Origin: a virus
Length of the DNA: 40,009 nt
IMG/VR virus record: IMGVR_UViG_3300036861_000069
Location: 1 to 40,009 of that record
Reading direction: 5' to 3' (one strand)
The stretch's first letter is position 1. The number at the start of each line of letters is the position of its first letter. Shown in pieces: positions 1 to 40,009 of the stretch. The position numbers and the translations under genes are program-made. The notes under the pieces were generated by a model. The model made no database searches, was not told the DNA's origin, and saw nothing but the letters and a program-made list of their open reading frames with translations.

Positions 1-482
1 TGGGGCTGGCCTCCCTGGTAGGCGTCTTCCTTGGGACCCTCCCCCTGCCATCGCTCACGGACGCTCGGTACACGCACGCGGGAGACGTAGGGGAGGGGGA
101 GGGGCAGCCTTAGCGGCTGAGGAGCGTCCTCGCTGTACCCGCTATCAGACAACCGGCTTTCCGTTCCGGCCTCGGTGACCACCCTACCATACCGTGTCAA
201 GTAGTCATCGACAGGCAAACCATCACCGATGCGAAATCCGCTCTTGACGAACGAAGTCACGTATGCCATTGTTGTCTTGCCTACCCAGGCTCGTGTCGCT
301 CGGTTGGCGGCTCGCTTCGGCGGGCCGTCAGTCTTTTTACCCTCCGCTCGGAAGGCGTCCCGCGTGTACACCGCGGCATGGTACGGTCCAGTCTTACCAA
401 GACCGGTCCCGCCCGATGGTTCGACAGACCGACGTTGCCGTCTAGCCCGCGCCTCGATACAGCGCGGCGCCACGGCTCTCAC
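1..482 (-). CDS. Unrecognised protein, cut by the left edge; P-loop-like string
   Basis: The frame is open for 160 codons from a GTG at 482 to the window edge; an in-frame TAG lies eight codons upstream. An AGGA sits about 5 bases before the GTG; a second GTG at 473 is possible. Residues 24-31 read GGTGLGKT, matching the Walker A pattern GxxxxGK(S/T), but no Walker B can be seen, so nucleotide binding is a guess. The middle part, around residues 60-110, looks like normal protein, while the last visible part is Pro/Leu-rich because it crosses a purine-rich tract near 90-110 (plus strand). It follows the lysis genes in the same direction. Function unknown. It could also be a chance frame in GC-rich DNA. 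Confidence 0.35.
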   Translation of the reverse strand, partial: MRAVAPRCIEARARRQRRSVEPSGGTGLGKTGPYHAAVYTRDAFRAEGKKTDGPPKRAANRATRAWVGKTTMAYVTSFVKSGFRIGDGLPVDDYLTRYGRVVTEAGTESRLSDSGYSEDAPQPLRLPLPLPYVSRVRVPSVRERWQGEGPKEDAYQGGQP

Positions 483-532
483 CGATCCTGTCCGCTCGCT
501 CGTCTAGGCGTTCCTCCTTGTCACGTAACTTG

Positions 533-625
533 TCACCTCGGGTACAGATAGACCAAGGTCGCCAGGGTGGCCCCCAGGAGCCACGCAGCCAGATGTTCCG
601 TCCACCAGTTAGGGAACCATCTCAC
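533..625 (-). CDS. 30-residue single-span membrane peptide
   Basis: GTG start at 625 overlaps the TGA of the lipoprotein gene (GTGA), the usual junction type here. The product begins with a Trp-rich stretch (MRWFPNWWTEH) and continues as one hydrophobic helix ending LVYLYPR. It is too short for confident family assignment. Its place after the lipoprotein at the end of the lysis block suggests a membrane or lysis accessory role. Directly after its stop, the +1 frame encodes about 30 highly charged residues (KLRDKEERLDERADRI) without a start codon of its own, so the gene may be the first half of a frameshifted membrane/coiled-coil protein. Confidence 0.45.
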   Translation of the reverse strand: MRWFPNWWTEHLAAWLLGATLATLVYLYPR

Positions 626-873
626 TCGACTCGACAGACTCTCGGATCGTCGCCGCGGAGTGCGGCAATCTCGGCACAATGGATCTCGCCCCATCGCACC
701 ACGTCAAGAATCCACAGAGCCTCGGCGTCGCTCAGTGGGCTGGTGAACGTCGGCCGGAGCGGCGGGGGTCGGAGGATGGGCTTGACCCGATACACCACCG
801 GATCGTGGGCCCCGCAGCCAGCCAGCAGGGTCAACATCACGAGCATCCCGAGTATCCATCGCCGCCGCCGCAT
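622..873 (-). CDS. Small lipoprotein, probable outer-membrane spanin subunit
   Basis: This 83-residue protein begins MRRRRWILGMLVMLTLLAGC, a classic type II signal with lipobox LAGC and Cys20 as the lipidated residue; the mature part has Pro-rich segments (LRPPPLRP). Ribosome site AGGAGG lies 7 bases before ATG 873. It overlaps, in another reading frame, the 3' half of the preceding gene (704-1027). This is the classic nested Rz/Rz1 arrangement of o-spanins, and the location after lysozyme and holin candidates agrees. Outer-membrane spanins join an inner-membrane partner to fuse the two membranes at lysis. The lipobox is seen directly; the spanin role is inferred from layout. Confidence 0.7.
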   Translation of the reverse strand: MRRRRWILGMLVMLTLLAGCGAHDPVVYRVKPILRPPPLRPTFTSPLSDAEALWILDVVRWGEIHCAEIAALRGDDPRVCRVE

Positions 874-1027
874 CGGTAACCTCCTGCTGGATCTTCAATG
901 TCGCGTCGCCCTCCTTCGCCCGCTGCGCATCCACGCCGGCCTTGCGGTCCTGACCCTTACTCACGAGCCCGAGCGCCAGGCCGATCATCTTCGCAATCGC
1001 CGTGATCGTGTCGAGGACCGGGATCAC
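704..1027 (-). CDS. Small hydrophobic/coiled protein, possible inner-membrane spanin partner
   Basis: GTG start at 1027, two bases after the TAA of the upstream gene. Residues 1-24 form a hydrophobic segment (TAIAKMIGLALGLVSKG); residues 25-55 are charged and helical (AQRAKEGDATLKIQQEV). From about residue 55 the frame is shared with the lipoprotein gene starting at 873, and the remaining 50 or so residues are low-complexity Pro/Arg sequence, as expected where the other frame is the constrained one. Size, N-terminal hydrophobic helix, coil and nested lipoprotein fit an Rz-like i-spanin. The hydrophobic stretch is weaker than in well-known i-spanins, so the protein may instead be a plain membrane-associated protein. 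Confidence 0.45.
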   Translation of the reverse strand: MIPVLDTITAIAKMIGLALGLVSKGQDRKAGVDAQRAKEGDATLKIQQEVTDAAAAMDTRDARDVDPAGWLRGPRSGGVSGQAHPPTPAAPADVHQPTERRRGSVDS

Positions 1028-1028
1028 G

Positions 1029-1196
1029 TTACGCGGCGACCTTCTTCTTCGGCTTCTTCTTCGTCGGCCGCTTCGGCCTCGTGCCGTGGATGGAGTTGTG
1101 GAGCTGCGTGAACGCCGGCACGATGGCCCCGATCACGGTGGCGAGCAGCGCCGCTGACATCTGCGCCTTTTCGAGATCGCTCTGTGTCTCGGCCAT
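1029..1196 (-). CDS. 55-residue membrane protein with basic tail, holin-like
   Basis: Starts MAETQSDLEKAQ, has a single hydrophobic segment (MSAALLATVIGAIVPAFTQL) and ends in a strongly basic tail (RPKRPTKKKPKKK). Short charged N-terminus, one membrane span and Lys-rich C-terminus are typical of small class III-type holins, but many phage membrane peptides look alike. It starts 2 bases after the stop of the Pro-rich peptide and lacks its own strong ribosome site, so it is probably coupled. Its position close downstream of the lysozyme supports a lysis role. Confidence 0.5.
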   Translation of the reverse strand: MAETQSDLEKAQMSAALLATVIGAIVPAFTQLHNSIHGTRPKRPTKKKPKKKVAA

Positions 1197-1198
1197 CG

Positions 1199-1273
1199 CT
1201 ACGGCGCCTGTGGATCGGGTTCGGGTTGCGGAGTCGGTAGTGGCTCTGGTAGAGGCTTTTCGATGAACATCAT
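1199..1273 (-). CDS. 24-residue proline-rich peptide
   Basis: A perfect ribosome site (AGGAGG) precedes two consecutive ATGs at 1273 and 1270; the second has the better spacing. The product is MFIEKPLPEP followed by more Pro/Glu/Gln (LPTPQPEPDPQAP). It lies between two holin-like genes. The strong initiation signal is the main reason to list it. It may act mainly as a coupling leader for the next gene. No function can be assigned. Confidence 0.45.
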   Translation of the reverse strand: MMFIEKPLPEPLPTPQPEPDPQAP

Positions 1274-1282
1274 ATCCTCCTG

Positions 1283-1549
1283 TTAAGTCTTCGCTGCTGC
1301 CTTCACGACGGCGCTGGTATCGGCGCCGTTGACCTTGATCCCGTACTCCTGGAGCATCGACTTCAGAATGGGCATCAGCGTCCGAAGCGACGCCATCATG
1401 CCCGTCACGGCCGCGGCAATCACCGCGCTCCAGCTTGGAAAGGCGCCGTTCTCCGTGGCGAGCATGGCGGTCCCGATGGCCCCCCCAAACCCCATCAGGA
1501 AGTCAGACATCGCGTAGATCGACAGCAGCAAGAGGGCCGTCTTCATCAT
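1283..1549 (-). CDS. 88-residue membrane protein, holin candidate
   Basis: ATG 1549 overlaps the TGA of the lysozyme gene (ATGATG). The protein has an N-terminal hydrophobic helix (TALLLLSIYAMSDFLMG) continuing into a Gly/Ala-rich segment, then a second hydrophobic stretch around residues 42-65 (WSAVIAAAVTGMMASL), and a charged C-terminus. Size, two spans and direct linkage to the endolysin gene fit a class II-type holin. No family-specific motif is recognised, and the 55-residue protein downstream is an alternative holin. Confidence 0.5.
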   Translation of the reverse strand: MMKTALLLLSIYAMSDFLMGFGGAIGTAMLATENGAFPSWSAVIAAAVTGMMASLRTLMPILKSMLQEYGIKVNGADTSAVVKAAAKT

Positions 1550-1983
1550 TGCCACTCTCCCGTCACGAGCTGGTTCATGAGCCTCACCGCGCGAAGACCA
1601 ACCTGCTGTTCCCACGTCCCGCCGAGCATCCGTCGCTTCGCGTCGGCGTAGTCTCCGCGCTGCATCGACAGGACCGCCTCGGCGTTCTTGCCGAGAAGAT
1701 TCCCGATCCCCATATTGAAGACGATGGCGATCAACGCAGACTTGCGGATCTCATCGAGCTGGAGTGTCCACGGGAGATGCCCGTAGAGATCCTTCGCGGC
1801 CTGGGCGATCCTGAGATCGAGTAGGCGGTCCGCGTTCTCCTGCGAGATCGTGATCTCGGCGGCAATGTCTGCGGGGACCGGGATCATCAGGTTACAGCCG
1901 ACGCCGATATGAGGAACGCCGTGGTCATAGTACAGGTGCAGGACGCGCCCCTCGTCGCGGACGATCTGGTCACGGAGGGTCAT
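1546..1983 (-). CDS. Endolysin, T4-lysozyme-type muramidase (GH24-like)
   Basis: 145 residues, start ATG 1983 overlapping the upstream TGA. The N-terminal active-site region reads RDEGRVLHLYYDHGVPHIG. Glu11 and Asp20 sit exactly where T4 lysozyme has its catalytic Glu11 and Asp20, followed by the conserved IGVG turn. The family's third catalytic residue, Thr (T4 Thr26), is replaced by His25, with one residue fewer between Asp and this position. The helical C-terminal half includes AFNMGIGNLL-like sequence (VFNMGIGNLLGK) and a family-like ending (GLRAVRLMNQLV). It would cut the peptidoglycan glycan chain. There is no signal peptide, so release needs a holin; candidates lie immediately downstream. 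Confidence 0.85.
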   Translation of the reverse strand: MTLRDQIVRDEGRVLHLYYDHGVPHIGVGCNLMIPVPADIAAEITISQENADRLLDLRIAQAAKDLYGHLPWTLQLDEIRKSALIAIVFNMGIGNLLGKNAEAVLSMQRGDYADAKRRMLGGTWEQQVGLRAVRLMNQLVTGEWQ

Positions 1984-2264
1984 CGGACACACTCGGACTT
2001 CAACACCGGGTCCACGGCGGCCGTGCAGAGCAAGGCCAGGATTCGGTTCTGTCGGCGCGCGCCCTCGGCCAAGTCGTTCATGAGCCGATCTGACATCACG
2101 CGATGGGCCTCAAGCATCTCCGTCTGTCTGCTGATGCCCGAGCTGAGAAAGCTTGGGAACGCGCCCGTGAGCACGCCAATGAGATACACCGCGACCAACA
2201 CCGGGAGGCCCGGGTCTTTGATGAGCGCGCCGAAGAGGCGAAGCCGATCCAGCCATCCGTTCAC
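1980..2264 (-). CDS. Membrane-anchored coiled-coil protein, lysis-associated
   Basis: 94 residues from GTG 2264, directly after the upstream TGA, with a GAGGAGAAG ribosome-binding stretch. One membrane span (LPVLVAVYLIGVLTGAF, about residues 20-36) follows a short amphipathic N-terminus; the rest is a charged helix (TEMLEAHRVMSDRLMNDL) and a tail containing two cysteines. The gene ends on the start of the lysozyme gene. Topology suggests an inner-membrane protein with a helical domain on one side, such as an i-spanin, holin partner or antiholin. No family is recognised. Confidence 0.55.
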   Translation of the reverse strand: MNGWLDRLRLFGALIKDPGLPVLVAVYLIGVLTGAFPSFLSSGISRQTEMLEAHRVMSDRLMNDLAEGARRQNRILALLCTAAVDPVLKSECVR

Positions 2265-2570
2265 TCACTTCTTCTCCTCGTTCGTCTTCGGCTCGTCCTT
2301 CTCCACCCTGCCCCACTTACCATCCTTGATCCGAAAGCCCGCGGCGGCGAGCGCCTTACTGGCTTCACGGAGCTGGTAATTCAGCCTCGCGGCTTCCATG
2401 CGGGTGTCACCGGCATCGCGCTTCGCCATGCCGAGGTCGACGTTGCACTGATCCAGGCGGTCCTCGAGGGAGGGGGGTGGCGGTGGCGACTGAGCGCACG
2501 AGCGTTCGGCGACGCCGAAAATCACGGCCACGCCAACCACGAGGCCGGCGTTGAGGATGGTCTGTCTCAC
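2265..2570 (-). CDS. Signal-anchored coiled-coil protein, spanin-like
   Basis: 101 residues. GTG 2570 overlaps the stop of the membrane gene upstream (GTGA), with GGAGA in front. N-terminal hydrophobic segment (TILNAGLVVGVAVIFGVA) ends near SCAQ, followed by a Pro run and a long predicted helix (EDRLDQCNVDLGMAKRDA ... LNYQLREASKALAAAGF) and a highly charged tail. Either a signal peptide or an uncleaved anchor is possible. A membrane-anchored helix exposed to the periplasm, just upstream of the lysozyme, resembles an i-spanin; this and the genes at 1980 and 704 compete for that role. Confidence 0.55.
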   Translation of the reverse strand: MRQTILNAGLVVGVAVIFGVAERSCAQSPPPPPSLEDRLDQCNVDLGMAKRDAGDTRMEAARLNYQLREASKALAAAGFRIKDGKWGRVEKDEPKTNEEKK

Positions 2571-3541
2571 GTACCGAGTTCTCCTTCGGAGTGGAGTGCC
2601 CCACCGAGTACCAGCACCATGACCGGGGCCAGCGTCGGGAGGTGGAAGACCTGAAGCCCGCAACTAAGCACGGCGACGGACGCGAACGCCCCGCGCCACA
2701 TCGCGGGGGCACGAGCCACCCAGCGCGCAGACTCACGGCACCAGCCGACGAGGAGCGCCACACCGACCATCCCGGTCTCGTAGAGCCACTGCAATGGCTC
2801 GTGGTGAGCGGCAGTGAAGAGATGTCCCGGGACGGCATCGTGGCGCCACATGCGGCTTCCCCATCCGCCTGGACCGTAGCCGATCATCCACGCGAGAGGG
2901 GTCATGTCGGTCAGGCCCGCTCGCCAGAGGTCGAGTCGTACCCCCGTGGAATACAGGCTCTTGTAGGATGTCACCAGCCCGTAACTGATGACCGCAACGG
3001 AGGCCAGGGCCACGATCAGGAGACGGTCCTCCGGCCAGCGCACCAGGGCTCCGACGAGGACGGCCAGCGCGGCAAGATAGGACTTCGACCATACAATGCC
3101 GAGCGCGAGGAGGGGCCAGGCCCACCATGGGGACAGCGGAAGCACGGCCGCCACGGCGGCCCCCAGGAAGGCCGGTTGAGCCAAGGTGCCGCCCCGCCAG
3201 ACGAAGGACCAAGCGATCTCGAAAGCAACGCAGAGCAGGAGCGACCACCGGACAAACTCCCTGGGGGCTCCCCGGACCATGGTGAGCAGTCCGACCCCCA
3301 GAGCGAAGTAGACCGACGTCCAGAGGGCCGACTCGTGCCCTGCGTGGATCGCTCGGACGACAACATAGGCGACGGCGAGTCCAAGCCAGCCGCGCACCCA
3401 TACCGCCAGCACGAGTCCGCCAGCAGGGAGCCACAGCGACCACGGGACGTCATAGAGCCGGCCGGACGGACTCGTGGCTCGAGCGATCAGCGGGCTCCAC
3501 GTCAGGCCCACGAGGGCCAGCACCACGAGGAGCGGAATCAC
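2567..3541 (-). CDS. O-antigen ligase/polymerase-like polytopic membrane protein (Wzy/WaaL type)
   Basis: 324 residues from GTG 3541 (GTGA overlap with the upstream gene). About nine hydrophobic segments span the protein. The diagnostic region is residues 202-267: RLDLWRAG, then GYGPGGWGSR, then TAAHHEPLQWLYETGMVGVA. The Wzy_C (O-antigen ligase/polymerase) family has the same order: R..W, G.G.G and a loop with AHN..L....E.G..G. The earlier WSKSYLAALAVL segment also fits. Family members transfer or polymerise lipid-linked glycans on the periplasmic face of the inner membrane. It sits between exported proteins and the lysis genes. A role in altering host surface sugar, as known for phage D3 Wzy-beta, is inference. 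The protein is short for the family (usually about 400 residues). Confidence 0.75.
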   Translation of the reverse strand: MIPLLVVLALVGLTWSPLIARATSPSGRLYDVPWSLWLPAGGLVLAVWVRGWLGLAVAYVVVRAIHAGHESALWTSVYFALGVGLLTMVRGAPREFVRWSLLLCVAFEIAWSFVWRGGTLAQPAFLGAAVAAVLPLSPWWAWPLLALGIVWSKSYLAALAVLVGALVRWPEDRLLIVALASVAVISYGLVTSYKSLYSTGVRLDLWRAGLTDMTPLAWMIGYGPGGWGSRMWRHDAVPGHLFTAAHHEPLQWLYETGMVGVALLVGWCRESARWVARAPAMWRGAFASVAVLSCGLQVFHLPTLAPVMVLVLGGALHSEGELGT

Positions 3542-3969
3542 GGGACGTTGACCGGCATCGGCCCCATCTGCGTCCCGAAGCCGTAGACCGAGCCGGTCCC
3601 GGTCCCCGTCGTCACGCTCGACAGCCGCATGCGGACCCGCGTGACGCCGATGACGCTACAGCGAAAAATCCCGTTATCCGGCGCGGTGCTCGCCGTGCTC
3701 GACCCCTGCGGGTAACAGGGGATCGCGGACCACGTGGTGCTCGAGCCGATCGACCCCTCTGGGTTGACGGTCCCGACGAACGTGCCGGTCTTAACGACCT
3801 GGAGACCCAGGACCGTGAAGTTGCCGGTGTTCATGACGGCGCCGTTGCCGGCGACCGTGGCCGCGTTCTGGAACGTGAACGCCTGCGAGAACGGCGGCTG
3901 CTGGGCGCCCACAGGCACCACGAAGGCCGCGGTCAGCAACAGACACAGGGTAACGAGACGTCGGATCAT
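3538..3969 (-). CDS. Exported beta-type protein with Sec signal
   Basis: 143 residues; ATG 3969 has GGAGGT six bases upstream. Leader MIRRLVTLCLLLTAAFVVPVGAQ ends in a typical GAQ cleavage context (signal shown only for its h-region here: LVTLCLLLTAAFVV). The mature part is Thr/Ser/Gly-rich with alternating hydrophobics, compatible with a beta sandwich, and contains two cysteines (IPCYPQG and FRCSVIG) that could form a disulfide in the periplasm. The preceding and following genes overlap it by start-on-stop. No family recognised. A virion decoration or cell-surface protein are both possible. Confidence 0.75.
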   Translation of the reverse strand: MIRRLVTLCLLLTAAFVVPVGAQQPPFSQAFTFQNAATVAGNGAVMNTGNFTVLGLQVVKTGTFVGTVNPEGSIGSSTTWSAIPCYPQGSSTASTAPDNGIFRCSVIGVTRVRMRLSSVTTGTGTGSVYGFGTQMGPMPVNVP

Positions 3970-4208
3970 CGAAGACCTCCAAGGCGTTGAGAGTGTACGG
4001 CACGCGGGTCGATGGTATCAGGAAGACAGACCCAAGTCAGCGACCGATGACTGAGGCGACGGGCTTGCGTGGCGGCCATCTCGCACTGCTCGGACGAGAT
4101 GAACGCCACCTGCACGGGACGCTCCCGCGGGGGCTCAGACAACGGCGCCCCGATCCACCACGTCGACCCGAAGGCACTCCAGAGTATCCACGCCACGACG
4201 GTTGCCAT
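3966..4208 (-). CDS. 80-residue small exported or membrane-anchored protein
   Basis: ATG 4208 with a strong AAGGAGG site. The N-terminus has one hydrophobic stretch (MATVVAWILWSAFGSTWW) and the following domain has VAFISSEQCEMAA and WVCLPDTIDPR. A short leader followed by an F.S...C and C.PDT.DPR pattern is familiar from small phage and proteobacterial hypothetical proteins of unknown role. Two cysteines in the mature part suggest a periplasmic disulfide. It lies between the large fibre gene and the 143-residue exported protein. Confidence 0.65.
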   Translation of the reverse strand: MATVVAWILWSAFGSTWWIGAPLSEPPRERPVQVAFISSEQCEMAATQARRLSHRSLTWVCLPDTIDPRAVHSQRLGGLR

Positions 4209-4230
4209 CCGCTCCTCCTTCGCGCCGCCG

Positions 4231-7200
4231 TTAGCACGGCCCCGCATTCGCGAACAGATTGCCGTTGATATCCGCGCATACCGTGGCGGACGCCGCGACA
4301 CCAGCTAGCTTTCTATTCGTGACGAGCCCATCCTGGCGAACCTTGAACTGACTCGTGCCGTTCACCTGGAAGTCCATCACGTTGCCTGTAAACCCGGACG
4401 GCGCGTTGCTGAAGATGACGCCGTTCTGATCGACACGGAACAGCAACGGGCCAAAGAGCGTGGCGCCCGATAGATCCCGATCGTAGAACTCGACAAAATG
4501 CGTCCAGCCACCTGTCGACCCGCTCCCCACGAGCACCGCTGTCCCCGCGCGCGTCGTGACCTGCCCCGCGACTTGATCCCCTGACCACAGCCACAGCCCA
4601 TGATGACCCTGATGATGAATCCCGCCCGCTCCCGAGACCTGCGTATGCACCCCACCGGCCACTGCGGCATTGAAGCCACCTTGCCCGGCCGCGGTCAGGC
4701 GGGTGTACTGGAAATCGCCCGCCACCATGCCGCCGTTGATATTGCTGCCGTCCGTCGTGAGCTGCACGGATACACCCGCGAACTCGGAATTCGCCGAGGT
4801 GTTTCTCGGAAAGAACTCGCTCAGGAGGCCATATGCCTGCGTGGTCGTGGCGGCTGTGTCGGTGCCGGCTGTCAAACGAAGAGCCGCGATGCCGGTGGCG
4901 TTTGAGGCGAAAGCAGCGATAGGTGTCACTCGTATCGTGCCATCATTCAGAATGCGCATGTTCGGCGTCGTCGAGGAGTAGCTCGACGCGACGCGGAACG
5001 CATCCGTCCACGCCTCTGTTGCGCCTCCATCCGTCGTCTTACTCAAGACGAAGAATGCCGACGCTCCGATTAAGGTGGTCCCAAAGGGGCTCGTGAGATT
5101 CTGCGCGACAATTCCGAAGCCCTTTGTTGAACACGAGGCAAGCTGGCAATTTAATTCAAACAGGCCGGAGGATACTAACGTGCCGATACTCGCCACGGCA
5201 CTGGCGACCCCCATGAATCCATTGACCCCGTACACGCTGGCATTCGAGCCGAGGTTGTAGAAACCGAACCCTGCCAGGGCAGCGCGTTCAGTTGCCGAGG
5301 AACTTCCGAAAATCTCGTAAGTATTCACGCTGGCGATGCCCGTTCCAGTGAACGTCGCACCCTCAATGGCGCGTGTCCATCCTGTCACGGAAGTATGATC
5401 GCCCAATCCCGTCGCTAACGATGTCGACGAATCATTATTGACAACGTAGTAACCAGCCACAGGATTCGAGGTGAGTCCACTCTCGGCAGCGTTGCGCAAG
5501 CCGGAGGTCGTCGCATTGATTAGCAATGGGCGCGAGTTCGCGAACGATGGGCTTATCAGGCTCGGCGTCATCACCTGGAAGCCGATTCTATCGACCATCC
5601 ACGTCTCGGTACCCGCGTCTGTGCTCAAAACCTGAATAGCACGCGCCGTCGTCGTCGAGCCCGATCCCATCCACGCCCGATAGGCGGCAGCATCCCAACT
5701 AATCGGGCCCAGAGACCCCACGCCAATGAGAAACTTCGGGGCGTTGATGCCCTCAAAGAACAGGAGCCCCGAGCCTCGGGCACTGGCGAGGGCGCCGCCA
5801 GAAGCGTCAAGCGTGGCGCCATAGATAAATGAGTTAGTGTTCGTGGTGCTGATGAGGTCGACGCTGCCATCTATTGTGCCGAGGACTGAGGCATTCGCTC
5901 CAGAGCCGACCGACTGCAACCGCATCGCTGTCGTCTTAGCATTCCCCGTCCCTGAATTGGTCACAGTGCCGATGAGACCTCGAATAGGCTGTACGCTCTG
6001 TGTCGCCCCGGTGGCGGCAAGCGTAAAAGCAAATGCGTTGAGGTCGCCTGCCCCAGAGTTCGTCAGGTTCACTTGAACAGCATTCAACTGCTTACCGGAA
6101 GCCACATTGAGAACGGTCGGCGAGCTAGGGGTCACACCCCCGATCGTCAATCCATACCCAAGCGTATTCCCGGCAATGTCATAGACAGGCGAAGCGGCGG
6201 TGATGTTCTGCCGTGCCACTCCACCGACGACGACCTGAGCAGCGTCGAACGTGAAGTCTGCGCTTGATAGCACCGTATTCCCGGCCGCCCCATAGAGAAT
6301 GCGCCCCGCCGTCAAGACGTTGTTGAAGATCGGCGTGCCGGCGTTGAACGAAACAACCCCTGTGGACCCGCTGACGTCGGAGCCCCAACCGCCGAACGGC
6401 CGTGAGAGAATGCCGGCCGTGACGTTGCCGCTGGCGTCGGTGGAGAGTGCCCCGGCGCCGTAGGCGTTTAACTTCATATTCCCGGCCTTATCCAGCCGCA
6501 TGACTTCAGCTAATGTACCCGTCGTTGATGTGGAGAAGGCGAGATCCGCCGAGCCGGAGGTGCCATTTGTGATCGCCTCGATTCGAGCCCCACGCTTCGC
6601 TCCGGTCTCGTTCGTGAAGGCCAGACTCCCTAGGCCCGCCCCACTCGCACTGGTGTTACCGAGCAATTCAAGGATGCCTTCACCGGTTCCCCTACCGACC
6701 GTAACAACAAAGTTTGAGGCACTGAAGGCCCCAACATTTGCCGAGGTGGTCCCGAGGCCGATGGTGGTAGATGTGATACGAACAGTCTCCGCGAGCGCGG
6801 CTCCATCCGGCTTGATACTGATGCCGAGATACGCGCCTCGGTTGTTCGCAGTGGTGCCCGTCGATTGAGCGTAGATTTCAGCCATTCGCTTGCCGCTAGT
6901 GTTGTTGGAGCCAATGAAGGCCAGATAACCAAGGTCGGTGGCTGCGGCGTCAGCCGCCGTAGAGACCAATTCCACAACTCCCTTGTTGGCACCGACGATA
7001 CTTACGATTGTGCCCGAGCCAAAGGCGCCGACATTCGGGGTTGTAGTGCCAATGCCGACGTTCCCCTGCGCCGAGGCATTGAGAATCACATGAGCATTCA
7101 CGGGAGCACCGTTTGAGGTGCCGGCGAGCGTCAGGGTGCTCCCGGCCGCCGTGCCGCCGTAGATGAGTGGCGTCGTGACGCTCGTCACGAATGTTGCTGC

Positions 7201-7950
7201 CGCGATAAAACTCGTCGCGCAGCTTCCGGCGCTCGTCGTCACCGCCCCCGTGAGCGCTGGCAACTGTCCACACGCAAGGTTTCCCGACAGATCTGTGAAC
7301 GCTGGCTGGACCACGGTAATGTCCGCGCCGACGCTATTCTGCCGGAGGAACTTCGAGGCCCCGCCCGTTCCACTGAGGTCGGTATGTGTGCCGCCCCGCG
7401 CGAGCCCGAGGAGCCCTGTCCACCCGAGGGTGTGGACGTTAGACGCCGATGTCATGGTGACGTTGGTATCGTTACCAAAGCTCTGCACCGAGCCCGATTG
7501 ACCGCCGAGCGTCAGGATGCCTCCGGCAGCGCCTCCGCATGTTGGGGTGAAGGTCCAATGTCCTGCACCATCGGTAACGAGGCAATCACCGCTATTGCCG
7601 TCCTGCGTCGGCCATGTGAACGTAATATTGGCAGGGACAGAGCCGACCGTGAACGTCGTCGTATTGGCGTTAGCGCCGCTGAAGAATGTCGCCTTGCCGT
7701 AGGTGGTCGACGCGACACCAAGATTCAAGAACGTAGGGCCAGTGAGTGTCAGCCCGGTCAGCGTCATCGGATCAACGAGCCCGAGATTGAGGGTCCCGCC
7801 CAACCCGACCGGCGAGCCGGAAACCGTCGTATGCAACGCCTCCGGGACGACGGTGATTGTGCCCTGTGGAGTCGGGTCGGTATTAGTAGAGGTAATGCCC
7901 GCCCAGGCCAGCGAGGGGAAGAGAATCAGAACGAGAAGTAGCCGCCGCAT
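4231..7950 (-). CDS. Large fibre-like protein with Sec signal peptide (1239 residues)
   Basis: ATG 7950 overlaps the upstream stop (TGATG). The leader MRRLLLVLILFPSLAWAG has an AWA cleavage site. The mature protein is a long Gly/Ser/Thr/Ala-rich repetitive sequence of the phage tail-fibre kind, with units such as NVGIGTTTPNVGAF and SGKRMAEIYAQ, and with KRGARIEAITNGTSGSADLA. It ends TVCADINGNLFANAGPC. About 250 residues match the 548-residue protein encoded at 8303-9949. By composition it should be an elongated beta-structured trimeric fibre. A cleavable signal peptide is not expected for a fibre assembled in the cytoplasm. It may be a fibre loaded from the periplasm, a secreted adhesin or a decoy. 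Export is inferred from the leader. Confidence 0.8.
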   Translation of the reverse strand: MRRLLLVLILFPSLAWAGITSTNTDPTPQGTITVVPEALHTTVSGSPVGLGGTLNLGLVDPMTLTGLTLTGPTFLNLGVASTTYGKATFFSGANANTTTFTVGSVPANITFTWPTQDGNSGDCLVTDGAGHWTFTPTCGGAAGGILTLGGQSGSVQSFGNDTNVTMTSASNVHTLGWTGLLGLARGGTHTDLSGTGGASKFLRQNSVGADITVVQPAFTDLSGNLACGQLPALTGAVTTSAGSCATSFIAAATFVTSVTTPLIYGGTAAGSTLTLAGTSNGAPVNAHVILNASAQGNVGIGTTTPNVGAFGSGTIVSIVGANKGVVELVSTAADAAATDLGYLAFIGSNNTSGKRMAEIYAQSTGTTANNRGAYLGISIKPDGAALAETVRITSTTIGLGTTSANVGAFSASNFVVTVGRGTGEGILELLGNTSASGAGLGSLAFTNETGAKRGARIEAITNGTSGSADLAFSTSTTGTLAEVMRLDKAGNMKLNAYGAGALSTDASGNVTAGILSRPFGGWGSDVSGSTGVVSFNAGTPIFNNVLTAGRILYGAAGNTVLSSADFTFDAAQVVVGGVARQNITAASPVYDIAGNTLGYGLTIGGVTPSSPTVLNVASGKQLNAVQVNLTNSGAGDLNAFAFTLAATGATQSVQPIRGLIGTVTNSGTGNAKTTAMRLQSVGSGANASVLGTIDGSVDLISTTNTNSFIYGATLDASGGALASARGSGLLFFEGINAPKFLIGVGSLGPISWDAAAYRAWMGSGSTTTARAIQVLSTDAGTETWMVDRIGFQVMTPSLISPSFANSRPLLINATTSGLRNAAESGLTSNPVAGYYVVNNDSSTSLATGLGDHTSVTGWTRAIEGATFTGTGIASVNTYEIFGSSSATERAALAGFGFYNLGSNASVYGVNGFMGVASAVASIGTLVSSGLFELNCQLASCSTKGFGIVAQNLTSPFGTTLIGASAFFVLSKTTDGGATEAWTDAFRVASSYSSTTPNMRILNDGTIRVTPIAAFASNATGIAALRLTAGTDTAATTTQAYGLLSEFFPRNTSANSEFAGVSVQLTTDGSNINGGMVAGDFQYTRLTAAGQGGFNAAVAGGVHTQVSGAGGIHHQGHHGLWLWSGDQVAGQVTTRAGTAVLVGSGSTGGWTHFVEFYDRDLSGATLFGPLLFRVDQNGVIFSNAPSGFTGNVMDFQVNGTSQFKVRQDGLVTNRKLAGVAASATVCADINGNLFANAGPC

Positions 7951-8312
7951 CACGTGCCACGACAAACATAGAAAATCTTGCCGTCCCCGAGCGTGAGCGC
8001 CATCGTGATCGTCAGCGCGGTCGTGCTGGTCGACACGCCAAGCGAGATCGCCGAATTGGGAACCGCGATGCAGACGGGCGCGGCGCTTAACGTCGCAGAG
8101 AAGCTGAGCGTGCAGCTCAGGACCGAGACGCCCGAGCCGACCGTGATGATGCCAGAGCCATTGTCCCCCGAGACGCTGGGTGATGTGCCGCAGGACGACA
8201 CGGTAGGCGTGCCGCTGAGCGTCGCGGCCGTCCCGTCCGTGAGAGCTACCGGGAGCGCCCAGACGGACGTTGTGAGAAGAAGCAGCACCAGGAGCGCTGC
8301 GACTAGTTGCAT
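7950..8312 (-). CDS. Exported small beta-type protein with four cysteines
   Basis: 120 residues, ATG 8312, overlapping the end of the 548-residue fibre gene by ten bases. Leader MQLVAALLVLLLLTTSVWAL is a clear Sec signal with an A-x-A-like site near SVWA. The mature part is Ser/Thr/Gly-rich with four cysteines (SSCGTS, LSCTLS, PVCIAV, YVCRGT), enough for two disulfides. It lies between the two fibre-like genes, so it may be a partner of one of them. No family recognised. Confidence 0.75.
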   Translation of the reverse strand: MQLVAALLVLLLLTTSVWALPVALTDGTAATLSGTPTVSSCGTSPSVSGDNGSGIITVGSGVSVLSCTLSFSATLSAAPVCIAVPNSAISLGVSTSTTALTITMALTLGDGKIFYVCRGT

Positions 8313-9949
8313 ATGCTGACCCCGTTGAGGCGCTTAGCAATCGCCCCGGTGCCGGAGCCGGCGCAGGGATTGGCGATCGTGCAGTCGGAGCAGTACCCGA
8401 CGTCGCCGTTCGTCGTCAGCACCGTCGCGATGTTGGCGAACGTAAATCCGGCCAGGCGCGTGGCGCCGGCCTTCGTCCAGCGCAAGACCTCCGCGAGCGT
8501 CCCAGCGCTCGATGTATAGACCGCCAAGTCAGCAGACCCATCGGTGCCATTGGTGATGGCCTCGATGCGGGCACCGCGCTTCGAGCCGCTGATATTCGTG
8601 AAGGCGATCGAGCCGATGCCGGTGGCGCCGCTGGCGGTATTCCCTGTGACTTCCACGACGCTCTCGAACCCTGACGCCGCCCCAATCGTTAGATACGTAT
8701 TCGAGGCACTGAACGCCGCGACGTTTGAGGCTGTCGTGTTGATGTCGACGTTGCCGCCGCTCTCAATCCGCATCCGCTCCGTCAGAGACCCGGCGTTCGG
8801 CTTCGTGTTGAACCCCAGAAACGCCCCGCGATTATTCGAGGTCGCGCCGACCGTCTGGGCATAAACCTCGGCCATCCGCTTGCCGCTAGTGTTCGCGCTG
8901 CCGATGAAGGACACGTAACCGAGATCGGTCGCCGGGGCATCGGCGGACGTCGAGATCAGTTCGAGCACGCCCTTGGTGGCACCGCTCACGCTGGTCACGG
9001 TGCCGGAGGCGAAGCCGCCCACGTTGGGGGTCGTGGTCCCGACCGCCACATTCCCCTGAGCCGAACCGTTGAGTATCACGTCGGCACTCGCCGGGCTGCC
9101 GTTAGAGGTGCCGGCGAGCGTGAGGGTACTCCCGACGGTCGTGCCGCCATACACGATCGGCACCGTCACGCTAGTCGTGATCGTCGGGGCGACCTGCATG
9201 ACGAACGTGGTCCCCGTGCCGGTCTGGGCCGCAATCGCCGTCGCGTTGCCGCTCGACGTGATGGGGCCGGTCAGGTTCGCGTTCGTGATGACCGTGGTCG
9301 CGCACGATCCCGCCGACGTGGTGACACTACCGGTCAACGCCGGCAACTGCGCGCACGTCGCCGAACCCGAGAGATTTGTAAAGGCCGGCTGAGCCTTGGA
9401 GATGACGCCAGCAGCGCTGATGGCCGTCAGGAAATTATTGGACGAGCCGGTATCGGCGACCACCGTGGTCCCGATCGTGCCGGCTGCATTCTTATCGTGG
9501 AATCGAAGACCGGTGGAGTCACCGAAGATGGCGAGCTTCCCAGCGGACGGTGAAGACGGTGCAGCGATATCCGTGAAGAGGATGTAACCAACTGCGGGCG
9601 TTGCCGTCGGGATACTCGCGAGCGTTGTGGCATTGCCGATCGAGGTCACATCACCTGTCAGGTTCGCATTGGTAATTACGGTAGTCGCGCAGGAACCAGC
9701 CGAGGTGGTCACGCTGCCCGTTAATGCGGGCAGTTGCGAACACGCAAGACTGCCCGAGAGATCCGTGAACGGGATCGTCGGAATGACGCTCCACGCCCCC
9801 GTCAGGATATGGAGGTAACCAGTAGACGCGGAAGTGTCAATGCCGGTGCCGCCTCTGACCGGCGGGACCATCGTGGGGCCAGTGGTGGTGATGCCGGCCC
9901 ACGCGCCCGACGGGAACAGGAACAGGAGCGCAAGAAGAAATCGGATCAC
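8303..9949 (-). CDS. Fibre-like protein with Sec signal peptide (548 residues)
   Basis: GTG 9949 overlaps the upstream stop (GTGA). Leader MIRFLLALLFLFPSGAWAG has an AWA cleavage site followed by GITTTG. The N-terminal third has two copies of a unit containing QLPALTGSVTTSAGSCATTV (residue ~70 and ~205). Then come a stretch shared with the 1239-residue protein (NTSGKRMAE, NNRGAFLG, SKRGARIEAITNG) and a Cys-rich C-terminus (GYCSDCTIANPC, ending SICN). The composition is that of phage fibre proteins. The signal peptide and even cysteine pairs argue for a periplasmic stage. Paralogue of the 4231-7950 product. Confidence 0.8.
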   Translation of the reverse strand: MIRFLLALLFLFPSGAWAGITTTGPTMVPPVRGGTGIDTSASTGYLHILTGAWSVIPTIPFTDLSGSLACSQLPALTGSVTTSAGSCATTVITNANLTGDVTSIGNATTLASIPTATPAVGYILFTDIAAPSSPSAGKLAIFGDSTGLRFHDKNAAGTIGTTVVADTGSSNNFLTAISAAGVISKAQPAFTNLSGSATCAQLPALTGSVTTSAGSCATTVITNANLTGPITSSGNATAIAAQTGTGTTFVMQVAPTITTSVTVPIVYGGTTVGSTLTLAGTSNGSPASADVILNGSAQGNVAVGTTTPNVGGFASGTVTSVSGATKGVLELISTSADAPATDLGYVSFIGSANTSGKRMAEVYAQTVGATSNNRGAFLGFNTKPNAGSLTERMRIESGGNVDINTTASNVAAFSASNTYLTIGAASGFESVVEVTGNTASGATGIGSIAFTNISGSKRGARIEAITNGTDGSADLAVYTSSAGTLAEVLRWTKAGATRLAGFTFANIATVLTTNGDVGYCSDCTIANPCAGSGTGAIAKRLNGVSICN

Positions 9950-10239
9950 TTGAATCGCTCGATATGGCCCCTATCAGCACAGTTCGCTAGCGTTGATCGC
10001 GTAAACCCGGACCACTTAACTTCGTTTTCGGAGACACGGAGCGCCTCCCCGAAACAGATATTGCAACCGCATGGAGCCTGCACCTCGCGCGTCTCACCAA
10101 TCGGGATCTGCTCAAACTGCCTGGCTAGCAGTGCGCGACGACCCATCTCCTCGATCTCCCAGTCCTGAAGCTGGAAGCTTGTGATACCAGCCCATGCCGG
10201 CGAGACGAGCAGAAGAAGGATCAGCAGGACTACGGGCAC
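9946..10239 (-). CDS. 97-residue exported protein with AWAGIT leader
   Basis: GTG 10239 overlaps the TAG of the upstream gene, with GGGGCG upstream. Leader VPVVLLILLLLVSPAWAGIT has the same AWAGIT cleavage region as both fibre proteins. The mature part differs from them: a charged helix (DWEIEEMGRRALLARQFEQI) followed by a Cys cluster (APCGCNICFGEAL) and NCADRG. Four or more cysteines could form disulfides or bind metal. No family recognised. It lies directly before the 548-residue fibre gene. Confidence 0.7.
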   Translation of the reverse strand: MPVVLLILLLLVSPAWAGITSFQLQDWEIEEMGRRALLARQFEQIPIGETREVQAPCGCNICFGEALRVSENEVKWSGFTRSTLANCADRGHIERFK

Positions 10240-10619
10240 GTGTAGAGCGCCCCACTGATCGTGAGATCGACGTCGGTGCCGACGCCCTGCCACGCGGTAA
10301 TCGTCATGCCCGCCGTGAGCACGATCCCGTTCATGTACTCGAGCGCCTGATTCGCGGCCAGCCCGAAGGCTGGCACCCACGAGACCCCATCACCCTTGAC
10401 GGTGACCGCACGCACGGTCGTCCCGGTGGCGTTACTGGCGATGAGCGCCGAGGTCGTGACGAAAATCTTACCGGCGGGAACCGTATAGACGACCGTATTC
10501 GGGGTCGTGGTCAGCGCGCCGTGAAACGCCAGCGTCGGGACGATGGTGCAGGGCGCGGCCTCGGCGAGCGCAACGCCACCCACCAAGAACAGAGAGACGA
10601 GCAGCGCGCGTCGGATCAC
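10230..10619 (-). CDS. 129-residue exported beta-type protein
   Basis: GTG 10619 overlaps the upstream stop (GTGA). Leader MIRRALLVSLFLVGGVALAEA is a standard Sec signal (cleavage near AEA). The mature part carries VVYTVPAGKIFVTTSALI and DLTISGALYTCP, a pattern of short beta strands resembling small jelly-roll or head-fibre-type domains. Two cysteines near the ends (APCTIV and YTCP) could clamp the fold. Function unknown. Confidence 0.75.
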   Translation of the reverse strand: MIRRALLVSLFLVGGVALAEAAPCTIVPTLAFHGALTTTPNTVVYTVPAGKIFVTTSALIASNATGTTVRAVTVKGDGVSWVPAFGLAANQALEYMNGIVLTAGMTITAWQGVGTDVDLTISGALYTCP

Positions 10620-11050
10620 TGGAACCCCACCAGCCAGAACAGGACGTCCAGGCTCGTCGTCACGTCGACCGAGCCCGTGATCGGGACGTTGGCGGCCTGG
10701 GTTAACCGGCCCTGCTTATCGACGGTGAACTGTCCGACGTTGGTGGCGTCTCCGTACTGACCGGGCGTGACCGCGGTGTCCGCGATGGAGATACCAGGGA
10801 CGCCGAGGCCGGGGTCCGTGACCACGATCCCGGTGCCGGGGGTGAGCCCAGGTTCCCCAGTGAAGTCACCGAAGACTTGAGCGGTCGCCGCACCCGCCCA
10901 GACCAGCGCGAGAGCGGCGACGAGTACAACGGCTGTCATCGTGCAACATGGGCTCAGACCTGTACGCTGTCCGCCTCGGCTCTCGCCTACGGGTGCCCCC
11001 GACTCAGCGGTTCTTTGGCGCCTCGGGCCTTTCTTCGCCCTCAGGATCAT
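10616..11050 (-). CDS. Exported protein, Ala-rich leader, DFTGEPG repeat-like mature part
   Basis: Two starts are possible. ATG 11050 lies two bases after the upstream stop and gives 144 residues with a 37-residue basic extension. ATG 10939 begins directly at a clean Sec leader (MTAVVLVAALALVWAGAATA, then QVFG) and gives 107 residues. The first is chosen because genes here are tightly coupled, but the second is equally reasonable. The mature part includes VTDPGLGVPGISIADTAV, VGQFTVDKQGRLTQA and SLDVLFWLVGFQ, typical of phage fibre or baseplate-type beta sequence. No cysteines in the mature part. Function unknown. Confidence 0.65.
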   Translation of the reverse strand: MILRAKKGPRRQRTAESGAPVGESRGGQRTGLSPCCTMTAVVLVAALALVWAGAATAQVFGDFTGEPGLTPGTGIVVTDPGLGVPGISIADTAVTPGQYGDATNVGQFTVDKQGRLTQAANVPITGSVDVTTSLDVLFWLVGFQ

Positions 11051-11052
11051 GG

Positions 11053-11553
11053 TTAGTAGCTATCCGCCCTGACCGTCAGAGTGCCGGTCGCGCTGGGGCC
11101 ACACGAGGTCAACGCGAGCGTCATCGTATTCCCGCGGGTGGCGATCAGGGGCACCGTGAACGTCCCGATGCGGAACGAGGAGGTGATCTGGTTGGGATAG
11201 GCGCGGATGACCGTGGCGCCATCGCTGATCGTCAACGTGGCCGTGCCTGCCGAGCACCGCACGGAGAAGTCGTAGACGCGGACGTTCTGCGTGTTCTGGT
11301 TCGGGGTCAGCACGATCGAGATGCCTTGCCCTACTGAGGACGTGACGCTCTTGTTGAGCGGGAAGGCCGCGGTCTGTGCGAAGAGGTCTGGCCGTCCAGG
11401 GCCACGGGCCATGGCGGGCGCCGCGAACACGAGAAGAAGCGCCAGGAGACCGCCGAGGTCTCGGGCGGTGAAACTCCTCCGGTGTTTCTCAGGAGGGAGG
11501 AAGCGGAGCCCCGTCTGCACCTCTCGTGCAGCACCATGCCGGAGGAGGCTCAT
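11053..11553 (-). CDS. Exported or signal-anchored protein related to the 131-residue protein downstream of the virion genes
   Basis: 166 residues from ATG 11553 (ATGA overlap). The hydrophobic segment (GGLLALLLVFAAPAMARG) comes only after 33 polar residues, so it could be a long signal peptide or an anchor; no later start with a good ribosome site was seen. The mature domain contains VRCSAGTATLTISDGATV and LTSCGPSATGTLTVRAD. The same order of motifs occurs in the exported 131-residue protein at 12268-12663, so the two are paralogues with a conserved Cys pair. Confidence 0.7.
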   Translation of the reverse strand: MSLLRHGAAREVQTGLRFLPPEKHRRSFTARDLGGLLALLLVFAAPAMARGPGRPDLFAQTAAFPLNKSVTSSVGQGISIVLTPNQNTQNVRVYDFSVRCSAGTATLTISDGATVIRAYPNQITSSFRIGTFTVPLIATRGNTMTLALTSCGPSATGTLTVRADSY

Positions 11554-11675
11554 GTCCGTAACCCGGTGGAGTAGCCACAGCGCGGCGTGAGACAGATGAA
11601 CCAGCGGACGACGCCGACCACGGCCAGCCCTTCGCCGCTCGCCCGCATGGAGCCGCCGCAGTCCCGGCACTTCAC
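11550..11675 (-). CDS. 41-residue zinc-ribbon-like protein
   Basis: GTG 11675 overlaps the stop of the 77-residue gene (GTGA), and its own TGA overlaps the next ATG. The sequence begins VKCRDCGGSMRASGEG and ends with FICLTPRCGYS, a C-x2-C ... C-x4-C pattern that can bind one zinc ion, as in the phage Ogr/Delta-like zinc-finger proteins (CxxC...TRS..N...C..C) but shorter. A transcription-related role is possible, not shown. Confidence 0.6.
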   Translation of the reverse strand: MKCRDCGGSMRASGEGLAVVGVVRWFICLTPRCGYSTGLRT

Positions 11676-11905
11676 TTCCGTCGTCGTCCCGCCTTGTCGT
11701 TCCCGGCCGGCAAGCCGTTCGTGATCCGTGGCGACGCGCCGCCCCCGAAGTCCCCAATGGTCGTGTTGCCCGGCGTGGTGGCGTCGCCCCCGAAGTCGCC
11801 GACGAGTGCCGGAGGGGACGCGAACGCGAGCGTGCCCTTCACCGGATTGGCCTTGTCGGGGTTCGGTCGCAGGGAGTTCTTGCCGTACTTCGACTCGTTC
11901 TTCAT
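11672..11905 (-). CDS. 77-residue disordered basic-ended protein
   Basis: ATG 11905 with GGAGAT five bases upstream. Begins MKNESKYGKNSLRPNPDK and contains two VGDFGG/IGDFGG-type repeats (residues ~35-57), then a basic end (KAGRRRK). Low complexity and lack of hydrophobic core suggest an unstructured peptide. It lies between the two-span membrane protein and the zinc-ribbon peptide. Not recognised. Confidence 0.6.
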   Translation of the reverse strand: MKNESKYGKNSLRPNPDKANPVKGTLAFASPPALVGDFGGDATTPGNTTIGDFGGGASPRITNGLPAGNDKAGRRRK

Positions 11906-11915
11906 AGGATCTCCT

Positions 11916-12266
11916 TCACGCGCGCCACCAGATCAGGGGCGACAAGATCATGAATCCCGCGAGGACAGCCAGCCGCTCCCACGAGGGGTCGCGCATGGCC
12001 TGGGAGGCAAGGACCATCGCGGCAATGAGCGACGCCCAGCGCAAGGCGCGGCCACTCAACAGCGTGACGATGGGCTCGAGCATCCGAGCCGAGTCGATCA
12101 GGAGGACGGCGATCTCGGCCAGGGCCTTGTCCCGCTTGACCACCCGATGCTGCGCGCGAGCTTGACGAAGTGACGCCTCGTCGGAAATCTCGGGGGGGTC
12201 CATGTCTAGGATCGGTGGGCCGTCGCCGTTTGTCGCGCGATGCGTCTCGGTAGTGAGGTCGCGCAT
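11916..12266 (-). CDS. 116-residue protein with C-terminal membrane spans
   Basis: ATG 12266 directly follows the upstream TGA. The N-terminal half is charged and helical (SLRQARAQHRVVKRDKALAE); the C-terminal half has two hydrophobic stretches (LRWASLIAAMVLASQAM and RLAVLAGFMILSPLIWW) separated by a short loop. A hairpin with both ends in the cytoplasm is likely. Holin or membrane-scaffold roles are conceivable, though it lies 10 kb from the lysozyme gene in map distance. No family recognised. Confidence 0.6.
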   Translation of the reverse strand: MRDLTTETHRATNGDGPPILDMDPPEISDEASLRQARAQHRVVKRDKALAEIAVLLIDSARMLEPIVTLLSGRALRWASLIAAMVLASQAMRDPSWERLAVLAGFMILSPLIWWRA

Positions 12267-12267
12267 C

Positions 12268-12663
12268 TCAGTGCAGGTCCGCGAGCACGTTCAGAGTCGC
12301 CGTATTGCCAGAGCCACAGGCCGCTAGGGTGATGACCACGCTGGCTCCGGCCGCCGCGGTATAGGGCGGGAACGTGAAGGTCACGATCGAGGTGCCGATC
12401 GCCGCCGCTGGCGTGCTCCATGTGGTCACCGTGGCTTCCGCGATGGTCACGCCAGAGGTGCCCGCAGAGCACCACCCGGAGAGCCCGTAGACGCGCCACG
12501 CCCGACCGGCGACCCCCGTCAGGGTCTTGGCCGCCGATGCGCTGGCCGTGGAGACCACCTGCGAGTTCCGGGGGTTGAGTTGGCTCGGATACGAAGTGGT
12601 CTGAGCGAGCGCCGGGCCAGAGCAAGCTAGGAGCATGAGGACCGTCAAGGCGAGTCGTCGCAT
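12268..12663 (-). CDS. 131-residue exported beta-type protein with Cys pair
   Basis: ATG 12663 with GGGGAGG eight bases upstream. Sec leader MRRLALTVLMLLACSGPALAQ ends ALAQ. The mature domain contains SGWCSAGTSGVTIAEATV and ITLAACGSGNTATLNVLAD; the WCSAGT...CG.G.. T.TL.V.AD framework is shared with the 166-residue protein at 11053. Two cysteines in the mature domain suit a periplasmic disulfide. It is the first gene after the internal virion protein block, in transcription order. Function unknown. Confidence 0.75.
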   Translation of the reverse strand: MRRLALTVLMLLACSGPALAQTTSYPSQLNPRNSQVVSTASASAAKTLTGVAGRAWRVYGLSGWCSAGTSGVTIAEATVTTWSTPAAAIGTSIVTFTFPPYTAAAGASVVITLAACGSGNTATLNVLADLH

Positions 12664-12710
12664 GCGGGGCCTCCCCTCGGAAGCGGTGAGCAGGATAGCA
12701 CGCGCGCCGG

Positions 12711-12935
12711 TCATTCGTCGAACCCTGACCCATAGGCGACGGGCAGCTTGGCCTTGACGGCGAGGTACTTGATCGCGGCGTTGGCGGCGGAAATCTGTTC
12801 GGTCGTCTTCTGGGCATGCTGCATGGCGTCGGTCAGGGTGGCGACGATCCACTCCTCCATCACATCGAGGGTGCTCGCCTCTGGCTGGGCCTCGGAGAGC
12901 AGGCGTTCGGCGTCGGAGGCGAGGTCGTCACTCAT
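12711..12935 (-). CDS. 74-residue helical protein, weak small-terminase-like pattern
   Basis: ATG 12935 overlaps the upstream TGA. The protein is helical and acidic at the N-terminus, with VMEEWIVATLTDAMQHAQ and TEQISAANAAIKYLAVKA. An acidic helix, a short linker and an 'AA.K.L' helix recall short phage small-terminase subunits in podoviruses, but this is only a pattern impression; the gene is 20 kb from the large terminase. It could equally be a small virion or regulatory protein. Confidence 0.55.
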   Translation of the reverse strand: MSDDLASDAERLLSEAQPEASTLDVMEEWIVATLTDAMQHAQKTTEQISAANAAIKYLAVKAKLPVAYGSGFDE

Positions 12936-14239
12936 GGGCCGGGCCACATCTCAGGGACGCCGACCAGGCGCCCGCCCTCACGGATCGCCTGAGCGGCGAG
13001 CGGCGTCGCGACCCGAGCAGCCATGTTGAGCGCGGGCGACATCGGCACGTTCCGGTAGGTGGTCTCCGGGATCACACGCTCGCCGATGGCCCCACCGATG
13101 ACTGGACCAGCGAGATAGCCTGATGCGCCGAGCGGGTAGCCGACCGCCTCGCCGGCCAGCGCGCCCTGGAGCCGTCGAGACCACGGGCTGTGCTTGGCCG
13201 CCGTGATGGGCTGCGCGCCGGGTCGGATGATCGCACGGATCGGGTCCAGGTCACGACTCAGGAGCGAGCGCTTACCGAACTGATCGAACGCGCGCTGCGC
13301 CTTCACGGGGTCGAACGTCTCGCCGTGCAGGAACTTTCCGCGCTCGGCAAACTCCATGAACCCGGCGCCAGCCTTGTACTCAGCGCGCTGCTTCATGAAT
13401 GCCTCACCGAGCCCCTGCTCGATGTCCTCAAGAGAGTGATCGACGCCGCGCAACGCTCGGCGATAGGCTGCGGGGCTGCTTTTCCTGGCCCCGGGCAGGG
13501 CGTCGATCACGTCGCGGATCTCCACTTGGACCATCTCGCGCCCCTCGCGTGGGGCGGTGTCAATCACGCGCGTCAAGCCGAGAGCCGACTTGTCCGACAT
13601 CGGGATCTCCATCGTCTTACCGGCGGGGATCGCGCCCTTGATCCCCTGAAGCGCCCGTTCGTAGTCGGCCGATAAGAGGCGCTGCCCGGTGCCGTGCGCC
13701 ATCTCGTACAGGCCCTTCTCGGTCGACGGCAGACCACTCCAGGACGGCACCGACGTCTTCAGCCAGTCCCCGAGCCTCCGAGCGGTCTCCGAGGCAAAGC
13801 GTCGATACAGCGTCGGGCTGAGGAATGGCGACACGACACGCCCCAGCGCTTCCCCGGCGAGTTGCGTGGCTCCCCCGTAGCCAGGAGAGACCTTCTGGCC
13901 CGTGACGGCCTGACCGACGTCATGTCCCGCTTCGGAGGCCAGCACTCGTGAGGCGAGCCCGGCGAGTCCCGATCCAGGCGCAACGGTAGCCCCGATCATG
14001 GCCCCGATGTCACCCCCGCGCTCCTTGAGGGCCTTACCGAGAAACCCGGACACCGTGGGCTTCGCGACGGCCGCGCCTTTCGGGGCCACGGGGATCGAGT
14101 CCACCCGTTCCTTCGCGAGGAACCCGTACTCCTTCGGGTACTTCGCGGCCAGTCGCGTCCCCAGCTCGTCGTCGGAGATGTCAGCGTAGACGGGGTACTT
14201 CTCGCGCACGGCGGCCAGCGTGGCGGCTCGGTCAGGCAT
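12932..14239 (-). CDS. Probable internal virion/ejection protein (435 residues)
   Basis: ATG 14239 overlaps the upstream stop (TGATG). The N-terminus, VREKYPVYADISDDELGTRL then AAKYPKEYGF, matches a short helical module seen at the start of many large phage virion proteins. The middle has a Gly/Ala-rich amphipathic region (GDIGAMIGATVAPGSGLAG) and the end another Gly-rich hydrophobic region (GYLAGPVIGGAIGER), features of membrane-interacting ejection proteins. It follows other virion-type genes in a block. No enzymatic motif seen. Confidence 0.6.
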   Translation of the reverse strand: MPDRAATLAAVREKYPVYADISDDELGTRLAAKYPKEYGFLAKERVDSIPVAPKGAAVAKPTVSGFLGKALKERGGDIGAMIGATVAPGSGLAGLASRVLASEAGHDVGQAVTGQKVSPGYGGATQLAGEALGRVVSPFLSPTLYRRFASETARRLGDWLKTSVPSWSGLPSTEKGLYEMAHGTGQRLLSADYERALQGIKGAIPAGKTMEIPMSDKSALGLTRVIDTAPREGREMVQVEIRDVIDALPGARKSSPAAYRRALRGVDHSLEDIEQGLGEAFMKQRAEYKAGAGFMEFAERGKFLHGETFDPVKAQRAFDQFGKRSLLSRDLDPIRAIIRPGAQPITAAKHSPWSRRLQGALAGEAVGYPLGASGYLAGPVIGGAIGERVIPETTYRNVPMSPALNMAARVATPLAAQAIREGGRLVGVPEMWPGP

Positions 14240-15744
14240 CAGCGGAGAATCCCGAGCGGGTCATCGGCCGACTCCTGACCCGCCTCGCCCGCAAGGCGTC
14301 CCGCCCGATCGAAGACCCGAAGGTTCCGGCGCGTCATCTCCAACTGGTCCGTGAACGAGCGGCGCAGCATCGGCAGGAAGTGGTCCCAATATGCTTTCGG
14401 TGTCTCGGCGATCCCGCCCGCCTCGGCCTCGCCGATGACCTTCAGGCGCATCACCGAGGCGGTGTTCCCCAGCGACATCTCGGCGCCCACGACGAGGGCC
14501 GTGGCTTGGCGCTTGATCGTGTTCAGCGCTTCGGCGACGTCCTTCCCCTTCTCGCCGCGCGTGGTCTGAAGGGCGAGCTTGGCCCGGAACTTATCGACAG
14601 CGGTCTCGGTCTCCGGGATCACGCCAGCATCCGAGAGCACCTTCACGGCGCGCTCCACGTCCTCGGTCTGACGCAGCCGGTTCGTCAACTGCAACTCCTG
14701 ACCAGAGAGCTTCATGGCTTCCTTGGCGCCCTGAAGGATGGGGAGCCGGGCGTCGGTGACCGCCTTCTGTCGTGCCTCGCGCTCGCGGGCCAACTGCAGC
14801 TGCGCCGCCGCGTTTCGTTCCGTCACCTCGTGCTGCCGTCGCGTCTCCTGATCTCGACGTAGCTGCTCGTCCGCTCGCCGCCGCTCGGCTTCCTCGGTGG
14901 CCTTGTTGTGTCGGGCCGACTCCTCATGGGCCCGCTTCGACTCGGTGAGCGCATCGGCGCGGGCTTGCATGGCGAGCCGAATGTTCGTCATCCGGTCCAT
15001 GTGCTGCTGGCCCCACTGTAACTGTTTGCCGGTCACGTCGATAATCTGCCCGATGTCCTGTTTCTCCGAGGCGAGGATCATCGGCTCGAATCCGTCGAGA
15101 CGTGAGCGGGCGGCTGTGAGGTCCATGCGCTGCGACCACGACAACTGCTGGTCGTCCCAGATCCGTTGATACGACTCCACGCGGTCTTTGTGCTCGGCCA
15201 GCAGCTTCTCGGTATCCGCCTGCCACTTCTTCAGCTCGCGGTTCGCGCGCTCATGGTCACCCTCGGCCCAGCCCTGGAACGCGCCACGTAACGCCGACAC
15301 GGCAGCGGTCGCGGAGCCTCGGAGTCCCGACCACTGCTGACCGATGACGCCGATGCCGAGCATGACCGACTGCAATTGCTGAAGGACCGAGGCGTCGGGT
15401 CCGGGATCGAGGAACCCGCGCGCTTTCATCGACGGAGCGTTCGGCAGTGCCAGCGCGCCCGGCATCGCAGCCTTGCGGGCGGCGGCTTGCTCGGCGGCGA
15501 GCCGTTCGTTCTCGTCGAGTCGTGTCTGTCCACGCTCGACCATGCGGCGCGTGGCCTCGCTCTGTTCGCGCCCCTTGTCCAGATAGGCGTCCAGCGCCTT
15601 GTTCATGAACGAGGTATCCGGTGGCGCCATCCACGCAGGCGTCCCACCGACCGCGCCTTGCGCCATGACGGCTAAGGGGGTCGGCGTCGAGGCCGGGGTT
15701 GCCTCGCCCGTGTCGGACATCTCAGGCGTCAGAACCTCCGGCAT
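14239..15744 (-). CDS. Coiled-coil virion protein, probable internal/ejection protein (501 residues)
   Basis: ATG 15744 immediately follows the TAG of the upstream gene. After a Pro/Thr-rich start there is an Ala-rich region, a hydrophobic patch (QLQSVMLGIGVIGQQW, ~residue 122-137) and a long charged coiled coil (residues ~270-345, e.g. EEAERRRADEQLRRDQETRR). The C-terminus is more mixed. Length and composition fit podovirus internal core proteins that are ejected with DNA. No lysozyme or transglycosylase motif was found. Confidence 0.6.
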   Translation of the reverse strand: MPEVLTPEMSDTGEATPASTPTPLAVMAQGAVGGTPAWMAPPDTSFMNKALDAYLDKGREQSEATRRMVERGQTRLDENERLAAEQAAARKAAMPGALALPNAPSMKARGFLDPGPDASVLQQLQSVMLGIGVIGQQWSGLRGSATAAVSALRGAFQGWAEGDHERANRELKKWQADTEKLLAEHKDRVESYQRIWDDQQLSWSQRMDLTAARSRLDGFEPMILASEKQDIGQIIDVTGKQLQWGQQHMDRMTNIRLAMQARADALTESKRAHEESARHNKATEEAERRRADEQLRRDQETRRQHEVTERNAAAQLQLAREREARQKAVTDARLPILQGAKEAMKLSGQELQLTNRLRQTEDVERAVKVLSDAGVIPETETAVDKFRAKLALQTTRGEKGKDVAEALNTIKRQATALVVGAEMSLGNTASVMRLKVIGEAEAGGIAETPKAYWDHFLPMLRRSFTDQLEMTRRNLRVFDRAGRLAGEAGQESADDPLGILR

Positions 15745-16584
15745 CTATTGTCGCCCCGCCATGATGCCGAGGGTCCGGTTCGCCTGTTCAATGAGCGAGC
15801 TCAGTAGTTGCTCGTTCTGTTGCCCCGATTGGGCGAGCCCGAGTCCGGCATTGGCGCCAACGCCGAGCGCCGCGACGCCACCCGAGCCCTCCTGCTGAAG
15901 CAACTGCGCTTTCATGGCCAGCGCCATCTCATCTATCTGGGCCTCGTATTGGCCCAGCGCCGTGGAGTCCCCGAGCCCGAGATGCGCGAGCTTGGCTCGC
16001 ATGTCGGCCTTCGCCCGATCCGTCCACTGCTTCACCGCGGCTTCCATTGGGGCCGGAAGCTGGCCAGCCTGGGCGGCCTGGACCTGTTGCGTGCCGTAGG
16101 CGATGGCCGGTTGGGCGGCAGCGGCGGCGAATCCTTGCCCCTGCTGTTGCGTCCGCTCCTGTCCCGCCTGTCGGTTCATGGCGCCGATGGTGTTAGCGAT
16201 CCCGAGCCCCGCGGCGCCGAGGCCGAGCGTCTGCGCGAAGGCCGAGAGCGGTGAGACGCCAGCACCGTCCCTACCGGGCCCGAACACCTGTGCCCAGATC
16301 GACGGAGATGCGTCAGCGCCACCGCCGGCACCGGGGACGCTGCCAGAGAAGAAGCGGTCCCAATTGCCGCCCGTTGTGGGATCGCCACCGGAGAACATCC
16401 CGCCCGTGGGGAAATCGCCGCCGAGGCTCGGGACGAATCCGCCGAGGTCTGTGGGCGGTGTGAGATCGGGGACATCCAGTGCGCCCTCCCACTGCGCGCC
16501 AGCGATGGCGCGGAGACGTTCCCCGTTCGGCCCTTCCCACACCCCGTCGCTCAGTGTCCAGCCGTCCATCGTGCCCCCCATCAT
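15745..16584 (-). CDS. Ala/Gln/Gly-rich virion-type protein (279 residues)
   Basis: ATG 16584 overlaps the upstream stop (ATGA); ATG 16569 (start MDGW) behind GGGGGG is an alternative. The first 90 residues are Gly/Pro-rich and the rest is a helix-prone Ala/Gln sequence (QQQGQGFAAAAAQPAIAY, AKADMRAKLAHLGLGDST, EIDEMALAMKAQLLQQ-like). Such sequences are common in phage DNA-ejection proteins of the P22 gp7/gp16 kind. Membership is not proven, and there is no catalytic motif. Confidence 0.6.
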   Translation of the reverse strand: MMGGTMDGWTLSDGVWEGPNGERLRAIAGAQWEGALDVPDLTPPTDLGGFVPSLGGDFPTGGMFSGGDPTTGGNWDRFFSGSVPGAGGGADASPSIWAQVFGPGRDGAGVSPLSAFAQTLGLGAAGLGIANTIGAMNRQAGQERTQQQGQGFAAAAAQPAIAYGTQQVQAAQAGQLPAPMEAAVKQWTDRAKADMRAKLAHLGLGDSTALGQYEAQIDEMALAMKAQLLQQEGSGGVAALGVGANAGLGLAQSGQQNEQLLSSLIEQANRTLGIMAGRQ

Positions 16585-16925
16585 AGCCCAGCGGCGACTT
16601 GTATGAGGTGGTGTTCCTGGGCATGGAGAAAACACCACGTCGCGAACTGCTCACGCTGACGTCGGTCATAGGATCGGAAGTCAGGCGGCGGCGGCAGGAG
16701 GACCGCGCCACGGGCGCCGACGTGCCAGAGTTGGTGGGCTTCATCCCACTCCGCCCCACCGCCATCACCGAGCGGCGGGGTCGGATACGGGCCAGCAGCC
16801 AATCGAAGCCTGACGTGCTGGTCGAAGGCCCGGCCCCACAGGGCATGATGGCCGAGGAAGTCGATCCACGCGGTCTCATCCCCGAAGCCGAGGACCGACC
16901 AGGAGAGCGGATTTATCACCGGCAT
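16581..16925 (-). CDS. 114-residue protein of unknown function
   Basis: ATG 16925; no strong ribosome site. The protein is rich in aromatic residues and His: NPLSWSVLGFGDETAWIDFL, WDEAHQLWHV, ATWCFLHAQEHHLIQ. The stretch from a short N-terminal fold to an E..H/H..H-rich helix is seen in some phage structural proteins, but no family is recognised. It lies between two virion-type genes and overlaps the next start. Confidence 0.6.
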   Translation of the reverse strand: MPVINPLSWSVLGFGDETAWIDFLGHHALWGRAFDQHVRLRLAAGPYPTPPLGDGGGAEWDEAHQLWHVGARGAVLLPPPPDFRSYDRRQREQFATWCFLHAQEHHLIQVAAGL

Positions 16926-16950
16926 GGCGCATACTCACGCATGGGCCGAC

Positions 16951-17922
16951 TCACGGCGCTCCCGTCCCTGGATCGTAGGCGCGCTCCCACTCACGAGCAT
17001 CGGCCTCACGTTGCGCCCGCTTCGCGGCCTGTTCGGTCTGCCACGCCTTCGCCGCGTCGAGGAACGCGGACTGACGCTCGGCGGCGGGCTTGCCCGCTCG
17101 AGCCGCCGCCAACTCCGCACGAAGGCCGAGCAGCTCTGGGGCAAAATCCCATTCGGTCTTCCATTCGTGCGCGGTCCCGCCCGCCCCCGGCAGATCGGGG
17201 AGATCCCACGCGCCCGCGTCCTTGCCCCAACCGGGCACCAGACGCCCAACGTCGGTGCGCCACGATCCGAGCGCCGACTGCAGCTCCGCGTCGGTCGTGC
17301 CGGTCAAGAGCGCCCCGGCGAGGCCAGCGTTCCTCGCCTCGATGTCGGTCAAGGTATTCCTGACGTTGCCGCCGAAGTTGAGCCACGACGACGATGGATC
17401 ATCAAACCCGAAGATCGAATTGAGGAGCCCTTCAAACGGGAAGGTGTGGGGGCCGAGCAGGTCGACGACCGCGGTCAACCCGGCCCAGATCGGAGCAGCG
17501 GCCTGCATGGAGGCCCCCAACGCGCCCCACGACGGCGCGACCTCCGCGCCGAACGACGACCCGGCACCCGCGCTGGAGGCGAGTTGGTCAGCGCCACCGG
17601 CTGACGCCTCGGCACCAAGGCCGGCCCCGGTGTCTGGTCCACCTTGTCCGAAGAGCGACCGGAGCCACCCCCATCCCCGGTCTGCCGTGCCCAGGGCACG
17701 CGCCGCCAAGGCGAGCGCCGATTGCGATTGCGGGGTGAGGACCGGCGAACGCGCGATCGTGCCCAGGCCAGGGGCGCCGCCTGGGCCAGCCCCCGGCCCC
17801 GTCACGGGAGGGGCGACGACACCGCCGAATCCGCTGTCGTCACTCGGCAGGGCGCCGAGCGCCTGTTGGCCGATCGGCTGTCGTCGGCCGAGATAGTCGA
17901 TCGCGTCCTGCGTCGCGTCCAT
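16951..17922 (-). CDS. Virion-type protein with Gly/Ala low complexity (323 residues)
   Basis: ATG 17922 overlaps the upstream TGA (TGATG); a GTG one codon earlier is also possible. The first 130 residues are Gly/Pro/Ala-rich (VTGPGAGPGGAPGLG), followed by a globular part with Trp/Phe (FGFDDPSSSWLNFGG) and a charged C-terminal helix (AAKAWQTEQAAKRAQREAD). Position after the gp10-like gene and before coiled-coil proteins suggests an internal or tail-hub virion component. Not recognised. Confidence 0.6.
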   Translation of the reverse strand: MDATQDAIDYLGRRQPIGQQALGALPSDDSGFGGVVAPPVTGPGAGPGGAPGLGTIARSPVLTPQSQSALALAARALGTADRGWGWLRSLFGQGGPDTGAGLGAEASAGGADQLASSAGAGSSFGAEVAPSWGALGASMQAAAPIWAGLTAVVDLLGPHTFPFEGLLNSIFGFDDPSSSWLNFGGNVRNTLTDIEARNAGLAGALLTGTTDAELQSALGSWRTDVGRLVPGWGKDAGAWDLPDLPGAGGTAHEWKTEWDFAPELLGLRAELAAARAGKPAAERQSAFLDAAKAWQTEQAAKRAQREADAREWERAYDPGTGAP

Positions 17923-19487
17923 CACCGCGTCCCACCGCTGACGAAGGGCTCCGTCTGGTCAAGCTGGAGGTGCAGCGCTTCCACACAGAGACGTTCCGCC
18001 GACTGCATCGTGATCGTGACGCCCACCCGTTCGCCGGCCACGTCCACGTTGCGTCGCAGGAGGCCGATGCGGGTGCCGAGCGGGGCGTCGCCTGCGTTGA
18101 GCATCTTGACGGTGTAGTCCCTGGCGCGCTCGCTCGTCTCCGTGATGGCGGCGATGGAGACGTGCGCGGTGGCCACGTCGGCCGGCCCCGTGAGATCCAC
18201 GCCCACCCGCAGGCCGAAGGCGTCCGATGTCGGGGCGCCCAGCTCGTAGAGCTTGAAGAAGATGGACGAGAGCCCCCCCATGGGGTCCGTGGACCGCGCG
18301 AAGATCCGAAAGACGTGGCCACCCTCGTCGATCCCGTACAGCTCCGGGGTAGCGTTGATGATGACCGTCGCCATGTTGAGCACACGCTGGTTCCCGACGA
18401 GGCTGGGCGGCGAGGCCAGGAACCATTGCCCTTCGACATAGCAGAGCAGGAGCGGACGGTGCTTCGCCTGGATCGGATCGTCGTAGTCCACGAGGAAACA
18501 GAGGACCGTCATGCCGTAGAGCTTCTGCGTACCGGCGCGGGGGCCCGTCGGCGTCAGGACGCCGAGACGCGACGCCAGCCGGGTGATCTTCTGTGAGAGG
18601 TTCTGCGGCTGCACGCCGGTCAGCCCAGCGATGGCTTGGCTCGTGGCAAAGGCGAGCGTGCGGTAGTACCCGATCACGGAGTTCGCGAAGGTGGAGCCGA
18701 GGGAGTCGACGGCATTCGTGACGGCAAACGTGGTGACGCCGCCCGTGGTCTGGACATTGCCGATCGCGTTGATCGCGTCGGCTCCGAACACCCAGAGCTG
18801 TTGCACGAACGAGAGCAGTTGATAGATGGGCCCTTCAAAGGCTTCGTCCGTGATCCGAAACGTTCCCGCTCCGTGGTTCGGCGCGAAGTCGTCGAAGGTC
18901 TCGGGGGCCGTGTAGTCGATGGTGCGCGCGCCCAGGACGAGCCAAGCATGCCCCTCGAAGACCGCGAGATAGGCGCCGCGACGGGTGGCGTCCATGACCG
19001 TGAAGGCCACCCCATCCCACTTGCCGTAGCCGGCCTTGGCGTCGAGGATGAGCAGCGGCCCGTCTTGCCACGGCGTCATCCCCGTTCGGCTCCCTGCCGC
19101 GAACGTGCCCGGAGGGGCGATCTGCCGGTCGAGGGGCGGCTCCACGGAGTAATCACGCTGGAAGGCCGAGCCGTCCATGAAGACCGCGACGAAGACCGGC
19201 CGCGAGGTCTGCTCGCCGGGGAAGGTCAGCATCCCGCCCCACGTGTCCTTCACGGTATCGGCGTGGAGCACCGCTCCGGCAGGCCCCGCGTATATGGGCA
19301 CCGACTGCTGGCCTCGTCCGACCGGCATCACGTTGTCTCGCCAGTACAGCTCGTCATCGTCGATGGTGAGCCGTGAGTCCGCGAGATTCAGGCCCTTCCA
19401 CTGGCGGAACGTCCGACTCTGCGGGATCGCCTGCTGGCGACGTCCGTTGTCGCGGCCAGCGGTGCGCGGATCAGCGCCGATGCTCAT
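17922..19487 (-). CDS. Tail/neck protein resembling packaged-DNA stabilisation proteins (P22 gp10-like)
   Basis: 521 residues, ATG 19487 (ATGA). The N-terminus FRQWKGLNLADSRLTIDDDE is the usual opening of podovirus gp10 / tail-tubular-B-like proteins (a phrase of the type 'GLN...S...I...E...  N'), and the body has repeated beta blades with 'GHAWLVLGARTIDYTAPE' and 'QLWVFGADAINAIGN', typical of a beta-propeller-like fold. Family members plug the portal vertex and join neck to tail. It directly follows the connector gene, as expected. Assignment rests on layout and style, not on a residue-level match. Confidence 0.6.
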   Translation of the reverse strand: MSIGADPRTAGRDNGRRQQAIPQSRTFRQWKGLNLADSRLTIDDDELYWRDNVMPVGRGQQSVPIYAGPAGAVLHADTVKDTWGGMLTFPGEQTSRPVFVAVFMDGSAFQRDYSVEPPLDRQIAPPGTFAAGSRTGMTPWQDGPLLILDAKAGYGKWDGVAFTVMDATRRGAYLAVFEGHAWLVLGARTIDYTAPETFDDFAPNHGAGTFRITDEAFEGPIYQLLSFVQQLWVFGADAINAIGNVQTTGGVTTFAVTNAVDSLGSTFANSVIGYYRTLAFATSQAIAGLTGVQPQNLSQKITRLASRLGVLTPTGPRAGTQKLYGMTVLCFLVDYDDPIQAKHRPLLLCYVEGQWFLASPPSLVGNQRVLNMATVIINATPELYGIDEGGHVFRIFARSTDPMGGLSSIFFKLYELGAPTSDAFGLRVGVDLTGPADVATAHVSIAAITETSERARDYTVKMLNAGDAPLGTRIGLLRRNVDVAGERVGVTITMQSAERLCVEALHLQLDQTEPFVSGGTR

Positions 19488-20521
19488 GACCAGCCCGAAC
19501 GCCCGAGGTTCACGGACAGCATCTCACCGACGCGCGAGCCCTCGATGTCGCGCTTGGCCTTTTCCCACATGCCGAGGAACCGATCGGCGAGATCCCACCG
19601 CCGCGTGTTGATGCACGCCTCATGGGCCGCGTAGTAGACGACGGGCTCGGTGTACGGATACGCCAGCGGATCCGTGTCGCCGAGCGCGACGAGCGCCCCC
19701 GACAAGACGACGAGATCCCAATCGGTCGTGTAGGCCACGGATGGCGCGGTCGCGATGTACACCTGATCCGCCCCGTAGCGGCACCAGGCGCCAGGCCGAT
19801 TGCGAAAGAGGATGTTCTGGCGGAACCAGTTGGTGAGGTCCGTGAACGGGAGCTGAAACAGCGACACCCGCTGCTGGCCCCACACGAGCCAGACGTTGAT
19901 GACGTCGAGCACGGTCACGTCGGAGAACAGCGCGGCCAGCGAATAGACGTCGAGACCCACCGTGGTCGGGACGTTCGAGCGGTAACTCCGCATGCCGCCC
20001 GACCACATGTCGCGCTGCTGGATCGCGGCGTTAATGTCCGAGATGAGGTCGGGGGTGGTCCAGAAGTCCGCCTCCGCGTCGTGCAGCAACCGACGGAGAC
20101 GATTCAGGTACTCGCCGAGGGTAACGCCGACCGGTGCCCCGATGTAGCCGACGTGCCCGCCCCCTGGAGGGGCCGGCGTGCCGAACGAGAACGTGAAGTG
20201 CGAGCCGGTCTTGAGCGAGGGCCAGACCGTCGTGTTCCAGTCCACGTACCGGATCGAGGAGAAGTTGCCGTTGAGCACGCCGGTATCGACGGCGCCTGCG
20301 GGGATGGTCAGGACTGAGAGGACATTCGGCGACGGGGGGACGGCATCGTAGGCGAGATTCCCACCGCCCGGAGGAGCCGGCGTGGCGAAGTAGGCCGTCC
20401 ATTGGGTGCCCGTCCTGGCGATCCAATACGTCGTATTCCAGTCGACGTAGCGGATCTGCGTGATGTCCCCAAGGGTGACTCCGGTATCGACCGCCCCCGC
20501 GGGGATGGCGAGCGTGGGCAT
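19484..20521 (-). CDS. Head-tail connector-like protein with an N-terminal tandem repeat (345 residues)
   Basis: ATG 20521 with GTAGGGGG upstream. Residues 4-67 and 71-133 are two copies of a beta-type module (IPAGAVDTG ... IRYVDWNTT ... FATPAPPGGG / FGTPAPPGGG). From residue 135 comes a helical adaptor-like domain: LGEYLNRLRRLLHDAEADFW, DLISDINAAIQQRD, then VVYYAAHEACINTRRWDLAD. This last pattern occurs in phage adaptor proteins that sit under the portal ring. The repeat is probably a surface or tail-contacting addition. Adaptor role inferred from pattern and position before the gp10-like gene. Confidence 0.65.
   Translation of the reverse strand: MPTLAIPAGAVDTGVTLGDITQIRYVDWNTTYWIARTGTQWTAYFATPAPPGGGNLAYDAVPPSPNVLSVLTIPAGAVDTGVLNGNFSSIRYVDWNTTVWPSLKTGSHFTFSFGTPAPPGGGHVGYIGAPVGVTLGEYLNRLRRLLHDAEADFWTTPDLISDINAAIQQRDMWSGGMRSYRSNVPTTVGLDVYSLAALFSDVTVLDVINVWLVWGQQRVSLFQLPFTDLTNWFRQNILFRNRPGAWCRYGADQVYIATAPSVAYTTDWDLVVLSGALVALGDTDPLAYPYTEPVVYYAAHEACINTRRWDLADRFLGMWEKAKRDIEGSRVGEMLSVNLGRSGWS
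20123..20512 (-). repeat. Tandem ~190-bp coding repeat in the connector gene
   Basis: Two consecutive copies (about 20321-20512 and 20123-20311) encode related modules of about 63 residues, with IPAGAVDTG, IRYVDWNTT and TPAPPGGG conserved and the residues between them diverged. The divergence shows an old duplication rather than an assembly artefact. Confidence 0.85.
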
Positions 20522-20530
20522 GTTAGCCCC

Positions 20531-22228
20531 CTACGCGCACGTGCCGGCGTCGGTCAGCAGCCCATTCGTGTAGGTGAGCACCCGGGTCTTGTCGGTGGCG
20601 GCTTCACAGCGGACAGTCACGGTGGTCGTAAGCCCCGTCGAGCCCATCGTCGTGATGGCCCCTCCGTCGTTGATGCTGAACAGCACGGTGTCCCGCGCGT
20701 TGTTGAGGAGCTGATACACGCCACCGAGACTGCGGAGGTACTTGTACGTGCCGCCGGTCTCCCCCAGCGCAATGACTGCGCCGTTGCTTGAGCCGGGGAC
20801 CGTGATGGACAGCGCGCCAGTCCCCGCAGCGAGCAGCGCGGTCGATGGCGTCATGGCGACGCCGCCGGGCAGGATCAGGGGCGCGGTGGCTCCCGCGACG
20901 GCGTTGCTGACGTTGGTGAAGCGATTGGGCCCAAGCTGGATATCGCTGGCCGGCGAGGCGACGTCGATGCCGATCGCTGGCCCGGTGGTGATGTTGACCA
21001 GGATGTTGTCGTGGACGGTCATCCGCGTGCCGCCATGGATGACGATGCCTTCGTCCACGGTGTTGATGAGGTTGTCGGCGATGATGACGTCGTTGACGTA
21101 AAACTCGTTGGCGGTCAGGAAGGCGATGCCGTAGGTGCCCGAGGAGCCCACGAGCTGATTCCCGACGATGGTGAGGTTGCCGATGGTCTTGCTGCCCGTG
21201 GACCGGAGGACGGCGATCCCCGAGCCGCCGGCCCCGGAATAGTTCTCGATCGAGTTGTTGACGATCTGGAAATCCGACGTCGCGCCGGCCGGGCTCTCGA
21301 TGTCGGTCCACTGCGGATTGAGCGAGATGCCCGAGAACAAGCTGAGGAACTTATTGCCGAGGATGCGCAGTCCCCCGCCCGAGTACCAGATGATCCCGTA
21401 GGCGGTGGACGGCCCCTGGAAGACCGACGACGTGATCGTGCCGTCGCCCTGGTCGTGGTGCTGGGTATTCCGCCACTCGACGCAGATGCTTTGGCATGCC
21501 CAGAACACGCTGCCGGTGATGTTCGTGAACAGCGCGCTCACCCCCTGGACGGAGATCCAGAGGCCATTGAACATCATGCGGTCGATGACGGTCTGCTGGG
21601 TGCCCGACAGACCGTTGACGATCCCCGGCGAATTCAGCACGATCCCGGCGCCCGCGGTGGCGACCGAAGAGACGAGGGCGAAGTTACTGAACCGCACCGG
21701 CTCGCTCGTGTTGACCGCAAACCCGTTCTGGTTGATCGTGGTCATCTGGACGCACGTGCCGCTCGTGCCGATGGCATCGGCGCGTCCCGGCCCTTCCCCG
21801 AGGAAGGTCACGGACTTCGTGATGGCGATCTCACCGTTGATCGGATAGCAGGCACTCCCGGCCCGCATGTAGATCACGCCACCCGGTGCCGGCAGCGCAT
21901 CGTGGGCGGCTTGGAGCGCGGCGGTGTTCACGGCGGCGGTCGCGCTCGGCGAGAATCCGTAGGTCGCCGCGTCCACGAAGAAGGCGCCAGCCACGCTGAT
22001 GGGAACGAACGTTCCCCCGGAGTAGACCTTGAGGAACTGCGGCGCGTTACCATCAAGGCACCACGTCTGATCCGCGACGGGATTGGTGATCGAGGTGCAG
22101 GCCGGCCGTCCGGTGCCAGGGGCCGCGATATGCGCGCCGGGGCCCTGGGCGAACGCGAGGGAGGACAGCAGCGCGGCCCAGAGGGGGGCCGTGAGCAGGA
22201 TCAGACGCAGCCGGGCGAGGGGCCGCAT
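20531..22228 (-). CDS. Parallel beta-helix (pectate-lyase-like) protein with Sec signal, tailspike-like
   Basis: 565 residues from ATG 22228. A Sec-type leader (LILLTAPLWAALLSSLAFAQ) is followed by a Cys-containing linker (ACTSITNP, TWCLDG). The start of the beta-helix is typical: YGFSPSATAAVNTAALQAA then HDALPAPGGVIYMRAG, as in Pectate_lyase_3/tailspike proteins. Repeating coils follow (LRILGNKFLSL, DFQIVNNSIENY, LTIVGNQLVGS, VIIADNLINT, MTVHDNILVN). The C-terminal 100 residues form a separate beta domain. Such proteins usually bind or cut polysaccharide. No catalytic triad can be named. Position between capsid and connector genes suggests a virion spike, but the leader predicts export. Confidence 0.75.
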   Translation of the reverse strand: MRPLARLRLILLTAPLWAALLSSLAFAQGPGAHIAAPGTGRPACTSITNPVADQTWCLDGNAPQFLKVYSGGTFVPISVAGAFFVDAATYGFSPSATAAVNTAALQAAHDALPAPGGVIYMRAGSACYPINGEIAITKSVTFLGEGPGRADAIGTSGTCVQMTTINQNGFAVNTSEPVRFSNFALVSSVATAGAGIVLNSPGIVNGLSGTQQTVIDRMMFNGLWISVQGVSALFTNITGSVFWACQSICVEWRNTQHHDQGDGTITSSVFQGPSTAYGIIWYSGGGLRILGNKFLSLFSGISLNPQWTDIESPAGATSDFQIVNNSIENYSGAGGSGIAVLRSTGSKTIGNLTIVGNQLVGSSGTYGIAFLTANEFYVNDVIIADNLINTVDEGIVIHGGTRMTVHDNILVNITTGPAIGIDVASPASDIQLGPNRFTNVSNAVAGATAPLILPGGVAMTPSTALLAAGTGALSITVPGSSNGAVIALGETGGTYKYLRSLGGVYQLLNNARDTVLFSINDGGAITTMGSTGLTTTVTVRCEAATDKTRVLTYTNGLLTDAGTCA

Positions 22229-22235
22229 CGAGCCA

Positions 22236-22550
22236 TCAGCCGATCTTGATGAGGGAGGCGACCTCGTCGTCGGTAGCGCCGTGCGAGTTGTGCAGGCGCG
22301 TGTCCACGCCGTCCGAGTAGATGAGCATTCCGAGCGGGGCGGCGTCGCCGTCCTTGAACTTGGTCCACGTCGGCACGGAGCCAACGGTGACCACCTCGAG
22401 GTCCATATCGGCGTCGGTGGCGTACAGCCAGTAGACGCCGGCCGGGATGACGTAGGTCTCGCCGTGGTCCAGTGTGACGACCTGGGCCGCGGCCTGGACG
22501 GAGCCGACAACCCCGGTGAGGATGTTTGTGGGAACCGCATCGAGGCTCAT
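22236..22550 (-). CDS. 104-residue capsid-associated protein, decoration-like
   Basis: ATG 22550 with GGAGGAG seven bases upstream, directly following the major capsid gene. The sequence is of short beta strands: VVTLDHGETYVIPAGVYWLY, LEVVTVGSVPTWTKF, GMLIYSDGVDTRLHN. Small beta proteins encoded next to the capsid gene are commonly decoration or head-fibre proteins. No family recognised at residue level. Confidence 0.65.
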   Translation of the reverse strand: MSLDAVPTNILTGVVGSVQAAAQVVTLDHGETYVIPAGVYWLYATDADMDLEVVTVGSVPTWTKFKDGDAAPLGMLIYSDGVDTRLHNSHGATDDEVASLIKIG

Positions 22551-22562
22551 GGGGTTCTCCTC

Positions 22563-23555
22563 CTACACCGCGTCAAAGTTAAGTTCGTCGATCACCGTTA
22601 CCGTTCGAGGCTTGACATTGACCGTCTCGATGACGGTGAGCAGCGCCCCCACATAGCCGAGCTGGTAGTTTGCCAGCGTCGACTGGAAGCCGGTGAACGC
22701 CCACGCCGCGGCTTGGTGGATGTAGAAGGACATGTACTTCCGCTTCCAGAAGTAGATGGTCCCTTCCTTCCCGTAGGCGGGATCGAAGTAGATCGGCACG
22801 CCCGCCACTTCCAGCTCTCGGAAGCCGGCGCGCCCCTTGTCGAAGTCCGCGTCACCCGGCCGGCGCTGGAAGCCCTCGACCCCGATGTAGTCCTCGGAGA
22901 GCTTGGCCCACGTGCCCGGTCCCGTGATCCCGAAGTCCGGCATCTCTCCCTGCGAGGACTTCACCGCGGAGACGAGGTACTTGTTGATGAGCTTCCTGGT
23001 GGGATCGACGTTGCCGGCGTGGATGATGTTCGCCTTGAGGAACGGATACGTCACCCGTGACAGCCCGCCGATGTCGATCGCGTCCGAGCCGATCAGGGGC
23101 AGGCCGTTGATGTCCTGGTTGTTGGCGGCGTTCGTCCACAGCTTGTCGGACAGATACTCGGCCGCGGAGTTGCCGGCGTCGTTCATCCGGGCGGCCAGGA
23201 TGGGGATGACCGCGGCGTCCCACTGGATCAGCGCTTCCATCCCGAGGAAGGGAATGGGCGTGATGATGGCCTTGAGGTTCCACGCGGCGTCGATCCCTGG
23301 GCTGAGGTTCGGCGGCTCGTTGAACTTGCCGGCGTAGTCCGTCGATTGGGTCTCGACGAAGTTGCCGCCCTGCATGGGTACGGTCACGGACGAGATGCCG
23401 CCCGTTGCCGGCTTGCTCGAGGCGAACATGACCGCGGTGAGCGGCGTCGCATTGCGCGTTTGGACGACCACCTTCGGGACGAAAGAGCGTCTGGTCCAAG
23501 CGGCTGCCTGGTCGCCAGCAGGACCTCCCGGCACAATCCCGCCAGATATGTACAT
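22563..23555 (-). CDS. Major capsid protein
   Basis: 330 residues from ATG 23555 with AGGTGG seven bases upstream. It follows the scaffold-like gene and precedes a decoration-like gene. Size fits a major capsid protein. Features include a mid region AGNSAAEYLSDKLWTNAANN typical of capsid helices, a segment PIYFDPAYGKEGTIYFWKRK and a C-terminal TGFQSTLANYQLGYVGAL, which resembles capsid strands of HK97-fold proteins where a cargo of capsomer contacts ends near the C-terminus. No residue-level family is recognised; the call rests on layout, length and style. Confidence 0.8.
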   Translation of the reverse strand: MYISGGIVPGGPAGDQAAAWTRRSFVPKVVVQTRNATPLTAVMFASSKPATGGISSVTVPMQGGNFVETQSTDYAGKFNEPPNLSPGIDAAWNLKAIITPIPFLGMEALIQWDAAVIPILAARMNDAGNSAAEYLSDKLWTNAANNQDINGLPLIGSDAIDIGGLSRVTYPFLKANIIHAGNVDPTRKLINKYLVSAVKSSQGEMPDFGITGPGTWAKLSEDYIGVEGFQRRPGDADFDKGRAGFRELEVAGVPIYFDPAYGKEGTIYFWKRKYMSFYIHQAAAWAFTGFQSTLANYQLGYVGALLTVIETVNVKPRTVTVIDELNFDAV

Positions 23556-23574
23556 TACGCCACCTCTTGCATTT

Positions 23575-23596
23575 GACGGTTAGAACGTGTACCGTC
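23575..23596. promoter_or_regulatory. Short inverted repeat between capsid start and plus-strand HNH start
   Basis: GACGGT at 23575-23580 and ACCGTC at 23591-23596 form a 6-bp stem with a ten-base loop. It lies between the start of the capsid gene (minus) and the start of the HNH gene (plus, 23603). It could be an operator or an RNA hairpin in either transcript. No convincing -10/-35 pair was found beside it. Confidence 0.35.
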
Positions 23597-23602
23597 GGTG
23601 TC

Positions 23603-24214
23603 ATGGGGGAACTGCAACGGAGATACGTCAAGAGAAGCGAAGTGAAGCCGACGGCTATCTGCCCGACTTGCGGGACCGAGATCAAGCCCGTCACGTCTCC
23701 GTCGAACGGGCACAGCTACCTGAAGGCGTACTGTACGAAGCGGTGCGCTCGCATCGCGCGTATCCAGCCGATCCCTGAGCAGGCGTGCGAGGCGTGCGGC
23801 GCCATCTTCAAGCGCCGCGCTGGTCAGGCCGAGCGGAAGTACTGCACTAAGAAGTGCTCGGACGACGCGAAACGGAACCCCCAGGGGTGGATCAGAAAGA
23901 GCGGCGGTTACCCGGTCTTCTGGACCGGCAAAGCCGAAGTCTTGGTCCACCGTATCGTTATGGCGGAAAAGCTCGGCCGGGATCTCACCGACACCGAGAC
24001 CGTCCACCACGTCAACGGGGACAAGATGGACTGGCGCCCGGAGAACCTCGAGTTGTGGGACCACGGCCAGCCGCACGGCCAGCGCGTGGTTGACAAGATC
24101 GCGTGGTGCGTCGCGTTCCTGAAACTCCACCGCGTCTTGCCCGAGGACTTCGTCCACGGGAACTATCTCGCTCCCGCCCGAGCGCCGCGCCCCTGGCCCT
24201 TGACCACATCCTGA
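23603..24214 (+). CDS. HNH endonuclease (HNH_3 type) on the opposite strand
   Basis: 203 residues, the only convincing plus-strand gene. ATG 23603 has only a weak GGTG in front; a longer form from 23567 is possible. The N-terminal half has zinc-binding Cys pairs: CPTCG, YCTKRC, CEACG, KYCTKKC. The catalytic domain has VHRIVMAEKLGRDLT then VHHVNGDKMDWRPENLELW, the H ... H-H-V-N-G-D ... N pattern of HNH_3 homing-type nucleases. It is inserted between scaffold and capsid genes and its 3' end overlaps the scaffold 3' end by 52 bases in convergent orientation. A mobile homing gene is the likely explanation. Its own promoter is not evident. Confidence 0.85.
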   Translation: MGELQRRYVKRSEVKPTAICPTCGTEIKPVTSPSNGHSYLKAYCTKRCARIARIQPIPEQACEACGAIFKRRAGQAERKYCTKKCSDDAKRNPQGWIRKSGGYPVFWTGKAEVLVHRIVMAEKLGRDLTDTETVHHVNGDKMDWRPENLELWDHGQPHGQRVVDKIAWCVAFLKLHRVLPEDFVHGNYLAPARAPRPWPLTTS

Positions 24215-24807
24215 AAGGTCTTTTCGTACCAGGGCGCCGCGATCTGATCGAGATCCGCGTCAATCGGCGCTGCTGCCAGCTTCGTCAGGAACTCTTGGTC
24301 CGTGTTCGTGGGATGCCACGGCAGTCCAGAGGTGCCCGTGGGCTCGGCCGGCGCCGTCACTTCGTAGTAGCGCTCCACCGCCAGCTTCACCGACTTCGGG
24401 CCGATCTCGTTGTCCAGCATGAACTGTTCGATCTTCTCGACATCGGCTTCCTCGGCGCCCGCTTCGATCATCTCGGCCCGGAACCCCTTGAGCCGCTGCT
24501 CCTTGCGCTCCTTCTCGGTCTCGGCCCGGAGATCCTTGATCGCCTGGAGATCGTCCTTGATCGCCGCCGCGGCGGCTTCTCTGGCCTGCTCCTTGACGTC
24601 GATGGGGATGCGGGCGTTCGGCGGAAACTTGTCCTTGTGCTTCCTGACCAGGGCCGCGATGTCCTCTTCACCACCGGGCGCGGCATGGATGCGCTCCATG
24701 AGCTGCACGCGCGGGTCGGTGTTCGTGATGGCGTGGTAGGTCTGCGGGTTCTCCCGCAGGTACTCCATCAGGTCCGCGGTCGTCAGGTCGGCGAGGCGCG
24801 GGTCCAT
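24163..24807 (-). CDS. Scaffold-like coiled-coil protein upstream of the capsid gene
   Basis: 214 residues from ATG 24807. Strongly charged and helical: EYLRENPQTYHAITNTDP, VKEQAREAAAAAIKDDLQ, LRAETEKERKEQRLKGF, EMIEAGAEEADVEKIEQF. The basic C-terminus (GQGRGARAGAR) resembles the capsid-binding tails of scaffolding proteins. It is the last head-assembly gene before the capsid gene, the usual scaffold position. Scaffolds have little sequence conservation, so the call is by position and composition. Confidence 0.65.
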   Translation of the reverse strand: MDPRLADLTTADLMEYLRENPQTYHAITNTDPRVQLMERIHAAPGGEEDIAALVRKHKDKFPPNARIPIDVKEQAREAAAAAIKDDLQAIKDLRAETEKERKEQRLKGFRAEMIEAGAEEADVEKIEQFMLDNEIGPKSVKLAVERYYEVTAPAEPTGTSGLPWHPTNTDQEFLTKLAAAPIDADLDQIAAPWYEKTFQDVVKGQGRGARAGAR

Positions 24808-24811
24808 GGGC

Positions 24812-25021
24812 CTAGTACGGCGCCTCGGAGCCCTTGGTGCCGGTGCCCGAGCCCTTCTCCGGCGCTTCCACGTTGAAGGTGGAGTCCTTGCCGTACTGGC
24901 TCACGGACTTCAGGCCGCCGTGCTCCACCATGCGAGGTGGATTGTAGACCTGGCCTGCTTCCTGGGCGTTGCTCTTGATCGACCGGATGGGGAACCGTTT
25001 GGGGTTCGCGATGGGCATCAT
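24812..25021 (-). CDS. 69-residue small protein of the head-gene cluster
   Basis: ATGATG at 25021 with GGAGGAC directly upstream. Polar sequence: NPKRFPIRSIKSNAQEAG, HGGLKSVSQYGKDSTFNV, ending in KGSGTGTKGSEAPY. No hydrophobic core or motif recognised. It lies between the 117-residue gene and the scaffold-like gene, starting six bases after the former. Confidence 0.65.
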   Translation of the reverse strand: MMPIANPKRFPIRSIKSNAQEAGQVYNPPRMVEHGGLKSVSQYGKDSTFNVEAPEKGSGTGTKGSEAPY

Positions 25022-25027
25022 GTCCTC

Positions 25028-25381
25028 CTATGCGGCCACGGGTCCGGGCGCGGCTTGCGGCTGCACGCCCATCCCCTGAAGTCTCGACTGGATCTGCGGC
25101 CCCTGGTCCATCGGCGACGGCCGGGGCATCGGGTTCAACTGCGAACTCATGAAATTCATCTCGGCCTTCTGGAGATCCCCGGGGGGCTTGGAGAAGCGCT
25201 TGAGCATCTTGAGGTGCGCTTCCTCCATGATGATCTTGTCCTCCGGGTCCGTCAGGTTCGGCATCGCCATTTCCATCAACGCCAGAATCAGCCCCGCTTG
25301 CAGGCGACCCTTCATCTCTTTGCCGGCCTGGGGTACTTGGCCGGGCATCGCGGGAGGCGAACCACCCATCGGGGGCATCAT
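25028..25381 (-). CDS. 117-residue Met/Pro-rich protein of the head-gene cluster
   Basis: ATGATG at 25381 overlaps the stop of the preceding peptide (ATGA). Met/Pro/Gly-rich start (MMPPMGGSPPAMPGQVP), central helix (EMKGRLQAGLILALMEMA, DKIIMEEAHLKMLKRF) and Gln/Pro-rich end (GMGVQPQAAPGPVAA). Helical middle flanked by disordered arms is seen in small assembly factors. Not recognised. Confidence 0.65.
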   Translation of the reverse strand: MMPPMGGSPPAMPGQVPQAGKEMKGRLQAGLILALMEMAMPNLTDPEDKIIMEEAHLKMLKRFSKPPGDLQKAEMNFMSSQLNPMPRPSPMDQGPQIQSRLQGMGVQPQAAPGPVAA

Positions 25382-25503
25382 GCCGCCATCTGCCTCGGTG
25401 GCGCGATCGGCTTCGGCGTCGGGACGAAACAGGCATGGAGATGACCGAGCGGAACGACGGCTGTGCAGTAGCGGCACGCGAGACCGATCACGCCGATCTT
25501 CAC
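25378..25503 (-). CDS. 41-residue Cys/His peptide
   Basis: GTG 25503 overlaps the stop of the 27-residue peptide; its stop overlaps the next ATG. Sequence VKIGVIGLACRYCTAVVPLG then HLHACFVPTP gives C-x2-C ... H-x-H-x-C, able to bind a metal ion. It is one of many such micro-proteins in this operon. Function unknown. Confidence 0.5.
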   Translation of the reverse strand: MKIGVIGLACRYCTAVVPLGHLHACFVPTPKPIAPPRQMAA

Positions 25504-25583
25504 TTGCGTCTCATGGAACGGACGACACGGGCCTTGGCGGCATTGCGCCGCGCCGCTCGCTTGTGTCGTCTCGTCGTCTTCAT
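25500..25583 (-). CDS. 27-residue very basic peptide
   Basis: ATG 25583, product MKTTRRHKRAARRNAAK followed by ARVVRSMRRK. More than a third of residues are Arg/Lys. No strong ribosome site. It lies just downstream of an inverted repeat (25595-25645) and is coupled to the Cys/His peptide by a GTGA overlap. It could be a nucleic-acid-binding peptide, or only a leader. Confidence 0.4.
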   Translation of the reverse strand: MKTTRRHKRAARRNAAKARVVRSMRRK

Positions 25584-25594
25584 GCGTTGGGTGA

Positions 25595-25645
25595 GGCGGG
25601 TGGTGTGTGCCGGCGCACCCTGGGAGGGATGACCGTCCACCCGCC
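25595..25645. promoter_or_regulatory. 9-bp perfect inverted repeat in an intergenic stretch
   Basis: GGCGGGTGG at 25595-25603 and CCACCCGCC at 25637-25645 pair perfectly; the 33 bases between include a smaller imperfect hairpin around GTGTGCCGGCGCAC. It lies between the 44-residue gene (ends 25658) and the 27-residue gene (starts 25583). No U-run follows on either strand, so a simple terminator is not supported; an RNA structure or attenuator is possible. Confidence 0.4.
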
Positions 25646-25657
25646 CCGATGTCAGCC

Positions 25658-25792
25658 TTAGCGCCGACGACCCCGACGACCCCGACGATTCCGCACGATC
25701 TCGGTAAACATGTGTGGCCCTCCTAGGGCTTGAGACAACCGCTTCGGGGTACTGAGCGGCCCGCGTGTCATACGCGAGACTCCACGTCGCAT
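25658..25792 (-). CDS. 44-residue basic peptide
   Basis: ATG 25792 with AAGGGG about nine bases upstream. Sequence MRRGVSRMTRGPLSTPKRLS, then LGGPHMFTEIVRNRRGRRGR. This is the first gene after the AT-rich island and may be the first of the head operon. The basic, Gly/Arg-rich end suggests nucleic-acid contact. No family recognised. Confidence 0.5.
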   Translation of the reverse strand: MRRGVSRMTRGPLSTPKRLSQALGGPHMFTEIVRNRRGRRGRRR

Positions 25793-25890
25793 CTGAAGCA
25801 CCCCTTCACGGTTGACAGGCTGCTCCTCGGAATGCCGTCCTGTCAAGGGAATAATTACCAAGGGAGAAACTACCGGTATACGTGGGATCA
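25793..25890 (-). promoter_or_regulatory. AT-rich island, candidate promoter/operator for the head genes
   Basis: This is the most AT-rich non-coding stretch of the window, right after the HNH gene. On the minus strand it holds TAATTAT (a possible -10) and TTGACA. TTGACAGG at 25812-25819 and CCTGTCAA at 25839-25846 form an 8-bp inverted repeat. A second perfect 9-bp inverted repeat, CCGGTATAC at 25873-25881 and GTATACCGG at 25909-25917, spans the end of the HNH gene. These are plausible operator half-sites. The exact promoter cannot be fixed by eye. Confidence 0.5.
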
Positions 25891-26307
25891 ACTACCAGTA
25901 GAGAGACCGTATACCGGCTCCTCGGTGATCCACATGGGCTCCAGACCCAGCTCGGCCCGCATGCGCTCCATGAACACATCGTAGGGCTTGATCCCCTTGC
26001 GCTGGTTACACGAGCGGCACGCGGTCAGCAGGTTCTCGGGCGTGCCCTTCCCGCCGTCCTTGCGCGGGATCTTGTGGTCGAGGGTTAGGGTGCGCGACGT
26101 GCCGCGCCGTCGACAGTAGACACATCGCCAACCGTCTCGACGGAAGACCGTGAGCCGGCGGCGCCGAACGGACCGCGCCTGGATGCGCGCGCAGTACGGC
26201 CGGTGCGTGCGGTTCCATTGGCGACGGGACGCGCGGCGCCAATGGAGATGACGGGTGCGCCACCGGGCGTCACAGGCTCGCTGGTCTTCGACGTTGGCGT
26301 AGGGCAC
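25888..26307 (-). CDS. HNH endonuclease (free-standing)
   Basis: 139 residues from GTG 26307, with AAGGAG five bases upstream. The N-terminus (VPYANVEDQRACDARWRTRH) is the basic lead-in common to phage and homing HNH proteins. The nuclease core is VFRRDGWRCVYCRRRGTS, LTLDHKIPRKDGGKGTPENL, LTACRSCNQRKG: two CxxC zinc pairs, the D-H of the HNH beta strand, and the N and Q-R-K-G ending of this clan. It would cut double-stranded DNA. It may be a homing gene or a packaging-associated HNH. Its last codons carry one arm of an inverted repeat. Confidence 0.85.
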   Translation of the reverse strand: MPYANVEDQRACDARWRTRHLHWRRASRRQWNRTHRPYCARIQARSVRRRRLTVFRRDGWRCVYCRRRGTSRTLTLDHKIPRKDGGKGTPENLLTACRSCNQRKGIKPYDVFMERMRAELGLEPMWITEEPVYGLSTGS

Positions 26308-26486
26308 GATCGCTCCTTGATCCAACAGAGATGGCAGACGGTATCGCCGGGGAGCATGAGGCAGCGTGAGGAGATCATCTCGCCACAGCCTCGGCACTGG
26401 ACCGGAGGCGCAAAGGTGAACGGGGAGTGCCTGGCCAGGGCGCCGTGAAAGTGGCGCTTGTCGAGCGGGTTGTCCGCGAGGCTCAC
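26085..26486 (-). CDS. Small zinc-binding-type protein overlapping the HNH gene
   Basis: GTG 26486 overlaps the upstream stop (GTGA). Residues 30-65 hold VQCRGCGEMISSRCLML and DTVCHLCWIKER, a C-x2-C ... C-x2-C zinc-ribbon pattern. After WIKER (about residue 60) the frame continues for over 70 residues out of frame with the HNH gene, giving low-complexity Ser/Arg/Gly sequence. The constrained part thus ends where the HNH gene starts. The protein may really have ended here before a stop was lost. Confidence 0.55.
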   Translation of the reverse strand: MSLADNPLDKRHFHGALARHSPFTFAPPVQCRGCGEMISSRCLMLPGDTVCHLCWIKERSCPTPTSKTSEPVTPGGAPVISIGAARPVANGTARTGRTARASRRGPFGAAGSRSSVETVGDVSTVDGAARRAP

Positions 26487-26692
26487 AGGCGGCTCGTGAG
26501 ATGCCAGCGCGTACACGCCAGGCATCGGTAGACGCGCGTCGGCGGCTTGATGGCCTCGCCGGTAGCGAATCGGACAGCGCCTCGACTCAAGGCGATCAGC
26601 GCGTCAACCTGACAGGCGTAGGGGATCTTGCCGCACGCGACCCACGCCGGCACCCCAGGCCGAGTTCTGCGCGACAGCGGCAAAGAGCCCAT
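26483..26692 (-). CDS. 69-residue protein with YRC..C..WHLTS motif
   Basis: ATG 26692 behind AGAAGGA. The sequence CGKIPYACQVDALIALSR followed by RVYRCLACTRWHLTSRL matches a common small phage/actinobacterial hypothetical pattern (K..Y.....AL.AL ... YRC..C..WHLT) that probably binds zinc through Cys and His. A later GTG (VPAWVACGK) is possible. Overlaps both neighbours. Function unknown. Confidence 0.65.
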   Translation of the reverse strand: MGSLPLSRRTRPGVPAWVACGKIPYACQVDALIALSRGAVRFATGEAIKPPTRVYRCLACTRWHLTSRL

Positions 26693-26918
26693 CGCGTCCT
26701 TCTGTGAGCAGCGCCCACGTCTTCACGAGCGCATCCCCGTGTTCGCCCGTAGCCAGCATTAAGCCGTGTTCCTTGGTGAGCTGGTCGATCGCTCCTCGTC
26801 TCCCGACCGTCCAGCTTCGTGGAGTGACGAAGGCGAGCCGGTGGGCGGCGATGAGGCCATTGACGTACGCCAGGACGCGAGCGCGCGTCGGGCCATCTGG
26901 CGACGCCGACGGGCACAC
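26604..26918 (-). CDS. Reading frame with strong coding look, probably the 3' part of a frameshifted gene
   Basis: From about 26880 to 26604 this frame encodes a normal-looking protein (LAYVNGLIAAHRLAFVTP, GAIDQLTKEHGLMLATGE, DALVKTWALLTEGRDGLF) with a high share of G/C in third codon positions. The only start in frame upstream is a GTG at 26918 without a ribosome site. The frame is -1 relative to the gene starting at 27034, whose own 3' part (after residue ~52) is low complexity. A -1 frameshift near 26880 would join the two halves. Confidence 0.5.
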   Translation of the reverse strand: MCPSASPDGPTRARVLAYVNGLIAAHRLAFVTPRSWTVGRRGAIDQLTKEHGLMLATGEHGDALVKTWALLTEGRDGLFAAVAQNSAWGAGVGRVRQDPLRLSG

Positions 26919-27034
26919 TCCCGGGAGAGGTTGTCGATCCGCTCCGTCCATTCGATCTCCTCGGCAGGCGGTGGCCCGAAGAACAGATAGTTGAGCCCTG
27001 GGGAGCCTAAGTCTGGCCGCGGCTGGTCCATCAT
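26759..27034 (-). CDS. Small protein with coiled-coil start; 3' half probably out of frame
   Basis: ATG 27034 overlaps the upstream stop (ATGA). Residues 1-52 look real: GLNYLFFGPPPAEEIEWTER and NLSRECARRRRQMARRAL. The last 40 residues are Ser/Thr/Gly-rich and lack a core, while the -1 frame over the same DNA looks coding (see 26604-26918). Either a genuine overlapping gene pair, a programmed frameshift or a mutation. Function unknown. Confidence 0.5.
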   Translation of the reverse strand: MMDQPRPDLGSPGLNYLFFGPPPAEEIEWTERIDNLSRECARRRRQMARRALASWRTSMASSPPTGSPSSLHEAGRSGDEERSTSSPRNTA

Positions 27035-27312
27035 GACAGCCCGACGATCCGGCCCTGAATACGCTGCATCTGGGCGCGCGCCTGCTGAGCCTTGGCGTCC
27101 ATCGCCTGCATCTCTTGCAGCAGCGCGATCCGCTCGTAGAAGCGCGCGGCCCGCTGGCAGGCGTCGATGATCTGGTCCGCGAACACCTTGGGATCGTGGT
27201 GGACCTGCATCGCGTAGCCCTGTGGCGACGGGAACAGAGTCAAGGTGATGACGATGGGCTGCGGTCCCTCGGGTGGCGCCGCGCCGTTGCCGCCGATGAT
27301 CTCCTCGCTCAT
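27031..27312 (-). CDS. 93-residue protein with C-terminal helix
   Basis: ATG 27312 overlaps the upstream stop (ATGA). The N-terminal half has beta-type sequence (PIVITLTLFPSPQGYAMQ), followed by a long helix (ACQRAARFYERIALLQEM and DAKAQQARAQMQRIQGRI). Not recognised. It is coupled on both sides to small genes downstream of the portal. Confidence 0.65.
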   Translation of the reverse strand: MSEEIIGGNGAAPPEGPQPIVITLTLFPSPQGYAMQVHHDPKVFADQIIDACQRAARFYERIALLQEMQAMDAKAQQARAQMQRIQGRIVGLS

Positions 27313-27479
27313 GCGAAACGCTCCCGACCGCGCATGACGACGCGAATCCTGCCGCACTCGCAGTCGTCTGTCCCCTGACATTCCACTGCGCCATCTGGAT
27401 GACCGGGCAGGTAAACGTGCAGGGACACCTCGTGACCGCACTCGCAACGCGCTACCAGGTCGCGAACGTATGGACTCAT
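27309..27479 (-). CDS. 56-residue zinc-ribbon-like protein
   Basis: ATG 27479 with AGGAGAT just upstream decides the start. CECGHEVSLHVYLPGHPD followed by ECQGTDDCECGRIRVVM gives C-x-C ... C ... C-x-C, a likely zinc-binding fold. One of the cluster of CxxC micro-proteins. Function unknown. Confidence 0.65.
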   Translation of the reverse strand: MSPYVRDLVARCECGHEVSLHVYLPGHPDGAVECQGTDDCECGRIRVVMRGRERFA

Positions 27480-27600
27480 CGCGATCTCCTCATATCTTGA
27501 AGGTGCCTCGCCGGGCTGTTTCATGGGCGATTCTCAGGCGCCGTCTGCGGATCTCCCGCAACACCATGGCCCGGCAAGACTCGGCGTCGCATTTACCGCG

Positions 27601-27774
27601 TCATAGGCCCCACTCATTGAGTTTTGCGGTGGAGATTCGCCACGCGACCCTTGTGTATAAGAACACGAACGCCAGCGGCGTCGTCAGTGCCGCGAACAGC
27701 GCGAGCCCGATAGATGACATCACGTCGAGGAGCGTCGTCCTGCCCATCGACGCCAAGCGATTCACTTCATTCAT
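27601..27774 (-). CDS. 57-residue single-span membrane protein
   Basis: ATG 27774 with GGGGAGA five bases upstream, overlapping the stop of the preceding peptide. Sequence MNEVNRLASMGRTTLLDVMS followed by one clear membrane helix (IGLALFAALTTPLAFVFLY) and a short basic end (TRVAWRISTAKL). No family. After it, 27480-27600 holds only very short frames (for example 23 or 25 codons) without ribosome sites. Confidence 0.6.
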   Translation of the reverse strand: MNEVNRLASMGRTTLLDVMSSIGLALFAALTTPLAFVFLYTRVAWRISTAKLNEWGL

Positions 27775-27875
27775 CTCGATCTCCCCTTCATGGCCTCAGC
27801 CATTCTGGTGCTGCGTGTCGTAGCCGTACATCTCACGCGGAGCAACAGCAACTCCAGCGCGCGCCGAGACGTCAA
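27771..27875 (-). CDS. 34-residue basic peptide downstream of the portal gene
   Basis: TTG 27875 overlaps the portal TGA (TTGA). Product begins LTSRRALELLLLRVRC and ends MAEAMKGRSR; the end repeats the portal's own C-terminal style (MKAMRGRSR). Its stop overlaps the next ATG. The TTG start is unproven and the frame could simply be read-through sequence. Confidence 0.35.
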   Translation of the reverse strand: MTSRRALELLLLRVRCTATTRSTRMAEAMKGRSR

Positions 27876-29527
27876 CGCGACCGCCCCCGCATGGCCTTCA
27901 TCTCTTGTATCGCCATCATCCGCTCCGACTGCTTGGCCTTCGCCTCGGCGAGATGTCGAGCCTTGGCAATCAGCACATCTCGTCCCGGCGGGTCTTTCAT
28001 CCGCACGTAGTCCGGCAAGTCGATAGCGCCCGCCTTGAGCATCACGTCCGCCTCGGCCTTCACCGCGGCGGCGTACAGCGGAGACGCCGAGTGCGAATCC
28101 ACGAGGGCCACGACTTCTCGCGGCAGATGCTTGAGCAGGAAGCGGTCGCCGTTCGGCTCCATCAGCGGCTCGTCCGACAGCTCGCGCATCATCCGCCACT
28201 TCAACGTGGCCACTTCCGACGTGGCCCGCTCGACCTTCATCGCGTCTTCACGGAGGCGTGCCGAGGAGAGCGTCGCGAGCACGCCGAGCTGGTTCCCCGC
28301 GCGAATACCGGGTGAATCCCCTCCTCCGGGGTTGGTCAGGATCGGCAGCCCCCCTTGGTCCGCGAACATGCGGTCTATCCCATCCACGGAAGAATAGGCT
28401 TCAGGGGGCATGTTCGGTTGAAACCGATTGACGCTCGGGTTCGGAATTGACGTCGATAGGACGCCTCCCGGGGTGTTCAGCCGCTTGGCGCGCTCGTCAC
28501 TCAGACCCCCGAATCCGCCGAGCACTGTGGGCGGCTTCAGTTGGAGCTTCATCAGGTCGTTGATATCCGCCATGCGCTCTTCCCGCATGTCCTGCAGCCC
28601 GGTCAGGTCGTCCGTGTTGGACAAGCCCCACACGTAATCGAGCGCGCCCGAGAGCGTGAGGATCACGAACGGGTCGATGCCCGAGAGAATCGGCGTCCGT
28701 CGATCCCACAGAACGTCGCTGACCATCCCCGCCGGGGCCAGGCACGTCACCACGCGCCAGTCCTGAATCCGATCGTCCACCACCCACACCTCACAGCACA
28801 GGACACGCGGGGCTTCGACGATCGCTTCCGGCTGGCCCGAGGAACCGACGATGGCGCCACCCCCGTACACCGGGCTCGTGGTCGACGTGGCGATCTGGTC
28901 GAAGACGATCCGTTCGGTGGTCCCGGTCAACGGGCCTTCTCCCGAGCCCGTCTCGGCGTCCATGCGGGCGACGTTCATGAGGCGTTCCTCGTCGGGATGT
29001 CCCGCCACGAGACGCCGAAACGAGGCGAGGCTCAGCAGAAAGTAGTGGACCAAGGCTTCCTGTCGGTCGAAGGGCTTGTCCGGCTCGAACACGCCGATGT
29101 CGGCGGGATCGGGGACCACGGTCGTACGCGCCTGCCCCGCGACCGGCACCACCTTGAAGACGACCGAGGGATAGACCCCGGCCCACTCATTCCCGTTCCC
29201 GATCACCAGCCCATCGCCGTCGTCATGCCACGCCCGGTGGAAGTCATCCCGTGCAACCTCGAGCTTCGCCGAGAACTGCTCCCCGTAGCGATGCGACAGG
29301 GCGAGCCCGAAGCGCACGGACTCGGACTGGAAGCGATAGGCGGCAGCCTGCTTCATGTCCGCTCGGATCTTATTGTAGCGAACCCGCTCTCCTGTAGAAG
29401 AGCCTTTCGTGTACCACTGCCGAAGCTCCGCGTTATAGGTCTTGCGGATGGGTCGGTCCACGGAGCACTGGCGGCCCAACTCCACGATAAACTCGTGGCG
29501 CATCCGAGGGCTCTGAGGGAGTCTCAC
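27872..29527 (-). CDS. Portal protein
   Basis: 551 residues. GTG 29527 overlaps the upstream stop (GTGA) with GGAAGG seven bases before; an ATG 15 bases earlier lacks a ribosome site. The gene lies downstream of terminase and upstream of scaffold and capsid, the usual portal position. Typical elements are the early wing region (RQWYTKGSSTGERVRYNKI), the stem region (NTDDLTGLQDMREERMADIN) and a C-terminal helical crown ending in Met/Arg-rich sequence. Portals form the 12-subunit ring through which DNA is packaged. Length is in the podovirus range. Portal families diverge strongly, so the call combines position and style. Confidence 0.75.
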   Translation of the reverse strand: MRLPQSPRMRHEFIVELGRQCSVDRPIRKTYNAELRQWYTKGSSTGERVRYNKIRADMKQAAAYRFQSESVRFGLALSHRYGEQFSAKLEVARDDFHRAWHDDGDGLVIGNGNEWAGVYPSVVFKVVPVAGQARTTVVPDPADIGVFEPDKPFDRQEALVHYFLLSLASFRRLVAGHPDEERLMNVARMDAETGSGEGPLTGTTERIVFDQIATSTTSPVYGGGAIVGSSGQPEAIVEAPRVLCCEVWVVDDRIQDWRVVTCLAPAGMVSDVLWDRRTPILSGIDPFVILTLSGALDYVWGLSNTDDLTGLQDMREERMADINDLMKLQLKPPTVLGGFGGLSDERAKRLNTPGGVLSTSIPNPSVNRFQPNMPPEAYSSVDGIDRMFADQGGLPILTNPGGGDSPGIRAGNQLGVLATLSSARLREDAMKVERATSEVATLKWRMMRELSDEPLMEPNGDRFLLKHLPREVVALVDSHSASPLYAAAVKAEADVMLKAGAIDLPDYVRMKDPPGRDVLIAKARHLAEAKAKQSERMMAIQEMKAMRGRSR

Positions 29528-29718
29528 GGCTTGGCCTTCCATGCGATCACGTCGCGGTCTCCGACCTGGACGACGAGGTGATAGCGCTTGTCGCACTTCT
29601 TCTCGAACGTGTGAGACGAGAGCGTAGAGACGGCGCGCGGGATGTCCTTCCAGAGCGCCGGATACAGGAACGCCCACCAACTCGACACCGCTACAAAGAC
29701 GGCCGTGCAGACCATCAT
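29524..29718 (-). CDS. 64-residue membrane-anchored protein
   Basis: ATG 29718 (ATGATG) overlaps the stop of the zinc-ribbon peptide. N-terminal span (CTAVFVAVSSWWAFLYPAL), then a charged domain (STLSSHTFEKKCDKRYHLVV, QVGDRDVIAWKAKP). Topology suggests an N-terminal anchor and a small cytoplasmic or periplasmic domain. Not recognised. Confidence 0.6.
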   Translation of the reverse strand: MMVCTAVFVAVSSWWAFLYPALWKDIPRAVSTLSSHTFEKKCDKRYHLVVQVGDRDVIAWKAKP

Positions 29719-29840
29719 CGCGTGACCTTCATGTCCTGTTGCTCCTCGCACTTCACATGGACCCCGCACGAGCTGTTCAGTAACCGCACGGTCGGCCGGC
29801 CACAGAGGATGCACGGACGGCCGGGCTCTCGAATGCTCAT
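29715..29840 (-). CDS. 41-residue zinc-ribbon-like protein
   Basis: ATG 29840 overlaps the upstream stop (ATGA), and its stop overlaps the next ATG. Sequence GRPCILCGRPTVRLLNSSCG and HVKCEEQQD give C-x2-C ... C ... C. Probably binds one zinc ion. Unknown role. Confidence 0.6.
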   Translation of the reverse strand: MSIREPGRPCILCGRPTVRLLNSSCGVHVKCEEQQDMKVTR

Positions 29841-30343
29841 CGTCCCGCCACTCTCGTCGGGATGGGCTGTCGGGCGATGGCGGCGAGCACATTCGAGATG
29901 TGCTGTGGCTGAGGGTCATGCCGCGCCAGCGCCGCCCGTTCCATCTCGCGCATCGGGCGCCCCTGTCCGACCTGGCTCTGGTAACTCGGGTCCGCCATCG
30001 AGACGTTGGGGATGGCCCACGAGCGAAGCCGCCCACCCACCTTCTTCGGGTCGGAGCCGGTCGACGTGTGTGCGCTGGCGACGTCGAACCCTGGCCGCAT
30101 GAGCGCGTCCTTGACAACGGTCGGAGACGAGGACGTCAGGCGCGGGTCCGTCTCGGGCTGGACCTCTCGGGAGCCGATGACGTTGATGGCGTTGAACAGC
30201 CGCTTGATCGAGCGGTGGCCGTAGGGACAGACCTTCGCGTCAACCGGCAACTCGTACTGGCGTTGCGCGGTGGCGCCGTCGCCGTCGGGGATCGTCTCTC
30301 GACAGCCCTTGGCGTTACAGACCCAATCGGCTCGGGGCTTCAT
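29837..30343 (-). CDS. 168-residue protein with N-terminal Cys pairs
   Basis: ATG 30343 overlaps the upstream stop (ATGA). The N-terminus WVCNAKGCRETIPDGDGA and VCPYGHRSIKRLFNAINV resemble a small zinc-binding head with C....C ... C..GH. The rest is Pro/Gly/Ser-rich and polar (ASAHTSTGSDPKKVGGRL, PMREMERAALARHDPQPQ), so mostly disordered. Unknown function; lies upstream of the portal gene. Confidence 0.6.
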   Translation of the reverse strand: MKPRADWVCNAKGCRETIPDGDGATAQRQYELPVDAKVCPYGHRSIKRLFNAINVIGSREVQPETDPRLTSSSPTVVKDALMRPGFDVASAHTSTGSDPKKVGGRLRSWAIPNVSMADPSYQSQVGQGRPMREMERAALARHDPQPQHISNVLAAIARQPIPTRVAGR

Positions 30344-30531
30344 CGTGGCGCCATTGAGACAAAGGCCCGGCACACGCGACACCGCGAGCCGTACCTGGGC
30401 CGCACGAGACCACGCAGGCACTTCCCGCATCGCCACCCGGAGCGGTCGCGTCGGCACATGTATCCAGGGTTGGCGTATGGTCGCCGACGGTCCTCCTTCG
30501 CCGAGACGATCACGTACTCCGCGTCCATCAT
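30340..30531 (-). CDS. 63-residue zinc-ribbon-like protein
   Basis: ATG 30531 overlaps the upstream stop. YMCRRDRSGWRCGKCLRG followed by RCRVCRAF gives a set of C-x2-C pairs. One of the micro-protein group. Unknown role. Confidence 0.6.
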   Translation of the reverse strand: MMDAEYVIVSAKEDRRRPYANPGYMCRRDRSGWRCGKCLRGLVRPRYGSRCRVCRAFVSMAPR

Positions 30532-30869
30532 GATGGTTGGCTATGAGTATAGCCGATCAGGCTCTTGAACGTGTCACTGGTCATGACCACCAAGGTCGGG
30601 GACGGCTTGCCCTTCCCCCGGCGCACCTTCACGCACACTAAGCCTAGCCTGGGGGTCCGCATCGGATCGTGAGTCGGCGGTGCGGCCTGCTCGTCGATAG
30701 ACTCTACCAGCGCGGTCAGTTCTTCCAGGCTCATGCGCTGCACAAGTTTACATTGCGCCACGAACCGATCGCTGCTACAGTCAATCTTTTCGCCTGAATT
30801 GCTCCAGTGACGCCGACCGCCGATCAGCGCTCCCACTTCGCGCTCGAACTTCTTGAAAGGCTTATCCAC
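30528..30869 (-). CDS. PD-(D/E)XK nuclease-like protein, Holliday-junction-resolvase type
   Basis: 113 residues. GTG 30869 behind AGGTGG decides the start; it overlaps the upstream stop. Residues run FKKFEREVGALIGGRRHWSN, SGEKIDCSSDRFVAQCKLVQ, then LGLVCVKVRR and LVVMTSDTF. The order E ... D ... Q-x-K with a following strand is that of small resolvase-like PD-(D/E)XK proteins common in phages (with Gln in place of the usual Glu). It would act on branched DNA during packaging or recombination. Catalytic competence is not certain because of the Gln. Confidence 0.65.
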   Translation of the reverse strand: MDKPFKKFEREVGALIGGRRHWSNSGEKIDCSSDRFVAQCKLVQRMSLEELTALVESIDEQAAPPTHDPMRTPRLGLVCVKVRRGKGKPSPTLVVMTSDTFKSLIGYTHSQPS

Positions 30870-31299
30870 GGCCCCACCTCGCGGCGTGACCAAGCCGACT
30901 CATCTCCACGAAGCGCTCCCGGCCGTACTTTGCGAACATCGCTGGCCCTCCCTTGGCCCCGGCTAGTTTCCCTCTGTCGGATGGCGACATCTTCGGGGCC
31001 GTCCATCTAGCAACGGAGGCCCTGATGGCCTCGCGGCGGCGGTATCCGAGCAGGGTATACGTTGTCAGCATGATGCCTATGGCATGAGCGCCGCACGCCG
31101 TGAACCCGTACAACGGACGGATCTTCCCATTCTGGGGCTTACGAACTGAGACGGCCTTTCGCACCAAGGAGGCCGCCCGCTGGATAACGTCCTCGTCGCT
31201 CATCCAGAGATCGACTCGGGGTGTGTACGCCATATAACCGAAATGGCCTTCACCCTCAAGAATGCCAGCAAGCCAAGCGATCTCGGCCGCGGTCGTCAT
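30862..31299 (-). CDS. LAGLIDADG-type homing endonuclease-like protein
   Basis: 145 residues, ATG 31299 overlapping the upstream stop (ATGA). The LAGLIDADG helix is IAWLAGILEGEGHFGY (residues ~6-21), with the acidic residue E-G-E-G replacing D-A-D-G, followed by a strand RVDLWMSDEDVIQRAASL and a second helical region (HAIGIMLTTYTLLGYRRR). The C-terminal tail GKLAGAKGGPAMFAKYGRER and FVEMSRLGHAARWG resembles the KGG motif of small stress proteins. One motif suggests a homodimer. A mobile element or a domesticated form is possible. Confidence 0.75.
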   Translation of the reverse strand: MTTAAEIAWLAGILEGEGHFGYMAYTPRVDLWMSDEDVIQRAASLVRKAVSVRKPQNGKIRPLYGFTACGAHAIGIMLTTYTLLGYRRREAIRASVARWTAPKMSPSDRGKLAGAKGGPAMFAKYGRERFVEMSRLGHAARWGRG

Positions 31300-31532
31300 G
31301 CGACCCGATTGGCCTTGCAGCCCTTTCCGGGGCGGCACCAGAACGGAACCATGTCGTAGTAGACCTGAACGGTGAGGTTCTTCGCGGGCCGGCGCTTGCG
31401 GCAGCAGGACGTGGGCAGGAGATGGTTGCCCTTGAAGCGCGTCCAGAACCGCCGCGTGGCGCCCTTCACGTCGATCACCGTCACGAAGCGCGTGGCTGGC
31501 TGGTGGCCTCGGGTGTAGACGTGGACGGTCAT
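31296..31532 (-). CDS. 78-residue protein with C-terminal Cys
   Basis: ATG 31532 overlaps the upstream stop. Sequence VHVYTRGHQPATRFVTVIDV, FKGNHLLPTSCCRKRRPA, VPFWCRPGKGCKANRVA. The Cys at TSCC and WCRPGKGC could form a zinc site. Its last bases share a 20-base near-identical stretch with the end of the upstream 52-residue gene. Unknown function. Confidence 0.6.
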   Translation of the reverse strand: MTVHVYTRGHQPATRFVTVIDVKGATRRFWTRFKGNHLLPTSCCRKRRPAKNLTVQVYYDMVPFWCRPGKGCKANRVA

Positions 31533-31687
31533 GCGACCCGATGGGCCGTACAGGCGTCGATGACGTACGAGGCCATGATGGCGGACTCGTCCAGAGACAG
31601 GGGATGGCCGTTGAACAGCACCACGGGTTCCCCTTTGGCGTCGGTCTTCTGTTCCACGATGAAGCCGGGGCGCTCCCACAGGATCAT
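31529..31687 (-). CDS. 52-residue small protein
   Basis: ATG 31687 overlaps the upstream stop (ATGA); its TGA overlaps the next ATG. Sequence MILWERPGFIVEQKTDAKG, LFNGHPLSLDESAIMASYVI, ending in CTAHRVA. A short beta-then-helix protein. Unknown function. Confidence 0.6.
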   Translation of the reverse strand: MILWERPGFIVEQKTDAKGEPVVLFNGHPLSLDESAIMASYVIDACTAHRVA

Positions 31688-32013
31688 GCGTCCTCCTCTC
31701 GGACTCGTCGCACCTCGATCAAGTCCTTCATGGCGGGGAATTCTCGGATCAGATCTCGGGCGATGTACGCGGTGAAATCGTTGTTAAGCTTGAAGTCCCA
31801 CGGATCGACCGCCCACGCCGTCGCCGCCTCCCAGCGAACCCGCTCCGCGAGTGCCTTCACGCCGAAAGGTCGCCGCGCAACGAGCATCTCTAGGGCGAAA
31901 CGTCGGAAGAGCGGGAAGGCGTTTCCGCCAGCGTCGGTAGCGAGCCATTCCCGATACCGTCGTTCCAGGGCATTCACGGCCTTGGACGGATCGACCGGAA
32001 CAGAAACGGTCAT
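31684..32013 (-). CDS. 109-residue conserved-type phage protein of unknown function
   Basis: ATG 32013 overlaps the upstream stop (ATGA). It contains EWLATDAGGNAFPLFRRFAL, FGVKALAERVRWE and FKLNNDFTAYIARDL. The order 'W....G..F..F..FA.......GVK...ERVRW ... KLNN...AYIARDL' is a recurring phage hypothetical family that I recognise but cannot name. Helical, cytoplasmic. Often found beside nuclease genes. Confidence 0.7.
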   Translation of the reverse strand: MTVSVPVDPSKAVNALERRYREWLATDAGGNAFPLFRRFALEMLVARRPFGVKALAERVRWEAATAWAVDPWDFKLNNDFTAYIARDLIREFPAMKDLIEVRRVREEDA

Positions 32014-32291
32014 GGTCTGGCCCGCTTCGCCTTGAGGGGAACTGGCTTACCCGGCGCACGGGGTCGGCGGCCTACGGTCGGAGGGTTGGCTGGGGTCACG
32101 ACGATGCAGTCCCGGATGAAGTCGCGCAACTCGAAGGCGACCTCATCCGAGAGTCCATCTTGGTCGCTGCTGTCTCGAAACTCGTCAAAGTTACCGAGCG
32201 TCATCAGGTGCTTCATGAGGCGACGGGCGTCCTCTAACGAAAAGTCCGCGAATACAGAGATAGTCACCGGCTCCTCCTCTCCCTGGTTCAT
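32010..32291 (-). CDS. 93-residue protein; N-terminus repeats a motif of the terminase C-terminus
   Basis: ATG 32291 starts at MNQGEEEP; GTG 32267 behind GGAGGA is an alternative. The motif MNQGEEEP also occurs 24 residues before the end of the terminase, with synonymous third-base differences, which supports coding of this segment. The rest contains FADFSLEDARRLMKHLMT, FELRDFIRDCIVVTPANP and a basic end. The C-terminal ANPPTVGR is shared with the 95-residue protein at 37774. Unknown function. Confidence 0.6.
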   Translation of the reverse strand: MNQGEEEPVTISVFADFSLEDARRLMKHLMTLGNFDEFRDSSDQDGLSDEVAFELRDFIRDCIVVTPANPPTVGRRPRAPGKPVPLKAKRARP

Positions 32292-32302
32292 CCGGGCCAC
32301 CA

Positions 32303-32731
32303 CTACTGGCACGTCTTCATCTTGTCGGCGATCTCGCTGCCGACGTACTCACGCCACGGAATCCACCGACCCTCGTTCCAGAAGCCCCACGGTCGCGTGG
32401 CCTTGAACACGACCACGAGCGTCCAGCAGGAGGCCCCGACTAGCCGAATCCGGTGGACGTGCGTGGCCGGGAACGAACGAACCCACGGGGCTCGGTAGAT
32501 GCGGAAGCCGGCTGGCGTCTCCTCAACGTAGGAGCCTCGGAGCCCGATTGATACGAAGCGCTTGGGGTGGTCGTGAAGGTCGCGTGACCAGTCGTCGGCC
32601 ACGAACTTATGGAGGTAGATCGAGAGACGAGGCCGCTTCACGAGGGGCCACCGATACATATACGTCAGGCACCGCTCGCCGCCGTTGATCTCCTCAACGC
32701 TGAATAGCCGAGTCAGCAACTCGTGAATCAT
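32303..32731 (-). CDS. Cupin-like (RmlC-type) protein, 142 residues
   Basis: ATG 32731 with GGGAGAT five bases upstream. Metal-binding cupin pattern: LHKFVADDWSRDLHDHPKRF (H.H) ... GLRGSYVEETP ... PATHVHRIRLVG (H) ... WTLVVVFKATRPWGFW. This arrangement is common in small phage-encoded cupins. Reaction unknown. It sits between the terminase and a run of small genes. Confidence 0.7.
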   Translation of the reverse strand: MIHELLTRLFSVEEINGGERCLTYMYRWPLVKRPRLSIYLHKFVADDWSRDLHDHPKRFVSIGLRGSYVEETPAGFRIYRAPWVRSFPATHVHRIRLVGASCWTLVVVFKATRPWGFWNEGRWIPWREYVGSEIADKMKTCQ

Positions 32732-32733
32732 CG

Positions 32734-35376
32734 TTATCTCCCTGGTGCGACGACCCGCACCCCGTACTGGCGTGGCGGTTCTTCTTCGCCCTGATTCATC
32801 CGGGCCATGAACCCACGTACGAGCCTCTGCGTCGGGTCGGTCTTCGCGGTGGGGATTGCGTCCTTGGGGGCCATCCACTGCTCGATCTCTTGGACGATAC
32901 TGGACAGCCAATACTCCACGGCCATCGCCGCCGTCACGGCTAGGTCATCGTGAGCGACCCCACCCGCTTCGATCTTGCCGCCGTCCCGCCGCAGGGCGCC
33001 CAGCTCAGACCAGAGAGCCCGAGACCGGACCACGAGCATCCCGCGCTCGCACATGTCCCGCAACTGCTCCATGAGTTGTTCGACGTTGCCGCCGCTGGTC
33101 TTCCAGCCCCAAGAGTACGAGGACATGAGGGCATCGGGCCGCGCCCAGAGGTAAGTCTGGATACGGGACACGACGTCGTGAATGCCGTTCCCGCGGACGG
33201 TCAAGCCGAACCCAAGGTCTTGCATGCGCTTCAACTCTTGAAGAACGGCGGAGCCCGGCCCGTTGACGTCGTAGATCAGCCAGCGCGGATAGCTTCCGGC
33301 CAGGTGCGCGAGCGTCCACGCGAACTGATACATCGTGCCGACCGGCGTCTGATACTCGGCGACCTGGACCAGCGAATCCGGCCAGCAGCGCCAGACCGTG
33401 ACGGCGAAGCGATCGGCTTTCTCGGACGAGCCGTAGGCCGGATCACCGGAGACGACGTAGAGCCCGGCCGGGTCGGGATGCTCCCACACCGTCAGCGCGG
33501 CCTGCTCCAGAGGAACCCCGAGAATCGTCTGGTCGCCGTCCGGCGTGAACTTCTCGTCGAAGGTCAGGCCCCAATCGTAGCGGTAACCTACGGGTTGCGG
33601 TGCTCGCGCGAAGGCATGATGCATCTTGAGGAGCACGGTCGGGGAGAGGAACTGTGATCCACTCGACTGAAACGCCTGCTCCGGCAACCACGGATGTTCC
33701 TGCAACATCTTCGCTTCGTCGCCGTTGATCCCCTTGCCTTCATGGAGCTGCCAGCGCCACCAGCACAGTTGTTCGCGGTCGATGATGACGCCGTAGCGCT
33801 TGCGGACCTCGCGCAGCCACTCCGTCTCGTCGGGGGACGGCTTCGTGATGCCATACACGTTCCACACGTCGGGCTGTGCGGCCTTGGTCACTCGTCTCGT
33901 GGATAGCCGCCACCATCCGAGGAACACCTGGCGTGACGTGACTGACTCGCCCGACTGCTCCCACATCTCGTAGAGCAAGCCGTAGCCTTGTCCGGTCCCA
34001 ACCCACAGATAGAGGCGGAAGGGGTAGTCTGTGGCCAGCGACGACGTGAGCGCGTCCACCCCCTTGCGGTCCTTCCACCCGTCGATTTCCTCCCCGTGGA
34101 GGTAGTTGACCCCACGCGACCGCCCGAGCTGCCCTTCCTGCCGTGGGCTCGCGTGCGTCCACATGATCCGGGGCGAGCGCCAGCCCGGCCGGTCGGCCCA
34201 TTGCGCCTGCACGCGATTGTTGATCTGGAACGGCCCACGAGAGAACTTCGGCGGGAGAGACTCGTACATCTGCGTGAGGATGTTTCGGTGGACTTCCTTG
34301 TTCTCGTCGTCATCCGCGATGTACATGGCCTGGATCGAGCCGAACTTAAGAAACCACCACAGGTCCAGTGCCCACAGGATCGTCGAGTTGTGAGAGACGA
34401 ACCCCTCGGCGATGTAAGTGCCTGTCGACGTCTGAAGGTCGATCATTCGGCGGACGGTGAGTGACTTGATGCCGACGATCTTCGCGTATCCGACCCCGAG
34501 CCGTTTACCTGGCGGCAACTCCTTCCCTTCCCACCAGTCTCGAGAAATGAATCTCGCCGGCCTGGTCTGCCCAATCAGGCGAAAGATGTCGTTCATCCGT
34601 CCGACGATGAGCTTCACGACGGGCTTCTTGCCGTACTTGCTTGACGTCCCCGGATCGCGTCGGTCGACCTCCTCTCGAAACACGTACCCTCGCTCGGTGA
34701 GATAGAGACGAGCCCGGTGGAGCACATCGCCGGGCACCTGAGAGATACCGAGATGTGTGCCGGCTTGGGACTTCCGGCTCATGCTGCCCTCGCCGTCGAG
34801 CAGGCCAGAGAACCACCCATCCTCGTAATCTGGCGCCTGCCACGGCCGCGCGATCACTCGGATATCGTCCCCGACCTGAAGATTCCGAACGCTTCGCCAA
34901 CACGTCGAAACGGTGCCTCTGGCTCGGCAGAGGAACCGATGCTCGGGCGTCGCCGTCAGCGTTGCCCCATTGTCCATGGTGAGCCTCACGGCAAGCCCCT
35001 CGACCTCGTTTGTGGCCTCGACCTTCGCTTCACGCATCTTCCTGGCCGCGCCGCGCTTCTCCGGCGACTCGTCAACGCCGAGGAGCGTATCGCCGGGGCG
35101 CACCGTCTCCATGGGAACCCACCGAAGATCCGAGGTGAGTACCCGAGTTGACGGCAAGAGGCAGGCCCCGAGCTGTCGACTCTTCACGGTCACGAAGTCA
35201 TGTATGCCCTGGTCCAGCCCCGTAAAAATCTCGGTGATGAGGTAGACTTGGGACGTCGTGGGCCGGAGGAAGATGACCCCTTCTTCCTTCGAGGGGATCT
35301 TGAGGGCGCCGCAGAAGGCCCAGAACTGCGGCAGTAGCTCCGAGACCCATCGGCCACGCAGGGACTCAGCGGGCAC
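32734..35376 (-). CDS. terL: Terminase large subunit with intein
   Basis: 880 residues as translated, 621 after removal of the 259-residue intein. GTG 35376 has GGAAGG six bases upstream and overlaps the upstream stop; a TTG 30 bases earlier is weaker. Walker A region: VTVKSRQLGA-[intein]-STILWALDLWW, of the variant KSRQ.G.ST type common in phage terminases. Walker B with catalytic Glu: VNYLHGEEIDGW (~residue 424-433). Nuclease: VVSGDPAYGS (~644), IYDVNGPG (~702), VAHDDLAV (~809). The ATPase pumps DNA into the capsid through the portal and the nuclease cuts the concatemer. The C-terminus carries the MNQGEEEP motif. Confidence 0.9.
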   Translation of the reverse strand: MPAESLRGRWVSELLPQFWAFCGALKIPSKEEGVIFLRPTTSQVYLITEIFTGLDQGIHDFVTVKSRQLGACLLPSTRVLTSDLRWVPMETVRPGDTLLGVDESPEKRGAARKMREAKVEATNEVEGLAVRLTMDNGATLTATPEHRFLCRARGTVSTCWRSVRNLQVGDDIRVIARPWQAPDYEDGWFSGLLDGEGSMSRKSQAGTHLGISQVPGDVLHRARLYLTERGYVFREEVDRRDPGTSSKYGKKPVVKLIVGRMNDIFRLIGQTRPARFISRDWWEGKELPPGKRLGVGYAKIVGIKSLTVRRMIDLQTSTGTYIAEGFVSHNSTILWALDLWWFLKFGSIQAMYIADDDENKEVHRNILTQMYESLPPKFSRGPFQINNRVQAQWADRPGWRSPRIMWTHASPRQEGQLGRSRGVNYLHGEEIDGWKDRKGVDALTSSLATDYPFRLYLWVGTGQGYGLLYEMWEQSGESVTSRQVFLGWWRLSTRRVTKAAQPDVWNVYGITKPSPDETEWLREVRKRYGVIIDREQLCWWRWQLHEGKGINGDEAKMLQEHPWLPEQAFQSSGSQFLSPTVLLKMHHAFARAPQPVGYRYDWGLTFDEKFTPDGDQTILGVPLEQAALTVWEHPDPAGLYVVSGDPAYGSSEKADRFAVTVWRCWPDSLVQVAEYQTPVGTMYQFAWTLAHLAGSYPRWLIYDVNGPGSAVLQELKRMQDLGFGLTVRGNGIHDVVSRIQTYLWARPDALMSSYSWGWKTSGGNVEQLMEQLRDMCERGMLVVRSRALWSELGALRRDGGKIEAGGVAHDDLAVTAAMAVEYWLSSIVQEIEQWMAPKDAIPTAKTDPTQRLVRGFMARMNQGEEEPPRQYGVRVVAPGR
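34387..35163 (-). other. Intein with LAGLIDADG endonuclease in the terminase Walker A motif
   Basis: A 259-residue intein from Cys (CLLPSTRVLTSD) to the C-terminal His-Asn (IAEGFVSHN), with Ser as +1 residue. Splicing block A has Cys1 and the following beta strands. Block B is ATLTATPEHRFL with the conserved Thr and His. Block F/G is STGTYIAEGFVSHN with penultimate His and last Asn. All catalytic residues are present. Between them lies DGWFSGLLDGEGSM, a LAGLIDADG motif. Coordinates are codon-exact: TGC at 35161-35163, AAC at 34387-34389. It should splice itself out and its endonuclease may home into intein-free terminases. Confidence 0.9.
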
Positions 35377-35533
35377 GGGGCGCCTTCCAGCGTTCTGGCC
35401 GTGCAAGGAACACGCGGCCGTTGCTCTTGTGGCGAGCCATCGGACACCAGCCGTTGATGCAATAGGAGATCACTCGGCCACTGGCATCGCGGCACAGCGT
35501 GCCCCATACGTGAACATGCTTAGGCTCAGCCAT
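35366..35533 (-). CDS. 55-residue Cys/His peptide before the terminase
   Basis: ATG 35533 (MAEPKHVHVWGTL); a GTG at 35569 would overlap the upstream stop and give 67 residues. Contains LCRDASGRVISYCINGWCPM, with Cys spaced for a zinc site. Basic end (ARPERWKAPRAR). The terminase GTG start lies inside its 3' end. Unknown role. Confidence 0.6.
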   Translation of the reverse strand: MAEPKHVHVWGTLCRDASGRVISYCINGWCPMARHKSNGRVFLARPERWKAPRAR

Positions 35534-35565
35534 CACCAACTCACGCTGCACGTCATCGCGTTCTA

Positions 35566-36045
35566 TCACGGGCACCCGAACTGCCCCGAGACGACGAATC
35601 GGCACCACCACGGAGCCAACGGTGGAGGCGGCGAGGGAGGGATCACGGCGACCCACGGGCCCCATGTTCGCGAGTCGGCATCGTAAACCATGGTGGCCGC
35701 CACATTCGGGTCAGTCTTCAGGCTGCGATGCCAGACGTCCGTCAGAGTGCGTGCGACATCCTCCGGGCTGCCTCGCCACAGGAAAGAGAGGCCACGATAA
35801 ATCAGCGTACCCCCAGGGTCAGCCTCGGCGAAATACACGCCTGGATCGGAGAGCACGGTCCCGTCTGGCAGCGTCAACGTGTTGTACCAGGGGACGCTCC
35901 GCGCATCGCTGTCGGCGCGGGCGGCTGCCCGCATCTCGTCCACGGCACGAAGCTGTGCCGCTGTCGTCGGAGTGAAACCGAACGCCCAAGCCGAGGTGGT
36001 GTAGAGCAGGATCAGGATTGTGAGGATCAGAGACGATCTACGCAT
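35566..36045 (-). CDS. 159-residue exported protein
   Basis: ATG 36045 with AAGGAGA six bases upstream. Sec leader MRRSSLILTILILLYTTSAW, cleavage near SAWA. Mature part: AAQLRAVDEMRAAARADS, PDGTVLSDPGVYFAEADP, RGLSFLWRGSPEDVARTL, then a Pro run and WWCRFVVSGQFGCP at the end. Two Cys near the C-terminus suggest a disulfide. It is outside the main exported cluster, just upstream of terminase. Unknown function. Confidence 0.7.
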   Translation of the reverse strand: MRRSSLILTILILLYTTSAWAFGFTPTTAAQLRAVDEMRAAARADSDARSVPWYNTLTLPDGTVLSDPGVYFAEADPGGTLIYRGLSFLWRGSPEDVARTLTDVWHRSLKTDPNVAATMVYDADSRTWGPWVAVIPPSPPPPLAPWWCRFVVSGQFGCP

Positions 36046-36089
36046 GTGGGGTCTCCTTCGGAGGGCTCATGGTCGAAGCATCGCGAACG

Positions 36090-36245
36090 TTATGAGCACG
36101 GCGATATAGACGACGACCGAGCAAGTCGCGTGAAGTAGAGCATCAAGTCCTCACTACGGAACTCGTACCCGCCGGCTCGGGGCAGGGTGGGGTGCAGCCA
36201 CTCGGGGATCGGCTTGGCGATCTGGCGTTGCTCCGTTGTCGTCAT
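36090..36245 (-). CDS. 51-residue small protein
   Basis: ATG 36245 overlaps the upstream stop (ATGA). Sequence MTTTEQRQIAKPIPEWLHPT, GGYEFRSEDLMLYFTRLA, ending ARSSSISPCS. Mixed polar and aromatic. The next gene starts 44 bases later. Unknown function. Confidence 0.5.
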   Translation of the reverse strand: MTTTEQRQIAKPIPEWLHPTLPRAGGYEFRSEDLMLYFTRLARSSSISPCS

Positions 36246-36607
36246 GGCGTCAACAGGGCAGACGTAGGCACGCGGGCGGAATCGACAAATGTGAACATCG
36301 CGGGCTCCACTTCCGGTCTGAGGCGCGGGTGCCCATCAACACGCATTCGCCCCGAGCAGGTGACGGCGACGCGTCCTTGCGTCGGCCCGCTCATGAGAAG
36401 TGTCTGCGTGCCGGGGTCGTCGATGGCGGGCGACTGATCGGGGCTCACTGGGTCAAGTCGCGCATGCGCTCTGACGATGCTCTTGTCTTGGAGCCACGCC
36501 ACGGCGACTCCGGTGACGATCAGGGCTCCCATGAGGAACCCGACGATCAGGCCATCAAGGAACTGCTGGGCCATCAACTCCTGGGTCCACTGACGCAAGG
36601 TCTTCAC
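36242..36607 (-). CDS. 121-residue single-span membrane protein
   Basis: GTG 36607 with GAGAGGAGA in front. N-terminal amphipathic helix (VKTLRQWTQELMAQQFLDG) then one membrane span (LIVGFLMGALIVTGVAVAWL) and a polar tail with VAVTCSGRMRVDGHPRLRPE. Unknown function; the type I or II orientation cannot be decided. Confidence 0.6.
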   Translation of the reverse strand: MKTLRQWTQELMAQQFLDGLIVGFLMGALIVTGVAVAWLQDKSIVRAHARLDPVSPDQSPAIDDPGTQTLLMSGPTQGRVAVTCSGRMRVDGHPRLRPEVEPAMFTFVDSARVPTSALLTP

Positions 36608-36666
36608 GTCTGTTCTCCTCTCGTGGGATTGCCAGTAGACGGCATCCGAGACGGTATAGCGAAGTC

Positions 36667-36732
36667 TCACGTCTGGTCCTCGGGGCGCCGCGGCGGGGGG
36701 AGGGCGGAAAGGGCGGCGGGCGGCTCCGACAT
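36667..36732 (-). CDS. 21-residue proline-rich peptide
   Basis: ATG 36732 overlaps the upstream stop (TGATG). MSEPPAALSALPPPRRPEDQ plus one residue. No ribosome site of its own; it could be only a coupling leader. Unknown. Confidence 0.35.
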   Translation of the reverse strand: MSEPPAALSALPPPRRPEDQT

Positions 36733-36875
36733 CACGCGCCCCCTTTCCACACTTGGCAGAGTACGCAACGACCAGCTCGCGAGAGTTGTCCGCCACAGCG
36801 CCCGCAGTAGCCGTCCTTGACGGCGAGATGGCCGCAACATATGCACTGATCCAGCGAGCGCGTCGGCTCTGGCAT
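36732..36875 (-). CDS. 47-residue zinc-ribbon-like protein
   Basis: ATG 36875 overlaps the upstream stop (TGATG). QCICCGHLAVKDGYCGRCG followed by RCVLCQVWK: a four-Cys CxxC ... CxxC arrangement for one zinc plus an additional C-x2-C. Among the smallest of the group. Unknown role. Confidence 0.65.
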   Translation of the reverse strand: MPEPTRSLDQCICCGHLAVKDGYCGRCGGQLSRAGRCVLCQVWKGGA

Positions 36876-37057
36876 CAGCGCGCCCCGGCCGGCCGATATT
36901 GCCGGAGCCGAAAACGGTCGTGCGGGTTGCGCGTACACCACTGTCGGAGTGCGCGTCTGCCATCTGCGCGCGTCAGTCCCACCCCCACCGTCGGGTGCCA
37001 CGGGCCGAATACCCCACGGACCTCAAACGACGCTTCGATGATCCATACGCGATCCAT
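36875..37057 (-). CDS. 60-residue small phage protein
   Basis: ATG 37057 behind GGGGAG. Sequence MDRVWIIEASFEVRGVFGPW, TVGVGLTRADGRRALRQWCT, RFRLRQYRPAGAR. A short alpha/beta pattern found in many small phage proteins of unknown function (F.V......W.P.......R...A......W ... R...R.Y). Unknown role. Confidence 0.65.
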   Translation of the reverse strand: MDRVWIIEASFEVRGVFGPWHPTVGVGLTRADGRRALRQWCTRNPHDRFRLRQYRPAGAR

Positions 37058-37061
37058 CCCC

Positions 37062-37289
37062 TCACTCTCCCCCCGGCCCCTCGACGCCCCCACCGCCCCC
37101 ACCGACGACGGCGCGCTGTGCCTCCTTTTCGGCTTTCCCGGTAGCGAGACTGTGGCCGCCCGCGATTCCCGAGTTTCCGCAGAACGCGCAGATAGACCCG
37201 CTCGTGCGGCTCTGGACCCGGAAATGCCAGCAGGACACTCCGCATTTTGGCTTTTCCGCCAGCACGCACGGACAGGTATATCGAGTCAT
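37062..37289 (-). CDS. 75-residue protein with Cys pairs
   Basis: ATG 37289 overlaps the upstream stop (ATGA). MTRYTCPCVLAEKPKCGVSC and GSICAFCGNSGIAGGHS give several C-x-C/C-x2-C sites. The end is Gly/Glu-rich (VVGGGGGGVEGPGGE) and disordered. The DNA for CAFCG is shared with the neighbouring 95-residue protein. Unknown role. Confidence 0.6.
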   Translation of the reverse strand: MTRYTCPCVLAEKPKCGVSCWHFRVQSRTSGSICAFCGNSGIAGGHSLATGKAEKEAQRAVVGGGGGGVEGPGGE

Positions 37290-37777
37290 ACGATCGAGCC
37301 CCCGATGCCCCCATTCGGCGCGGGGCCGGCGAGGCGGTGGCGATAGGTGAACTTATCCGGGGCCGTCACGATGGCGCACCGGAACGAGCCGTCCCCGTTG
37401 GGCACCGTGAGTAGCCTCCCGCGCTTGAACGGACGGTCCACGGCGTCGTGATGCCATCGGCAGATCGCCATAACGTACCGCGGCGTGTGGTGCGAGGCGC
37501 GCGGCTTGACGGTATGGTGGTGCTCCTGCCAGAGCCGCGGGCAGCGCCCACCGTCCAGCACGACCTCGCACAAGCGCCCCGCCCGAGCGTCCACGGCGTC
37601 ATACACGGGATCGTAGACCGCGCGCACCGCCTCGAAGACCTCTGCCAGAGCCTTGACATCGCCCGATGCGGCCATGTTGAGCGTGCGGACGAGGCGTTCG
37701 GCCTGGGGTTTGGTGAACTGAGCCTTGCGCTTCTTGCTCATGCGCTTCATGGGGGCGTAGGTCCGTAGGCGGCTCAT
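37286..37777 (-). CDS. HNH-type protein
   Basis: 163 residues; ATG 37777 overlaps the upstream stop (ATGA). Basic N-terminus (MKRMSKKRKAQFTKPQAERL), then AGRLCEVVLDGGRCPRLWQE, HHHTVKPRASHHTPRYVMAI, CRWHHDAVDRPFKRGRLL. The C ... C ... HH ... H ... C..HH pattern matches HNH-fold proteins used in phage recombination or DNA processing (NinG/HNH style). Residues needed for cutting cannot be placed with certainty. Confidence 0.65.
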   Translation of the reverse strand: MSRLRTYAPMKRMSKKRKAQFTKPQAERLVRTLNMAASGDVKALAEVFEAVRAVYDPVYDAVDARAGRLCEVVLDGGRCPRLWQEHHHTVKPRASHHTPRYVMAICRWHHDAVDRPFKRGRLLTVPNGDGSFRCAIVTAPDKFTYRHRLAGPAPNGGIGGSIV

Positions 37778-38061
37778 TGGGGATGCTCCGCCTTGGGGGG
37801 GGCGGCCTTACTCGTCTCCTTGGTTGGGCGGCCTACGGTCGGAGCGTTGGCCCCCTCAGCCTTATGGATCAGGTAATCGTAGTGCTCCGCGCACGCATCG
37901 CAGAACCGCCCGATCCCAGGGCAGCCGCAGAACGCGCACTCCGAACAATCATCGGGTATGTACGGCGAGCGCCCCCCGTACTTCGGCGACCGCTCCATCA
38001 GGGCCAGCGTCGAGCGCTCATCCCACCTGAGTCGTCGCCAGAACGACCGCGTCCGTCTCAT
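37774..38061 (-). CDS. 95-residue zinc-ribbon-like protein
   Basis: ATG 38061 overlaps the stop of the 24-residue peptide; GGAGG lies ten bases upstream. DDCSECAFCGCPGIGRFCDA and EHYDYLIHK hold the Cys cluster. C-terminal APTVGR is shared with the 93-residue protein at 32010. Unknown role. Confidence 0.6.
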   Translation of the reverse strand: MRRTRSFWRRLRWDERSTLALMERSPKYGGRSPYIPDDCSECAFCGCPGIGRFCDACAEHYDYLIHKAEGANAPTVGRPTKETSKAAPPKAEHPQ

Positions 38062-38132
38062 CCCTGGGCCTCCGCGTCTGTGATGTAGGACTTCGCGTTG
38101 AGCGTTCTCAGTTCCGGGCGTAGTTGGCTCAT
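38058..38132 (-). CDS. 24-residue peptide
   Basis: ATG 38132, product MSQLRPELRTLNAKSYITDA plus four residues, with its TGA overlapping the next ATG. Its initiation sequence is repeated, with one mismatch, at the start of the following gene. It may therefore be a partial duplication or a leader rather than a functional peptide. Confidence 0.35.
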   Translation of the reverse strand: MSQLRPELRTLNAKSYITDAEAQG

Positions 38133-38141
38133 CCCTGAGCC

Positions 38142-38303
38142 TCACACTTCCGCATCTTCTGGCTCCCGGTCTCCTCGCCACGCCCCGCACTTAGGACAGG
38201 TTCGAAGAATGAGAAGCTGAGCGCGCCGCAAGGCGTCGACCGCCTGCTGGCAGGCGGTGATCTTCCCCTCCAGATCAAGGATCAAGTCATCAAGGTCGGC
38301 CAT
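38142..38303 (-). CDS. 53-residue coiled peptide with CPKCG
   Basis: ATG 38303, three bases after the upstream stop. Helix LDDLILDLEGKITACQQAVD then LRTCPKCGAWRGDREPED. A helix followed by a zinc-type C-x2-C. The bases encoding WRGDREP are repeated 177 bases upstream. Unknown role. Confidence 0.6.
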   Translation of the reverse strand: MADLDDLILDLEGKITACQQAVDALRRAQLLILRTCPKCGAWRGDREPEDAEV

Positions 38304-38305
38304 AT

Positions 38306-39079
38306 TCAACCTAGCACCTTGCACGTGCTCATACGTTGGCTCCCGGTCTCCTCGCCATCCAACCACCGCACTGTCCGCCACGCTCCAGCAACATGACGAA
38401 AGGCGGCATGGGGGACGATCTTCGCTGGCACCGGCTCAAACTCTGGATCGGCGGCCGTCTTCGGGAGTCGGAGGATCAGCGCCCCGTCGACAACGAAGCC
38501 CTCGCGTTGCAGGGCGTGTTTGTACGCGGCTACCTGGAGATGCGCCTCCCGGTACACAGCCCTCCCCGTCTTCAGGTCCACGAGGGTTAAGTGGCCCTGG
38601 ACCTTGCCGTAGGCGTCCAGCGCGCCCGCATACGCGCACTGCGGGCAGTAGATGACGCGCTCGGCAAGCTGGGGCTGGAAATCCACGTCGCGCGCCCAAT
38701 CGAGCCACGCGCACACGGCCCGCATCGAGGCATCGGGGCCAGAGGGCTCCGGGCCGGCGTCCAGGCCGAGCATCCGCCGCGTGTGCCAATGGATGATGTC
38801 ATGCGCCGCCGTGCCGATGTCGGCCGCGTCATCGCGCGCCTTGATCCACGCCCGCTTACCCTTCAGGTGGGCGGTCAGCCGCTCCCAGAGCTTCTGAGCG
38901 TCGAGCGTCGCGCCGGGCTCCGTCAGGGCTTCCTCGAAGGCGACGCGGAAGCTCTCACGCTCGAGTTTGACCGCCCAGCCCATCAGCGGCCCGCTCTTGT
39001 CTATAACTCGGAGGATGGAAGTTACGCGAGGAAGCACCATTCTGGTACCCTCATGGGTAATATCGTAGAAGTCACCCAT
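38306..39079 (-). CDS. PD-(D/E)XK superfamily nuclease, RecB/Cas4-like
   Basis: 257 residues; AGGGAGGTC lies directly upstream of ATG 39079. N-terminal PRVTSILRVIDKSGPLMGWA and IGTAAHDIIHWHTRR are the entry helices of RecB-type exonuclease domains. The core is YAGALDAYGKVQGHLTLVDL, continuing KTGRAVYREAHLQVAAYKHA, with the D ... D-L-K motif and the Q..AY helix. Such phage enzymes process DNA ends in recombination or packaging. No Cys cluster of Cas4 is visible at the C-terminus, so Cas4 is not supported. Confidence 0.8.
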   Translation of the reverse strand: MGDFYDITHEGTRMVLPRVTSILRVIDKSGPLMGWAVKLERESFRVAFEEALTEPGATLDAQKLWERLTAHLKGKRAWIKARDDAADIGTAAHDIIHWHTRRMLGLDAGPEPSGPDASMRAVCAWLDWARDVDFQPQLAERVIYCPQCAYAGALDAYGKVQGHLTLVDLKTGRAVYREAHLQVAAYKHALQREGFVVDGALILRLPKTAADPEFEPVPAKIVPHAAFRHVAGAWRTVRWLDGEETGSQRMSTCKVLG

Positions 39080-39149
39080 TCGAGACCTCCCTAGCGGCTT
39101 GGTGCGGGCAGGTGCCGTATCGGCACCTCTCGGCACTTCGAGTAGCGCT

Positions 39150-39470
39150 TCATTTCCGTGTCATCCCAATCTTCTCCCACCAGGAGTCCATGACCTCTTG
39201 CCTCTTTCCTGGCTCCTTCGGAGATAACTGGATCACCCGCTCCCACACCTGCCCATCTTCATCTAGGGCTTGGGTCACGGAGGCGTAGCCACGGGGGACC
39301 ACCCAGCCTTGAATGAACTTCGCCGGGCCGTCACGCCTCGCCTCGACCGTGAGCATCGGGCGCGTCATGCGACTCGTGGCCTCCAGCATGGCCGCCGACA
39401 GCTTCTTGACGCCCCGGAGCTGGGCCTGGGCGATTAGCAGACGCTCGCGCGTGGTCTTCGGGCGCTTCAT
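39150..39470 (-). CDS. 106-residue protein of unknown function
   Basis: ATG 39470 overlaps the upstream stop (ATGA). [20 protein letters not shown], then [37 protein letters not shown]. Basic helical start and a small alpha/beta body. Unknown. Confidence 0.6.
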
Positions 39471-40000
39471 GTGAGCCACCCAGCGATCCGAGCCATGCGC
39501 TCTAAGTGGTCCACGAGCGCCTGTGACTCCTCGCCGAGTCGCGTGCCGGCGCGTGTCTCTTTCCAGTGGGTGCGCGCATCGTCAAGTGTCTCGAAATACC
39601 GGCACCCTGCGAAGAGTCGGATACCGCCGCTGACGCGCGATATCGTGAACGTGTACCGATCAGAGCGCGACGCCGTGAAGACGCCGTTCGCCCGCGAGAG
39701 GTCCGCCCGCGAGAGGTTCGCCCCCGAGAGGTCCGCCCACGAGAGGTCCGCCCCCGAGAGGTTCGCCCGCGAGAGGTTCGCCCGCGAGAGGTTCGCCCCC
39801 GAGAGGTTCGCCCACGAGAGGTTCGCCCCCGAGAGGTTCGCCCCCGAGAGGTCCGCGCCCGAGAGGTCCGCCCCCGAGAGGTTCGCCCACGAGAGGTTCG
39901 CCCCCGAGAGGTCCGCGCCCGAGAGGTCCGCCCCCGAGAGGTTCGCCAGCGAGAGGTCCGCCCCCGAGAGGTTCGCCCCCGAGAGGACGGCAGCGACCAT
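39467..40000 (-). CDS. Pentapeptide-repeat protein with C-terminal domain
   Basis: 177 residues from ATG 40000; the frame is open to the window edge, so the true start may lie further right. Residues 7-106 are 20 consecutive A(N/D)LSx repeats ([20 protein letters not shown]). Repeats of this class fold as a right-handed quadrilateral beta helix; members such as Qnr and MfpA bind DNA gyrase by mimicking DNA. The remaining 70 residues ([36 protein letters not shown]) form a separate domain seen after pentapeptide repeats in other phage proteins. Gyrase binding here is only a possibility. Confidence 0.8.
39683..39982 (-). repeat. 15-bp tandem repeat array (20 copies)
   Basis: The DNA of the pentapeptide-repeat region is a 15-bp tandem array (unit of the type GCGAACCTCTCGGGG/GCGGACCTCTCG...), 20 copies over 300 bp. 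Copies are nearly identical, differing mainly at two positions, which indicates recent expansion and copy-number instability. It is coding, not a CRISPR. Confidence 0.9.
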
Positions 40001-40009
40001 CGCAGCGCG

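Follow-up and report, generated by a model that had tools for sequence, protein, structure and literature searches.

Predicted Sec-exported fibre and decoration-type proteins in the late operon of a tailed phage

Introduction

Tailed-phage fibres of known assembly are added to the particle in the cytoplasm. The locus described here, from the late region of a virus record of 40,009 bases that was analysed whole (the window), raises the question of why a run of phage genes among structural and lysis genes should begin with leaders of the kind that feed proteins into the Sec pathway, and what such proteins might do once outside the cytoplasm. The following sections consider whether the leaders are genuine, what the mature proteins resemble, whether other phages carry them, and which function accounts best for the set.

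Genome context

The window derives from a tailed, probably short-tailed phage whose main genes lie on the minus strand; coordinates below refer to that strand unless stated otherwise. These genes encode a large terminase with an apparent intein (32734-35406), a portal-like protein recognised by similarity to annotated portals (27872-29503), a scaffold-like protein, the major capsid protein (22563-23555, phrog_9953), used as the lineage marker for the control set of capsid relatives, a decoration-like protein (22236-22550), tail proteins, among them a tail adaptor-like one (19484-20521), and presumed internal virion proteins without leaders (12932-17922). The intein assignment corresponds to a PF14890 match below the cut-off (E 1e-5). 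An HNH-like open frame on the plus strand (23567-24214) lies between the capsid and scaffold genes, opposed to the operon direction, and a pentapeptide-repeat-like protein (39467-40009) is open at the contig end. In the tail adaptor-like protein, the N-terminal part is a duplicated domain (IPAGAVDTGV...IRYVDWNTT), possibly exposed at the surface.

The lysis block (622-2570) comprises a gene with a hydrophobic N-terminus, perhaps spanin-like (2265-2570), a possible holin (1980-2264), an endolysin (1546-1983), a further gene (1283-1549) and, last of the lysis genes, an Rz1-like lipoprotein (622-873), from which the host is judged to be probably diderm. Next to this block, a polytopic protein of 324 aa (2567-3541) resembles the Wzy_C family of O-antigen ligases and polymerases (E 1.6e-5, 25.2 bits), at a score short of the Pfam gathering value of 31.7; its gene overlaps the leader gene 3538 by 4 nt. 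The cluster sits where a preliminary description of the window had placed it, with the presumed internal proteins upstream and the endolysin and Rz1-like spanin downstream. A DNA-level search of the first 25 kb against 50,697 phage genomes gave no match, and portal and capsid searches for close relatives returned fragments only, from which the late region was absent.

Predicted leaders and their controls

Leaders were called with two scorers. The first is a weight matrix built from 17 E. coli leaders; the second is a rule that asks for a hydrophobic core, charge in the n-region unless this is very short, a (-3,-1) site and a non-hydrophobic mature start, and it recovers 16 of the 17 leaders behind the matrix. 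The nine Sec-type leaders proposed in the preliminary description were all recovered by the rule, each with a hydrophobic core followed by a (-3,-1) site, as against 14 of 1054 genes in the capsid relatives (Fisher p = 2e-16). The sites are mostly of the A-x-A form, as had been proposed, with seven of this type and two V-x-A. Two further leader genes lie beyond the cluster, at 20531-22228 and 35566-36045, giving at least eleven in total. The weight matrix found no leader in the 89 annotated CDS of the complete relatives MW202753 and MW202825, and high-GC relatives have almost none. A GC-rich control, Burkholderia phage BcepIL02, was set aside as a carrier of such proteins: the rule finds no leader in three of its four fibres, and the call for gp62 (MALKLSNN...) is a likely false positive. 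Lys or Arg is present in the n-region of six of the nine cluster leaders and absent from those of 7950, 9946 and 10616. Between 10939 and 2265 most neighbouring genes overlap by 1-10 nt in a compact operon, which fixes most start sites.

In operon order (hyphens in motifs mark the predicted cleavage site), the cluster opens with a protein of 131 aa (12268-12663; MRRLALTVLMLLACSGPALA followed by QTTS, cleavage ALA-Q), a small beta-sandwich with two conserved cysteines whose LLAC sequence could be a lipobox. Its paralog at 11053-11520 (33% identity, with the Cys pair in common) has 155-166 aa, a long n-region and the site AMA-RG; its start lies at about 11520 or 11553, and the rule is passed from 11520 and failed from the alternative ATG at 11553. 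The next genes encode proteins of 107 aa (10616-10939, ATA-QV), 129 aa (10230-10619, ALA-EA, GTG start, 4 nt overlap with the upstream stop) and 97 aa (9946-10239, AWA-GIT, GTG start at 10239). A fibre of 548 aa (8303-9949, AWA-GIT), a protein of 120 aa (7950-8312, VWA-LP), a large fibre of 1239 aa (4231-7950, AWA-GIT) and a protein of 143 aa (3538-3969, VGA-QQ) complete the set. Between the last two lies a small protein of 80 aa (3966-4208) with a hydrophobic N-terminus and two cysteines, whose leader is doubtful. Outside the cluster, a tailspike-like beta-helix protein of 565 aa (20531-22228, AFA-QG) is encoded directly behind the genes for capsid and decoration proteins, and a protein of 159 aa (35566-36045, AWA-FG) upstream of the terminase.

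Cysteine content and composition of the mature parts

The mature parts of the predicted exported proteins contain 42 cysteines in 3155 aa (1.33%), compared with 6 in 3356 (0.18%) for the leaderless late proteins (p = 2e-8). From 3538 up to 12268 the counts are 2, 8, 4, 8, 4, 2, 0, 2 and 2, with 8 and 2 in 20531 and 35566. The preliminary description had claimed even counts for most of the set, suited to an oxidising compartment; on the present counts this extends to all eleven mature parts. Such enrichment and parity are as expected for disulfide-bonded proteins. Leader proteins of other phages show a similar tendency (1.70% Cys; 26 of the 36 that contain Cys have an even count, which among tip-bearing fibres is partly due to a common four-Cys tip present in just one window protein), while leaderless proteins of the same loci have 0.86% Cys and even counts in 73 of 189. 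Leaderless fibres of the capsid relatives contain 0.31%. Together, leaders, enrichment and parity give good support to a predicted export to an oxidising compartment. The Ser/Thr/Gly richness also proposed for the group applies to eight of the nine cluster proteins, with fractions of 0.31-0.45 (highest, 0.45, in 7950) against 0.12-0.28 in leaderless late proteins, and fails for 9946 (0.19).

Fibre and decoration character

The mature parts look, from their similarities, like phage fibre and decoration-type proteins. Four proteins, 8303, 4231, 10616 and 20531, are homologous to phage fibres in their body or tip. A leaderless fibre of one contig (L087; 38% over 335 residues) and leader-bearing fibres of three others (L089, L090, L092) match the 8303 body, and 4231 is a paralog of 8303, 42% identical to it across the first 520 aa. 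The mature part of 10616 is a fibre fragment, QFTVDKQGRLTQAANV, which also occurs in leaderless fibres of the capsid relatives. The body of 20531 is homologous to a leaderless spike (L113), in which a docking domain occupies the place of the leader. Because the capsid relatives possess leaderless fibres, the lineage can evidently do without export.

For the smaller proteins the similarities are looser. The model of 12268 is an all-beta sandwich closest to small phage beta proteins; its PDB matches are mixed, with middling Z values, and include phage cement and fibre proteins, but the Z of about 8 to the cement protein 7dou_4 is accompanied by matches to unrelated folds. Weak matches link 10230 to phrog_1276 and 3538 to phrog_31544. 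The mature part of 9946 has a weak META-domain match (E 3e-4, under the cut-off), and neither it nor 35566 has the look of a fibre. In the nearest capsid relative (L003), two small proteins with hydrophobic N-termini are encoded near the portal (2510-2761 and 804-1349), one of them weakly similar to 9946 (E 0.002). Pfam searches with 4231 and 8303 gave no match and no S74 domain, and a PDB sequence search gave no useful match. The predicted structure of 20531 (pLDDT 48) was too poor for use. IMG/VR searches yielded no relatives of 12268, of 10230 or of the 20531 body, and searches of cultured phages yielded none of the first two.

Recurrence in other phages

The leader trait is not peculiar to the window phage. 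A conserved four-Cys tip (YCSDCTIANPC..AKRLNG..ICN), made up of the 30 C-terminal residues of 8303, is also found at the end of fibres in some 20 further viral contigs and in the complete phage MW202444. Among about 85,000 bacterial genomes it was matched only three times, and in at least one of these records (L115) it lies beside an integrase-like gene. Within the tip set, which was chosen by similarity to 8303 and is therefore not a random phage sample, a leader was predicted in 16 of the 21 tip fibres whose start could be read and in 41 of 348 other genes of the same loci.

Clusters of leader genes of the kind that the preliminary description suggested looking for in viral metagenomes do recur: several contigs (L093, L095, L096, L101, L103, L104, L106) carry two to four such genes, and their head and tail genes look unrelated. 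The stretch that follows the leader in L106 contains LR.(N/Q)F, a motif similar to the one at the N-terminus of leaderless fibres. Tandem fibres of L095 have unrelated leaders and identical mature N-termini, QTFTAQIQQFWNLLRTGS; the identity begins at the predicted cleavage site, and the corresponding coding stretches differ by synonymous changes alone. This points to a leader that is free to change and a mature N-terminus under selection, a reading that holds likewise for the AWA-GIT junction of three window leaders (4231, 8303, 9946), where the same protein sequence is encoded with different third codon positions. A leader protein in L101 (7027-7935) resembling a secreted esterase (HEAGG, AGFSWG) lies inside a run of leader genes. 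Rhodobacter phage RcXuper also gave a match, rejected because it lay on the wrong strand. The Wzy_C-like protein was considered as an obligatory partner, for example one that glycosylates exported fibres, and dropped because a simple hydrophobicity scan found no such polytopic protein in other leader-fibre loci.

A cultured example is provided by the Shewanella phage vB_Sb_QDWS (OK094664; L118). After start correction, its leader fibre, UEP18758, has 687 aa (14004-16067, minus strand) and a predicted mature N-terminus of QTYPSP. The record annotates 14004-15260 only, and the later start chosen there hides the leader, so that the annotated CDS seems to miss the true N-terminus. This fibre has a Sec leader and a beta-helix homologous to 20531 (28% over 337 aa, E 6.5e-20), with eight cysteines in the mature part. 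Its gene comes after baseplate J, I-like and fibre genes, and short stretches of the protein are similar to receptor-binding proteins from further cultured phages. Unlike the window phage, vB_Sb_QDWS has a single leader fibre and a baseplate J gene. The presence of the trait in unrelated viruses, environmental and cultured, suggests that for some phage fibres maturation takes place beyond the cytoplasm.

Proposed mechanism and alternative explanations

It is proposed that the window encodes tail-fibre, tailspike and small decoration-type Sec preproteins that are exported and oxidised, with the fibres and spikes most likely joining virions, a reading in which our confidence is evenly balanced. 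It starts from the observed leaders, compact operon, cysteine enrichment and parity, fibre-type bodies and recurrence in unrelated phages. Late in infection, the leader proteins would be translated from one operon, the preproteins threaded through the Sec translocon and the leaders cut by signal peptidase I. The mature proteins would then fold in the periplasm with disulfide bonds. Lysis would mix cytoplasm and periplasm, at which point at least the fibres and spikes would most likely attach to particles and form the receptor-binding parts of the virion. Joining at lysis is favoured because leader genes occupy fibre-gene positions, the proteins share modules with virion fibres and the window has no recognised leaderless candidate for a fibre. 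Weighing against the proposal are the cytoplasmic assembly of fibres in tailed phages where assembly is known, the capacity of this lineage to dispense with export, the uncharged n-regions of three leaders and the non-fibre look of 9946 and 35566; receptor binding might also fall to the tail hub 17922 or to the domain duplicated in 19484. For the reasons that favour joining, a periplasmic step fits best among the purposes offered in the preliminary description, one of which, secreted decoys, found no specific support. Somewhat more tentatively, these phages may represent a class of tailed phages whose Sec-exported, periplasm-oxidised receptor-binding fibres and decorations join DNA-filled particles only at lysis.

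A less probable course is that the exported fibres never join virions and have their role in the periplasm or at the infected cell's surface, masking receptors, or coating or sticking cells. Masking could keep progeny from being trapped or second phages out, a purpose like that of T5 Llp in a protein built like the MAT fibres of Bdellovibrio. Apparently genuine export signals, the Wzy_C-like gene of surface-polysaccharide type in the same operon and exported proteins that are not fibres (9946, 35566) would suit this role, as would the precedent of the MAT fibres, which are bacterial, phage-like, exported and surface-displayed (PMC10769870). However, domain searches revealed neither an outer-membrane anchor nor an autotransporter domain, the genes stand at normal fibre positions, and bodies and tips are common to leaderless virion-type fibres. 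Surface action would also leave the window without a recognised fibre.

It is unlikely that the genes are morons, expressed from a prophage and altering the host surface by lysogenic conversion. Integrases are present in vB_Sb_QDWS and MW202444, and surface-modifying genes lie nearby (Wzy_C-like in the window, an O-acyltransferase in vB_Sb_QDWS), but the window genes are embedded and translationally coupled in a late operon beside lysis genes, and the window has no recognised integrase gene. Still less probable is that the hydrophobic N-terminus stays uncleaved and serves the virion as a docking or membrane-piercing helix, an idea to which the uncharged n-regions of three leaders and the substitution of a leader for the docking domain in 20531 would be congenial; the (-3,-1) rule is kept throughout, the conserved mature N-terminus in L095 begins exactly at the cleavage site, and the cysteine counts are even. 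That the leaders arose by chance or from wrongly called starts in GC-rich DNA, conceivable since starts are predicted and several are GTG, is very improbable overall and refuted for most genes by the background, GC and overlap controls.

If the exported fibres join virions, tailed-phage assembly gains an extracytoplasmic step missing from textbooks, and the Sec and disulfide machinery of the host would count among the host factors of phages. Action on the infected cell would instead constitute a new and widespread way to dress or mask it. The cultured phage vB_Sb_QDWS makes either reading open to experiment.

Comparison with known systems

Literature searches, with subscription papers and bioRxiv preprints largely outside their reach, found no published account of leader-bearing tailed-phage fibres. 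The window set resembles known tailed-phage fibres and tailspikes in its fibre-type bodies, beta-helix, C-terminal tip and place among structural genes; those fibres, however, are leaderless and cytoplasmic, whereas the window proteins carry a Sec leader and are rich in cysteine. Virion proteins with signal peptides are found in filamentous phages, whose coat proteins pIII and pVIII are assembled at the inner membrane; these phages share this property with the window phage but are not tailed. T5 Llp and similar exclusion lipoproteins are small, phage-encoded and exported during infection. The window proteins, in contrast, include fibres and have no clear lipobox, except possibly 12268.

A further parallel is bacterial. 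In the MAT fibres of Bdellovibrio, as in the window fibres, an N-terminal signal peptide precedes a phage-like fibre; a conserved domain of about 130 aa directly follows the signal peptide, and 13 of 21 members end in a C-terminal S74 domain (PMC10769870). The window genes differ in belonging to a phage, and no S74 domain was detected in 4231 or 8303, although a non-S74 MAT subfamily exists. As the MAT fibres are both exported and phage-like, they indicate that fibres of this kind can be secreted and used.
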